DNA from: Magnolia sinica
Taxonomy: Eukaryota > Streptophyta > Magnoliopsida > Magnoliales > Magnoliaceae
NCBI RefSeq assembly: GCF_029962835.1
Contig: NC_080582.1
Location: 77,806,177-77,870,176 of the forward strand
Length of the DNA: 64,000 nucleotides
Reading direction: 5' to 3'
The notes below the pieces were generated by a model. That model saw only the letters and a list, made by a program, of their open reading frames with translations. It had not been told where the DNA came from and ran no database searches. This document shows positions 1 through 64,000 of the stretch, piece after piece. The stretch's first letter is position 1, and each line of letters starts with the position of its first letter. A program made the position numbers and the translations under genes.

Positions 1-205
1 ATCCTTGCGACAGATAGAATCCGTCGTAAACAATAAAAAATCCGTCGGTAAAATTCAAAAAATTAGTGGTCACTTGTAACATTAGCAACGGACAAAAATT
101 ATCCGTCGCTAATGTGATTAAGCGACGTACCTCAAATACGTAGATTTTTCAATGTTCAGAAATTAGCGACGGATTTGGTCCGTCGCTAAAATATCTGTGA
201 ATAAA
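1..205. mobile_element. CACTA-like subterminal repeat region
   Basis: The stretch holds several copies of CCGTCGCTAA, ACCGTC and their complements, including a palindrome around 163-190 made of GCGACGGATTT and its inverse. Arrays of this motif in both orientations are typical of subterminal regions of plant CACTA (Spm/En) elements. No CACTA terminus is visible, so the end may lie left of the window or be lost. The family call is by motif only. Confidence 0.45.
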
Positions 206-702
206 AAAGAATATTGATAAATTATTATTTTATTTTATTTTATTAATCTTACACTTGATAGTCATTCAAAAAATAATTCACACTAATATTTGATAAGAAT
301 CCTATTCACAAAATTGGTAACAACTCAATTCAATAAAAGAGGAAATGACCCAAGTGGCCCACTCCAAACAAAATTGACTTTTAACTCTCCCCCCCCCATA
401 CAAAAGAAATTACCCGAAACTTCAACTGTTGGCTATGCCTTGCCTTGAATTCCCTACTTGGTGTCTTCTCTTGTTCAACCTTCTTTTGAGCCCTTCCTAC
501 ATATATTACATGCAACCAGATTCAATCCAAGAAAAGACTAGTTTAGTCAAACCTTCATATATTACAAATAACTTGCTCAAATCCATGACAAGTGAATAGT
601 TTAATCAACTGAAACCATTTAACAAAATAAAAGATTAGAATTCATCCTAGCCATTAGAGGTTCAGGTAAGAGCATTTCTTAACTTCATAGCATTCACTGA
701 GA
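206..702. other. AT-rich intergenic stretch
   Basis: It holds short TTTTA repeats and a nine-C run near 391-399. No gene, RNA or element end is recognised. Confidence 0.5.
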
Positions 703-718
703 GAGCACAATACAGTTT
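703..718 (+). repeat. Left target-site duplication of the BRR2 retrocopy
   Basis: GAGCACAATACAGTTT occurs here and again at 2423-2438. The left copy runs directly into a T tract that is the poly-A tail of the inserted minus-strand cDNA. The last three T cannot be told apart from the tail, so the duplication is 13 to 16 bp. Confidence 0.85.
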
Positions 719-2422
719 TTTTTTTTTTTTTTTTTCACAATGAAAAATTATTCTCATCCAGAGGGAAAGAGTGAAAACAGTCATGTTCTAAAGCATCCAA
801 AGCAAACAGTAGCAACAGATAACTTTGGTCTATGGCTGCTAAACGGTAGAGTTTACGTTGTTCCTAGTGTTAAGTTACAATCATTGAGGAAAACAGAACG
901 CAACGTCAGAAACAGTGTTTACCTGATGCAAGGAAAAAAACCGCATATGGAAAGAGATAATACCAGAACATAAGTGCAAAATCAGCAGATAAACAAAGGC
1001 CCACTTTGTACATCAAGCATGCCCTCATCGCCCAGGATCAAAAGGCTGCATTGGCAATTGACTCACTCTCCCATCTCAATCACCTTCTGCTGCGTCTCTG
1101 ACATCAATTGTAAAACTGTATTCCTGGTCACATCCTAGATACGAATCACACATAAAATACAGCATATGTGACTTCTTTCCAACTTCTGCAGGAGCAGTGA
1201 AGTCAAGCTTGACTATTGCCCTCCGTTGCAGCGACACCCCTCTTTATCGCTAGCAGCTGCTGGCTTTTGCTGTCACCAACCACAAGCCACCACCCCTCTT
1301 CTTTGGCTTTCAGGTATCTGGGTGCATCAACTGGGTCCAACCTCTGAGCACCCCTCAAAGTCTCACTCAAGGTTGACTTGCAAGGTAACATTTTCCCCAG
1401 GCCTCACATCATCACTATCCAGCACCTCGTACACCATATCAATGTTAGGAAAGCGGTTGCAAAAGTGGATGATGTCCTGCAACTGTGACTCTGATATCTG
1501 GAGCAGCTCATGCCTTTCATCATTCTCCATCTCCATCAAATCAAAGACTGTTCCAGTACTCTTCCCTGGATTTTCTTCACACCTCTTCGCTAGCTCCCTT
1601 TTGAAGTGTGGAAGTTGCAGAAGAATGGAGTCACGCTCCCACATGCCTTGAATCACCATCTGACTCACTTCCATCGCGAGAAGAGCTAGATTGAGCAGAG
1701 AGCAGAACCTCTCTCTGATTGGCTGCTAGATTTCCTACCACTGTATGTCTCGAGAAGTGGGCTTGTAACAACACATTTGCCTTCTCATGCGGATCCGTGC
1801 ACTTGGGGTTTTCAACAGAAAACCTCTGGTGGTTGATCAATTTTCTTTTCAGCTCTTCCTCACCTGGTCGAATTGGAAGCTGAGCATATTCAGAAGCTGA
1901 AGCCAAAATTTCCAGAAGACCCTTCATCTTTGTTTTCAAAGTCAGTGATGAACTGAAGCGCTCGATGGTAGTGTAACTGATGTAATAGTATGATACAATC
2001 ATGCCAAGGTTCAGAGGAGAGAGATACATATCTTCTTCTATGGCCACGCATTTACTTGCTTCCAAATCACTTAGTGTTCTCAACGAGCTCGGAAAGGTGA
2101 TCCGAAAGATGCCTATGGCTGTCACCCAGGAGATTGTAGTAGTTTGGGTTTTGGGTAAGCCTCCGGTACATGAATGTCCATGTCAAGTAGTCTACAGCAT
2201 CTTGCTTGTTCTCAATAGTCCCAACAACAACTTCAGCATTCAAATTGTCATGCAGGAAGTGTTGTAGATGACTTTCAACAGGCAGTGCCTCATAGACAAA
2301 CTTCTTGTAGTACTCTTTACGGGGAGCATGACACAGGATGACACATTTCCCAGCATTGTCCAACAGAGGTCTGCTTGCATGACCCATCATCTGCAAAAGA
2401 TCAGTAATTGGATAATCAGTGT
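716..2422 (-). pseudogene. BRR2-like: Processed pseudogene of BRR2 (U5 snRNP 200-kDa helicase), 3' part
   Basis: Read on the minus strand, three frames together carry the C-terminal part of the spliceosomal DExH helicase BRR2. It starts inside [19 protein letters not shown], continues through the second winged-helix/Sec63 cassette ([40 protein letters not shown]) and ends in the Ig-like segment (KEEGWWLVVGD) with a stop at 1076-1078. About 330 bases of 3' UTR and a 20-base poly-A tail (T run 716-735) follow. Introns are absent. The frame is broken by one small deletion near 2080, loss of about 17 codons near 1695, a stop near 1377, and single-base insertions near 1350 and 1230. BRR2 unwinds U4/U6 during spliceosome activation, but this copy lacks the N-terminal helicase cassette and any evident promoter. 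It should be non-functional. Confidence 0.93.
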
Positions 2423-2438
2423 GAGCACAATACAGTTT
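2423..2438 (+). repeat. Right target-site duplication of the BRR2 retrocopy
   Basis: This is an exact copy of 703-718. It abuts the truncated 5' end of the cDNA. The target context AGTTT/GAAAA resembles the T-rich/A site cut by L1-type endonucleases. Confidence 0.85.
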
Positions 2439-3847
2439 GAAAAGATCTTTAGATGTTGGAATCAATACACAGCAGCGCAATACAATCTGCATTTAATGCA
2501 CTAGTGTCTAACAAAATGACCAAATGAAAGCGTAGGAACTGCGAAATTCCTATTTCCCAACAAGATACACCTGCATAATCAGAAGATAGCACTAACTTGT
2601 CAGTGCTTGTAACTGCTTTCATTTATTGTAACTGCTTTCATTTATGAAACTGCATCTCTATTACCCATTTGGTCCATGAAACCATACCCAAAAAAATATC
2701 TTTGATTCCCCCATCCATCCATTCAACCATCATACAATTATATTCATAAATACATACACGTAAATGTATCATACAATTATATACATATGCAGGGATGGAC
2801 TTGTTTCAGACCATTCATCCAATGCACTCTACCATTATTTGGCCACAAACCAAAAAACAAAAAAAAAAAAAAAAAAACTTTAGAGTGCGAATGGATCTAG
2901 TGATTGCCTTTTCTGGACAATCCTACCCATTCCCAACCATCTTATCAATGAACTTTTCATTCAAGATGAGCCATTGCTAGCCTGTCTTTAGTGTCCATTT
3001 ATACAAAACTGGTTAAACAGGATTGTCCAACCACTGATCTTGTTTTTTTAGAGGTCCATTCCCAATTGGACCTACTGAACATATGGTTAGGATATCATCT
3101 GCATATATGATGCATATGGTTAAGAAATAAAACTTTAGAGTGAGAATGGATCTGATTGAATAAAATATCAGAACAATAGAAAACAGATACGTTGGAATAA
3201 AATAAACCAAGGATGAATGAGATATGGGATCAATGTGATTTTTATGTGGTGGTCCATGAAATGTGTCCTAGACTTAACAGAGTTCAGATTGATCAATTGG
3301 ACTGTAATTAGGAGAACTCTAACTTATAGTGCTCTAAGAGCAATGGAGCATTTCTCCTGTATATAAACATACACATGTTTACATGCATGCATCATGCACA
3401 CGTGCGCACATCGGTTTTGCTAACGTCCACACATTTATGGGGATGTTAGCAATGTCCCCAATCCTTTTGAATGACATGTGAGACATCCAATCATCAATCG
3501 GGACAGTTTATTCAGTAGTACCACTAGGAACAAACCATGGTGCAAGAATCACGTCGATCTGATGATCCCAAGCTTTTGAATGGGGCCAATTTGTTACAAC
3601 TATTTGTTGTTTAAGGGCCATAGCTCACACGGTTAGAATCATTGAACCAAAGCGCTACTTTGGAATCATAAACAGTACAAAGTGAGATCTATATGATACA
3701 TGTTTCAAGTGATGACTGGACCTATTTTGTTTTACAAAATATTGACGGTTCATTTTCCGCACTACTGATCAGATGTTTATGATCATCTTGGTGCGACTTT
3801 TGAACTATGGCTTGCCCCAAGTTTTGTGAATGAAAAGACGGTTCAAA
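2439..3847. other. Intergenic stretch with old inverted-repeat material
   Basis: The region carries an 18-bp tandem motif (TGTAACTGCTTTCATTTA) near 2610-2645 and a long A run near 2850-2876. From about 3230 it holds decayed sequence of the kind seen in the short inverted-repeat elements (GGTCCATGAA, GACCACCAC). No gene is recognised. Confidence 0.4.
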
Positions 3848-4267
3848 TCAATGATAGGCATCCCACATAGGATTAAGAAGGTTTATGATTCCAAAACTTC
3901 TTAATCCTATGCCTTCAATTTTTTGGTACAGTCTTGGAGGTTCTGATCTTCTAGTAATGTATCCTAGTTCAATTCTTTCAAGTAGTGCTACATCATTGGA
4001 TGATGCCTTGCAGACCAGGCTGGGCTCAAGCCTGGATCCTTGGCTCTTGGGTTGGGCACGTCTCTTTTCCAACCAACAACGAAAGCTGAAATTCATCTTT
4101 GCATATAATAATAACAGAAACAAGGATGCAAACTATAAACAGGCAGTCAAAAACTTACTTAAGCATGGAATTCCATCTAGCCTTGTAAACTGCAGACAAT
4201 GATGTAATCATTTGCTCTTTCTCTTGCCACTGAGGACCACTAACAGCAAACTCCAACTTCACAATGC
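3848..4267 (-). CDS. Two 3'-terminal exons of an unidentified minus-strand gene
   Basis: Two segments can be joined by consensus splice sites without breaking the frame. Exon A (4267-4159, 109 nt) has an acceptor TCTCTCTAG/GC and donor CTTAA/GTAAGT, and encodes VKLEFAVSGPQWQEKEQMI and a further 15 residues. Exon B (4085-3848) has an acceptor AATTTCAG/CTTTC. It encodes WLEKRRAQPKSQGSRLEPSL, LLERIELGYITRRSEPPR and a tail ending LLNPMWDAYH before TGA. The phase (2 bases plus 1) matches across the junction. I do not recognise the family. The last 20 or so residues overlap a hairpin (3867-3910), so the native tail may differ. Upstream coding exons were not found, so the gene could be partial. Confidence 0.5.
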
Positions 4268-6607
4268 CTAGAGAGAAGTTCTCAAATGAAATTTATCATA
4301 GGGAATCTACTAACAGAGAAGAATCATAAGTTTTGCAGCAGGAAGGAAAATGAAAGTTGTAACATAGCAACTTGATCAGCAAAGAACAACAAAAATTGCA
4401 GAGGAGATTGACAAAAACTCAAACGATAAAATTAAGGATAAACAAGCTCCAAATAAAAGCAATACAAAGTATAGTTGGGAAAACAATACGGACAAAAGGA
4501 AACAGGTTTTATGGAGTTTGGCTCCAATCTCCAACGGAACAAACAAGTACCAATGGATCTTCTTTCTTTTTCTGACTTGAACAGAAGGAGGAGAAAACCA
4601 GTTTGAAATGGATCTCAATGTTCTATGTCACGAGAAAAGCTTCCTTTCCAGCAGATTGAAATGGAAACATACTATTTTGGTACTAAAGAGGGACACATCT
4701 TTGATTTTTGATAGTGTGAAGGGAATCCAGAGTAAGGTTTGCAAACATGAAGGTGTATGGTTGCTGTGACAGCTCTGGGAGCAGTAGGATGTTTTTAGAT
4801 AAATCACAGCTTCAATTAGCATACAAGTATTCCCTTTACATTACCCAATATAGTGGTAAAATCAAGTCCATTTTCCCAATTCCAAAGCATATCTTAAGCT
4901 AATAATTAAAATTTGAGATCATGATAAAATCAAGTCCATTTTCCCAAGTCCATTGTTCTTCTTGTTTCCTTCTAAATCTCCCTTGGTTCATAGATAATTT
5001 TTGAGATCATGATTCAGTTCAGGAATAGTCCAGTTGACCCTTTTAGTAGCTTGAAAGAATGATGGGCTAAAAAGCGTTAGGTTTTGCAACCAACGATATT
5101 TCCAATTACCTTAAACTAAGTACCATCACAGCTATTTAAGGATGAACTATTTCATAATAAACTAGGGGTGAAAAAGTCTAAGACATCTAGCTCTTGAGAG
5201 ACAACCAAGTCCATTTCTATTGTCACAATGGAATATCATATGAGTTTTAAGGTTTCAAATGCAACAGACTGAAACTAGACTGCTGAAGCATTAATAGATA
5301 CAAAGCCAAGATCAGAAACTTCAATACAAAGTGAAATAATGAAGACCAACTCAGATAAATGCATAGCCAATGCATGTTGATGTCTAGATGAGTATTCTGA
5401 AGTTGGCAGTGGTCAGTGTAAAAGGTAACTTTCTTTGTATGAATGAAGCAGAGGATGGCTTAGACTTCAGATGCGATGGTAAAATGTATACGAATCACAA
5501 ACGAGTAATGGCATATTATCTTTCAAGAAAAGAAATCTTAGCAAGTTTCAGCAATTAATGTTAAAACATTTTTTATTTTATTTTTGCCAAAACGGTGGCA
5601 ATTTTAGCCATGCTCTATTCCACAATTTGGGTGGGTCCACGATTGGCACCAATATGCACAGTGCCGGCACATAACAAAATGCAAAGAGACTCATTTCCAC
5701 ACACACACAAGCTATGTCATGTCCTCTTCATCTTTCAATTTCTAACAAGTCAGTTGTTAGTATGTAGAGAAGAGATTGCAGATTTGGTTTGATTACGGCA
5801 CCAGATTAATGTTGAAACATACTCCGAAATAAATAAATAAACATAATCACTCAAGCCTATACTCCGAAAACCGAAACAGTCTTGATCTTCTCAAAATGTA
5901 TACACCATTGAAAAACCTCTCAACCATCTAATGTTTTCCAACAAAAAATAAAAACCCGAGCCAAAAGAAACTCCAGTTAGATGAATATTAGACTATCGCC
6001 ATTCCCATTTCTCCTCTAGGATGAAACTGACATATCCCAAAAAGGAATGAAATAAGCCAAGAACTGAAGAACGCATTACATGAAAGAACCCTCGACCATC
6101 TGCAATTCCAAACAGCCAAGCTTCAAAGCAGAAAACCCAAACCCAGAACCCGATTTGCAAAAATCCAACATCCAGATATTACCCACCACTGCAAAGAGTA
6201 ATAAGCTAACATACCAAAAACCCAATTACAGAAAAACCCAAATTCCAAGTAAAAGAAACTCACTTCTGAAAACTACTGGTTTCACCAAAAAAGCAAAAAA
6301 AAAAAAAAACAAAAAAAAAATAAAATAAAATAAAAACAAACAAACAGTGATAACCAAACATCAAACACCTGTTCCCTGGAAAAAAAAAAAATTTGTAGAA
6401 AAACCCAATTCCAGAAAAATAAAGCAAACAAATATATATATATATATATCCGTAAAAAAGAAGTTATAAACTGTAAATCCTACACTCCAAAAAACCCAGA
6501 TATCAGAATCCAATAACCAACGCAATCGAATTTCAAACGAGAATCGAAAGATGGAAGGGAGCTACAACTAGGTTTTGGGGATCTAAATTAGATAAATGAG
6601 TACATAC
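4268..6607 (-). other. Probable intron(s) of the unidentified minus-strand gene
   Basis: AT-rich sequence lies between the proposed 5' UTR exon and the first recognised coding exon. It includes A-rich runs (6295-6345, 6380-6391) and an AT microsatellite at 6431-6449. A possible open segment near 4700-4800 on the minus strand reads ILLLPELSQQPYTFMF but has no convincing splice sites. Undetected exons are possible. Confidence 0.3.
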
Positions 6608-6720
6608 CTAGATTGAAGACCTCAGCTTGAAAAAGGCGAAAGGGAGGCCGTTTCCGACGAAGAACAGAACAGAAATGGAATTCAAAAGAGGGGGAAACGG
6701 AATTCGATAAAGGGTTTTAG
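6608..6720 (-). promoter_or_regulatory. Proposed 5' UTR exon and gene start, minus strand
   Basis: The minus strand here is a pyrimidine-rich leader (CCCTTTATCG...CTTCGTCGGAAACGG) that ends in CAATCTAG/GTATGTAC, a good splice donor at 6607. There is no ATG within it, so it would be a non-coding first exon. Its pairing with the coding exons at 4.2-3.8 kb is inferred from strand and distance only. Confidence 0.4.
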
Positions 6721-7020
6721 AAATCCCTCTTCGAAAATGAAATTTGCATTCAAATCCACACAATGTGTGTTTTACATCATTTAAATAATGTCATATGTTA
6801 TTATCCGTACATTTAAAGGAACATCTAATAGTTGTTTATAATTTTATTATATGGTAAAATTATCAATATTAACAATCTACAAGTGTAACCACTATTTGAA
6901 TGGTCTGGATAACCCTAAATCATTGCCACAAGTGATAAGAACAAATCACCACCATTTTACATTATATCCACAACTACGACCACTTACGTTTCCATTACGG
7001 ACGGGTTTGGGCAGTGATGC

Positions 7021-7445
7021 TGGTCGGTGCTCTGTGGGCCCCACTATGATGTATGTCTTATATCCACACCGTCCATCCATTTTGAGATATCATGTTAAGT
7101 CATGAGCCAAAGAATGAGGCAGATAAAAATTTGTAGTGGACCCCACCACAGAAAACAGCGGGAGAGTGATTCCCACCGTTGAAACTATCCTAAGGCCCAT
7201 CATAATGTTTATTTGAAATCCAACCTCTTCAAAAGTTAAAAAAGACATGAAATAAGGGAAAACACAAATATCAACTTGATCTAAAACTTTTGTGGCCTTT
7301 AAAAGTTTTTAACGGTGGGCTTCCCTGTCCCACTGTTTTCTTTGTTGGGGTCCACTGGAGCTGTGGATTTTACTCATTCTTTGGATATTGCAAATGGATG
7401 GAAGGTGTGGATATAAAACATACATCATGATGGAGCCCAGGGAAC
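7021..7445. mobile_element. Short inverted-repeat (MITE-like) element, copy 1
   Basis: The left end reads GGGCCCCACTATGATGTATG then CACACCGTCCATCCATTTT. The right end is the inverse (AAATGGATGGAAGGTGTGG, CATACATCATGATGGAGCCC). The middle carries the family landmarks CCCACCGTTGAAAC, AAACTTTTGTGGCC and GGGTCCACTGGAGC. No coding capacity is present. Confidence 0.75.
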
Positions 7446-7471
7446 TTGCTGACGTCACTTCAGTAGCTAGT

Positions 7472-7993
7472 CTTGCTGCTCCCCCTAACACCAGCCCGGT
7501 GGGTGGTGGTCGGTGCTCTGTGGGCCCCACCATAATGTATGTATTTCATCCTTTACATTCATCCATTTTTTAAAGATTATTTTAGAGATTTATTTCAAAA
7601 ATGAGAGGTATATAAATCTTAGGTGGACCACACCACATGAAAACAATAGTGATTAGATATCTATCATTAAAATCCTCCTAAGGCCCAATGTACTGTTTAT
7701 TTGACATCCAATCTGTTTATTAGGTCATACAGGCCTAGATGAAGGGGAAAAACAAAAATCATCTCGATCCAAAACTTTTATGGCCCCCAAAATGTTTTTA
7801 ATGGTTGACGCTCATTCAACACTGTTTCCTGTAATGTGGTCCATTTCAGATTGGGATATACCTCATTTTTGGTCTCATGCCATAAGATGATCTTTAAAAA
7901 TAGATGGACAGCATGGATGAAACACATACATCATGGTGGGGCCCATAGAGCACCGACCACCAGCCATTGGCTGGTGTAAGGGGGAGTAGCCAA
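7472..7993. mobile_element. MITE-like element, copy 2, with extended outer ends
   Basis: The core matches copy 1. Outside it both ends continue as inverted repeats: CTCCCCCTAACACCAGCC on the left against GGCTGGTGTAAGGGGGAG on the right, then GGTGGTCGGTGCTCTGTGGG against its inverse. This is the fullest example of the GGCTACTCCCC shell type. Confidence 0.8.
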
Positions 7994-8014
7994 ATCGTTT
8001 CCCTTATAAAGTGC

Positions 8015-8465
8015 TGGTGGGCCACGTAATCTTTGGATATGATTCATTTTTTGGATAATTCTTTAAAATGATCTCGAAAAATGGATGAACGGTGTAGGTT
8101 GATCCCAAAATTTCGATAAATCCAAAACTCAAGTGGACCATGCCACACGAAAGTGTGGAATAATGATTTCCACCGTTGATACCTTCTTTGGGCCCACAAT
8201 AATGTTTATTTTTCATCCAACCTGTTCATAATATAAAAAAGATATGACTGAAGAGAAAACACAAACATCAGCTTGATCCAAAACTTTTATGGCCTCCAAG
8301 AATTTTTCAATGGTAGAGGTTCAATCACACTATTTCCTATGGTGTGGTCCACTTGAGCTGTGGATATGCTTCCTTTTTGTTCTTTAAACCTAAAATTACC
8401 TGTTAACGTGGATAAACGGAATGGATAAAATAAATAAATAACGGTGGACCCCACAAAGTTTACTT
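8015..8465. mobile_element. MITE-like core copies, decayed
   Basis: It shows AAAATGGATGAACGGTG at the left, AAGTGGACCATGCCACACG and AAAACTTTTATGGCC in the middle, and GTGGATAAACGGAATGG near the right. The order suggests a rearranged or overlapped copy. Confidence 0.55.
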
Positions 8466-8634
8466 TGATAAAGGTAATGACTAACTCACCTAAATGTAGA
8501 GAGGTTTCCTTAAAACATTCATAATCATAAATTGGGCTTGCCTTAATGTGATTCACATATCCAACCGACTCATTATGTGTGTCCCACTTGGATGAGGGGC
8601 CAAATCAAGTTTTAGCCACATCCAAAACTCATGT

Positions 8635-8815
8635 GGGCCCCACCAAGTGCTTTTATATTTTTTATGATGTCTTCACATGGTTTTAGATGGTATGTCCCAC
8701 TTGAGTTTTGTATACGGATGATTTTTGAGATATCTCATAACTTAAAGGGGATACATCAAATGCACGGTGTTGGTGTTCGACACATCATGATGAGGCCCAC
8801 AAAACTTACTAACAT
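8635..8815. mobile_element. Short inverted-repeat element of the 21.1-kb type
   Basis: It contains GGGCCCCACCAAG at the left and CACATCATGATGAGGCCCAC at the right. The inner GATATCTCATAACTTAAAGG and ATCAAATGCACGGTGTTGG also occur in the element at 21.1 kb that hosts the copia insertion. Confidence 0.55.
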
Positions 8816-9049
8816 CAATTCTTAGGTTCTCGCAAGGTCAATAAGTTAGGTCACAAATTTGACAATAATATTTAGCCCATTTTATATGTATAGTCTATTC
8901 ACTCTATTTTATTGATCAATACCCTCAATTTGACTAGTTACTCGCCCTAATCAAGCTAGATACATGTGAGAAAGGTATTGGGAATACAAGATTAATCAAT
9001 AGTTTGAGTGAAATTTGATTTAAATATATGAAGCGATTTACTTTTCAAT

Positions 9050-10080
9050 TTCCATTTAAAAATTACATTTTTTTTCAAAATGTATTTTTTTTTTTTACTC
9101 TTAATTTTTCTTTGAAAACTTTTAACAAAATATCATTTTTATTATAAAATATTTCAAAAAATAAATTAAAATACAAATTCTGAATTTTTATTTTCAAAAT
9201 ATCTTAAATTTTCACAATTTTTAATTTTTTTTCCCAAAAATTCCAAAATGCAAATTTTTTTCTTCAAAAGCATCATGTTGTTTTCAACTTTTCAATTTTT
9301 TAAAAAAAATTATATATATTTTTTCAAAATCTTAGTGTTTTTATAAATAACTTTTTCTTTTAATTTCGAATTTTGAACATTTTCAATTATTTTTCGAAAT
9401 CACAAAATTTTTCAACTTATTTGCTTTTCATTTCAAAAAAGTTTGTTTTTTGATGAAGTATCGATTTTTTAATATCGTTTTATTTTAAAAATTTTAATTC
9501 TTTTTCACTTCTCCCTTTTTTTAAAAGCATTTTATTCGAACTTGTCAATTTTTATTGAACTTCACAATTTTATTTTATTTTTATTTTTCAAATTTCAAAC
9601 TCTCATTTTCTTTTTAAAAATATTTTCATTTTTCAACATTGTGAAAATTTTCACATTTTTTAAAATATTTTTAATTTTCTTTTTTAGGATATTATTTTTT
9701 CTCAAAATCAAATGCTATTTTTTTTTCAAATTTATCAACTTTATTAAATATTCTTTTTTGTTCCCACAAAATAGATTTTTATTAAATCACGATTTTTATT
9801 TTTTCAAAATCTAATTTTTTTTTCCTAAACATTGTTAAAATTTTTAAACTTCTCAATATTCTTTTTCATGTAATATTACAAATCATTTAAATATTAGTTT
9901 TAAATTAAAAAATAAAAAAATTCCACTCATTTGATATAAAAATAAAATAATTTTTTTTTTTTGCATTCAATCAATTGTTAAAAAATAATCTTAGATACAA
10001 ATATGTACAATTAAACCATTGAAATTCTATTAAAAACAATTATTAGACTACAAAAAAACTTAATTTTCCACCATATTCTA
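9050..10080. repeat. T-rich low-complexity tract followed by A-rich tract
   Basis: For about 800 bases the plus strand is mostly T, with a recurring TTTTTCAAAAT-like motif and few G. From about 9900 it turns A-rich. Apparent open frames here are poly-Phe/Lys artefacts. Confidence 0.8.
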
Positions 10081-10099
10081 AAAAAAAATGTAAAACAAT

Positions 10100-10320
10100 A
10101 ATGTTAAGGCAAAAGTCCTTTTACGACGGACAATGATCCGTCGCAGAAGAAACTGAAAAGCACGCCATTTAGTATTTTGGGCGGGAATTTGCAACTGTTT
10201 ATTTTCCGTCGCCAAATCAAAATTTGTGACGGATTTCGTCCGTTGCCTAGTTACGACAGACAAAAAACCGTCATAAATCAGATTTTAGCGACAGATTTTG
10301 GTCCCTCGCTAAGTGGCTAA
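10100..10320. mobile_element. CACTA-like subterminal repeat region
   Basis: It carries ACGACGGACAATGATCCGTC, GTGACGGATTTCGTCCG and TTAGCGACAGATTTTGGTCC, so it is the same motif array as at 1-205. No terminal CACTA is seen nearby. It may be a remnant or part of the same disrupted element. Confidence 0.45.
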
Positions 10321-11214
10321 ATCTAAAATAATCAAATAATTAAAATTATATGTTTATGTAAATTTAATTATCAAGATTTAGATTTTCTTTTTAAGATCTT
10401 GAAATTGAATGTCAAATAATTAATCGGGGTGGCTTACTGGATGATTGGATCATCCAGATTCTTGAGGTATTATCATGTTTTGCCTCTAAACATTGGATGA
10501 ATGGTGTAGATCTAGACGCACATACATCGATTGCCCGTCTCGACCTTCTACACCAAGTGATATCAACACTTGCACAGAAATATGAGCTTTCCTTATTAAA
10601 AACTTTTAGATCTGACTAGTGTTGCCCATCCGATGGTTAGATTGATTTAAAAATTATGACCCTTGTATATTTTGGCCTTAAGGATGATATGATCCGCACA
10701 GATCTATCTTAACATAATTAGATTCCATCCATTTAATTTATTCTTCAAATATTACTAATTAGATCGAAATCATAAAAACATCATTTTATTAAAATTGACT
10801 CTACATACCTATACAACACTATCCATTGTATAGATCAAGAAGAAATTAACAACACAATAAAAAGATCTAACGATTAGAACTTACCTAATCGAGCCTTCTT
10901 AGAATATCTTCTTCCTTTTACTTTAGGGCTTCATGAACACATCCTCTTTTATCTTGAAATTGAATTTTTTTAAAGAAAATTCTGATGAACACATCCTCCA
11001 TTATCCTGAATTTGAATTTTTTTATAATATTTAGTAAAAAATTTATTATTACTACTTCAAGAATCGATCCTTAAACCTCTCTCTCAATTAAGAATTTCAC
11101 TACCAACTAAACTATTAACTTATTTTTATTTTTTATTTAAAAATAAAATCTTTAAATACTTAATTTAGTTTTTTTTATGATGTACCAAAATTTAGGGTTG
11201 TTACAGTTCCCCAA
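10321..11214. other. AT-rich intergenic stretch
   Basis: No gene or element is recognised. Near 11000-11200 there is A/T-rich sequence followed by AATTTAGGGTTGTTACAG, which could be an old LTR-element border but has no partner. Confidence 0.4.
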
Positions 11215-11470
11215 AATAGTTTTACTTGGTGTGGCCAACATTAATCACAGATGGGTCAAATTATGTACTTTATCTACGCCACATATCCATTTTTACATAT
11301 CACTTTAGGTCTTTATACAAAAAATGACGAGGATATAAAAATCAGGTGGACCACACCACAGGAAAAAGTAGTGATTAAACGTTCACCATTAAAAACCTTC
11401 TAAGGCCCATTGTAATGTTTATTTGACATACAACCTATTGATTAGGTCATGCAGATCGGGATGAAGGGAA
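11215..11470. mobile_element. Partial MITE-like element
   Basis: It holds the core landmarks AGGTGGACCACACCACAGG, AAGGCCCATTGTAATG and AGGTCATGCAGATCGGG. The right half is missing, replaced by the next copy after an A run. Confidence 0.6.
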
Positions 11471-11480
11471 AAAAAAAAAG

Positions 11481-11911
11481 GGTCCACCGTGATATTTATA
11501 AGAAATCCAACCCGTTCATCCATTTTTCGAGCTCATTTTAGGATATGCGATAAAAAAAAATTAGGATAATCCAAAACTCAACTGGGCTATACAAGATGAA
11601 ACAGTGGGAAAAGAAATTGCTACTGTTGAAACCTTCCTAAGCTCCACCTTGATGTTTATATGCCATCCGAACCGCTTATAAGGTTAATTTTACTGGGATG
11701 AAGTGAAAGCACCGTAAGCTTACAACACCGATACAAAACTTTTGTGACCATATAAATATTTCAACGGTGAAAACTAAATCCCCACTTTTTCATCTCTTGT
11801 GGCCCATTTGAGTTTTGGATCCACCTTATTTTTTCTCACGTGTCATGAAATGAGATCAAAAATGGATGGATGGGTTTAATTTCTGACAAACATTGCAGTG
11901 GGCCTCACCAA
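11481..11911. mobile_element. MITE-like element, GCAGGAA-shell type
   Basis: The left GGTCCACCGTGATATTTATA, AACCCGTTCATCCATTTTTC and right AAAAATGGATGGATGGG, ACATTGCAGTGGGCC are inverted. After the right end comes CCGCAGGAACTTATGCGGAA, the outer module shared with copies at 42.6 and 43.1 kb. Confidence 0.7.
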
Positions 11912-12234
11912 GAATCCTTCCGCAGGAACTTATGCGGAAGCATTTTTGCAGGAAATCAGCGTCCTGAGAAAACAAGTACTGATGCTCCTCGTGCTCCGAG
12001 TTGTACGAACGGTTCAAAGTAGATCAAAGTTATATGGGCCCCACAATCCACTGACAACACCATCATTACCTTGAAATACATGCCATCCACCCTAATCGCA
12101 TGCCATCCCTTCCAAACCACCCGGCCAAACACGCCCTTGAGTACTTGGTTGTACTTGGTTATTCATTACGCAATCCATCCGCTTTCCCGGGAGATCTTCG
12201 CTCGATAATCCCAGCGCGTGAGAACTTCGGAAAC

Positions 12235-12750
12235 GGATTGGCTTACTCCCCGTGCCACCGGCCGGTAGGTTCTATGTGGACCTACCATGATGTATGTGTT
12301 TCATCCCTACTGTTCATCCATTTTTATAGATCATTTCAGGGTGTAAAACCAAAAATGAGTTATATACCAATCTCAAATGACCACATTAAAGAAAACTATG
12401 TTTAGTGAATGCTGACCATTAAAAACTTTTTGGGGCTTATAAAAGTTTTGGATCAAGATTATCGTTATTTTCTCCCTTCATCTAGGTCTGTATGATCTAA
12501 TCAATATATTGGATGTCATAAAAACAGTACAGTGGGCCTTGGGAAGATTTTAGTGGTGGATATTCTATCACTATTGTTTTCCTGTGTTTGTGGTCCCCAT
12601 GAAATTTATATTCCTCTCATTTTTTATTTCAAGCCCTAAAATGATCTGTAAAAATGGATGAACAGCATGGATGAAACACATACATAATGGTGGGGCTCAC
12701 AGAGTACCGAACACCACTGACGGGGCTAGTGGCAGGGGAGTAGCCAATCC
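12235..12750. mobile_element. MITE-like element, GGCTACTCCCC-shell type
   Basis: The left outer end GGATTGGCTTACTCCCCGTG and right outer end GGCAGGGGAGTAGCCAATCC are inverted. Inside lie CATGATGTATGTGTTTCATC and its inverse. It belongs to the same subtype as 7472-7993 and 31252-31710. Confidence 0.8.
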
Positions 12751-12774
12751 GTTTCCGGAAACTTCCTCCTCCGT

Positions 12775-13306
12775 GGGCGCGGATTAGGTACTTCCCTGCC
12801 TGTTCCGAGCTCGGGACAGGCGGGGGCTAAGAGGGCCATCTTGTTGTTTTAATTTTGTCCCGTCCATCCATTTTACCGTATCATTTTAAATTATTAAGGC
12901 AAAAATGGAGAATATTAAAGGCCTAAATGGACCACAAGGTGGGGATTAGATTCCTATCATTAGAAAATTCTTGGGGACCACAGAAGTTTTGGATCAAGGT
13001 GATATTTGTTTTTTCAATTCACCCAGGTGTATATGACCGTATCAACAGGTTGGATGGCAAATAAAAAACATGGTGGACCCTAAGAAGGTTTCAACGGTGG
13101 GCATCCTTAGCACTGCTTCTTCCTATGGTGTGGTCTAATTGAGTGTTGGATCTGTTTTATTTCTTATTCAACACCGTAAAATGATATGGAAAAATGGATG
13201 AACGGCTTGGATAAAATTAAAACATCACGGTAGACCCTCAGTGGCCCTCAGAGCCTCTGCCTGTCCCGAGCTCGAAACAGGCGGGGGAAGTACGTAATCC
13301 GCGCCC
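12775..13306. mobile_element. MITE-like element, GAGCTCGGGACAGG-shell type
   Basis: The outer ends GGGCGCGGATTAGGTACTTC...CCTGTTCCGAGCTCGGGACA and CCTGTCCCGAGCTCGAAACA...AAGTACGTAATCCGCGCC are inverted. The core between them is the same family (CCGTCCATCCATTTTACC and its inverse). Confidence 0.8.
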
Positions 13307-13309
13307 CTC

Positions 13310-14043
13310 CGCTTCTTTCGTTCCGGAATTCGGACGCGGATTTCGTGCGAAAGGGAAGTTACTGCGCTGTAACCTAGGTGGGTCCCACCGTCATGTCTGT
13401 GAGACATCCACTCCGTTCATCTGTTTTGTGAGTGCGCTCATTTTAGGACATGTAGCCGAAACTGAGCCGAATCTACTACTCAATTGGGCCGAAAACATGA
13501 GGGGGCCGAAAACATGAGGATTGAACGTACACGATTCACATATTTGTGGGCCACAAAAGTTTTGAATCAGGATAATATTTTTGTTTTCAGCTCATCCCAG
13601 TAGGAATGGTATGGATGGAATGTAAATATTACTATAGATCCCAGGGAGGTTTCAATGGTAGGAATTTTCCTATCCACATTTTCCTTTAGTGCGGCCCACG
13701 CAAGTCTTGGATCCTGCTCACTTTTGGGCTCAATTCCTAAAATGATCTCATAAAACCGATGGACAGGGTGGATGTCTCACAAACATCACAGTGGCCCCAC
13801 CTAGGTTTACAGCGCATGAACTTTCCGGCAGATTTTCTGCAAAAGCCTTTCATACACACGGATGCTGGGTGGGGCTAACGTTAGGTTGGAGAGGAATCCA
13901 TACCGTCCATCCGTCTTTTGAGCATATTTTAGCACATGTGACCAAAAGCGAGGTGGATCCAAAATTCAAGAGGGTCACACGATAGGAAAAACCCTGCCTG
14001 ACGATAGGAACTACAAGAGATGGCTATAAAAACACTACCTGAC

Positions 14044-14106
<63 letters not shown>

Positions 14107-14420
14107 AACAAACAAACTATAATGATTTTATTTCTTATAACAAATGAAAAAACACAAGGCCGAGTCGCAACCGAGTCAGGGCTGAATCAGGGCGAGTTAC
14201 AATATAGTGAATTGGCGCGTACCTTTTCTCGCATTAGCAATCGCATATGAGCATGATTCTCCATTCGATTCAAGATTATTAGATTTGTTGGATTTGTAAC
14301 TTATTTAGGAGTTTGAATTTATGATTTGGAATCTTGTTATTTTGTTTTCACTATTATCACTTGTTGAAAATTCATATTGCTATTTTCTGTTTTTTAGGCT
14401 ATCCTTTGAGAGTATAAATT
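13310..14420 (+). promoter_or_regulatory. Promoter-like block, copy 1 (paralogue of 43.1-44.05 kb)
   Basis: This block aligns with the sequence upstream of F-box copy 2. It shares an embedded MITE-like element (13374-13800 against 43156-43575), the TATA segment CTATAAAAACACTACCTGAC (TATA at 14025), and downstream stretches such as TGAGCATGATTCTC and GGAATCTTGTTATTTTG. The 5' UTR exon and splice donor seen in copy 2 are not conserved. A GA repeat and unrelated sequence replace them. No F-box exon follows for about 14 kb, so whether this promoter is used is unknown. Confidence 0.6.
14045..14104. repeat. GA microsatellite
   Basis: About 29 GA repeats begin some 20 bases after the TATA-like box. 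They occupy the position of the GA-rich start of the 5' UTR in the 43.6-kb paralogue. Confidence 0.95.
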
Positions 14421-14768
14421 TGAGATGATCTTGACAATTTATGTAGAAATTGATGATTTTGATCCATGGTTAGAAGACTTGGCTACTGGACCTGACTTGT
14501 TCAGGCTTGAGTCGAGTTGGGACTGGACTGAGTTGAGGGTGACTTGAGATTTTCTGCAAAAGCCTTTCATACACACTAACATACTCCTACGTGCCGAATC
14601 CAGAGGTGTTACACACCAAGATTAGTCACACTTTTTGTTTCAGTCAATCACATCTCTCTCTCTCGCTCGCTCTCTTTTTCTCTGATGATGTTGCATGTTC
14701 AACGTAATTTCTTTCTATCTATGATCTCAAAAAATCAAGATAAACCATAGGGTTAAACAATTAATGAG
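14421..14768. other. Non-coding flank left of the CACTA-like element
   Basis: No gene is recognised. It contains a 29-base exact copy (14548-14576) of 13831-13859, and the 35-base segment 14686-14720 that is repeated at 20377-20411. Confidence 0.6.
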
Positions 14769-15079
14769 CACTACACCAAAATCATGGATCTGGAACGGCT
14801 AAGGATTTGGTTTTAAAACGGTTTTAAACCGTATATAATTTGCCACGGTTTTGAACCGTTTTCGAATTTCTAACTCCATTCAACTTTTTAATGGTTGAGG
14901 TTGCTGTTCGAACTGCTTTTTTGGTGTGTCCCACTAGGGTTTTGGATCTTCCTGATTTTTAAGATCCTGTTTAATTATTATATTTGAAAATATATGGACG
15001 GAGTAGATTTGATGAAGATCATCTCCGTGGACCCCAAATAACCCCAGGCGGCACTAAGAAATATCTCTGCCTAGGGTCA

Positions 15080-15389
15080 CAGCCCATTTGATCCTGGCGT
15101 TGTTTCCCAAATCCGATAAAACCCTAATCTCTCTCACTCTCCCCCTTTCGCGATAAAACCCTAATCTCGATCCCTCTCTCTCTGGCGATCTCCCTCTCCC
15201 TCTCGATCCCTCCCTCTCTCTCACGCGATCTCCCTCTCCCTCTCGATCCCTCCCTCTCTCTTGATCTACCTCACTCTCGATCTGCAATCCTTACTCCGCA
15301 TCCACCAACCGCTGAAACCCTGCCGCATCTCCGGTCATCAATAGCAATAGAACGTTTTTGAGCTCCTTCCTGTTGCCAATCTGAAGAGG
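15080..15389 (+). pseudogene. Gene leader (5' UTR) inside the CACTA-like element
   Basis: It holds two AAACCCTAATCTC telo-box motifs (near 15120 and 15155), then a CT-rich leader with repeated CGATCCCTCCCTCTCTCT, and a splice donor CTGAAGAG/GTAATG at 15390. Telo-boxes with CT-rich leaders are typical of ribosomal-protein and other highly expressed plant genes. There is no ATG on the plus strand within it, which fits a non-coding first exon. The host gene is not identified. Confidence 0.45.
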
Positions 15390-15839
15390 TAATGTTGCCT
15401 TTTGATTTTTGTGTTCATTTTGGTTTTGAATCTCTGTTTTGAATATCTGTTTGGATGATGAAATCAGCTGTAATAGAACCCTAGTCGAAGCTCTGTTTGC
15501 TGAGAGTATTATCTTGAAGTGTATTTTTTTCTTCTTTCATGCTGATTGGTACGGGAGTGGGTTGGGAGTTCAATAAAGTCAGTTTGGATCTTTAACCGTC
15601 TTTTTATCCAACTCGATTGGTAATGGTTTTTGGTTGGTTTGGTTTTAAATTATGAAATGTTATCTCCCTAGGGCCGGGCCTATAAAAATAATATTTTGCC
15701 TGGCATATTGACAGTTCTATGTCCGTATAAAATCCACTCTGTCCATGATGGTACTGATGTTCCACACAAGTGGCACGTTGGCAGGAAAGGGTACGATACA
15801 AGTTGTGGTACTTTGATTATAGGTGATCAGTTCTCTAAT

Positions 15840-16113
15840 AAGGGTCCGTTTGGATGCCTATAAGTTGGATTTCACCTATAACTGACTTACAACCTGTAAG
15901 TCACTTACATGTGGAAAGTTACATTTGAAAAACATGGCAAAGACCTGTGTTTTCACGTACTTGTAAGTAACTCACAGGTACAACGGTCGTCCCTCCCTCC
16001 AAGTGATTTATAGCTTACATCCAAACAGTCAGCATGTAAGTGACTTTCACCTGAAAGTGACTTTCTGGTGAAGGTCACAACTTTTTTAATTACAGGCATC
16101 TAAATGACCCCTA
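15840..16113. mobile_element. hAT-like MITE
   Basis: The ends GGGTCCGTTTGGATGCCTAT and ACAGGCATCTAAATGACCCC are inverted. The flanks TCTAATAA and CCTAATGA could be an 8-bp target duplication with two changes. Plant hAT MITEs often carry such GTTTGGATG ends. It lies inside the larger CACTA-like segment. Confidence 0.55.
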
Positions 16114-16330
16114 ATGATGCAATTGTGAAAATTCAACGGTTCCCATGCTTCACCGACAGAACTATATGAGAATCCTGATAGACAGCGCATGCAATTACCA
16201 AACATGCCTGCAAACCAGGACGATCAAAACCAGTAATCAATACCACATTGATGCTTTCTCAATATTAATAAATTTTATTTATTTATTTTTTTTTTTAGAG
16301 AACCCATTTCGAGTTCCAATGCTCGTTGCC

Positions 16331-17760
16331 TAAGATGTGGGTGAGAAGTTGTCTCATAAGGTTTGTGTTTCTTGGGATTGTTAGTCTTCTTTTGCTTGTG
16401 ATGTGATTTGTAGTTCCAATGTTGTTTTAAAATTCAACATCTAACATCCAAATCTCTAGCTTTAAAAGATAGGCTTGAATTTGAAATCCACCAACCAAAT
16501 CCTTGGAGTGAATGTAAGGCTAAGATTCCCCACCCCCAATATTAGGAAGTATGGCCAAAACTTGGTTAGTGGACTTCAATGCCAACAAGGTAGGCTTGAC
16601 ATTTGAAGCCGTAGAAAATGGACCTTTGCTTCCATGTTTCCTCAAATCACAAGAAAGCAAAGCTTCAGGAACGTCACAAACTTATCACACTTGCGATTCC
16701 ATGGGAAACAGGCAACTTCCTAATGTAGCCTTAGCTTCTTTTTCTATGTAATTTTGTTCATTCTTTACCCTAAGATCCTGTGTTTTTGTGAAAGCAAAGC
16801 AAAATGATTAGCTAATATGCCCTGATTTTGTTCATTCTATGATTGCTTTGCTCATTGTATAAGATGTGGGTGAGAAGTAGTCACATAAGGTTTGTGTTTC
16901 TTGGTATTGTTAGTCTTCTTTTGCTTATAATGTGCCTTGTAGTTCCAATGTTCATCCCATATCGAATCTAGAACCGTGGTGGTTCTCAGAATTTGTGCTA
17001 CTTTATGATGAATATATGATTAAAGCGTGGATCATACCAATCAAATTACTTATTTTCAGTTTGATTGGGAATGAAAACATTAGTGAAATGAAAACATCAA
17101 CGGCAATTAAAAAAAGGATCATCGTTTTAATTATTTTTTTTGGAAACGAATCATTGTTTTAAAATTCAACATCTAACATCCAAATGTCTAGCTTTAAAAG
17201 ATAGGTTTGAATTTGAAATCTACCAACCAAATCCGTAGAGTGAATTTGAGGCTAAAATTTTTCCCCTGCAATAATATGAAGTATTTCCAAGTTGTGGTTT
17301 GGGGACTTGAAGCCAACAGGATAAGGTTGGTATTTGAGACCACAGAAAATTGAACTCTGCTTCCATGTTTTCCCAGATCACAAGAAAGCAAAGCTTCAGG
17401 AACGTCGTGAACATATCACACCTGTGATTCCATGGAAAATGGCCAACTTCCTAATGTAACCTTAGCTTTTGTTCCTGCGTAATTCTTAACGTAGTCTTAG
17501 CTTTTGTTTCTGCATAATTTGTTCATTCTTTACCCTAAGATTATCTATTTTTATGAATGGATAGCAAAATGATGAGCTAGTATTCTCTGAACCTGATGTG
17601 GAAAGAAACATGTAATGGTCTTCAAAGTTAACTGATTGCTTTGCTCGTTACGTAAGATGTGGATGAGAAGTTGTCTCATAAGGTTAGTGTTTCTTGGAAT
17701 TGTTAAGTCTTCTTTTGCTTGTGATGTGCCTTGTAGTTCCTGTATTGTTTTTTGGAGTGC
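16331..17760. repeat. Three degenerate tandem copies of a gene-like segment
   Basis: A block starting TAAGATGTGGGTGAGAAG occurs at 16331, 16860 and 17653. Units 1 and 2 continue with AACATCTAACATCCAAAT and AAGAAAGCAAAGCTTCAGGA. Unit 2 carries an extra segment of about 207 bases (about 16951-17157). This looks like local duplication followed by an insertion in one copy. Confidence 0.7.
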
Positions 17761-17932
17761 ATTTTAGATTTTGTTTTCTGAACAGTTTCGTTCATTCTTT
17801 CCTCTACCCATAAAAGCAAGGGAAAAGATGAGCCATCTTCCTCTGAATTTGATATAGGAGCACATAAGATATGTTGCAAGGAACCATCACATGAGCAAAG
17901 CATTAAAATTCGTACTTGGGCAGACTGCTAAG

Positions 17933-18373
17933 GATTGGTAGTTTAATTTCAGCATCTACTAGAATTGGAGTTGTATCTTTTGCAATTTATGGTTGTTTCT
18001 CTGTTGCAGTTGTACTACACGTAATATTTGATAGTATTTAGCAGCCACTGGCATCAAGTATTGGTGCAGCTCTTGTGATAGTGTGGTAGCAGTCTGTAGT
18101 ACTGACTCCTCTGTTGCATCTTAAAAGTAGTCCATGGGGATCTATTTGTTCTGATTGGTAGTTTAATTTCAGCATCTACTAGAATTGGAGTTGTATCTTT
18201 TGCAATTTATGGTTGTTTCTCTGTTTGCAGTTGTACTACACGTAATATTTGATAGTATTTAGCAGCAACTGGCATCGAGTATTGGTGCAGCTCTTGTGAC
18301 AGTGTGGTAGCAGTCTGTAGTACTGACTCCTCTGTTGCATCTTAAAAGTAGTCCATGGGGATCTATTTGTTCT
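17933..18373. repeat. 220-bp tandem duplication
   Basis: 17933-18152 and 18153-18373 are almost identical. Differences include one extra T in CTCTGTTTGCAG and a few substitutions. The unit begins GATTGGTAGTTTAATTTCAG and contains a TCTCTGTTGCAG acceptor-like site. High identity points to a recent event. Confidence 0.9.
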
Positions 18374-18550
18374 GATGAGTGCAGGACTTGCATGTCATCT
18401 TAATGCTTGTTGAGCATTGCCTTTGTATTCTTATTGATGAAAGAGTTACCAAAGGTGCACTCGGTGTTTTTAGGATTTGGTTCGTGAGGGAGAAGAAGCA
18501 TCTTTTACATCATAATTATTGCTAAGTTAGTAATAAATATTCATGTACAG

Positions 18551-18648
18551 GTTTGAGGAGCAAGAGGCTCCTGTTTCCAGGCATGCCCTTGAATCATTTC
18601 TACCAAAGAGAGAAGTGGGCTCTCCAACTGAACTGTAGAAGTGCTACC
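18551..18648 (+). pseudogene. Exon-like segment in the CACTA-like element
   Basis: An acceptor TCATGTACAG and donor GCTACC/GTAAGCC bound 98 bases. One frame reads FEEQEAPVSRHALESFLPKR and then reaches a TAG 10 codons later. I do not recognise the protein. It may be a captured terminal exon. Confidence 0.35.
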
Positions 18649-19262
18649 GTAAGCCATGTTGTTTGATTTTTTAATGTCCTCAACTGTTTTTCAGTCTCAG
18701 AAATTAAGTATTTTTAATGCATGCCTCAGCTTCTGTTTCCAGGCTAGACTAGTGTACATGTTTTCTACTTCTGAAAAGGTGTTGTTTCATCTGCTGCACG
18801 TGGTGTACATATACGTCAATCCAGACCAGTCAAAACATGGCTCCATTGGTGGTGGTGAACGTCCTAAAATTCACTTATCTGATAATCAGAACCAACCAAT
18901 CGCTGGCCATCAAATGGGTTGTTAAAAGAAGAAAAGAAAGTTCATGAAAAACAAAAAGAAGAAAAAGTTCATATAAGGTAATGGTGTTAGATTTTAAATT
19001 CAAAATTTCTCCCCCTGGGCTGAATCTAGTACTTGGTTCATGGTTTTTTAGCATTTGTTGGTTTGATTATTCAATTGGGTTTCTCCATATTTATCGGTTT
19101 CTTGTCAATCTATGATTTGGTTGCATCTGTTTCTTTCTGATCCGAATTGGATTTTTTTTCCAAGTTAAATTGGGTTTTATTTGTTTGATCTTTGGATGAA
19201 TTGAAATGTGACTCTTAGATCTACTTCTTTTTTTCTTTCACTTCACATTTCATTCTTGCTAG

Positions 19263-19357
19263 AAAGAATTGACTATCACTCAGATGCACCATAGCCCATC
19301 CCAGTCGTCATTAGATGATCCTTCACCTGTTTCTGGATGGTCAAGAAAACTATACAG
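19263..19357 (+). pseudogene. Exon-like segment in the CACTA-like element
   Basis: The segment lies between TTCTTGCTAG and ATACAG/GTATGA. One open frame of 31 codons contains TITQMHHSPSQSSLDDPSPV. A further open segment after TTATATTCTTAG at 19993 reads KCLVLVGLGDDDQCIEGASH but is not in matching phase. Protein identity is unknown. Confidence 0.35.
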
Positions 19358-20376
19358 GTATGATCTAGAAAAAAAAGTCTATAGATCAAATGGTTAGAAA
19401 ATGCTAATTACTATAATTTCTTTCCATTCATCCAGAAAAAAAGTCTATAGATCAAAGTTTATTTGATTTTGCTTACAACAGAAAAGCCATTTTCAGAAGC
19501 TGAATTTTGTTCATTTAAATTTAGTTTGCCTGAAGTGAAAAACAAATCTCTGATTTCACGAACTTACTTATATCTTAAATGTCGTACCAATTTATCTATG
19601 AATTTCTACGTCTTATCTAAAATTGTACGTGTCTTAAATTCAAAACCAATTTAATTTACATACATCTTCAGTCAATCTGTTTTTTATTTTCCGTTGATTT
19701 TTTATTCAGTTGACCTATATGGTGAGTTTTCTTTCTTTCCTTTAACAAACCAACAACAATGTCTCAGGAAACATTTCAAGCTTACCATGCCTTATGTGCA
19801 TTTTGCATCATAATCCTATATGTCATATAAAGCAGGGTTAATTGGCCTGGGAACTGAGGGGTCCCAAATGCATGTTTGTATTTCTAGTCCTTTGTAACAT
19901 GCTCCCATTCTTCAATCTTGATCATTAGTGGGGAGACTTTTCTTTTTCACTCGATTACCAATTAACTTCAATTTCTATAGTTATATTCTTAGGTGGGAAG
20001 TGCCTTGTTCTTGTGGGTCTAGGAGATGATGATCAATGCATTGAGGGAGCTTCACACGCCATCTCCGCAAAGCTATAATTTAAAGTGCTAGCCTTTACTG
20101 TAGCTTATTTTGTAAATTTGATTTTGCAATGAAACATCTTCAAGCACATTATTTTCTTATGTTTTTCTTTGGATTAATCTCTATTTTGATGGAATGTAAT
20201 AAACTTTTGTTAATTTATTTCCCTTAATCTTAAATTTCATGTGTTTATCTAGGTTTAAAATTGTTCCTAAAATTCCGTCTTAAAATCTGAACGTTGGCAA
20301 CGTTAAGTTTTAAAACCGTTTTTAAAATTTCATTCTTAAAACGACCGTTGGCACCGTAAGGGTTTAAAACTGTTCC

Positions 20377-20411
20377 TGATGTTGCATGTTCAACGTAATT
20401 TCTTTCTATCT
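20377..20411 (+). repeat. 35-bp direct repeat at the broken CACTA right end
   Basis: This is an exact copy of 14686-14720 (TGATGTTGCATGTTCAACGT and 15 more bases). It sits where the right terminus of the element should be. It looks like repair-templated filler rather than a transposon target duplication, which is 3 bp in CACTA. Confidence 0.85.
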
Positions 20412-21106
20412 TTTTTTCTTTTTTAATCATGGATCGCCAATTATAGACATCAGAAGATGGACGAATATGAAAATATTTATGAGGCCCACTAGTGTTTGCT
20501 AGATGGCATTCCTATAATAATATTTATATGCAATAAGAAATTACGATATCTTAAGCAGTGCCCTTCACGTGAGTTACACTTCTTCCATCAGGTGCAGCCT
20601 CTAATGTTTACCATACATGCCTCAGCCCAGTCCAAAACCAAGGTGGGCTACACCATAAGGTGGAGTAATGTAAAATCGGGCTTGGGGTTTATGTTCCATT
20701 GACCTCAATGGTCATCAAGTACATCATTGCAAATTTAGAGTGATTTGAACGGTAAATGATGAGATTTTATCAAAAATATAATATACTTAAGAGTAAGATT
20801 TGAACCCAACCTGATGTATGTACATCTCCACACTAGGGTGGGCTGACTCACGCAGAATGGTCACCAGGTGGGTGCCACATTGGGACTTGTGAGATTCAGG
20901 ATAGCATGTAGGGATATCTCAATCGTTTGTCAGAAAGGGCATAGATAAAGGGATATTCTGGTGCTTCCCAAATAGCTTTGGAGCTTTTGGCACATTCACC
21001 GGTACTTGTAAAAATGGATGAATCGCATGTTTCTTATGGTTTTGTCCACTTGAGCTTTGGATATGATTCACTTTTGAATCATGTCCTAAAATTTTATATA
21101 TATAGG
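20412..21106. other. Intergenic stretch with MITE-derived fragments
   Basis: Pieces of the short inverted-repeat family are visible (AAGGTGGGCTACACCATAAGG; TGTCCACTTGAGCTTTGG near 21045). No gene is seen. Confidence 0.4.
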
Positions 21107-21380
21107 AAATGGTTCTAAGCAGTCGAGCTCATGGGAACTTCCCATGAGGTCGAGCTGTGTGAGCCCCACTGTGATGCGTGTCAACATCTACCCCATCAGT
21201 CAGATGTGCCCACCATTCCATGGTGGGCCATGGGCATAAAAATTAAGTCAATCCATGACTTCGGTGGGCCACACCACATACAACAATTGAGAGGGATAGT
21301 TCCGTATATGACTGGTTTTTGGGATATCCCATATATAATTTAAAGGGGACCCATCAAATGCATGGTATTGATGTTAGACA

Positions 21381-21841
21381 TGATGGAGATTTTCTCTGCA
21401 TTACTGGGTTCGATGAAATCGAACCAGTTTCGATATCATTGATAATTGCTGGATTTTTCACCGCTGGTCGCTGGACAGTTTTTTGGTCCTATCGATATCA
21501 TCGATGGACTTTAGATGATATCGAGGCTGTCATCGAGAGTGGTTCGATGACATCGATAATTGTTAGAATTTTTCACCTTTGGTCGTTGGACAGTTTTGGT
21601 CCTGTTTCGATATCATTGAAGGACCGTCGATGATATCGAAGGTTGTTATCGAGAGACCGTCGATATCATCGAAGAGTTACGCAAATGCGATTGCGAAAAC
21701 GTAAATTTTGCGGATTTTATTTCTTATTTGGATTCTACCTCTTTCTATTCTTATATAAAGGGGTGTATGCGGGATTGGGGTGTATTCCAGGGTTTTCTAA
21801 GGTTTCCTTGAACCTCTCCCTCATTGGATTTTATGATTTTT

Positions 21842-21902
<61 letters not shown>

Positions 21903-22267
21903 TGGAAGGGAGATTCTGCTCGTAGAGGTGATCTACTTCGCAATCTACGTCTCAACGCTTCTACGTCCTCGTGATCGATGAGATCCCTCTGTTTTCCATT
22001 ATTCTCTTATTTTTTATCTATTCTTGCATGAGTGAAGAAGGTTTGATTCAAGCGGTGTGTGCTTGTGATCGGTTGTAACGTTCTGCTTTATAGTGGATTG
22101 TTGATCTGGACGAGGTCTCGTGGTTTTTACCTCTTTGAGGGTTTTCCACGTAAAATTCTCTAGTGTCATGTGGTTTATGCTTTGATTTATTTCATTGCTT
22201 TATTATTCCATAATTCTGGTTTGTTTCAGGAGGTTAGATCCTAAGGTTTTGTGCAAGGCCCCTAACA
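21381..22267 (+). repeat. 5' LTR of the copia element
   Basis: It starts TGATGGAGATTTTCTC and ends GGCCCCTAACA, 887 bp. The first 105 or so bases and the last 420 or so match the 3' LTR. The block between, rich in CGATATCATCGA, does not. It contains a GA microsatellite at 21847-21898. Confidence 0.88.
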
Positions 22268-25200
22268 AAGTGGTATCAGAGCTAAGTTCATTGAACGGGT
22301 AGGATCGGTTTGAAATTATGGAAGATGGCTCATCAAGGATGATCAGCCTCAATAGTTCTAACTGGACCATATAGAAGGCTAAGATGGAGGACTTACTTTA
22401 TTGCAAGGACCTATATTCTTCAATTTTAGGCATATCAGCAAAATCCAAGGATATGTTTGATGATGATTAAAAGAAGATGGACCGAAAGGTGGTGAGTTTA
22501 TTAAACAATGGCTGGATGATTTTGTGTTCCACCATGTGTCTACGAAAACCTTAACCGCTAACCTATGGCTAAAACTAGAAGGGCTGTATGAGAGGAAGAC
22601 AGCTGGTAATAAAAATTTTCTGATAAGGTGACTTGTGAATCTCAAGTTCAAGGATAGTAGTTCTGTGGCCAAGCACATGAATGAGGTCAGCAATATAGTG
22701 AACCAACTCTCCGCCATGAAGATGGTCATGGATGATGAATTGCAGGCTTTACTATTACTTAGTTCATTGCTTGATAGTTGGGAGACATTAGTGGTGTCTC
22801 TATGTAACTCCGCGCTAGACCGGAAGATATCCATGGAACAGGTGACTAGCTGTCTCTTCAATGAGGAGACAAGGAGGAAGTCTCAGGAGTCTACTCAGCA
22901 AGAGGCCCTTGTGACATAGGAACGGGGGAGAGGAAAGAACAGGAAGGACGGGAAGGCCCGAGATAAATCAAGAGGCAAGTTAAGTAACAGAAAAGATGTT
23001 GAATGCTGGAATTGTGGCAAGAAGGGCCACTATAAGCATAAATGTCGTAAGGCTAAGAACAACAAGAAAGGAAAAGGAAAAGAGAAGGAAGATGAATCAA
23101 ATTCTACCACGGTCGCTTCAGATGGCGACGTTGTAGTTATTCTTTCTGCAGATCATGATGTATGTCTCACGGCTATGAGTCAGGACACCGACTGGGTGAT
23201 AGACTCAGGAGCTTCTTTTCACGCATCTCCACGTAGGGACTTCTTCACAAGTTACAAGTCAGGTGACTATGGGACCATGAAGTTGAAAAATTCTGACGTA
23301 TCGAAGATCGTAGGGGTTGGTGATATTTGTGTGAAGACCGATATGGGCTGCACATTGGTTCTCAGGTATGTGAGGTATATCCCAGACCTTCGCCTCAACC
23401 TGATGTCTACGGAAAGGCTGGATGATGATGGTTATGAAAGCCGGTTTGCTGGTGGGTGCTGGAAACTTATTAAGGGTTCGTTGATCGTGGTTAGAGGAAA
23501 GAAGTGTTGCACTCTTTACAAGATAAGTGTCAGTGTGTGCAAGGGTGAGTTGAACGCAGCGGAAGATTTAGCTATTGACATGTGGCACAGGCGTCTAGGC
23601 CACATGAGTGAAAAAAGGCTTTAGCTACTAGCGAGGAAGCGGCTCCTTCCAGACATGACAGGAACACCTCTCAAAACCTGTCTTAATTGTTTATCAGGGA
23701 AACAACATAGAGTTCCATTCGATAAAATTACTTTTCATGTTAGTAAAGTGCATGCATTAGATTTGGTTTATTCTGATGTTTGTGGTCCTATGAGGACAAA
23801 CACCTTGGGTGGGGCATTGTATTTTGTCACTTTTATAGATGATGCATCTAGGAGGGTTTGGGTGTATGCTTTGAAATCCAAGGACAAGGTCTTTAGTGTG
23901 TTTAAAATGTTTCATGCTATGGTCGAGAGAGAGAGGTAGATCATTGAAGTGCATCCGCACTGACAATGGTGGTAAATACATTGGTGACTTTTATGAGTAC
24001 TGCAAGTCTCTGAGTATACGGCATGAACAGGTAGTTCCCAAGACCCCCCAGCATAATGGTGTAACTGAGCGAATGAATCGCATCATTGTTGAGAGAATCA
24101 GATGCATGTTATCCCATGCGAAATTGCCTAAGACATTCTGTGGAAAAGCAATGCATACGGTGGTGTATTTGATAAATGGGTCTCCATCAGCCCCGTTGAA
24201 TGGAGAAGTGCCTGAGAAGGTGTGAACTGGACAGGATCCATCGTACATTCATCTTAGGGTGTTTGGATGCAGAGCATCCGTTCACGTATAAAATTTTTCA
24301 TGCTATGGTCGAGAGAGAGAGGTAGATCATTGAAGTGCATCCGCACTGACAATGATGGTAAATACATTGGCGACTTTTATAAGTACTGCAAGTCTCTAAG
24401 TATACGGCATGCAGAGGCGGTTCCCAAGACCCCCCAGCATAATGGTGTAACTGAGCGAATGAATCGCATCATTGTTGAGAGAATCAGATGCATGTTATCC
24501 CATACAAAATTGCCCAAGACGTTTTGCGAAGAAGCAATGCATACGATGGTGTATTTGATAAATAGGTCTCCATCAGCCCCGTTGAATGGAGAAGTGCCTG
24601 AGAAGGTGTGGACTGGACAGGATCCATCGTACAGTCATCTCAAGGTGTTTGGATGTAGAGCATCCGTTCACGTAGCAAAGGATGAGAGGTCCAAGCTCGA
24701 TATGAAGATCTGGCAGTGTGTGTTCTTGGGGTACAGTGATGAAAAATTCGGTTACAGATTATGGGATCCGACCGAGAGGAAGCTTGTCAGGAGCTCTCTG
24801 AGTTTATGGCATGAACAGCGGTTCCCAAGACCCCCCCAGCATAATGGTGTAACTGAGCGAATGAATCGCATCATTGTTGAGAGAATCAGATGCATGTTAT
24901 CCCATGCGAAATTGCCTAAGACATTCTGTGGAAAAGCAATGCATACGGTGGTGTATTTGATAAATAGGTCTCCATCAGCCCCGTTGAATGGAGAAGTGCC
25001 TGAGAAGGTGTGAACTGGACAGGATCCATTGTACATTCATCTCAGGGTGTTTGGATGCAGAGCATCCGTTTACATACCAAAGGATGAGAGGTCCAAGCTC
25101 GATATGAAGATCAGGCAGTGTGTGTTCTTGGGGTACAGTGATGAAAAAATCGGTTACAGATTATGAGATTCGACCGAGAGGAAGCTTGTCAGGAGCAGAG

Positions 25201-26946
25201 ATGTGGTTTTCTTTGAAGATCAGTATATTGAAGACATTGATAAGCCAGAGAAGAACCAGCCTAGTTCAGGTGAGCTAGAGGACATGGATCTGGTTATTCC
25301 TCCTGTGGTGCCTGATGACGGGGAAGTATAACAAGGTACTGAGGACGAGGGAGTTTCTACAGAAGATGGACCAGGGAGCAGCCCCCACTTGATCCACCTG
25401 TTGAGCCATAGGTGAGGAGGTCATATAGGGACAGATAGCCGTCTAAGAGGTACCCACCTATGACATGGTGAAACTGCCTAAGGGCAAGAAAGCTCTGAGC
25501 AATAAGTGGGTGTTTAGAAAGAAGATTGAGCAGAAGAATTCACAGACGAGGTTCAAGGCCAGACTTGTAGTGAAAGGGTTCGGTTAGAGAAAAGGTATAG
25601 ACTTCGAGGAGATATTCTCACTAGTAGTGAAGATGACATCCATACAGGTGTTGCTTGGGTTGATGGCTAGCATGGATCTGGAGATAGAGCAGTTAGATGT
25701 CAAAACTGCCTTTCTCCATATTGACCTAGAAGAAGAGATCTATATGCACCAACCAGAGGGGTTTAAAGTCAAGGGCAAGGAGCATATGGTGTGTAGGTTG
25801 AGAAAGAGCTTGTATGAGCTGAAACATGCTCCATGACAATGGTACAAGAAGTTCGACTCGTTCATGTTACAGCATGGGTATGACAGAACGGAGTCAGACC
25901 ACTGTGTGTTCACGCGCAAGTTCTCAGATGGTGATTTCTTAGTTCTGCTGTTATACGTTGATGACATGCTCATTATGGGAAAAGACATCAAGAAAATTGA
26001 CAGGCTGAAACAGGAATTGGGCAAGTCGTTTGCCATGAAAGACTTGGGCCCGGCTAAACAGATCCTAGGAATGGAGATAACTCGTGACAGAAGCAGCAGG
26101 AAGCTTTGTTTGTCACAAGAGCGGTATATTGAGAAAGTCCTAAAGTGGTTCAATATGAATGCAGCGAAGCCGGTCAGTACTCCATTGGATGGTCACTTCA
26201 GATTGAGCGACAAGTAGTGTCCCAAGACGAAAGCAAAGGTGGATGAGATATAGAAGATACCTTACGCGTCAACAGTAGGAAGTTTGATGTATGTTATGGT
26301 GTGTACACGCCCAAACATAGCATATGCGGTTGGTGTTGTCAGCCGGTATCTTGCCAATCCTGGCAAAGAACATTGGATAGCGGTGAAGTGGATACTGCGG
26401 TATCTAAGAGGCTCATCCAGGTTGAGCCTATGCTATGGTGATGGAAAACCTATGTTAGAGGGCTACACAGATGCAGATATGGCAGGCAACATAGACTCTA
26501 GGAAGTCTACATCAGGGTTCTTGTTCACGTTTGCAAGGGGAGCGATTTCTTGACAAAGCAAGCTACAGAAGGTTGTAACATTGTCGACGACAGAGGCCGA
26601 GTATATTGCAGTCACAGAGGCATGTAAAGAGATGCTTTAGATGAAGAGGTTCCTACAGGAACTTAGCCTGAAGCAGGAGCAGCACGTGGTCTATTGCGAT
26701 AGTCAAAGTGCTATACACTTGAGCAAGAATCCAAGTCAGCACTCCAAGTCGAAGCACATAGAGATTCGGTATCACTGGATCAGGGATACTTTGAAACAGA
26801 AGGTGTTACAGCTTGAGAAGGTCCACACGGACGATAATAGGTGAGACATGATGACCAAAGCTTTGCCTAAGGGCAAGTTTGAGGTTTGTAAAAACTAAGC
26901 TGGCTTGAAGAATGTGAATTCCTCCTGAATCGAAAAGGGAGAGATT

Positions 26947-27751
26947 TGCTGAGAATTTTCTCTTCATTGCTGGGTTCGATGAAATCGAACTAGTTTCGAT
27001 ATCATCGATAATTGTTGGGATTTTTCACCCCTAGTCGCTGGACAGTTTTTGGTCTTGTCAAGTGCCCTACTTGACCAGTTGAGTGGTGCTCAACTCAAAG
27101 TCCAACAACCAATTGAGTTTATTCTTCTGCACTCCTCGACCAGTCGAGGACTCTGCTCAACCAGTCGAGGTTACGCAGATTCATGTCTGGATTTTGTGCG
27201 TACTGCATAAATTTAAGGCGGTTTTTGACATGGTGCGGAAAAGAGTTGCCTAAACTATAAATAGGGGTTTGTAAGGCTTTTCTAGGTAATGCAGGAGGGT
27301 TTCCTAAATCTTTACAAGGATTTGCTAAAGGATTTAAGGCTATCAAAGGTGTGTGTGTGTGAGAGAGAGAGAGAGAAAGAGAGAGAGGAAGCTTGTGGAA
27401 GGGAGGCTATGCTTGTAGAGGTGATCTACCATATCTCAGCGGTTCCACGTTCTCATAATCGGTGAGATCTCTCTGTTTTCTTTGTTTCTCTTATTGTTTA
27501 TCCACTCCTGCGGGAGTGAAGAAGGTTTGATCCAAGCGGTGTGTGCTTGTGATCGGTTGTAACATTCTGCTTTATAGTGGATTATTGATCTGGACGAGGT
27601 CCCGTGGTTTTTACGTCTTTGAGGGTTTTCTATGTAAAATTCTCTGGTGTCGTGTAGTTTATACTTTGATTTATTTCATTTCTTTATTATTCCATAATTC
27701 TGGTTTATTTCAGGAGGTTAGATCCTAAGGTTTTGTGTAAGGCCCCCAACA
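26947..27751 (+). repeat. 3' LTR of the copia element
   Basis: It starts TGCTGAGAATTTTCTC and ends GGCCCCCAACA, 805 bp, followed by the target duplication AGACA (27752-27756). Its middle block carries CGACCAGTCGAGG repeats instead of the CGATATCATCGA sequence of the 5' LTR. Confidence 0.88.
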
Positions 27752-27824
27752 AGACACACATCACGGTGGGGCCCACAAAGCTCGACCTCATGGGAAGTTC
27801 CCATCAGGTCGACCGCATAGAACC

Positions 27825-27830
<6 letters not shown>

Positions 27831-27871
<41 letters not shown>
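27831..27871. repeat. GT microsatellite
   Basis: About 20 GT repeats directly follow the right end of the split inverted-repeat element. Confidence 0.95.
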
Positions 27872-27874
<3 letters not shown>

Positions 27875-27957
27875 ACAGATGAACAATACACTTTTTTTAA
27901 TAGTAATTATCTTTTTATTTCCACTCTAGGTAACTAGAAAATTACACTTATGGTTTC

Positions 27958-28132
27958 AATTTTAAATTCTTGAAGTTTTATGAGCCTGATTTAGTAGTAT
28001 AAGCTAAAAACTGATTGGATTTAAGATGTACTATTGATTTACTTTGTTCCAAGTACTTTTGTAATAGAAATGTAATATTTACCATGATCCCTTCATCTAA
28101 TTTCATGTTTTATTTCACTTTTTTTTTTCCAG
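27958..28132 (+). other. Intron 3' end upstream of F-box copy 1
   Basis: From CAATTTTAAATTCTTGAAG onward the sequence matches 44484-44658 closely. It ends in a strong acceptor (TTTTTTTTTTCCAG, AG at 28131-28132). The equivalent position in copy 2 is the end of a 0.9-kb 5' UTR intron. Here no donor exon is found nearby. Confidence 0.65.
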
Positions 28133-28190
28133 CTCTAAGGAAACACAGTTGCATAATCTTGAGTGATCAGTAATATTGAGAAGGATATAC

Positions 28191-29429
28191 ATGGCTGACT
28201 GGTCCCAACTTCAAAAGGAACTGTTACGTACAATCGCTGAATTACTATCTGCCAACAGGGATTATCTGGCATTTCGTGCCACTTGCAAATCATGGAGATC
28301 GGCCGTGGAGGAAATGCCTCTTCATTACCCTTACCAGCTACCACTGTTAATGCTTCCATATGACAAGAACGTCAAGGCCTACAGTGCCTTTAGTTTATCT
28401 GATAACAAGATATTTTACCTCAAGCTATCAGAGGTTCATGGGCTAAGGTATTGTGGTTCTTCCAATGGTTGGCTGGTTGTTGTAGATGAGACCCCTGTCA
28501 CTCGTTTATTTAATCCATTTACTAAGACTCAGATCGAACTTCCTCCAATAACAACATTTTCCGAAGTACTAGGGTTTGACAAATCCAGAGTGGGTGCAGA
28601 GTACAATGTACGGTCTTTATTCAATGGTGTAGTAGAAACTCCAAACTCGGAATGGATAAGAACCCGCTTCATAAATAAGGCTATGGTATCCTCCGACCCT
28701 ACATCGAACCCCAACAATGTTGTTATGACCCTCCATGGTGAGCTTCAAAAATTGGCATTTTGTAGACATGGAGACAATGAGTGGACCGTAATTGAAAAGA
28801 TATGGTGTCCTTATTGTGGCATTGTGTGTTATAAAGAACAATTCTATGTGGTAGATGTTAATGGAAGAGTTGCACTTTGCAACATTGATGGTCCTCCCGA
28901 TGCAGTGGAGGTCATGCCACAAATGAATTTCCATGTGCTGCGACAAATGAATATCTATAAGCAGATGATTTATTTAGTGGAATCAATGGGGGAGCTATTA
29001 CAGGTTGTTAGATATTGTAAAGACATTCATAATGGTGAGTTTGTTAGATATTATGAAGATAATGATAATTGGATATATTATACAGTTAAATTTAAAGTTT
29101 TTAAGATGGATATAAGTAGGGGGGAGAGGTTTGAGGTGAAAACTCTTGGGGATTGTATGTTGTTCTTAGGCTCAAACTACTCATTATCTCTCTCGGCTCA
29201 CGATTTTCCCAGCTTCAAAAGAAATTGTATTTACTTTACTGATGACGAAATATATCCATATAAGGCTGGTGTACGAGGGGGTCATGATTTAGGCATGTTC
29301 AACTTGGAGGATAATAGCATCACATCGTTGCCATGCCAATACCATTCAAGCAATGACTTGGGAATGATTTGGCCTCCACCCATATGGTTGCACACATCTT
29401 ATCGTTGTAATGAGGCGTTGGAAGAATAA
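28191..29429 (+). CDS. F-box/DUF295 (KIB1-4 beta-propeller) protein, copy 1
   Basis: This is a single-exon frame of 412 residues. I start it at ATG 28191 (MADWSQLQKELLRTIAELLS), the Met that also opens copy 2. Residues about 1-45 form the F-box (DYLAFRATCKSWRSAVEE), which in this family binds SKP1 of an SCF ubiquitin ligase. About 60-395 form the DUF295 propeller region (LRYCGSSNGWLVVVDE, RLFNPFTKTQIELPPI, VCYKEQFYVVDVNGRVALCN, TLGDCMLFLGSNYSLSLSA). The usual size for the family is 350-420 residues. The protein is about 93-95 percent identical to copy 2 and lacks six residues near KVGDEYDDNW. No stop or frameshift is present. The promoter-like partner lies near 14.0 kb, separated by a CACTA-like and a copia element, so expression is doubtful. 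Substrate is unknown. Confidence 0.93.
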   Translation: MADWSQLQKELLRTIAELLSANRDYLAFRATCKSWRSAVEEMPLHYPYQLPLLMLPYDKNVKAYSAFSLSDNKIFYLKLSEVHGLRYCGSSNGWLVVVDETPVTRLFNPFTKTQIELPPITTFSEVLGFDKSRVGAEYNVRSLFNGVVETPNSEWIRTRFINKAMVSSDPTSNPNNVVMTLHGELQKLAFCRHGDNEWTVIEKIWCPYCGIVCYKEQFYVVDVNGRVALCNIDGPPDAVEVMPQMNFHVLRQMNIYKQMIYLVESMGELLQVVRYCKDIHNGEFVRYYEDNDNWIYYTVKFKVFKMDISRGERFEVKTLGDCMLFLGSNYSLSLSAHDFPSFKRNCIYFTDDEIYPYKAGVRGGHDLGMFNLEDNSITSLPCQYHSSNDLGMIWPPPIWLHTSYRCNEALEE

Positions 29430-30128
29430 TTGCATTTAATGTTTTTTTAAAAAAAAAATATTTCTCAAATACACATTCGATAAACATTTTTTCTTTCCAC
29501 GATTTTTGTTAGTTTATATTAATAGATGTTTAGTAATTTGATGAGAGATTGAAGAAGCAAACTTGGAAGTTTGACCATAATATCTATGTGCATTTAGAAA
29601 TTTAGATTTTTTTTCTTACTAAGTTCTATGAAGTTAAACATACAATAGAAACAAGTTTTCAGAGTTAAGTTGCTTCAATTCCAGCCTGAAGTTAGATTGT
29701 TTAGCTTTATATTGATTATACAAGGAGGCCAGTGTAACAGTAATCACCTAATTGGAGGACTTATTACCTCCGTCTAATAGTCATTCACATGTCCATGTGG
29801 GGTCCACCACGTCCATATTTATCATGCTAATCCAAATATGTTCATTAGTGCACAATTATCATGCTAATCCAAAATTCAAGCGTGACTGATAACAGAGCAA
29901 TTAGGACGAAGAACTGATGATTACAAAGCTTCCAAAATGTGCGTGGGCTAGCCATGTCTTTTTATTGTGTGTGAGGCCTAAAATTTATATGCCGTGGATG
30001 CTCTCACCCCATATGAATGGATAGCCCAAAAATCAGGTCATTCCAAATGATTTTAGAGTTTTTCAAAGTGATTTTACATGAGTTTGGCCACTCTAGATTT
30101 GGATTAACAAACATGAAAGGGCATACAT
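29430..30128 (+). other. 3' flank of F-box copy 1, conserved among the three copies
   Basis: It starts with TAATTGCATTTAATGTTTT after the stop and then an A run. It is similar to 45974-46486 and to 52044-52795. It probably includes the 3' UTR and transcription end. No other gene is seen. Confidence 0.6.
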
Positions 30129-30890
30129 TATTTGCGAAACACGAGGAAATAGAAAGCACACAGAAGACGACCCCATGTTTATGTGAAATCCACCCAACCA
30201 CCAGGTGCATCACCCCATGCTAGACTAATGGCTAAAATTTTTGCCCCAACCATGATTTAGGTAGACCACATGATTGAAAATAGTGTACTGCACAATGATG
30301 GTTCTCCAAAATAATTTTAGTTGGTGCGGCTGACATAAATTACAAATAGGTCTGATTTTAGCTCTGATTTTTGTCCCCTAGGCCTAAATTTTGGCGTTGT
30401 ATCTAATAATTGGAGTGGATTTCATATAATCATTATAGTGGCCTTGTAAAAATAGGGTGGATCTCTCCAAACCATTTCCTTTGCTCTGCCCCTGCCTGAA
30501 CCATTAGTAAGCCTTATCATTTGCCCTGGGCTTATTTGGGATTACACTATACATTGCAGGGTGAAAACACAATTAATATCTTAAGATAGGAAATCCCATT
30601 CGGTTTACTCATTAGGTTTCGCAAATCATCCTGTTAAGATTTTTAAATTTTAGAAAATAGACCTAGTTAGATCGGTGAAGGACGGAGTCGTGAATGCTTT
30701 ATTTAAATTTTCAATTATTATTGTAATAAATTAAAATATGAAAGTCAAGGCCTGCTGGCATGAAAAAAAAAACACAAAGAAACCCCGAACGCAAAACGCT
30801 TCTTTCCATTTTCTCCATTGGAACCCACCAAGGATCCCACTAAGACTAAACTTTTAATCAATACGTTTCATCCTACCGAGTAAACTCTTT
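30129..30890. other. Intergenic stretch
   Basis: There are some decayed fragments of the inverted-repeat family (GTAGACCACATGATTGAAAA near 30262). Nothing else is recognised. Confidence 0.4.
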
Positions 30891-31248
30891 TGAGACCACC
30901 TTGATTGTATTTGGTTTATCCATGCCGTTCATCAGTTTTTCCAGCTCGTTTCAGTGGTCGAACTCAGCATTGAATCATATCAAAATCTCAATTGGACCAC
31001 ACCACAAGGAAACAGTCGGAATAATGATTTCCAACATTGAAATCTTCTTAGGGCCTAGAGTGAATTTTATTTGTCATACAATCCGTTCATAAGATAAAAA
31101 AGACATGGATGAAGGGAAAAAAACAAATATCAGATTGATCAAAAATTTCTGTGGTGCCTAAAAATTTTAGGTTCAATTCACTTTGTTTATTACGGTGTGG
31201 TCCAATTGAGCTAGCTTTGGATTTGTTTCATTTTCGGGATCAAGACCT
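30891..31248. mobile_element. MITE-like element, right end truncated
   Basis: The left TGAGACCACCTTGATTG and CCATGCCGTTCATC are followed by the core TTGGACCACACCACAAGG and TGGTCCAATTGAGC. The right end stops at AAAAACTCCCCCC, where the next copy begins. Confidence 0.65.
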
Positions 31249-31251
31249 AAA

Positions 31252-31710
31252 AACTCCCCCCTGCCACCATGATGTATGTGTTTCATCGATGCCATCCACC
31301 CATTTTTATAGATTATTTTAGGGTATGAGACCAAAAATGAGTTATATCGCAATCTCAAGTGGACCACATTACACGAAGCAGTGTCATTAAAAACTTTTTG
31401 GGCCCAAAAAGTTTTGGATCAAAACAATATTTGTTTTTTCCCTTCATCTAGGTCTGTATGACCTAACCAACATATTGGATGTCAAATAAATAGTACAGTG
31501 GGCCATAGGAGGATTTTAATGGTGGATTTCCAATCACTATTGTTTTCCTTTGGTGTGGTCCACATGAGATTTATATCCTTCTCATTTTTTGTATCAAGCC
31601 ATAAAATGATCTGTAAAAATGGATGAACAGCATGGATGAAACATATACATCATTATGGGGCTCACGTATCACCGACCACCAGCCATGGGGTAGTGGCAGG
31701 GAAGTAGCCA
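31252..31710. mobile_element. MITE-like element, GGCTACTCCCC-shell type
   Basis: The left ACTCCCCCCTGCCACCATGA and right GTAGTGGCAGGGAAGTAGCC are inverted. The core shows ATGTATGTGTTTCATC and GGATGAAACATATACATC. Confidence 0.7.
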
Positions 31711-31855
31711 AAAGCGGATTGCGTAGTAACTCAATACCCTTAGCCTACTGAGTAGATTGTGTGAGGTCCACCATGGTTTATGTATTTTATCTGCTCCGTC
31801 CATCCATTTTATCAGATAATTTTAGGGCTTGAGCCCAAAAATGAGGCATATCCAA

Positions 31856-32625
31856 TGTTAGGGGGTGAAACTTGAATAAGGACAATCAGGGTGGTCCTAA
31901 GCCCTCTGAATCAGTTGATAAGGGCTCGGAAGGGGAACATTGCGACAAGTACAGACTAACCTCTGAGTCACGATTACAGGATGGGTGGAACAAGCCCTCG
32001 CCTTCGGTCTCAGGGCGAGTCATCATTCTCGTACTTAACCCCATCGGAAAGACGACATCCTACGAACTTCGACCCCAAGCATTTCGACAGTAAATTCCGA
32101 CTACTATTTCTCGATCACAAGCTTAGGCGAGACGAGGTCGAGCCTGGACTGACACTCCGAATGATAGAACTCGGCCTCGGAACTAGACAAATTGAGGTCG
32201 AGCCCGAGTGAGGACACTCCGAGTGCCGAGCCCAGAGAATAACCTAAATGCGGACGTGACCGAAGATCTCGCCCGAGGATACGCCCCCTTAAAACATGAT
32301 ACACTACATGATCTAAAGATTGCGGATAATATCTCCACGATCGTAATACCCTCATGATTGAGTAAATCGTGCCGAAATTAATGGACGTGATCCTCTTTAC
32401 CCACTGGTATAAATACTAGGGGACCCCATTACAACAGGTACGTAAGATCTCTCACCCTCTCTCTACATCACACAAGTTAGACCTAGATTCCCAGGCCTGA
32501 CTTAGGCATTGGAGGGTCCCCCGGCTAAGCCAGGGTCTCCTTTGCTCACCATTTTTATGCAGGATCAGGGACCGTTTGGAGTAGTCAGCATCGAGAGGAG
32601 GGTGATCCATATTTTGACCTCAACA
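31856..32625 (+). repeat. 5' LTR of the gypsy element
   Basis: It runs from TGTTAGGGGGTGAAACTTG to TTTTGACCTCAACA, 770 bp. GTATAAATACTAGGGGACCC near 32408 is a likely TATA box and start region. Confidence 0.9.
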
Positions 32626-35600
32626 TTTTTTGGTACCATCTGTGAAATCGTAAACAAAAAGCTAGGACGTTTTATCAGATATGGCGAGAGGAAAGAAAAA
32701 GGTAACAACAGTGGAAACCGAACCTAGTGGACAACATTAGCCTTCTTCGCTGCTACATACTGAATCGGCTCCAATAGGGTCATCCCAACGGACTTGTAGC
32801 CAATGAGGAAAGTATAAGGCGTTACAAAGTGAAGTCTAGATGCTGAAAGACGAAATCAACCGAATGAAGGCACAACAAAACTGGCAGCCACATCTTAACA
32901 TAATGGAAGCCACCCCAACACTCGAGGGGCAACCGCAACAAGTCAGCTCCCGAGCCAGAGGGTTCGAAGCACAGTCTATGAGAGCTCTCAACCCTATATA
33001 TAACGCAGTGTCTCAAAATCAGTCCGCCCGAGTCCCAGAACCTGCTCGAGATGCGGAACCATCATATATGTTAGCCACTTCGACTCTTCCCTCCGCTAAC
33101 CTCCGCCATCTTCTGGAGAGGAGGAGGCAGGGTAGAGTGCTTAAGGTGATGAAGGCCCCCCAAGAGACAATAGTTGAAAATCAGAATCCTTGGGAAACTT
33201 AGCTTAAGGAACTCCGTGACCAGTTCAACACATTTCAGGAAAATCAGTGGTCCGCGTCTATCCCAACCGCGGTCCATGCGATGATGGAAGAGACCGAGCC
33301 TCCCTTCACCTCAGGAATCATGGATGAGGTGATGCCACCGAGGTTCAGGATGCCTCCTGTCATTTAATTCCCTAGATCTGGAGACCTGTCGGAGCATGTA
33401 GAGTCCTACCGTTCGTGGATGCAGATCCAATCGACTACAGATGCAATGATGTGCAAAGACTTCTCAATAATCCTCTCCGGGTCTAGTTGGAGTTGGTATT
33501 GACAGCTTAAAGCAAAGTCAATCAGCTCTTTCGCAGAGCTCAGTAAATTGTTTCTTACCCAGTTCATCTCTGGTAAGAAGAGTCGGAAGCCAACTACTCA
33601 TCTGTTTACCCTTAAACAAGGGAACAAGGAGTCACTGAAGGACTTCATTACCTGCTTCAATGAAGAGACGTTGCTAGTGAAAGATTACAATGACAAAATG
33701 GCACTCTCTACCATGTCTGGAGGAATCAGAGAGGGGAAGCTCATCTTCTCGATCGGGAAGAATTCGCCGACCACCTTGGCCGAACTCATCAGCAGGGCTC
33801 AGAAATATACCAACGCCGAGGAGTTCTCCAACTCCCGCAGGAATATCCAAGCAGCTAAGCAGTCGTCTAAAGAGAAGAGACCGAGGAACAAAGACCTTCA
33901 GTCATCCAGAAAGAGGCCAGATGATCGGGCCACTCGTGAGCATCGACCAAGCAGAAACTCGAGAGCAAGTTCTGCTCCTACACTCCCCTCAACACATCTC
34001 CGGAGCAAATCTTGCTAGATATCAGGGGCTAGAAACTCCTAAATTGGTCAGTTTGCATGAAGGACAAAACAGACAAGCGAGACAAGCACAAGTACTGTCG
34101 ATTCCATTGTGACCACTGTCACAATACGAGCGACCACGTAGATCTCAAAGATGAGATCAAGACTCTCATCCGTAATGGTCATCTGCGACGGTACACTAGG
34201 AAAGAGAAGTTGGTTCAAAGAGAAGAGCAACAAAGCAAGACTGCCGAAGAGCCTACAGAAATCCGTACCATTTATGGCGATTCGTTTGGAGGGGGTGACT
34301 CGAATAGAGCTCGCAAAGCCTATTCTCAAAGCTCAGATCCCAAGCACTACATCCACTTGGTGGAAAAGTCGAGAAAAGAGCCCTAAGCAAACTCCTGTAG
34401 TCTGACCTTTACATAGGATGATGCACGCGAAATTCTGCATCCACATGACGATGCGCTCGTGGTGGCTATGACTATAACTAATCACAAAGTTTACCGTATC
34501 TTGGTCGACACTGGGAGCTCGATTGACGTCATTTATTTCGAGGCATTCGAGAGAATGGGAATCGACAGGTCGTGCCTCTGACTCGTGAAGACTCCCTTGC
34601 ACGGCTTTGTCAGGGATCAGGTGATATTCGAAGGAGTCATCTCCCTCCCTGTGATAGTAGGAGAAGGACAGCAACAAGTCACACTCCTGTTGGACTTTCT
34701 TGTTGTGAATGTGCCGCCAGTACACAACGTGATTCTGGGCCGACCTTCCCTTAATGCGATGCGGGCAGTCGTATCCACTTATCACCTTATGATGAAATTT
34801 CCTGCTGAGGGAGGGGTCGGATACCTCCGAGGGAATTAGCGTGAAACTCGGAGATATTACGCAATAGCTATAAGAAAGGGTTTGATAAAGCAAACCCTCA
34901 TAGTTAACGTCCTCGACCCCAAAGCTCCTGCAGAAGACTCCTCCATGGAGGACTTGGTGACCGTTGCACTTGAGGAAGCTGATCCGAGCAGAACGGTTCT
35001 ACTCGAATCATCGCTAAATTCCGAGCAGCGGTCTCAGATACTGGCTTTTTCACAGAAGCATAAAGATATTTTTACATGGTCGCATGAAGATATGACAGGG
35101 ATTTCCCCCGATGTAATGGTCTACAGGCTGAATGTGGATTCGGATCACAGACTAGTGAAACAGAAGAGGAGAGTGTTCAATGCCGAAAGGTGCTCAGCCA
35201 TAGAAGATAAAGTGTTGAAACTTCTTAGTGTCGGATTCATTGAAGAGGTGCATTATCCGGATGGATCGCAAATGTGGTCCTCGTGAAGAAAACCAACGAG
35301 AAGTGGCGGGTTTGTGTAGACTATTCAGACCTGAACAAAGCTTACCCCAAAGACAGCTTTCCTCTGCCTCGGATTGATCTACTGGTGGATAGCACAGCTG
35401 GGGATGAACAACTCTCATTCCTATATGCCTACTCCAGGTATAATCAGATCGTCATGCATCCTTCAGATAGGCAGAAGGCGACCTTTGTCACGGATAAGGG
35501 TCTCTACTATTACCGGGTCATCCCTTTGACCTGAAGAATGTTGGGGTGACATATCAAAGGTTAGTGAATCAGATGCTTACCAAGCAAATTGGTCGGACCA

Positions 35601-38337
35601 TGGTAGTCTATGTTGACGACATACTAGTAAAGAGCGTCAAAGCGTCCGATAACATCGCGGACCTCGGAGAGACCTTCTTGATCCTTCGAGAATACCGTAT
35701 GAAACTGAATCTCGCCAAGTGTGCCTTTGGAGTTGGTTCGGGCAAGTTCCTCAGTTTTCAAGTCAGCCAGAGATGTATCGAGGCGAATCTCGAGAAAATC
35801 AAGGCATTACTTGACATGAGCTCACCCCGGACTACGAAAGAAATCCAATGCCTCACTGGTAAAGTAGCAGCCCTCGGTCGATTTATATCCTGAGTCACCG
35901 ATAAATGTCTCCCATTCTTTCAGCAGTTAAAGGGTTATAAGAAGGTTGAATGGATCCCAGAGTGTGAGCAAGCTTTCCAGCTGTTGAAGCAATACCTGGG
36001 TTCATCCCCCCTGCTATCCAAGTTGGAAGAAGGTGAACCCCTATTCCTGTATCTAGCAGTCTCGGCCTCGGCCGTCAGTTCCGCACTCATCAGGGAGGTA
36101 GGGGCAAGCAGCGCCCCGTCTATTAAGCACATACCATTGTCGTTCTAATCGACTCCTCCCTCAGGCAAGTCCTTCAGAAGCCCGAGGTCTCCGGCTGGCT
36201 AACTAAATGAGCGATATAACTCGGGGAGTTCGACATCCAATATCGTCTGAAGACAACAATCAAGGATCAGGCTGTAGCCGACTTCATAGCAAAATTCACT
36301 ATCCCGGACGCAAAAGAAGTGGACACGGGTACGGAGGTAGCTCCCATGACCCCGCTGGTTCCCCCGCTTACCCAGGAAACAGAATCAGAGCAGAAATGGA
36401 TACTATATGTGGACGGATCATCCAACTCTAAGCGCGTCGGGGCGAGGATTGTCCTGGTAGCACCAAATGCAACCTCCATCCAGTATGTGATCAGGCTCGG
36501 CTTCAAAGCCTCTAACAATGAGGCAGAATACGAGGCCTTGCTAGTCGGGATCCAACTGGCGGCCAGTTTGGGAGTCCAGTCTTTCGAGGTGAGGAGTGAC
36601 TCTCAACTCGTCGTAAACCACATCTCCACAGAGTATGAGGCTAAGGAGGCAAGGATGGTGTCTTATCTGGCCGAGAAAATGAAGTTGATAGAAAGGTTCT
36701 GGAGCTGGGTCATCATTCAGATTCTGAGGACGGAGAACACTTGGGCTGACGCCCTTGTAAGGTTTGCCTCGACCACAGAAGGAAAGATCCCTCGGATAAT
36801 CCTTGTAGAATTTTTGGATAGTCCAAGCATCGACTGGACTGATCAAGAGATAAACAACCCGGTAAAGATACTTTTGAGTTAGATGGACCCAATCTACAAC
36901 TATCTCACAACTGGTGAGGTCCCTCAAGACAAGATAGAAGCCCGACGCCTGAAGATCAGAGTTGCACGATTTGTGATCTTGGATGGGGTCCTATACAAGA
37001 AGGGGCATTCACAGCCCTACCTCAGGTGCCTCCGACTCGATGAAGCAGACTATGTGATCCGAGAAGTCAATGAGGGAATCTACAGGAATCATTCCCGTGG
37101 CCATACCTTAGCTCTGAAAATACTTCGACAAGGGTACTTTTGGCCAACCATTCGGGAAGACTCCAAGAATTACGTCCAGAAATACGATAAATGGTAAAGG
37201 TTTACCGCTGTGCCGAGGTAATCTGCGGAAGAGTTGACCCCCATGAGCGGACCGTGGCCGTTTGCTCAGTGGAGAATCGACATCATTGGACCCCTTCCCA
37301 CTGGAAAAGGACAGGTCGAAGTCGTAAACAAGGTCATCAAGTACTATCTCAAGACTAAACTGGAAAAAGCAAAAGGCAATTGGGCAGAGGAGTTCCCTTT
37401 CGTCCTTTGGACCTACAAGACTACAGCTCAGTCATCTACCAGGGAGACTCCATTTTCGCTATACTACGGCTCAGAGGCTATCGTCCTAGTCCAGATCGGC
37501 CTCCCGACAGCACGCGTTAGAAGTAACCAGGAAAATCAGAACGAACATATCGCAGTAAATCTCGACCTGCTCGACAAGGTCAGAGATGTCGCCAGACTCC
37601 GAGTCGCCGCTCGACATTAGCAAGTAACGCGGTTCTACAATTCCAGCGTTAAAATGAGGCATTTCCGATTAGGGGACCTAGTCCTCCACCGTGTCTTCCA
37701 GAATACAAAAGAGTCGGGGGTTAGGACACTCAGACCAAACTGGGAAAGGCTTTATCGCGTGGTCAGGTCGACCAAGCCAAACTCCTATCATTTGGAAGAC
37801 CTCAAAGGGCATCAACTCCTCCACCCCTGGAATGTCGAACAATTGAAGATCTACTACCCATGAGAATCTACTGGCCATTGAAGGCTTTCGACAAATGTGT
37901 AGCTCGAAACTACTAGCATTTTAAGGCTCTTAATAAAAGTTTATTTCTACATGATCTATCTACAAATGAAAAAGTTGCCTCTCATAAGCAGAAGCGAGCT
38001 CAACGGACTGATCCCTTAAAGAAGGGGTTGACTTGTTAACCCGCGAAAATCTACAAAGGGGTCCACTCATATGCAGAGGAAAAACTCATATGTAAACCGA
38101 TCCCTTAAAGAAGGGGTCGACTCATTATACAACAAAATCTTGCAAAAATAACTAAGGATTGTGCACCATTCGTGGGGAGTTGACCCCTCAAGGGGTCGGT
38201 CCTTAACATTAACAAAAAATCACAGCAATCAACACATGTAAAAATGCCCTATACTAAGGGCCAAAATGTCATCATTCAAAAAGACCAAAATATTATCCAT
38301 TAAAAAAATAGAGAGATAAAATAATGTTTCACTCCCT

Positions 38338-40843
38338 TCAAGTAGAGGGACCAGCCGCAGGGCTGGGAGGTTGGGTGTCAGGGGCAACTTCGCCGACAGG
38401 AGGAGCGCTCTCAGGCTCATCAACTATGGTCAATTCAGCGTCCTTGGCCTCGTATGCAGCAAGAGCATCGAGGTCGATGGTCGGGTGGAACTTCGGGACT
38501 TCAGCAATGTAGGCGTCAAAATCGGTGTTGTATCCGAAGAGATACAGCTTGTCTAGTTCTTTGGTCCTCTCCGCCGACTCCTTATATGCCGCCACTGCTG
38601 TGGCAACTTGCGAGACCGCTCGAGTCTCGAGTTCCTCTCGCAACTTCTCTTGCTCCGTGCCAACCACGACCTCGAGAACGGTCCACTGCTGAGTCAATCT
38701 TTCGGCAGCCTCATGCCTCGCCCTTGCAAGGTCTCGCTCCAGCTGTATGACATCACCTTCTACGTCTTTAACAGAGACCTCCAGATGCCTAACCACCTCC
38801 CGCAAGTGCCTAACTTCGGGGTCGGCCACGTCCAAGCGGGCTTGGAGTTGATTAACCTCTCCTTGGAGCACTAGCTCTCTCATTCGACCCTCTTCAGCAA
38901 CCCTTCTTAACTCCTCCTTCTCTGCAATCGAGGCCTCTAGATGTTTCTCGAGCTTGACCTTCTGTGCCTCATGTTCGGCCTTATCCGGCTCCAGCCGATC
39001 CATCGCCTTCAGCCTCTCCTTCACTTCTACCATCATCGACAGTAATTGATAACTAACTGCCGCATAATCATTCACGAACTTGACGTAGCTTCGAGAGAGC
39101 GTTTTGGCTATTGCCGACTCCAACACGTGTTTGGTTACCCAAGAGTTCAGCAAAGCCATGTGATAATTGAGAGGTAGAGTATCTGGAGCAGGCTTAAAAC
39201 CTCCTCTAACCCCACTGGCTGCAGAAGCTTGGGCAGCCACCTCGGGCGTGGTGGTGTGCCCGACCAAGGCGTCAGTTCGTCAGACCAAGGGCTTAGCCTC
39301 AGTAGCAGTGCGGTGGGCTGCGAATTGTGTGGAGGCATCAGTACTGGAAGTCTCCCCGACCACCTCTCTCCCCATCCCGGGAGGTCCTACAACCACTAAA
39401 GGCGGAACCTCAGGGGCTTGTTCTTCAGGAGTCGGTGTCAAGATGGTGATGGGCTCGACTATGGTAGGGGCCTCAGGGGCTCGTGCTTCAGGAGCGGGAG
39501 TTGGAGTAGTGGTGGGAATGAAATCGGTTGGAGCTGTGGCAGGTACGGCTTCAACTGCGGCCATGGCGGGCATTGCCTCGGTCGAAAAGGTCATAGTTAC
39601 AGCCGGAAAAGGTTTAGCCCTGACCACAGAGGTCATGGCTGTAGGTGGAATAGGCCCAGCAGTCTTCCTCTTCTTGGGTGTAACCTTCTTCCTGGGCTCA
39701 GATGAGAGGACTACGTCCATCCGGGGGCACGGTACCACAAGCCGCCTCCTTTTTGAACCGTTTGCCTCCATCTCTGCCCAAAAAAGGGTGTCAACCAGAG
39801 AGAAATCTATGGAATATTATTAAATAATCACCGAAGACCCTTAACCTGCCTACCCAAAGTGAAAAGAGTGGGCCGGAATCTACAGAAACCAGACGACACC
39901 AGGTTCTCCCTGTTGATGAGCTCGAACCAGATGCGTTGGTTCTCAGGGAGCAATCTAGCTCGGGCAACCTGCTGCGTTTGGAGAGGAGAGAATTCGGGAG
40001 CCCCTTTCGGTTGAACTACAAGTAGAGACAGAGCTCAGGTTAAAACATGAAAGAATCCAAGTATGCAGTAAGACGAAGAAGAGTGCCCGACCTGGGTTGG
40101 CAAACTTGGTGGAAACTCAAAACCGTAGTCTACCTGATTCAGAGGTAGGGGCCTCCCATTCCCCCAAGGCCCAAAACCACTTCCCTTTCCAATCATTGTT
40201 GGAAGAAGGAAGCCAAGTTACCAAACCCAAGATGCATGGAGGCCTAGCCAAGAGGTAGTACTAGGCTGGCTCCAACCTATCGTACTTGGCAATGTACAAA
40301 TATAGAAACTCTTCCAGCGTCAACCTTTGACTCCCCACCCGGTGCCAGATAATAAAAGTGGAGACAATGGTTCTCCAAGCGTTCGGGACAAACTAACCCG
40401 ACGCCACTCCAAGCCGTGCGATCAGTTCGCGTATGAATGATGGATAGGGAATTGAAGCCCACATTGGAGGGCATCGGTGAAGATGGCAATCTCCCCGTCG
40501 GCAGGAAGGCCAGCTTGGTCCGTGGGAGTAGGAGCTTGAATATGCACCGAGTTTGGAATCTGATAATCTTTGCGGAGTCGGGCCATCTAAGATTCAACTA
40601 GGATTGAACCTCCGGGAACCGTTGGCTTCGGCCTGCCTTCGACTACCTTGTAGGATCTCTAAGAGCCCTCTTCAGCCTTTTGTCATGGCCTTCAGCTCTC
40701 TGACTCACGGCCCTTTGGGCCGAAGTACCAAGTGGAATGGCCTCAAAAGGGCCTTCAGAGTCTCTGGCCCCGAAGGCGGTGGTTTCTGGTTCGGAGTCAG
40801 AACCAACTCGAACCTCTTCCATATCATCAGAGTTGCTCGACAT
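38338..40843 (-). mobile_element. Antisense coding region of the gypsy element
   Basis: Between integrase and the 3' LTR the minus strand carries open segments. The longest (39267-38338, 309 codons) is an acidic, heptad-rich protein (EVKERLKAMDRLEPDKAEHE, LQGEVNQLQARLDVADPEVR) predicted to form long coiled coils. Upstream on the same strand lies a Pro/Ala/Thr-rich segment with a basic patch (KKVTPKKRKTAG), and further up is MSSNSDDMEEVRVGSDSEPE. Tat/Retand-type elements are known to carry antisense frames at this place, with a domain annotated as gypsy-type transposon protein (Transposase_28). I cannot confirm that domain here. Role unknown. Confidence 0.65.
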
Positions 40844-41439
40844 AATGTAAAGAAAAAACCTTTAAGTGATGGAAGACTCACAGCACTACAAGCGATTATC
40901 TGGCAGAGATTTTCCCAACTCTGTCAGCTTCCTCCGAGCACATTTCCTTTTCTGACTGTCGGAAACCCTTTATCCGGTGACAGAAATCCTTTTTCCGACG
41001 AATGACGATTTGAAAGGAAGAAGTAAAGGAGAGGGAGAGTGAAAGAGTGAGAAATGCAAAAGGAGTGTTTGAATGAGAGCGGGAGGGGTTTATATACCCT
41101 CCTCCATCCCTCAGCTCATCATTGCAAACGGCTGCCCCTAAGGTCGAGGCATCTCAACATTAACATTGAGGGACACGTGGTGAGATATGATACGTCCCAG
41201 TCCACGTTCCCAGAGCCGAGTCATGTCGACATTAAATGACATTTATGGTGCAGGCGGTCCCCCCCATGAGCACGTGGCAACGTCTCCTCTGCCCTATCGA
41301 TCGCGAATCGTAACCGTCGACACATTTTGTCATCTGGAGGGCCAATCGTCATCATGAGCCGAGATGCAACGACGTCATCTCATTTCCCCAGGCATTTACT
41401 CTCCAAGTCCGAGCTCGAACTAAGAGAGTAGGAGGCTTC

Positions 41440-42180
41440 TGTTATAGGGAAAACTTGAATAAGGACAATCAGGGTCATCCTAAGTCCTCCGAATCAGTTG
41501 ATAAGGGCTTGGAAGGGGAACATTGCCGCAAGTATAGACTAACCTCTGAGTCGCAACTACAGGATGGGCGGAACAAGCCCTCGCCTTCGGTCTCGGGGCT
41601 AGTCATCATTCTCGTACTTAACCCCATCAGAAAGATGACATCCTACGAACTCTGACCCCAAGCATTTCGACAGTAAATTCCGATTGCTATTACTCGATCA
41701 CAGGCTTAGGTCGAGCCTGGACTGACACTCCGAATGTTAGTACTCGGCCTCGGAACTAGACAGATCGAGGCCAAGCCCGAGTGAAGACACTCCGAGTGCC
41801 AAGCGCAGAGAATAACCTAAATGCGGACGTGACTGAAGATCTCCCCCGAGGATACGCGCCCTTAAGACACGATACGCTACATGATCCAAAGATTGCGGAT
41901 AATATCTCCACGATCGTAATACCCACATGATTGAGCAAATCGTGCCAAAATTAACTCACACGTATAAATACCAGGGGACCCCATTATAACAGGTACCCAA
42001 GATCTCGCACCCGCTCTATACATCACACAACTTAGACCTAGATTCCCAGGCCTAACTTAGGCATCGAATGGTCCCTTGGCTAAGCCAGGGTCTCCTTTGC
42101 TCACCATTTTTGTGCAGGATTAGGGACCGTTTGGAGTGGTCAGCATTAAGAGGAGGGTGATCCAGATTTTGACCTCAACA
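41440..42180 (+). repeat. 3' LTR of the gypsy element
   Basis: It runs from TGTTATAGGGAAAACTTG to TTTTGACCTCAACA, 741 bp, with GTATAAATACCAGGGGACCC near 41962. Short length differences from the 5' LTR are present. Confidence 0.9.
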
Positions 42181-42540
42181 TCCAATGTTCAAATGGACCA
42201 CACCGTAGGAAATAGTTGAATTTAACGTTTATCGTTGAACATTTCTTGGGCCCACAGAAGTTTTGGATCAATCTTATATTTTTGTTTTCCCTTCATGCAT
42301 TTATGTATGATCTAATGAACAGGTTGGATGACAAATAAACATCACTGCAGGGCTTAGAAAGGTTTCAACTGTGGAAATCATTACCCCCACTTTCAGTGGT
42401 ATGATACACTTGATCTTTGGATATGCTTCAATTTTGGGTTCAACCCTTTAAATTAGATGGAAAAAAGATGGACCGCGTGGATAGACCACTTACATTCAAG
42501 ATGGGCCCAACTGAGTTTACATGCGCAATCTGAATTCGGA

Positions 42541-43100
42541 GTAGCCAATCCGTTTCCGGGAACTTCGACCCAGATTTCCTGCGAAAGCCCTTTCGCAGGA
42601 AGTTCCTGCGCAAGGATGCCGGGTGGGGCCATCTCGATGTTTTTGAGAAATCCACTACGTCCAACTGTTTTTAGAGATCAATTTAGGACGTAGAACTTAA
42701 AATTAAGTGTATCCAACGCTCAAATAGGCCACACGAGAAGAAACCGTGGGAATTGAGTAAGAACCATTGAAGCATTCTCATGGCCATAAAACTTTTGTAT
42801 CCGACTATGTTTTCTGTGTCTTCACTTCATTCCATTAGGAATGAATTTATAAACGGTTTGGATAGTATATAAACATCAAGGTGGAGCCTAGGAAGGTTTC
42901 AATGGTAGGAATTTCTTTCCCCAATTTTCCCTCTCGGGTGACCTCCTTGAGTTTTGTATCCACCTAATTTTCAGTCGAACGTCCTAAATTAAGCTCTCAA
43001 AACGGATGGACGGAATGGATTTCTCACATACATTGCAGTGAGCCCCACCCACCATCTTGCGCAGGAACTTCCTGCGAAAGGCTTTCTTAGGAAATCCGCG
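42541..43100. mobile_element. MITE-like element with GCAGGAA outer module
   Basis: The core spans 42615-43050 (GGTGGGGCCATCTCGATG; AAACGGATGGACGGAATGG; ATTGCAGTGAGCCCCACC). On both sides lie CCGTTTCCGG, TTTCCTGCGAAAG and GCAGGAACTTCCTGCG modules. They include a perfect hairpin at 42577-42600 with 11-base arms and a 2-base spacer. Confidence 0.75.
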
Positions 43101-43104
43101 TCCC

Positions 43105-44055
43105 GTAACTTCCTCCTCCGTTTCTTTCGTTCCGGAATTGGATCAATGAAATTACTGTGCTGGAACCTAGGTGGGCACACCATCATGTTTGTGAGACATC
43201 GACTCCGTCCATCTGTTTTGTGAGCTCATTTTAGGACTTATAGCCAAAACTAAGCAGGATTTAATACTCAAGTGGGCCGAAAACTTGAGGATTGAACGTC
43301 CACAGTTAAAATATTCGTGGGCCACAGAAGTTTTGAATCAGGATAATATTAGTGTTTTCAGGCATGCTAGTAGGATTGAAGTTATGAACGGTATGGATGG
43401 AATGTCAATCCCAGGGAGGTTTCAATGGTAGGAATTTCCCTATTCACATTTTCCTTTAGTGCAGCCCAATTGAGTCTCAGATCCTGCTAAATTTTGAGAT
43501 CAATTCCTCAAATGATCTCACAAAACGGATGGACGGGATGGATATCTGACAAATATCACAGTGGCCCCACATAAGTTTCCACCGCAGGAACCTCATGCAA
43601 AAGGCTTTGCACGAAATCCGGGTACAACCGGGACGCGGATTTCCTGCAAAAGCTATAAAAACACTACCTGACGATAGGAAGAGAGAGATTCCGGAAGGAG
43701 AGAGAGAGAAAGTAGTGATTACATCTGCTTGGAGGACTGCAGCTTCAGCAATTCGTAAGAAATCCGATTTGAAACCGAGTCAAGGCTAAGTTGCAACCGA
43801 GCCAGGGTTGAGTCGGAGCGAGTTACACCGAGATTAGTCTGATTTAATAATGTGAGTTGCCGCATATCTTTTCTCGCGTTAGTAATTGCAAGTGAGCATG
43901 ATTCTCTATTTGATTCAAGACTATTAGATTCATGTAACATTATTGTTGGATTTGTGACATATTTGGTAGTTTGAATTTATAATTTAGAATCTTGTTATTT
44001 TGTTTTCACTGTGGTGACTTAATGAAAATTCATATTGCTATTTTCTGTTTTTGAG
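43105..44055 (+). promoter_or_regulatory. Promoter and 5' UTR region of F-box copy 2
   Basis: A TATA box (TATAAAAA, 43654-43661) lies just after an inverted-repeat element (43156-43575). A GA-rich leader with CTGCAGCTTCAGCAATTC follows and ends in a splice donor TTC/GTAAGA (exon end 43754). The intron would run 43755-44658 into the acceptor before the coding exon. The leader has no ATG on the plus strand. The whole block is paralogous to 13310-14420. Transcription start would be near 43685-43690 by TATA spacing. Confidence 0.6.
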
Positions 44056-44455
44056 GGCATTATCCCAAACATGAAGCAGATCCAATTATCAGGGGGACTG
44101 TTTCATAAGAAACAGTGGTGACTGAACCGCCTACCATTAAAAACTTCTTAAGATGCACCTTAATGTTTCTGTAGTGTTTATTTGCCATGAAATCTATTGA
44201 TAAGGTCATATAGGCATGGATGAAGGGAAAAAAAACAAATATTAGCTTGATCCAAAACCTCTGTGGTCTATTAAAGGTTAATAATCATTAATTCTAATGA
44301 AACGGTCTATCCAATAATTGGATTTACTTCATGTTTAGGATTATACCCTAAAATGATCCGGAAAAACAGATGGATGGAGTAGATACATAATACATATATC
44401 AAGGTGGGGCCCACAATAAGGGCCTCACCATCTTGATGAGGCCGGGGTCTCACCA
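44056..44455. mobile_element. MITE-like element in the F-box copy 2 intron
   Basis: The core landmarks are AACAGTGGTGACTGAACC, AAGGTCATATAGGCATGG and AGATGGATGGAGTAGATAC, with an outer module GATGAGGCCGGGGTCTCACC at the right. It occupies the point where the 13-14 kb paralogue continues with different sequence. Confidence 0.65.
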
Positions 44456-44716
44456 AATCCACTTGCACTGGTGATTGCTACAAATTTTAAATTCTTGAAG
44501 TTTTATGAGCCTGATTTAGTAGTATAAAGCTAAAGCCTGTTCGGATTTGAGATGTATTATTGATTTACTTTGCTCCAAGTATTTTTGTAATAGAAATGTA
44601 ATATTTACCATGATCCCTTCATCTAATATCATTTTTTTTTTCACTTTTTTTTTTCCAGCTCCAAGGAAACACATTTGCATAATCTTGAGTGATCAGTAAT
44701 ATTGAGAAGGATATAC

Positions 44717-45973
44717 ATGGCTGACTGGTCCCAACTTCAAAATGAACTGTTACGTACAATCGCTGAATTACTATCTGCCAATAGGGATTATCTAGCATTT
44801 CGTGCCACTTGCAAGTCATGGCGATCAGCCGTAGAGGAAATGCCTCTTCATTACCCTTACCAGCTACCACTGTTAATGCTTCCATATGACAAGAACATCA
44901 AGGCCTACCGTGCCTTTAGTTTATCTGATAACAAGATATTTTACCTCAAGCTATCAGAGGTTCATGGGCTAAGGTATTGTGGTTCTTCCAATGGTTGGCT
45001 GGTTGCGGTAGATGAGACGCCTGTCATTCGTTTGTGTAATCCATTTACTAAGAGCCAGATCGAACTTCCTCAAATAACAACGTTTTCTGAAGTACTAGGG
45101 TTTGACAAATCCAAAGTGGGTGCAGAGTACAATGTACGGTCTTTATTCGATGGTGTAGTAGAAACTCCAAACTCGGAATGGATAAGAACCCGCTTCATAA
45201 AAAAGGCTGTGGTATCCTCAGACCCTACATCGAACCCCAACTATGTTGTTATGGCCCTCCACGGTGAGCTTCAAAAATTGGCATTCTGTAGACATGGAGA
45301 CAAGGAGTGGACCGTAATTGAAAAGATATGGTGTCCTTATCGTGACATTGTGTGTTATAAAGAACAATTCTATGTGGTAGATGCTAATGGAAGAGTTGCA
45401 ATTTGCAACATTGATGGTACTCCCAATGCAGTGGAGGTCATGCCACATATGAATATCTATGTGCCGCCACAAATGAATATCTATCGCCGGATGATGTATT
45501 TAGTGGAATCAATGGGGGAGCTGTTACAGGTTGTTAGATATCGTCAAGACATTCGTAACGGTGAGGTTGTTAGATATTGTGAGCATAAAGTTGGGGATGA
45601 ATATGATGATAATTGGATATATTATACAGTTAGATTTAAAGTTTTTAAGATGGATATAAGTAGGGGGGAGAGGTTTGAGGTGAAAACTCTTGGTGATTGT
45701 ATGTTGTTCTTAGGCTCAAACTACTCATTATCTCTCTCAGCTCACGATTTTCCCAGCTTCAAAAGAAATTGTATTTACTTTACTGATGACGCAGTATATT
45801 CGTTTAAGGCTGGTGTAAGAGGGGGTCATGATGTAGGCGTGTTCAACTTGGAGGATAATAGCATCACATCGTTGCCATGCCAATACCATTCAAGCAATGA
45901 CTTGGGAATGATTTGGCCTCCACCCATATGGTTGCACACATCTTATCGTCGTAATGAGGCGTTGGAAGAATAA
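44717..45973 (+). CDS. F-box/DUF295 (KIB1-4 beta-propeller) protein, copy 2
   Basis: This is an intact frame of 418 residues from ATG 44717 (MADWSQLQNELLRTIAELLS). The F-box spans residues about 1-45 (DYLAFRATCKSWRSAVEE), as a SKP1-binding SCF subunit would have. The DUF295 region spans about 60-400 (LRYCGSSNGWLVAVDE, RLCNPFTKSQIELPQI, FYVVDANGRVAICNIDGTP, TLGDCMLFLGSNYSLSLSA, SFKAGVRGGHDVGVFNLEDN). Compared with copy 1 it has six extra residues (EHKVGDEYDD region) and scattered substitutions. The reading frame is kept whole, which suggests recent duplication or selection. A TATA box, leader, splice donor and acceptor lie in order upstream, so this is the copy most likely to be expressed. Family members have roles in growth and stress. 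The substrate here is unknown. Confidence 0.95.
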   Translation: MADWSQLQNELLRTIAELLSANRDYLAFRATCKSWRSAVEEMPLHYPYQLPLLMLPYDKNIKAYRAFSLSDNKIFYLKLSEVHGLRYCGSSNGWLVAVDETPVIRLCNPFTKSQIELPQITTFSEVLGFDKSKVGAEYNVRSLFDGVVETPNSEWIRTRFIKKAVVSSDPTSNPNYVVMALHGELQKLAFCRHGDKEWTVIEKIWCPYRDIVCYKEQFYVVDANGRVAICNIDGTPNAVEVMPHMNIYVPPQMNIYRRMMYLVESMGELLQVVRYRQDIRNGEVVRYCEHKVGDEYDDNWIYYTVRFKVFKMDISRGERFEVKTLGDCMLFLGSNYSLSLSAHDFPSFKRNCIYFTDDAVYSFKAGVRGGHDVGVFNLEDNSITSLPCQYHSSNDLGMIWPPPIWLHTSYRRNEALEE

Positions 45974-46486
45974 TTGCATTTAATGTTTTTTTTTTAAATT
46001 ATTTCTCAAATACGCATTGGATTATTTCTTTCCATGATTCTTGTTAGTTTATATTATCAGATGTTTAGTAATTTGATGAGAGATTGAACAAGCAAACTTG
46101 GAAGTTTGACCATAATATCTATGTGCATTTAGAAATTTAGATTTTCATTTTCTTACTAAGTTCTATGAAGTTAAACATACAATAGAAACAAGTTTTCAGA
46201 GTTAAATTGCTTCAATTCCAATCTGAAGTTAGATTGTTTTGCTTTATATTGATTATACAAGAAGGCCAGTGTAACTGTCAGTAATCACCTAATTGGAGGA
46301 CTTATTACCTCCGTCTAATGGTTATTCACCTGTCCATGTGGGGTCCACCATCTGCATACTTATCATGCTAATCCAAATATAATTCAGTAGTGCACAATTA
46401 TCATGTTAATCCAAAATTAAAGCGTGACCCATAACAATTAGGACAAAGACACTGATGAATACAAAGGGCTAGCCATGTCTTTTTAT
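45974..46486 (+). other. 3' flank of F-box copy 2
   Basis: It aligns with the flank of copy 1 until about 46486, where CAGGACAGAACTTCCC begins unrelated sequence. It probably contains the 3' UTR. Confidence 0.6.
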
Positions 46487-46534
46487 TCAGGACAGAACTT
46501 CCCTGTATCCAAATGGTGAGTCAGCCTAGTTGAA

Positions 46535-47240
46535 GTTTTCTACGATAAGCTTTCAGTTCCCTCTGTTTCTGCAATGTGGTCCACTTGAGCTTTACACAAT
46601 CTGCTGCCTGCCTTTTGAGATATTGACCGAAAACCTTGGCTGTTATATGCTAAAATGACAGCCCTCCACACCTTTGCATGGTCTGTCAAAATGACAGTTA
46701 TGCCCCTAAGGGCCCGTTTGGATACTATTCAATAAGTAAAAATTTTAAACTTATATAATAAGTTACTTATATTCCTGTAAGTAGTTTTCCATGATAAGCT
46801 TTCAGCTCCCTCTGTTTCTGCACTGTGGTCCACTTAAGCTTCACACAATATGCTGCCTGCCTTTTTAGATATGGACCCAAAACCTTGGCTATTATAAGCT
46901 AAAATGAGAACCCATCGCACCTTTGCATGGTCTGTCAAAATGACAGTTATGACCCTAATTTGGATACTATTCAATAAGGAAAATTTATAATTAATAAGTT
47001 ACTTCTATGGCCCGTAAGAAGTTTTCGTGTGGTCCACTTAAGCTTTACACAATCTGTTGTCCGCCTTTTGAGATATAGACCGAAAACCTTAGCTGTTATA
47101 TGCTAAAATGACAGCCCTTCACACCTTTGCATGGTCCGTCAAAATGACAGTTATGCCCCTAAGGGCCCATTTCGATATTATTTAATAAGTAAACTTTTTA
47201 AACTTATATTATTAATAAGTCACTTTTTTAAACTCAAATT
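46535..47240. repeat. Three tandem units of about 235-250 bp
   Basis: Units start at 46535, 46785 and 47021. Each carries GTGGTCCACTT, ACACAATCTGCTGCC, CTTTGCATGGTC and TCAAAATGACAGTTATG, and ends with TTCAATAAGTA-like sequence next to GGGCCCGTTTGGAT. The third lacks about 35 bases at its start. There is no coding content. Confidence 0.85.
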
Positions 47241-47315
47241 AGTTTGGTAAGCACCGTAATAAAAGTAACTTATGTGATAAAAGCTACCTCTATATGTTTT
47301 TCTTTCTTCAAATCA

Positions 47316-47316
<1 letters not shown>

Positions 47317-47358
<42 letters not shown>
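47317..47358. repeat. CT microsatellite
   Basis: About 20 CT repeats, followed by degenerate units of the type CCCACATGATGGATGG. Confidence 0.95.
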
Positions 47359-47362
<4 letters not shown>

Positions 47363-49657
47363 TGATGGATGGTCCATATCAAAGGAGACCCCACATGATG
47401 GGTAGTACACAAGGGTGGAGCCCACACAATGGATGGTTGACATCAAAGGTGGACCACACATTATGGATGACCCATATCAAGGTGAGCCCACATAATAGAT
47501 TCTCCACATCAAAGGTAGGCCCCTAATAATGAATGACCCACATTCAAAATGAGCCAGTATGATGGACAACCCACCTTGAAGGTACGGTGTAAGACCCGTG
47601 TCCTAATCCGTACTGTTCCGTTAGCTTCCGCGGTCCTTCCGGTCAAATTCCGGCAACCTTCGCACCGTATTCGGTGTTTGCGCACGATCCTAAGCCAGGT
47701 CCCGCGCACCGACGTCGGCTTGGTCCGAAAGTTATATCATAGCGACCGCGTCGTCGCCGCGGTTCCAACGCCGTGACTTGCGCACCGAACCGATACCCAG
47801 GCAAGAAGATGCCGATCAGCGTTTATTCCGAAGAAACACCGCGCGTTGCGGATTTCGAGGGAATCTCTACAATTAGTCCCATCAATCAACCATTAAAGCA
47901 TCCCATACCTTAAGTACAACAACCCATCTCCACCTTTTTCAAAAGTCTACCCTCTTTCCACCTCACCACTCCTCTTTTTCCCATTTTCAACATCAACCAT
48001 ACCCCCTTTTACAATTTTTTCAACCCAAACCATCCCCCATCACTCCATCACCCATCTCTCTTTCTCTCTCTCTCCCTTACAAGTCTCTCTCTCATTTCAA
48101 ACTCTCCCATAGCAAGTCCCATACGTATGGTCCTCCCATGGTGAGAAAATTGTATTTGTGAGGCCCACCTTTCCCACCCCTTCATCTCTCATCTCAACCA
48201 TCCATTTCTCATCTTCCTCCATCAAAAAGGAGCACAAGGAACTAAGGAAGCCAAGGGAGCAAGAAGATCAAGCGGTGGGTGTTTGGATAGGATAGTTTTT
48301 GATGTTTTTAAGATGGGCCAAGTGAGGCCAACCGATCAATGGTTCGGATCTCACTTTGGACCCTAAGATGTGGCCAATGGCCCACTTGGATCACCATGAT
48401 CATTCCATGATGGGGCCATTCTCCATGGACCCCATCATGATGTTTGTTTTCTTGCATATTTAGGGTCATCTAGACCGTTTAATTTAGTGGAGATGGGATC
48501 TCCACCGTTGGATTTAATTTTAATGGGCCACATGAAATGGGACCCACTTGATGTATGATTTAGTACAAGGGAGGGCCCATAGTGCCGGGGTCCCTCCATC
48601 ACGCGGATCTCACCCTTTATCTCTTTCTATCCCTCTCTCTTTTTATTTTATTTTATTTTTAGTCTTTTTTTGTGATGATTATGAGGTTAGGTGGCCCACT
48701 TGAATGGACCCCACCATGTAGTATGTATTGTATTTGAATGGGGCCCACCATATAAGTATAGTACCCTCACCATTCATCAGTGGTGGCCCACCTGAGCAGG
48801 CCACTTGTATGGCAGACCGTCCAGCGTCTCTGGACGCTGGACGTTGCAATGGGAAAACACAAATAATAGCTTGGTACAACTTTGGGTGGCCCCTTTATGT
48901 AGGCCTCACCTTGATGTATGTATTAAATCCACACCATCCATTCCTTTCCCAAGCCATATTTAGGCGTTGAGTCCAAAGATGGGACCGATCAGATTTTCAG
49001 GCGGGCCATAACATGGCAAACAGTGAGTTTACCATTGAAATGTCCCATATTGCTTCTATACATCGAAACAAGCCCAATATTGGGCTTGTTTTGTGTCGTG
49101 AGGCAAGGAGAGCCATTGGATGGAGCAGATCTGCAAGAGGTGGACCCCACTGCAAAATCCATGGGAAATCAAGAAATCAAAAATATATATAAACAAAGAC
49201 ACACTGCTGCTGTCAGCGGCAGTCCGGCGGACGGGTCCAATCTGACCACCCACGGCTAGCCGTGGCCCCACCTTGATGTTTACATGTCATCTAACCCGTT
49301 CATCGGGTGGGCCACTCTCTGAAGTGGGCCCACCCCAAAAACCAGCGTGATCCAAGACTCAGGTGGCCCACACCGTATGGAACAGTGGGATTGAACCTCT
49401 ACCTTTGAAACCCATTTGGGGTCCACAGAAGTTTTGGATCAGGGTGAAAATTTCTCCCACCCTCTATTTAGGCCCACTCGGCCTTGTCAACGGGTCGGAT
49501 GGCATAGAAACATTGCGGTGGGCCCCACATGGAGCCCACATTGATGTATGTGTTTCATTCCCACCGTCCGCCTGGACGGTGGACGTGGAGCCACTGTGAT
49601 GATTGTGTGGGCCCACTGTGACGATTGCGTGGAGCCCACTGTGATGTGTGCGTGTGT

Positions 49658-49764
49658 GTGTATATATATATATATATAATATTATATTTCATATAATATT
49701 ATATGTATTATGTATATATATATTATATACTATATATATATTATATACTATATTATATGTATAT
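49658..49764. repeat. AT-rich microsatellite
   Basis: Interrupted TA and ATAT repeats (TATATATATATATA, TATTATATAC), able to form cruciforms. Confidence 0.9.
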
Positions 49765-49784
49765 ATTTTTACTAATGTTGAGGC

Positions 49785-50180
49785 CCGTGATTGAGGCCCA
49801 CCTTGATATATAGGTAAGGCCCACCTCAGTACTTGTGGCCCATGGTTGAGGCCCACTTTAATGTATATATAGAGCCCATGGGTCGGGGCCCATTTAATGT
49901 ATTAGGGGCCCATGGGTCGAGGCCCATTGAGATGTAATGTGGCTAATGGGTTGAGACCCATTTGATGCATGTATGGGGCCCAACTGGCGAGGCCCATTTG
50001 ATACATATAAGGCCGTAAGATTAGGCCCATTTAATGCATTCTAAGGCCCACGGGTTATGGCCCATTGCAATGCACATAAGGCCCATTGGTGTGGCCCATT
50101 GTTGTGGCTCGCTTGATGAACATGAGGCCCATATGATACGGCCCATTTGATGTATTGAAGGCCCAATGAGTTATACCTAA
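49785..50180. repeat. Degenerate AGGCCCATTTGATG repeat array
   Basis: At least twelve loosely spaced units of GGCCCA with TTTGATG or TTTAATG alternate roughly every 30-35 bases. This appears to be an internal minisatellite of the 3.9-kb insertion. Confidence 0.75.
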
Positions 50181-51592
50181 GGTTCATTGCAATGTGCAGT
50201 CCCAATATGATTTATGTAATGATGTTTACGTCAGGGCTATGCCTTGGGAGCAATGGTGGTTTGACGTCCACATTGCAAGTATAGTGTGGTTAAATGTCCG
50301 CATTATGACTTTCCCTAGGGCCCATTGTTAGGCTCATACGTCTGATGTGTAGGCCGTCTAGGCCCATCTTTGTTATGATTATCATCCATTCTATATAGCA
50401 TGCTCAGTTCCATGATTCATGACCATATGCATCATACGTATGCTTGATATGAGAAATGACTGATCATCGCACATGCCTTCGGCAGATTGATTAGGGGCTC
50501 CCGTATAAGGGGTGTTGCCCTACATGACCGCACGATACGCGCAGGATTGTTGCATGACTGGATAGTGTGATTCATGCATTCGCATTGTGTGTTATGGTTA
50601 CTATACGCCCTAGCGACATCAGGGCCGTAGCCTCCACAGACGTATCGTGGTTGGCAGGATTGGATACCGGAAATACTGTTCTACATGGGGTGCGATAGAT
50701 ATCCCTGGGTGAAAGTCCCTAAACCCTTATGGTACCAGGAGGTTGCTCCAACGTCTAGACCGAGTGGATGCATGAGCGCTGAGTGCCGATTACCAGACGG
50801 TTGCGCTTTCCACTGTGTCGTGGTCGGTTGGAAGGGGGTGCGGCCTTACCCGCCCGAGAGTAGGGGGCAATGCTAGGCTGAGTCTGACCAGCTCGAGGAA
50901 TGGGTCCGCTATTGACGAGCCGAGCCCGATATTGGCAGGCGGATAGTGAGGTCTTTTCCACTCACCTTATTGCGCGCGATGGGGCGGCAATCTGGCTTGG
51001 AGTGTACTAGATCCCGGTGATATTCCAGATTTGAGCCGTATTGACATGTGGACTTAGACGAGGATTTGTATGCTTGACTTGCATTTCGCATTGCATGGCC
51101 TTGGTATGGCCGACATCATTCCTTGCACCGCATGGCCTTGGTACGGCTATAGTATTCTTGGCATTCATCGGCTTGTTCCGCATTACTCTGATACTGCATA
51201 ACTACATTACCACCTTGAGCATACACTTTCACCACCCTCTAAGCTTTCTATAAGCTTATGCACGACCGTTGCGTGCAGGTGACGTTGGATCGCAGCAGCG
51301 CTGAGGCTTGGACGCGTGGCTGATCTTTTGGAGCTCTTTTTTTGTCTATCATCATTGTATTTCCCTTATGCTCATTGTACTTGTAAAGTTTTTGATTATA
51401 GTGGAAATGTGATGGAGTTTTTGGTTGTTGTTTGTGGGTTATGCCTTTGGTTATGCTTATTACGAATCAAACTGATGTACAAAATCCTCCTTGTAGCATC
51501 CCAGGATCGGAACTTGAAGGTAGGCCCCTAATAATGAATGACCCACATTCAAAATGAGCCAGTATGATGGACAACCCACCTTGAAGGTACGG

Positions 51593-51905
51593 ACCACATG
51601 ATGGATGGTCCAATATTAAAGGTGGGCTCCTCATAAGGGGACATGGATAGTGAAGGTACCCCTACATGATGGACAATAACATTGAAGCCAGCTCCCACAT
51701 GATGGATGACCCACATCAGGGTGAGCCCCACATAATGGACAGTCCACATCAAAGGTCTCCTATGATGAATGACCCACATCCAAGGCAGGCCCGCTATATG
51801 AATGACCCACTTCGAATTTTGGCCTTGCATGACATGATAGACGTCCCACATCTAAGGTGGCCCACATAACGGATAGCCCACATCGAAGGCGGGACTTGCA
51901 AGGTG
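51593..51905. repeat. Degenerate CACATGATGGATGGTCCAC units
   Basis: It continues the units interrupted at 47587: repeated GATGGA, GACCCACATC and AAGGTGGGC at 35-45 base spacing. No coding content. Confidence 0.65.
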
Positions 51906-51907
51906 GA

Positions 51908-52795
51908 TGTTCAACTTGGAGGATAATAGCTAGCATCACATCGTTGCCATACGGTTCAAGCAATGATTTGGGAACCATGAACCATTTGGCCTCCGCCCAT
52001 ATGGTGTGCATCTTATCCTCGTAACAAGGCGTTGGAAGAATAATTGCATTTAATGTTTTTAAAAAAAAAAAAAATTATTTCTCAAATGCACATTGGATTA
52101 ACATTATTTCTTTCCATGATTCTTGTTAGTTTATATTATTATATGTTTACTAATTTGATGAGAGATTGAAGAAGCAAACTTGAATTTTAACCATAATGTC
52201 TCTGTGCATTTAGAAATTTAGATTTTGATTTTCTTACTAAGTTCTATAAGTTAAACATACTATAGAAACAAGTTTTCAGAGTTAAGTTGCTTCAATTCCA
52301 GTCTAAAGTTAGATTACTTTGCTTTATATTGATTATACAAGGAGGCCAGTGTAACACTAATCACCTAATTGGAGAACTTATTACCTCCATCTAATGGTTA
52401 TTCACTTATCCATGTGGGGTCCACCATGTGGATAATTATCATGCTGATCCAAATATAATTCATTAGTGTACAATTATCATGCTAATCCAAAATTCAAGCA
52501 TGACCCATAACAGAGCAATTAGGACAAAGACACTGATGATTAAAAAGCTTCTAAATTGTGTGTGGGGCTAGTCATTTCTTTTTATTGTGTGTGGGGCCTA
52601 CACTTTCTTCTTCTTTTTTAAAATTACGTGCCGTCAGTAGATGCTCTCACACCGAATGAATGGATAGCCCAAAATTCAGGTCATTCCAAATGATTTTAGA
52701 GGTATTCCGAATGATTTTACATGGGTTTGGCCCACTTCGGATTTGGATTAACCTCACTTTTTAGTTCCAAGGGAAACATGAAAGGGCATACATGT
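51908..52795 (+). pseudogene. F-box/DUF295 copy 3, 3' remnant
   Basis: The sequence from GTTCAACTTGGAGGATAATA matches the last 130 or so coding bases of copies 1 and 2 (stop equivalent 52041-52043) and then their 3' flank to about 52795. The reading frame is disturbed by small insertions and deletions (an extra CTAG near 51930, a lost CCAATAC, an added GAACCAT). The 5' nine-tenths of the gene are absent, so this copy cannot be functional. Confidence 0.85.
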
Positions 52796-53207
52796 GTTTG
52801 GACCACTGAATCTACTTATAGATTTCCATTGATATCAACCAATTGGATTTATAGATTGATCCATCCACACTGTGGCCCCATAATTTCGATGGTCTGAATA
52901 TCCAGAAATGCATGACACTTGTAAGGAGGATGAGTTACCACCATTTTAGATTACTAGAGTTTGTACTCTATCAGTAACAAGACAATTTTTATTCAAGGAA
53001 TATTCCATTTTCATGTCACAAGCTGTCTGAGCCTTTCTAAGCCCACACGCGTGCCAGGTACCCCACCCAGCATGCAAGTGGGCCTCACCCTGTGAATGAC
53101 CTGGTCCAAGAAATCAAAATCCAGCAGCTGTGGTAACATTTGTATGCTACATGTCAACAAGGGTGGCAATGGATTGGGCCACTAAGTCATTTTTAAATCA
53201 ACCAGGG
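52796..53207. other. Intergenic stretch
   Basis: Nothing recognised apart from family words such as GTGGGCCTCACCC near 53079. Confidence 0.4.
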
Positions 53208-53632
53208 AGAGGATTAGGTCCTGCCCTTACTGTGGGGCCCACCTGGATGTATGTATTCTATATGCATGCCATCCATCCATTTTAGGGCATAGGCCCAAAA
53301 ATGAAGCAGATCCAATTCTCAGGTGGACCATACAATAGGAAACAGTGGTATTTGACCATTAATGGCCCATATACGTTTTGGATCAAGCTGATATATCTTT
53401 CTTTTTTTTTTCCTTCATCCATGTTTATGTGACCTTATCAAGGGGTTGGATGGCATTGTTTCCTGAAGTATGGTCTTCCTGAGACTTGTATCTTCTTCAT
53501 TTTTTGGATCATGCCCTCAAATGATCTGGACCAACTGATGGACGGTGTAGATACAGAATACATAAATCAAGGTGGGCCCTATGGTAGGGGGCCGCAGCGT
53601 AATAGGTGAGGCCGGGGTCTCACCTAATCCAA
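53208..53632. mobile_element. MITE-like element, GAGGCCGGGGTCTCACC-shell type
   Basis: The left TGTGGGGCCCACCTGGATG and CATGCCATCCATCC and right AACTGATGGACGGTGTAG and GGTGGGCCCTATGG are inverted. The outer TAGGTGAGGCCGGGGTCTCA at the right is also seen at 44.44 kb. Confidence 0.75.
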
Positions 53633-53867
53633 TCCCGAATTATAACCATATGCAGTCATATGCTAAACTATAAAAGAAAAGTGAGTCTTAAGACTTTAGA
53701 AAGGAAAAAAGATAACCGAAGCAAGAACGTATCACTTTCATATCTACACCCTGACTAGTTACTCGTAAACTCATCTTTCAATTCTGCCTATTTACAGTTA
53801 CATTTCACTCCAAAAAACTACCTGAAAACCAGACTTCAAATTGTGAGTTGGACGTGTTATCGCTCAC

Positions 53868-54033
53868 CCATGGCACAAGCATTCATGAAATACGTGGTCG
53901 CATGCAAGAACCACAGTAGGAATTGTCCCGCTGGGCTTGGACATTGTGCCTGTTGGCACGTAATCAACATCCCTTTTGCAAATGTAGCACTTCTCTCCAG
54001 TCTGGAAGCCGGAAGATTGATCGTCATCAGGTC
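53868..54033 (-). pseudogene. RING-type exon fragment
   Basis: An acceptor CGCTTCCAG/GACC opens an exon that reads QTGEKCYICKRDVDYVPTG and then VVLACDHVFHECLCHG, up to a possible donor ATGG/GTGAGC. The spacing C-x2-C ... C-x-H-x2-H-x2-C is the first two-thirds of a RING-H2-like finger, as in E3 ubiquitin ligases. The final CPxC pair is not found downstream, so the fragment looks incomplete. It is probably linked to the exons at 54.16-55.03 kb. Confidence 0.5.
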
Positions 54034-54163
54034 CTGGAAGCGACATGTTCAAACATTGGATTACTAGCAATACAGAACTAAAACACGTTGACCGCTATTA
54101 AAAACGAAAAAATTCAAAACCTTCAGTACTTGCTCACAATGATCAAGAGTGCCTTCAATATAC

Positions 54164-54618
54164 CTAAATAACTTTGTGCAGCAATGCAAAGCATGGTCCA
54201 ATTGTTAGTGATGCCCATCAGCCTGCCATGGTTCCTTGGAAGATTTCTGCCTCCCATGTTACCTTGCATGCTCAAAAAGCGTCCACTTCCACTATCACCT
54301 TCATCAATCAGTGGCCCACTAAGCCTATTCGATAGCATTGCATTGGTCGTGACAGTGTTACCGGACATTGCTGTTCCTGCATCACCAGCAAATGGATCTG
54401 CATCAGTTGTGTTAATTCCAAGGCTTAAGATGCTTCCATCAAGTTGTGGCCTTTGGAGGGTATTACGCTGGAGTGAAGGTAAGCGATCAGTACAATATAT
54501 CAGTCTTTGATGATCATGGGACCAAAATCTGGCATTTCTGCTAACTTCTATACTCCCTAAACTGCTGCCAATCTGTGGTCCATGGGGTCTACCGGATTGG
54601 ACTGGATTGCTCGTGGCA
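54164..54618 (-). pseudogene. Exon A of the RING-linked gene fragment
   Basis: One open frame on the minus strand without an initial Met reads LGSIEVSRNARFWSHDHQRL, then LDGSILSLGINTTDADPFAG, LSNRLSGPLIDEGDSGSGRF and NLPRNHGRLMGITNNWTMLC. It ends at the donor TTATTTAG/GTATATTG. The Ser/Asn/Gly-rich composition suggests a disordered region, often found before a C-terminal RING. I do not recognise the family. A shorter related copy lies next to it. Confidence 0.5.
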
Positions 54619-54827
54619 ATACTACTACTTTGAAGTTAGACTCAAAAGATTGAGATTGCATTGCTTTGAAGTTAGACTCAAAAGAAGGTAACGACAATTT
54701 GAGGGCTGGTCCTCATTATGAATGCTAGGAAATGCTCACATGCAGAAATGATTCTTACTTATGCATTTGATTACATATCTAAGCAAATGTTGGAATAAAT
54801 TAAAGAGCAAGAGTGCCTTCAATATAC

Positions 54828-55024
54828 CTGAAAAACCAACATCGCTGTCACCTCCATGCTCTGCAGTAAGAAAACTTCTATCAATCAGCGGTCCACTAAG
54901 CCTATTCGATATTACTGCATTGGCCATGGCCGTGTTATCAGACATTGCCATTCCTGCATGACCATCAATTGGATCTCCATCAGTTGTGTTAATTCCAAGG
55001 CTTAAGATGCTTCCATCAAGTTGT
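54828..55024 (-). pseudogene. Exon B, partial duplicate of exon A
   Basis: It reads LDGSILSLGINTTDGDPIDG, AMSDNTAMANAVISNRLSGP and LIDRSFLTAEHGGDSDVGFS before the donor TTTTTCAG/GTATATTG. It is clearly related to exon A over SILSLGINTTD and SNRLSGPLID. The first 23 intron bases (GTATATTGAAGGCACTCTTG and on) are identical to those after exon A. The start of similarity abuts AT-rich sequence without a clear acceptor. Confidence 0.5.
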
Positions 55025-55078
55025 AAATAAATTTTAAAAAATAAAAAATTAATAAATTAATAACTTACCAACACGTAT

Positions 55079-55275
55079 GTAATTGTAGTACAACCTTACT
55101 GGAGTACTTGTTTCCACAATTTTCACACTCATGATAAAATATTTCATTGAACCTATGGTGCTTATCCTTGTAATGCTGCTTGAGCATCTCAAGATCTTGA
55201 AACATTTCTTCACAATAATGGCATTTGAAATTGTTGGGGTCAACATTTGCATTGTTGTTTTCATTTTCCATAGAT
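55079..55275 (-). pseudogene. C2H2 zinc-finger exon
   Basis: The exon follows an acceptor CCATTCACAG and starts near MENENNNANVDPNN. It encodes a classic C2H2 finger (FKCHYCEEMFQDLEMLKQHY ending KDKHH; C-x2-C-x12-H-x4-H). A second, partial finger (HECENCGNKYSSKVVLQLHT) ends in Cys. It ends at a donor GTTG/GTAAGT. C2H2 fingers bind DNA or RNA, but the specific gene is not recognised. Whether it belongs with the RING exons is uncertain. Confidence 0.55.
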
Positions 55276-55329
55276 CTGTGAATGGTAAAAGATGTTAGTC
55301 CAAAAGCTAGACCTTGGGCCGTTGACAGC

Positions 55330-55640
55330 AGTAACAATAAATGATATATTTAACTCATTAACTATAGTATCTTCTTCACTTTTAAATGATTCATGCCTTA
55401 GTGAATAGGATAGCAGTGCAATTGAACTTTTCTTGAGATCACCAAAGACTAGGAACTGACTTAAGCATTTGCAATTTCTACGACCTGGAAGTTCTTCCTT
55501 TAAACTTTTTCCAATGTTGAGGTCTGTTCCAGCCAGGCCCAAAAAGTCCCTCAAACGATGTGATGGTCCATCTTGAATAACAATGGATGGATAGCTTGAT
55601 CTATAGGTGGGGATCATTTTCAACGGTTCCAAGGGTCCTA
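55330..55640 (-). pseudogene. Possible upstream exon of unknown protein
   Basis: An open minus-strand frame reads MIPTYRSSYPSIVIQDGPSH, RLRDFLGLAGTDLNIGKSLK, EELPGRRNCKCLSQFLVFGD and onward to VTAVNGPR. The composition is protein-like and the frame reaches a candidate donor CCCAAG/GTCTAG, which would splice to the C2H2 exon. The family is unknown. It could be the 5' part of the same broken gene. Confidence 0.4.
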
Positions 55641-56169
55641 AACTAGTCTAGGCACCCCCGAACAGTCAGCATTACCAACTAACAGTCGGATTCACACGAT
55701 TTAGCATTGGATCGTTGGACAAGATGCCACATACTTGATGAACAATAGATCCTTAGATTTCAAGCTTGCAATCGATGATGAACGGTTTAATTGGTCTATC
55801 GGAGCAAGAAAGCTAAGATGATCTCTTTTAGAAAAATTAGATATCTAAAGAACGGAAGAGGAGAACTTTCAATGAGGAAAGACGAAATGATTTTGAAAAA
55901 GGGGAGAGGCTACGTTTTATTTATAGGATTCCTCGTGACGTTCACACGAGCGGCCGTTTGCCACGTGGCACATATTTAACTAACTTTATAACTAATCAGG
56001 GAGAAACCCTGGACACCCCTCCTATAGATAAAACATAAACATAATCTAATTTACTCCTTACGAGGGTGTCGTTGTCGAGATGTTTGTCAGGTTAAAGCTT
56101 CAGCCAGGCATTTCAAAACATCGCAATTTATGATGTCTCCATAAGTATAAATCAAATAGCTGATTCTTA
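55641..56169. other. Intergenic stretch
   Basis: Nothing recognised. CCACGTGGCA (G-box-like) near 55961 is a common chance motif. Confidence 0.4.
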
Positions 56170-56397
56170 AACTAGGATACAAGTGTTTGGATGCACTATT
56201 GAATTGAATCGCAATTACCACTCTATGAAGTAGAAATTACCAGGTTGCAGTTCCAAATTCCAATATCATTACTTCTAACTTGGAACTGAAGGAAACTTGC
56301 ACTTCAATATCGAACATCATTTTCACATTTCCTCTGGATTAAACTGAAAATGTATGCAATTCAATTATATTTTGCATCCAAACGTGGCCTTAGAAAT
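56170..56397. mobile_element. MITE with GTTTGGATGCA ends
   Basis: AAGTGTTTGGATGCACTATT with TTGAATTGAATCGCAATT at the left is inverted relative to ATGCAATTCAATTATATTTT with GCATCCAAACGTGGCC at the right. It is non-coding, probably hAT- or PIF-like. No target duplication was resolved. Confidence 0.55.
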
Positions 56398-56474
56398 TGA
56401 AGAAAGGTGGTAAAAATGAGAAATTTGAAGTGGGATTGAAGTTTTCATTTGTAGGCTTCCATATGACATGCCTC

Positions 56475-56745
56475 TAGTCCCGTAAAGACCATGATGTATG
56501 TGTTATACACAGGTCCATTCTTTTTGTTGGATCATTTTAAGGCATAATCCAAAAATAAGGTAATCCAAAGCCTTGAGTGGACCACACCACAAAACATAGT
56601 GGGGATCGAACACCTATCATTGAAAACTTCTAGTGAGCCGCAAAAGTTTTGGATCAAGTTGATATCTGTGTTTTCCCTTCATTTAGGTTTATCTATGTAA
56701 CCCTATGAACAAGTTGGATGGTTGATATTTGCTCATATCAGCATG
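56475..56745. mobile_element. Partial MITE-like core copy
   Basis: It has AGACCATGATGTATGTG, GAGTGGACCACACCACAAAA and AAAGTTTTGGATCAAGTTG in family order. The right half is replaced by other sequence after AACAAGTTGGATGG. Confidence 0.65.
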
Positions 56746-57970
56746 TGTCAAGGAGTATTGCCATTAATAAGAGGAAAAAAAAAAAAAAAAACTAAACAGC
56801 CCTAGGTTTTTGATGTGACAGGATCCAATAAACTTGGCAAGTCATAGAGCATATACCAAAGGATTGTTTAAAAAGGCAAAAGGGTTTGAAAGCACAATGT
56901 TAGGAATGATTATAAGTGACAAATAGAAACAATAAATATTCCACAGGAAATTACCAATAAATGGAGATGTGAGAGGGGAAAGAAGAGACTCGACCCTCTT
57001 CGTAAAAGAGATGGTCGGATATCTTCAACCTCCACCCTACTCTGCAAGATCAGAACTGTTGAGATAAGTTGTATTAGTTATATGAATCTATGATGGCTTT
57101 GAATAGGTTAGATTTAATTGGATATAATGTAGGGTTTGAATGAGTGACTTGGATGGATGGGTAGATGATCTAGGTAGATTAGGTTGGATTGGATAGGTTG
57201 GATGAGTGGCTTGGACTAATTAATTTAGATTAGGTAGCTAAAAGTTAAAGGGGGAGAATGATAAGAATGGGTGTAGAACTCTCTCTCTCTCTCTCTCACA
57301 TAAAAGGGAACAAAGCTAGAAAGGAATACCCACCCTTGAATTTTACAGGGCCCACTTTAACCACAAAACAACTTGAACTTTAGCCTGACCATTTATAGGC
57401 ACCGGTGCCAATTGTAAGCTTGTAGTAGTACTGGGCATATGTGGGCCCAACGTCTACCAAATGCCTCAGGCATGACCTCATGAAACCTATATGATCCAAA
57501 ATGCAGTCCAATACAAAACTAAGGTGGGCCAATGAAAAGGGAATGAGCTAGGAAGAACTTCACAAGGGGCCACTTAAGCCGCAAAAAAAAAAAAAACCCT
57601 GAAGTTTAGCCCTGACCGTTCGTCTGGACTAGATGAAGGGTCTGAGCAGCCTTCATTTTACATACAATCAACGGTGGGCATTCCCTCTCAATGTTCAATA
57701 TTATATAGCCCATATGAGTTTTGAATGAAGCTGATTTTTAAGCTTGGGGAGTTTTGAGGTATTGCATCTTATTGACGAGTTGGATCTTCAACATCACTGG
57801 ACCCTACGTCTACCGACTAACACTGGAGCATGCCTGGTTGATTGATGCCCAAGAAATTGTATAATCTAGGGTAACTTGAATTTGAGCAAAGTTGTGTCCT
57901 AATTAATATATAGTCATGTATAATGGTACATATCCATGACTTATTTGAACCAGTGGTTGTGGGTGCATAA
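56746..57970. other. Intergenic stretch
   Basis: It contains A runs (56776-56791, 57583-57595), a GGATGGATGGGTAGATGATC-type repeat near 57150-57220, a short CT repeat at 57280-57297, and scattered family fragments. No gene is seen. Confidence 0.4.
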
Positions 57971-57989
57971 CTAGAGCTGGGCATGTCTG

Positions 57990-58165
57990 ATCCAATCCGG
58001 TGGATTCGGCCCGATCCGAACCGAACTGACAGCTTGGATCAGTGCGGATCGAGTTGGGCCATTCAGATCCGAATGTTTTTCGGATTGAGTTCGGATCGTG
58101 GTCAATCCGAACCGATCCGATCCGAAATCCGATCCGAATGGATCCGATCCGATCCAACCCGATCC
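57990..58165. repeat. GATCCG-rich tract
   Basis: Repeated GATCCGATCCGAA and GGATCGGATTG-type words with strong inverted symmetry run over about 170 bases. Open frames here encode only Ile/Gly/Ser/Asp/Arg repeats. Confidence 0.85.
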
Positions 58166-58243
58166 GGAGTGGATAAACGACACGCATTCACGGTGGGCCC
58201 CAACAGAGTTTACTTAGTATGATAAAAGAGACAACTAAGTTAC

Positions 58244-58645
58244 GGAAGCGGATTTGCTAGTGTACCACACACCAGCTATATAGCTACTGTAGGTACGTGT
58301 CGTGCGAAGATGAGTAATGACGCTCCTCAAGCTCCGAGTTGTACGAACGGTTCAAAGGAGATTAAAGTTATATGGGCCCCATAGTGATGTATTTATTATA
58401 TCTATACCATTCATATATTTTTAGAGATCATTATAGAGCATTATCCAAAAAATGAATAATATCCAAAGATCATTTGGACCACACCACAAATAGCAGTAGA
58501 GATAATGATTTTCACCATTAAACAATTCGTGTTGTCCACTTGATAGTTAGATATATCTTATTTTTCGTCTCAAGTCTTAAGACGAGCTCGCCAAATGGAT
58601 GGATGGTTTGGATATAACACATACCCCATGATCAGACCCACAGAA
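58244..58645. mobile_element. MITE-like element with TGGTGTACCACACACCAGC module
   Basis: The outer module (58244-58283) and CTCCGAGTTGTACGAACGG (about 58333) precede the core from GGGCCCCATAGTGATG. The right end carries AATGGATGGATGGTTTGG and ACCCCATGATCAGACCC. The same modules occur at 63.86 kb and 11.99 kb. Confidence 0.65.
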
Positions 58646-58739
58646 CTTGCTAACATCAATACAGCAATGCACAGCTACACTTTCGTGCACAGCACGTCAA
58701 CACAGTTGCACTTTCGTGCACAACACATCAACACAGCTG

Positions 58740-59100
58740 TGTAGATACGTGTCGTGCAAAGGCAAGCGGAGATGCGCCTTGAGCTCCGAGTTGTACAAAC
58801 GGCTCAAATGAGATCAAAATTACATGGGCCCCACGATGATGTATTTATTATATATATCCATACCATTTATCCATTTTTCGTGATCATTTTAGAGCTGATT
58901 TCTGCAGAAACTTTCGTGCGCAAGGATGCTGGGTGGGGCCCACCTTCATGTTTGTGTAAAATCTAATCTGTTCATCCGTTTCGCGAGATCATTTTAGGAC
59001 GATGAAATAAAAATAGGTTGAATCCAAAACTCAAGTGGCCACACAACAGGGAAATTTGTAGAAATAAATTCCTACCGTTGAAAGCTTCCTGTGCTCCACC
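58740..59100. mobile_element. Two truncated MITE-like copies
   Basis: CTCCGAGTTGTACAAACGGC and GGGCCCCACGATGATG begin one copy. It is cut at GATCATTTTAGAGC and followed by a GCAGAAACTTTCGTGCGCAA module and a new left end (GTGGGGCCCACCTTCATG). Confidence 0.6.
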
Positions 59101-59104
59101 AAAT

Positions 59105-59590
59105 AAGGTACGGCCCTTACATGGGCCCACCTTAATGTATTTATTCTGTATCCACGCCGTCCATCCGTTTTCTTATATAACTTTAGACCATTATTCCAAA
59201 AATAAAGTAGATCCAATCGTTAGGTGGACCATACCATATGAAATGATGGTAATTGGGCATTAATGGCCACTAAAGTTTTAGATCAAGATGATATTTGTTT
59301 TTACCCTTAATCCAAGATTATGTGAACTTATCAACAGATTGGATTGGAAATAAACCCTACAGAAACACTAAGGTGCGTCCTAAGAAGTTTTTAATGGAAT
59401 AGCGTACAATCACCACCGTTTCCTATCTTATGGTACACCTGAAGATTGGATTTGCTTCGGTTTCAGTTAATAACCTAACATGATCTGGAAAAACGGATGG
59501 ACGGCGTGGATACAGAATACATATATCAAGTTCGGCACCACGGGAAGGGACGAACAATCTTGGGTGAGGCGGGGTTATCACCTAATTCAA
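59105..59590. mobile_element. MITE-like element, complete core
   Basis: The left GGGCCCACCTTAATG and CACGCCGTCCATCCG and right AAAACGGATGGACGGCG are inverted. The right outer module GGTGAGGCGGGGTTATCACC resembles those at 44.4 and 53.6 kb. Confidence 0.75.
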
Positions 59591-59689
59591 TCTTTAATCT
59601 TGATTCCGCGCGGCATAAAACAGAATCTGATTGTGTCCGACCCGCACCTGGATAAAAATCTGTCCGACCAGAGCTACTTTGGGGCACGC

Positions 59690-59935
59690 CGTGATGTATC
59701 TATTTATCCACGCCCTCCATTCATTTTCTTAGGTCATTTTGAGATATTAAACCAAAATTGAAGCAGATTCAACACTCAAGTGAGCCACACAAGAGATGAC
59801 TCTTGCATCTAATGCTTCGTGCATGGAACGAAGCTCACTTTGAACTGGTACCTTAAAATGATCTCGGAAAGTAGATAAACAGTCTGGATAATCATATACA
59901 TCACGGTGGGCCCCATAGGATCTCTGGTCGTGTGG
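59690..59935. mobile_element. Decayed MITE-like copy
   Basis: The left CGCCGTGATGTATC and CACGCCCTCCATTC and right ACATCACGGTGGGCCCC remain. The middle is largely lost. Confidence 0.55.
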
Positions 59936-60694
59936 ATTAATGTTTGGGTGGGGTCGGACGCAATATATGAACTTACTGATAAAACAGTTGCATCATGGCC
60001 CGTGAGAGCACTGAAGAGCCTGAGTGTCCACGTTTGCCGCATACCTGGCAAGTGACATAACCGGTATTCTGGTGAGCTAGAGTCGTTAAACCGCAGTATT
60101 AATTTACGGGTCACACTTTGGCCAAATATCTTACAAAGAGACTCTGGGATTGATCGTGAGCATAGTTCAACATTTTGGCCGAACAACTCCTGGTGCATCC
60201 ATGATGTATATAGCAGTTCCCATACAAATACTTCTGAGGGGATCGTCTAGAGCTGCGTTGTTGTATCCGATTTTGTCACAGAGTGCATGTGAAGTCTCTG
60301 TTGTCACTACGTCTATTTAGGCTCAAGCTTTTCACTTTGTCGCACTTTGTATAGTGCCAAGGGACCACTTTCTAACATGGAGGCTCCTTCTCCTCGAGTG
60401 TCATTGGTTGAGTTGGAAGTTGTGTCGGTGTGCCAGGGATGACCACTCTTTCCTCTTCATATAGACTACTCTATTGCCTATGCTGGATGGATTAAGATGA
60501 GGTCCGTCCTCATAAATGATACGTGGGTTAGGTCGTGGCCTAATTGTACCTATGGTCAGAGGCTGTCATAGAACGAAAAAAGGTCTTCTCTTCATTACTG
60601 GTGCTTATCGAGGGATCCTCCTGCCATGCACTAGCTGATGTGGCATTCGGAAAGGTAGCATTATGTCACGAACATAGTTTATGTGAAGCGACCA
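59936..60694. other. Unassigned stretch
   Basis: No gene or repeat is recognised. A minus-strand open frame of about 130 codons lacks recognisable domains and overlaps repeat sequence at one end. Confidence 0.4.
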
Positions 60695-61125
60695 CCGACA
60701 TGATGTATATGTTATATCCACACCGTCCATCCATTTTGAGAGATTATTTTAGGGTACGAGCCCAAAATCGAACATATACAAAACTTGAGAGGATGAAACC
60801 ATAGGGGATTGACTCTTTTTTTTTCTTTTTTTTTTTTTTAAGGGGAATGTCTGCCCACCAATAAAAACTTCCAAGGGGCCACGGAAGTTCTAGATCAAGT
60901 GATATTTATGATTTCCCATCTATGTGAGCTTATAAACAGATAGGATGGAAAATAAATATCATGGTAAGCCCTAGGAAGGTTTCAGTGGAGGCCCTTATTG
61001 TCCCCACTGCTTTATGTGGTGTGCTCCACTTGAGCTTTGGATCTATCTCATTTTTTGGCTCATGCCCTCGCAAATTGATGGATGCTGTGGATATAGCACA
61101 TACATCATGGTGGGTCCGCAGAACT
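60695..61125. mobile_element. MITE-like element
   Basis: The left CACACCGTCCATCCATTTTG and right GATGGATGCTGTGGATATAG, CATACATCATGGTGGGTCC are inverted. A 20-base T run near 60820 interrupts the core. Confidence 0.7.
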
Positions 61126-61499
61126 CTGACTCGTAAACACACCACCAAGGTCCAAGCAATCCGCGTCCTAAAGGGACACCCGCTGGATAACGTGTTGGCC
61201 CACTTCATTGTTGAAGTAGTCCAATCGAATCAGCTTTTGTTTAGTTGCCAGAAAATGGTGGGGCCCACTTCATGGTTTGAATCATCATACACATGCACGG
61301 GCCCAAAATCCGGGTCCGACCTGACAGATCTCCGCCACTAAAGCCAGCATGCGCACAATGCGCATAGTATTTCGAGCCATCAGATTGCATGCCACATCCA
61401 TGTGTATAGTCTACTGATTTCGTAGCAACTGGGTAAAGAAAACAGACCTTAGAAACTATTGCCAAAAAAATGGGAGAATCTTATTAAGGGTTTTGAAAT
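61126..61499. other. Intergenic stretch
   Basis: Nothing recognised beyond GGGGCCCACTTC family words near 61260. Confidence 0.4.
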
Positions 61500-62588
61500 T
61501 CCGTTTATAAGAAGAGAAATCAAGAAAATTCAGATGCTACAAAATGCTTCTACAGATTCTCAAGAATTTGGTTCAACAACTTGAAAGTACATTTTTGAAC
61601 TTCTAGGATGAGGTAATTTGTCATTTGTGCAGGTTCCTCTAACATCTCTACCCACCGAGGGATTCCCCTTTTTGAAATTCCTAATTGTCTGCAAATGGTT
61701 TTCGAAATTCTATTTACAAGAAGGGAAATCAAGAAAACTCAGATGCTTTAAAATGCTTCTGTCAATAGATTCTCTAGGAATCGATTCGGTTTGAAAGGAC
61801 AGTAATCAAGATCGTTTGCAGCTAAAAATCGCTGCAGTGAATCAAATAAAAGATTATTTTACAAAAAGAAACTACTCAAATCGATGTCTTCTAAGATTGG
61901 ATAATAAAGAAGCATAAGAAAAATCAATCAATCGAGTCACAGCTTGAAAACACTCAAATAGATTGAAGATTATCAGTAAAAATCATCAAAGATCACTGAA
62001 TTCAAACATGATGAAAGAAGAACACAAGTATTCCGAGATCTGATAGAAAAAAGAAAAAGATTGAAAGGAAAAACACAGAATAACAAAGAAGAGATAGTAA
62101 GCATGATGATATGACAACAGATGAAGAGCAAGAGATCGGCCTTCTAAAAGATGTTGAGAAATTAAGAAAACTCAGATGCTTTAAAATATTTCTGTCAATT
62201 GATTCTCTAGGATTCGGTTTGAAAGGACAGTAATCAAGATCGTTTGCAGCTAAAAATCGCTGCAGTGAATCGAATAAAAGATAATTTTACAAAAAGAAAC
62301 TACTCAAATCGAAGTCTTCTAAGATCAGATAATAAAGAAGCACAAGAAAAATCAATCAATCGAGTCACAGCTTGAAAACACTCAAATAGATTGAAGATTA
62401 TCAGTGAAAATCATCAAAGATCACTGAATTCAAACAGGATGAAAGAAGAACACAAGTATTCCAAGATCAGATAGAAAAAAGAAAAAGATTGAAAGGAAAA
62501 ACACAGAATAACAAAGAAGAGATAGTAAGCATGATGATATGACAACAGATGAAGAGCAAGAGATCGACCTTCCAAAAGATGTTGAGAA
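61500..62588. repeat. 433-bp tandem duplication with a partial third unit
   Basis: 61731-62163 and 62164-62588 are nearly identical (AAGAAAACTCAGATGCTTTA to AAAAGATGTTGAGAA). A shorter relative starts at about 61516 (CAAGAAAATTCAGATGCTAC). The unit is A-rich on the plus strand and non-coding. On the minus strand the second copy runs into sequence resembling a gene leader with a GA/CT repeat at 62624-62646. Confidence 0.9.
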
Positions 62589-62949
62589 TTCCAGAGATGA
62601 GAGAGAGATCCGTTGATTGCTTGAGAGAGAGAGAGAGAGAGAGAGATTGCTAGATGAGAAGGATAGGCGTCGTTCTTGCATTTTATACAAGTGCCTCTGG
62701 CGGGAAGACTGTCCTGTGATGTATGCCCACGTGGCTCTTTTCCATTGCTTGGATCGAAATACTTACAATGCCTCTGTGGGTCCCACCCGTGTTGTTTGAT
62801 CTGTACGGTTAAGATATGAGACTTCAACTGATGGATGTAGCGGATGTTACAAAATTTACATTGTTGGGCCATGGTAACTCGGGTGCTGTACATGCTGCGT
62901 ACAACCGTTGTTGTCAAGGATTCCCGTCCATCTTAGTTGCTTAGGTGTT
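62589..62949. other. GA repeat and unassigned sequence
   Basis: There is a GA microsatellite at 62624-62646, then no recognised feature. Confidence 0.4.
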
Positions 62950-63060
62950 ACCCTTACCGTGTGGGGGCCACCTTGATAAAGGTTTTGTATATCCACGCCG
63001 TCCATCCTTTTTATTAGCCCATTTTAGTACTTTTTCCTAAAAATTAAGCATATATAAATC
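62950..63060. mobile_element. Truncated MITE-like left end
   Basis: GGGGGCCACCTTGATAAAG, CACGCCGTCCATCC and ATTTTAGTACTTTTTCC are the left end of the family. The rest is missing. Confidence 0.55.
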
Positions 63061-63861
63061 TGTCTTATTACGGGATTAGTCGCGTTTTTAGCGCTGGGTG
63101 GATAGAAAATTCTTGCTAAAGGGCTACTAAACTAGGCTTAACGATTGCATGCGTTCGAGCGGCCATTCGTGATCTGTTTTTGATGAGGTGGGCCTTACAT
63201 TGAACGACTTAGATTGGTGAATGTGGCAGGATTAAAGAAAATGGGTTTTCTCAGCCGGCGAGGAGGATGACTCATCTATCATGGCGATTTTTGGTTGATC
63301 GGTGGATCTGATGATCTAAGTCTCTTAATTGGTTCGGATGGTGTTCAGTAGGCTTGTGGGGTCCACCTTTTGGTGAAGGGAGGGCAGTAGATTAGGATGT
63401 GTTAAAAAAACATCTCGCGCCGTTGCAATTTCTCACTAAAAGCTCGTCAAATTGTCTGATCGCTACTAGGCTCCTGGCAGCCCTAGATCCAGCATTCCAG
63501 ATTCATCGTGAGACTCTTCTAGAAGGCAGGGAAGGGTTGAGATTGCACCAGCGCTTAAAACGGAAAGATTCAGATTCTTTCCGCTTTCAGCCAAGGGCGG
63601 AACCATTTCCGTTAGGTTGGTGTGACTAGGACTATCCGATTGGTGTTTGCAGTTAGGTAGGTTGGGCCTGGGCTTGTGTTCAAACCCAAACCTTACATCG
63701 TGAGATCCGACCCTTTTTTCGGTCATTGATCTCTTCTTCTCGCGATGGACGGTCTGGATTAATCGATTAGATCTTCATTAGTGGGCAAAATCATGACAGC
63801 GGTTCGTCCTTTTGAATCGTAGCTGGCGGGAAAGAAAAGAGGAGGTTAGCATTCCATCTCG
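63061..63861. other. Unassigned stretch
   Basis: No gene is supported. Short open frames on both strands have no recognisable motifs. Confidence 0.4.
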
Positions 63862-64000
63862 AGGAAGCGGATTGGCTGGTGTACCACACACCAGCTATAA
63901 AAATCGGATTGCGTACCGACGCTCTTATCGTACTTAGTAAACTCAATTGGGCCCACCTTAAATGTATGTGATTTATCTACGCCGTCCATCCGTTTTTCCA
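63862..64000. mobile_element. MITE-like element cut by the window end
   Basis: GGAAGCGGATTGGCTGGTGT and ACCACACACCAGCTATAA form the outer module also seen at 58.25 kb. The core start is GGGCCCACCTTAAATGTATG and CGCCGTCCATCCGTTTTTCC. Confidence 0.7.

Follow-up and report, generated by a model that had tools for sequence, protein, structure and literature searches.

Two tandem F-box units of Magnolia sinica share a promoter block and a coding exon, which in one of the units stand about 14 kb apart, raising the question of whether a duplicated unit had its first intron filled by insertions, as proposed in an earlier note on this DNA, or whether the two halves have had separate histories. The window is the whole 64,000-nucleotide stretch that was analysed; coordinates are those of the window and features are on its plus strand unless otherwise stated. 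The reading we prefer, to which we give about an even chance, is that the coding halves of the tandem F-box unit were kept alike by sequence exchange and the promoter halves drifted.

Organization of the two units

The alignment placed the promoter and coding blocks where the earlier note had put them. Block 13306-14398 of copy 1 aligns with the promoter block of copy 2 (43115-44056) and block 27958-29966 aligns with 44483-46487, with the order and strand of the halves the same in both copies. The promoter half, which sits amid transposon sequence, includes an upstream inverted-repeat element 5' of the TATA box (13306-13850, counterpart 43115-43609; 64 of 482 aligned sites differ) and a putative 5' part of intron 1 (14146-14398, counterpart 43772-44056; 41 of 253 sites differ). 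The coding half includes a putative 3' intron part with the acceptor (27958-28132, counterpart 44483-44658; 11 of 175 sites differ) and, after the coding exon, a 3' flank (29430-29966, counterpart 45974-46487; 32 of 506 aligned sites differ). The alignment also gave a third, 5'-truncated copy (51907-52752) with the 3' end of the coding exon and its flank, whose homology 3' of copy 1 continues to about 30134. Together these are plant F-box/KIB1-4 genes, two of them in tandem and a third one truncated.

Insertion-like pieces in copy 1

The gap between the promoter and coding blocks of copy 1 is 13,559 bases, and about 12.4 of these 13.56 kb are made up of two insertion-like pieces. The first is a 5,691-base segment between exact 35-base direct repeats, the left one at 14686-14720 and the right one, 5,691 bases from it, at 20377-20411. 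Discovery of the 35-base repeat led us to abandon the idea that all of 14.4-21.1 kb is ancestral intron that copy 2 has lost. The repeat could have an origin other than insertion.

Within the segment lies a predicted intact C/D box snoRNA, snoR160 (RF00203; 17563-17640), with 65.6 bits in comparison to a gathering threshold of 42, and the full model (1-80) was matched with terminal stem and boxes. A decayed tandem relative was seen in a repeat alignment at about 16798-16847. In the available text of PMC7464842 snoR160 is of H/ACA type; since that text names its own snoR160 H/ACA, the paper was left aside for the C/D model RF00203. The segment also carries a snoRNA-host-type promoter-like cluster (15081-15388), with site II on the minus strand (15081-15086), telo boxes at 15119 and 15156 (core cluster 15081-15164) and a CT-rich leader, after which a donor-like GAG/GTAATG follows at 15389. 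The combination of telo box and site II occurred in 0 of 300 shuffles, a figure for a pattern picked after being seen and for shuffles in which both motifs are scarcer than in the window (2.7 telo boxes vs 7 and 54 site II motifs vs 153). The available text of PMC3022908 on snoRNA host genes describes a similar arrangement of telo boxes, site II and a pyrimidine-rich leader 5' of a C/D snoRNA; here, however, the snoRNA is 2.4 kb from the motifs and the arrangement is known from sequence alone. On these motifs the segment might have brought a ribosome-biogenesis-type promoter of telo boxes and site II, with the good donor at 15389 spliced to the F-box acceptor at 28132 and snoR160 in the new intron, which we regard as highly unlikely; if true, a single insertion would have put an F-box gene under a snoRNA host promoter.

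A CACTA-like element had also been proposed here, of which one CACTA-type end, CACTACACCAAAA at 14769-14781, was recovered but its inverted partner was not found, the highest-scoring inverted alignment of 14769-14960 in 18901-21106 reaching 41, where 50 shuffles gave up to 42. With a single end and an inverted match within the shuffle range, a complete CACTA or Pack-CACTA transposon is not supported. The locus resembles Pack-CACTA elements, as far as the available text of PMC8903248 describes them, in having a CACTA-type end adjoining gene-like, non-transposon DNA, and differs in that a second terminal repeat was not found. Twelve short frames in 15-20 kb gave no Pfam match near cut-off, the sole row being DUF7761 (E 0.14; 12.6 bits vs a cut-off of 27), and one of the 15-20 kb frames, compared with PDB, gave a meaningless match only (E=1).

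The second piece is an inverted-repeat element with a copia element nested inside. The two had been listed as separate insertions; both exist, but as one structure (21107-27828), in which the copia is flanked by the two arms (21107-21182 and 27753-27828, 89% complementary). The inner element (21381-27751) is a Ty1/copia LTR retrotransposon, with a 5-base target duplication AGACA (21376-21380 and 27752-27756), paired LTRs and a copia-type reverse transcriptase (RVT_2); its reading frames are interrupted and the middle parts of its LTRs do not align. A clear target duplication was not seen in the flanks of the outer element.

The 3' LTR of the copia has a TATA, TATAAATA, at 27256, on the same strand and 935 bases upstream of the copy 1 ATG, and the LTR, which also has several donor-like sites, lies 5' of the intact acceptor, so that copy 1 could conceivably now be transcribed from the LTR. 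We hold this to be quite improbable, considering that eleven ATGs lie from 27285 to the start codon unless spliced out and that the argument is one from sequence patterns only. For COPIA-R7 inside RPP7 of Arabidopsis, expression effects are reported in the available text of PMC7529245. The likeness is that of a copia inserted in a plant gene, there with an expression effect; our case is a sequence observation, in which copia and host element make up only about half of the gap.

Truncated transposon in copy 2

The gap of copy 2 is filled by an inverted-repeat transposon without its left terminal arm (44050-44461), adjoining the end of the promoter-block homology. Its best matches were to 71-422 of 431 in the element at 53210-53640 and to 120-494 of 500 in that at 59096-59595; the promoter side thus misses 70 to 119 terminal bases and the right end is nearly complete. 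At the joint, TTTT(N)AGG is common to copy 1 (14390-14398) and to the relative at 53280, and this short microhomology together with the missing left arm is pointing to a deletion. Because its gap bears this scar, copy 2 as an unaltered template was ruled out.

One result speaks against this rejection. The outer right arm of the copy 2 element has a weakly matching partner at 43171, which scored 43 where the highest of 100 shuffles reached 33, in comparison to scores of 60 and 88 for its relatives with their own arms; the partner falls within the promoter block's inverted-repeat element and was taken as a family resemblance. A clear remnant of the copy 2 gap element was not found beside the copy 1 blocks, where 11 of 12 comparisons were at or below the shuffle maximum and one scored 27.5, just above the 60-shuffle maximum of 26.5.

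Divergence of the promoter and coding halves

The earlier note named clearly different divergence of the promoter and coding blocks as a result that would refute its reading. The results showed that the two halves are unequally diverged. Between copies 1 and 2, to which the promoter-block comparison was confined, 105 of 735 sites (14.3%) differ in the promoter half in comparison to 45 of 739 (6.1%) in the non-coding parts of the coding half, which is a 2.3-fold difference with a Fisher p of 1.7e-7, where sites are treated as independent, and p=1.5e-4 for the promoter excess in a one-sided permutation of 50-base blocks. The counts left out 13851-14145 of copy 1, where alignment is arbitrary owing to the GA-rich leader and an additional element, and also the short TATA block, with 3 differences in 31 sites; if that block is included, the promoter count is 108 of 766. 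A single duplication of equal age as it stands was rejected by these tests.

A single duplication with a filled intron, from which promoter 1 would still drive exon 1 over about 14 kb, could be retained if the promoter half mutates faster, and we consider this unlikely. It would agree with the collinear blocks in both copies and with the largely insertion-like gap, and faster mutation is suggested by the transposon surroundings of the promoter half and by the extra transitions of the LTR pairs; yet counting only transversions still leaves a promoter excess (45/735 vs 22/739, p=0.004), and so does the removal of CG/CHG transitions (80/735 vs 38/739, p=4.9e-5). For the 5' intron part taken by itself, the transversion excess was not significant (14/253 vs 5/175, p=0.24; vs 16/506, p=0.12). 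Transversions numbered 11/463 in the copia LTR pair and 20/740 in the other LTR pair in comparison to the 22/739 of the coding half, so that both LTR pairs and the coding half look similar in age and the promoter half looks about twice as far apart. When all differences were counted, both LTR pairs exceeded the coding half (p=0.031 and 0.039), but in transversions there was no excess, so transposon-rich DNA here does gain extra transitions.

The main rival to exchange is that the coding half was duplicated later, which would make copy 1 a mosaic: its promoter block (13.3-14.4 kb) would come from an older unit and its coding half (27.96-30.1 kb) would have been copied more recently from that of a neighbouring unit, so that promoter 1 and exon 1 had at no time shared a transcript as they are now arranged. 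Such a mosaic, although improbable in our judgment, would explain the divergence of 14.3% vs 6.1%, and in their 3' flanks the three copies stand at similar distances from one another (K of 0.066 for copies 1-2, 0.090 for 1-3 and 0.075 for 2-3). The order and strand of copy 1 are nevertheless those of copy 2, and a duplication boundary was not seen in copy 1, because on its left the coding-half homology stops where the copy 2 transposon lies. As to exchange, a conversion tract was not shown in the right block, the longest identical run (114) being not unusual (permutation p=0.129), and 50-base pieces of this block differ by 0 to 18%.

Promoter, leader and splice sites

The TATA box proposed for copy 2 was borne out, the core CTATAAAAACACTACCTGACGATAG at 43653-43677 being identical in copy 1 (14024-14048), where an AG microsatellite follows (14047-14104). 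The acceptor TTTTTTTTTTCCAG is likewise the same in both copies, as had been claimed, with its last base at 28132 in copy 1 and 44658 in copy 2. The donor proposed for copy 2 at 43755 reaches only 2.8 with a donor matrix in comparison to 6.5 at 43852, and the limits of the copy 2 intron are therefore conjectural. Its copy 1 counterpart is altered in the alignment, in agreement with the earlier note. The copy 1 leader is without the donors of copy 2, its best donor in 14022-14400 scoring 3.3 vs 6.5 in copy 2 (43650-44056) by the same matrix, and it contains an upstream ATG (14122); both points argue against promoter 1 driving exon 1. The splice donor of promoter 1 is probably lost, and we infer that this promoter may have ceased to drive coding exon 1.

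Proposed history

From the observed alignments, divergences, repeats, nesting and truncation we infer an order of events and an exchange between the units. The ancestral unit probably had the promoter block, a short 5'-UTR intron and a single coding exon. The intron region of unit 1 would have been enlarged by the 5.7-kb snoRNA-gene segment, through DNA-transposon insertion or through break repair, for which Wicker et al. in 2010 reportedly described gene-bearing filler DNA; unit 1 would also have gained the inverted-repeat element, into which the copia then jumped. In unit 2 a transposon would have landed near the acceptor, and a later deletion would have joined its interior to the promoter block, shrinking the gap. 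After the large insertions, homologous exchange, by gene conversion or unequal crossing-over, would have been restricted to the coding halves, which were not interrupted and remained about 94% alike, and the promoter halves would have drifted to about 86%. The filling of the first intron by insertions is thus anatomically plausible, given the collinear blocks and the insertion-like share of the gap, but the unequal divergence and the altered copy 2 do not fit the simple form in which it had been proposed.

According to the available text of PMC3445842, which cites that work of Wicker et al., break repair near transposon insertions can leave gene-bearing filler DNA; the likeness lies in a gene-holding segment at an odd place near transposons, here with a 35-base direct repeat, and the difference is that the movement of our segment is a reconstruction.

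The locus offers a worked case of insertions breaking a duplicated gene into parts with different apparent evolutionary rates, and a caution against taking the shorter of two sister copies for the ancestral one as a matter of course. Should the snoRNA-type promoter or the LTR drive the F-box exon, this would be a clean promoter swap; without one, copy 1 is a case of ordinary plant genome turnover.

Coding exons and proteins

The 412-codon frame of copy 1 (28191-29429) is open, as had been noted, and so is the 418-codon frame of copy 2 (44717-45973). The N-terminal F-box (PF00646) scored 20.7 and 22.6 bits in the two copies (Pfam cut-off 20.5), and the KIB1-4 beta-propeller (PF03478), likewise above its cut-off, was complete (positions 2-242 of 242; 216.9 and 231.6 bits), so both frames encode plant F-box/KIB1-4 proteins (formerly DUF295). 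A search of solved structures with the copy 2 protein gave no match. The Ka/Ks comparison of the coding exons gave a dS of 0.092 and a dN of 0.048, with a ratio of 0.52 (bootstrap range 0.32-0.91, with some 12 of 1000 resamples reaching 1 or more), and by this estimate both open frames are under relaxed purifying selection. Tandem copies, relaxed selection and a truncated copy are also what the available text of PMC3030570 describes for F-box families that undergo rapid birth and death, from which the present locus differs in its insertions and otherwise in nothing of note.

The two F-box units and their divergence

Self-comparison of the window and full alignments recovered both block pairs described in the earlier note for the two neighbouring F-box/KIB1-4 units, with order and strand alike in both copies: the promoter blocks lie at 13306-14398 (copy 1) and 43115-44056 (copy 2), and the coding blocks at 27958-29966 and 44483-46487. 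The 412-codon frame of copy 1 (28191-29429) has stayed open as claimed, and the 418-codon frame of copy 2 (44717-45973) is also open. In each protein an F-box is combined with a full-length KIB1-4 beta-propeller domain, and the two share 368 of 412 aligned amino acids; a third, truncated copy was found at 51907-52752. The Ka/Ks comparison of the two frames (dS 0.092 (0.056-0.131), dN 0.048, ratio 0.52 (0.32-0.91)) showed that coding constraint is present but relaxed.

A single duplication of equal age, as proposed earlier, was refuted by the clearly different divergence of the two halves, which the note itself had named as the evidence against it. The number of differing sites was 105/735 for the promoter half (13306-13850 and 14146-14398) in comparison to 45/739 for the non-coding parts of the coding half (27958-28190 and 29430-29966; Fisher p=1.7e-7), and a test that shuffled 50-base blocks likewise gave a significant excess (one-sided p=1.5e-4). 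It survived when transversions alone were counted (45/735 in comparison to 22/739, p=0.004) and when CG and CHG transitions were excluded (80/735 in comparison to 38/739, p=4.9e-5), and extra transitions at methylatable sites thus explain part of it at most. For the 5' intron alone, all differences gave 41/253 in comparison to 11/175 (p=0.002), and the excess in transversions was not significant (p=0.24). A second LTR retrotransposon lies between the two units (31856-42179; target duplication TCCAA, gag and RNase H pieces), its LTRs differing at 67/740 sites. In transversions, its LTR pair (20/740) and that of the copia element in copy 1 (11/463, alignable parts only) were both like the coding half and unlike the promoter half. 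These facts could be reconciled if the coding halves had exchanged sequence, with the insertions confining the exchange to them, or if the coding half had been duplicated later; no conversion tract was demonstrated in the coding half (p=0.129). The whole case is ordinary insertion-driven change within a tandem F-box family.

The gaps between promoter and coding blocks

The copy 1 gap (14399-27957) comprises 13,559 bases, of which about 12.4 kb falls within two insertion-like pieces. The first is an inverted-repeat element (arms 21107-21182 and 27753-27828; 6,722 bases together) hosting a copia retrotransposon (21381-27751) with the target duplication AGACA and copia-type Pol_BBD and RVT_2 pieces; both elements had been noticed earlier, but the copia is nested within the other rather than beside it. 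No clear target duplication was seen in the flanks of the outer element (21107-27828). The copia LTRs align at both ends and poorly in their middles (21488-21860 and 27054-27330), as if one LTR had been swapped with another element, and some 390-400 bases of the integrase region (23903-25196) are repeated in tandem about three times. The second piece lies between two identical copies of a 35-base direct repeat (14686-14720 and 20377-20411), 5,691 bases apart. The putative original intron would be about 1.5 kb or less, an estimate on which the similarity of part of 20.6-21.1 kb to inverted-repeat elements elsewhere in the window bears. The supposed CACTA-like element was reduced to one end only.

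Within the 35-base-repeat segment, a C/D box snoRNA, snoR160, was predicted to be intact (17563-17640; 65.6 bits against a gathering threshold of 42, full model coverage), along with a decayed tandem relative; its surroundings are tandemly repeated (16320-17751, 17933-18376). In the same segment, 2.4 kb upstream of snoR160, two telo boxes and a site II motif adjoin a CT-rich leader and a donor-like site. This combination occurred in 0/300 window shuffles, a weak control because the shuffles contain fewer telo boxes (2.7 in comparison to 7) and site II motifs (54 in comparison to 153) than the window. In Arabidopsis, 34 of 40 non-intronic snoRNA loci are reported with a telo box and site II or TEF boxes upstream (PMC3022908).

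Copy 2 is itself changed and gives no unaltered template. Its gap is filled by an inverted-repeat transposon (44050-44461) lacking the first 70 bases in comparison to its relative at 53210-53640 and the first 119 in comparison to that at 59096-59595, with a nearly complete right end (422/431 and 494/500, respectively). The break coincides with the point where promoter-block homology stops, and the joint has a short run, TTTT(N)AGG, in common with both copy 1 (14390-14398) and the relative at 53280. Judged from sequence, the missing left end and the joint would most simply be ascribed to a deletion in copy 2. One result speaks against this: the outer right arm of the element has a weak partner at 43171 (score 43, in comparison to a maximum of 33 in 100 shuffles), within the promoter block's inverted-repeat element, which is read as family resemblance.

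Candidate promoters and other features

By sequence, the copy 1 coding exon (acceptor end 28132) has three candidate promoters, none of them preferred. Besides its own promoter block (TATA core 14024-14048), these are the copia 3' LTR, whose TATA at 27256 shares the strand of the exon, and, likewise closer to the exon than the promoter block, the promoter-like site of snoRNA type at 15.1 kb. The best donor in the leader and 5' intron scored 3.3 in copy 1 in comparison to 6.5 in copy 2, using a donor matrix. The promoter region of copy 1 also contains two identical 30-base stretches in direct orientation (13830-13859 and 14547-14576), perhaps break-repair filler.

Elsewhere, minus-strand pieces at 1634-2492 match the Sec63 Brl and SNRNP200 winged-helix domains and may represent a helicase gene of the BRR2 type or a fragment of one. 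A 428-base tandem duplication, about 94% alike, lies at 61725-62595. Many repeat elements resembling one another, often inverted and carrying GTGGGCCCAC-like motifs, occupy 7018-13240, 30880-31860, 42180-43100 and 58290-59590.
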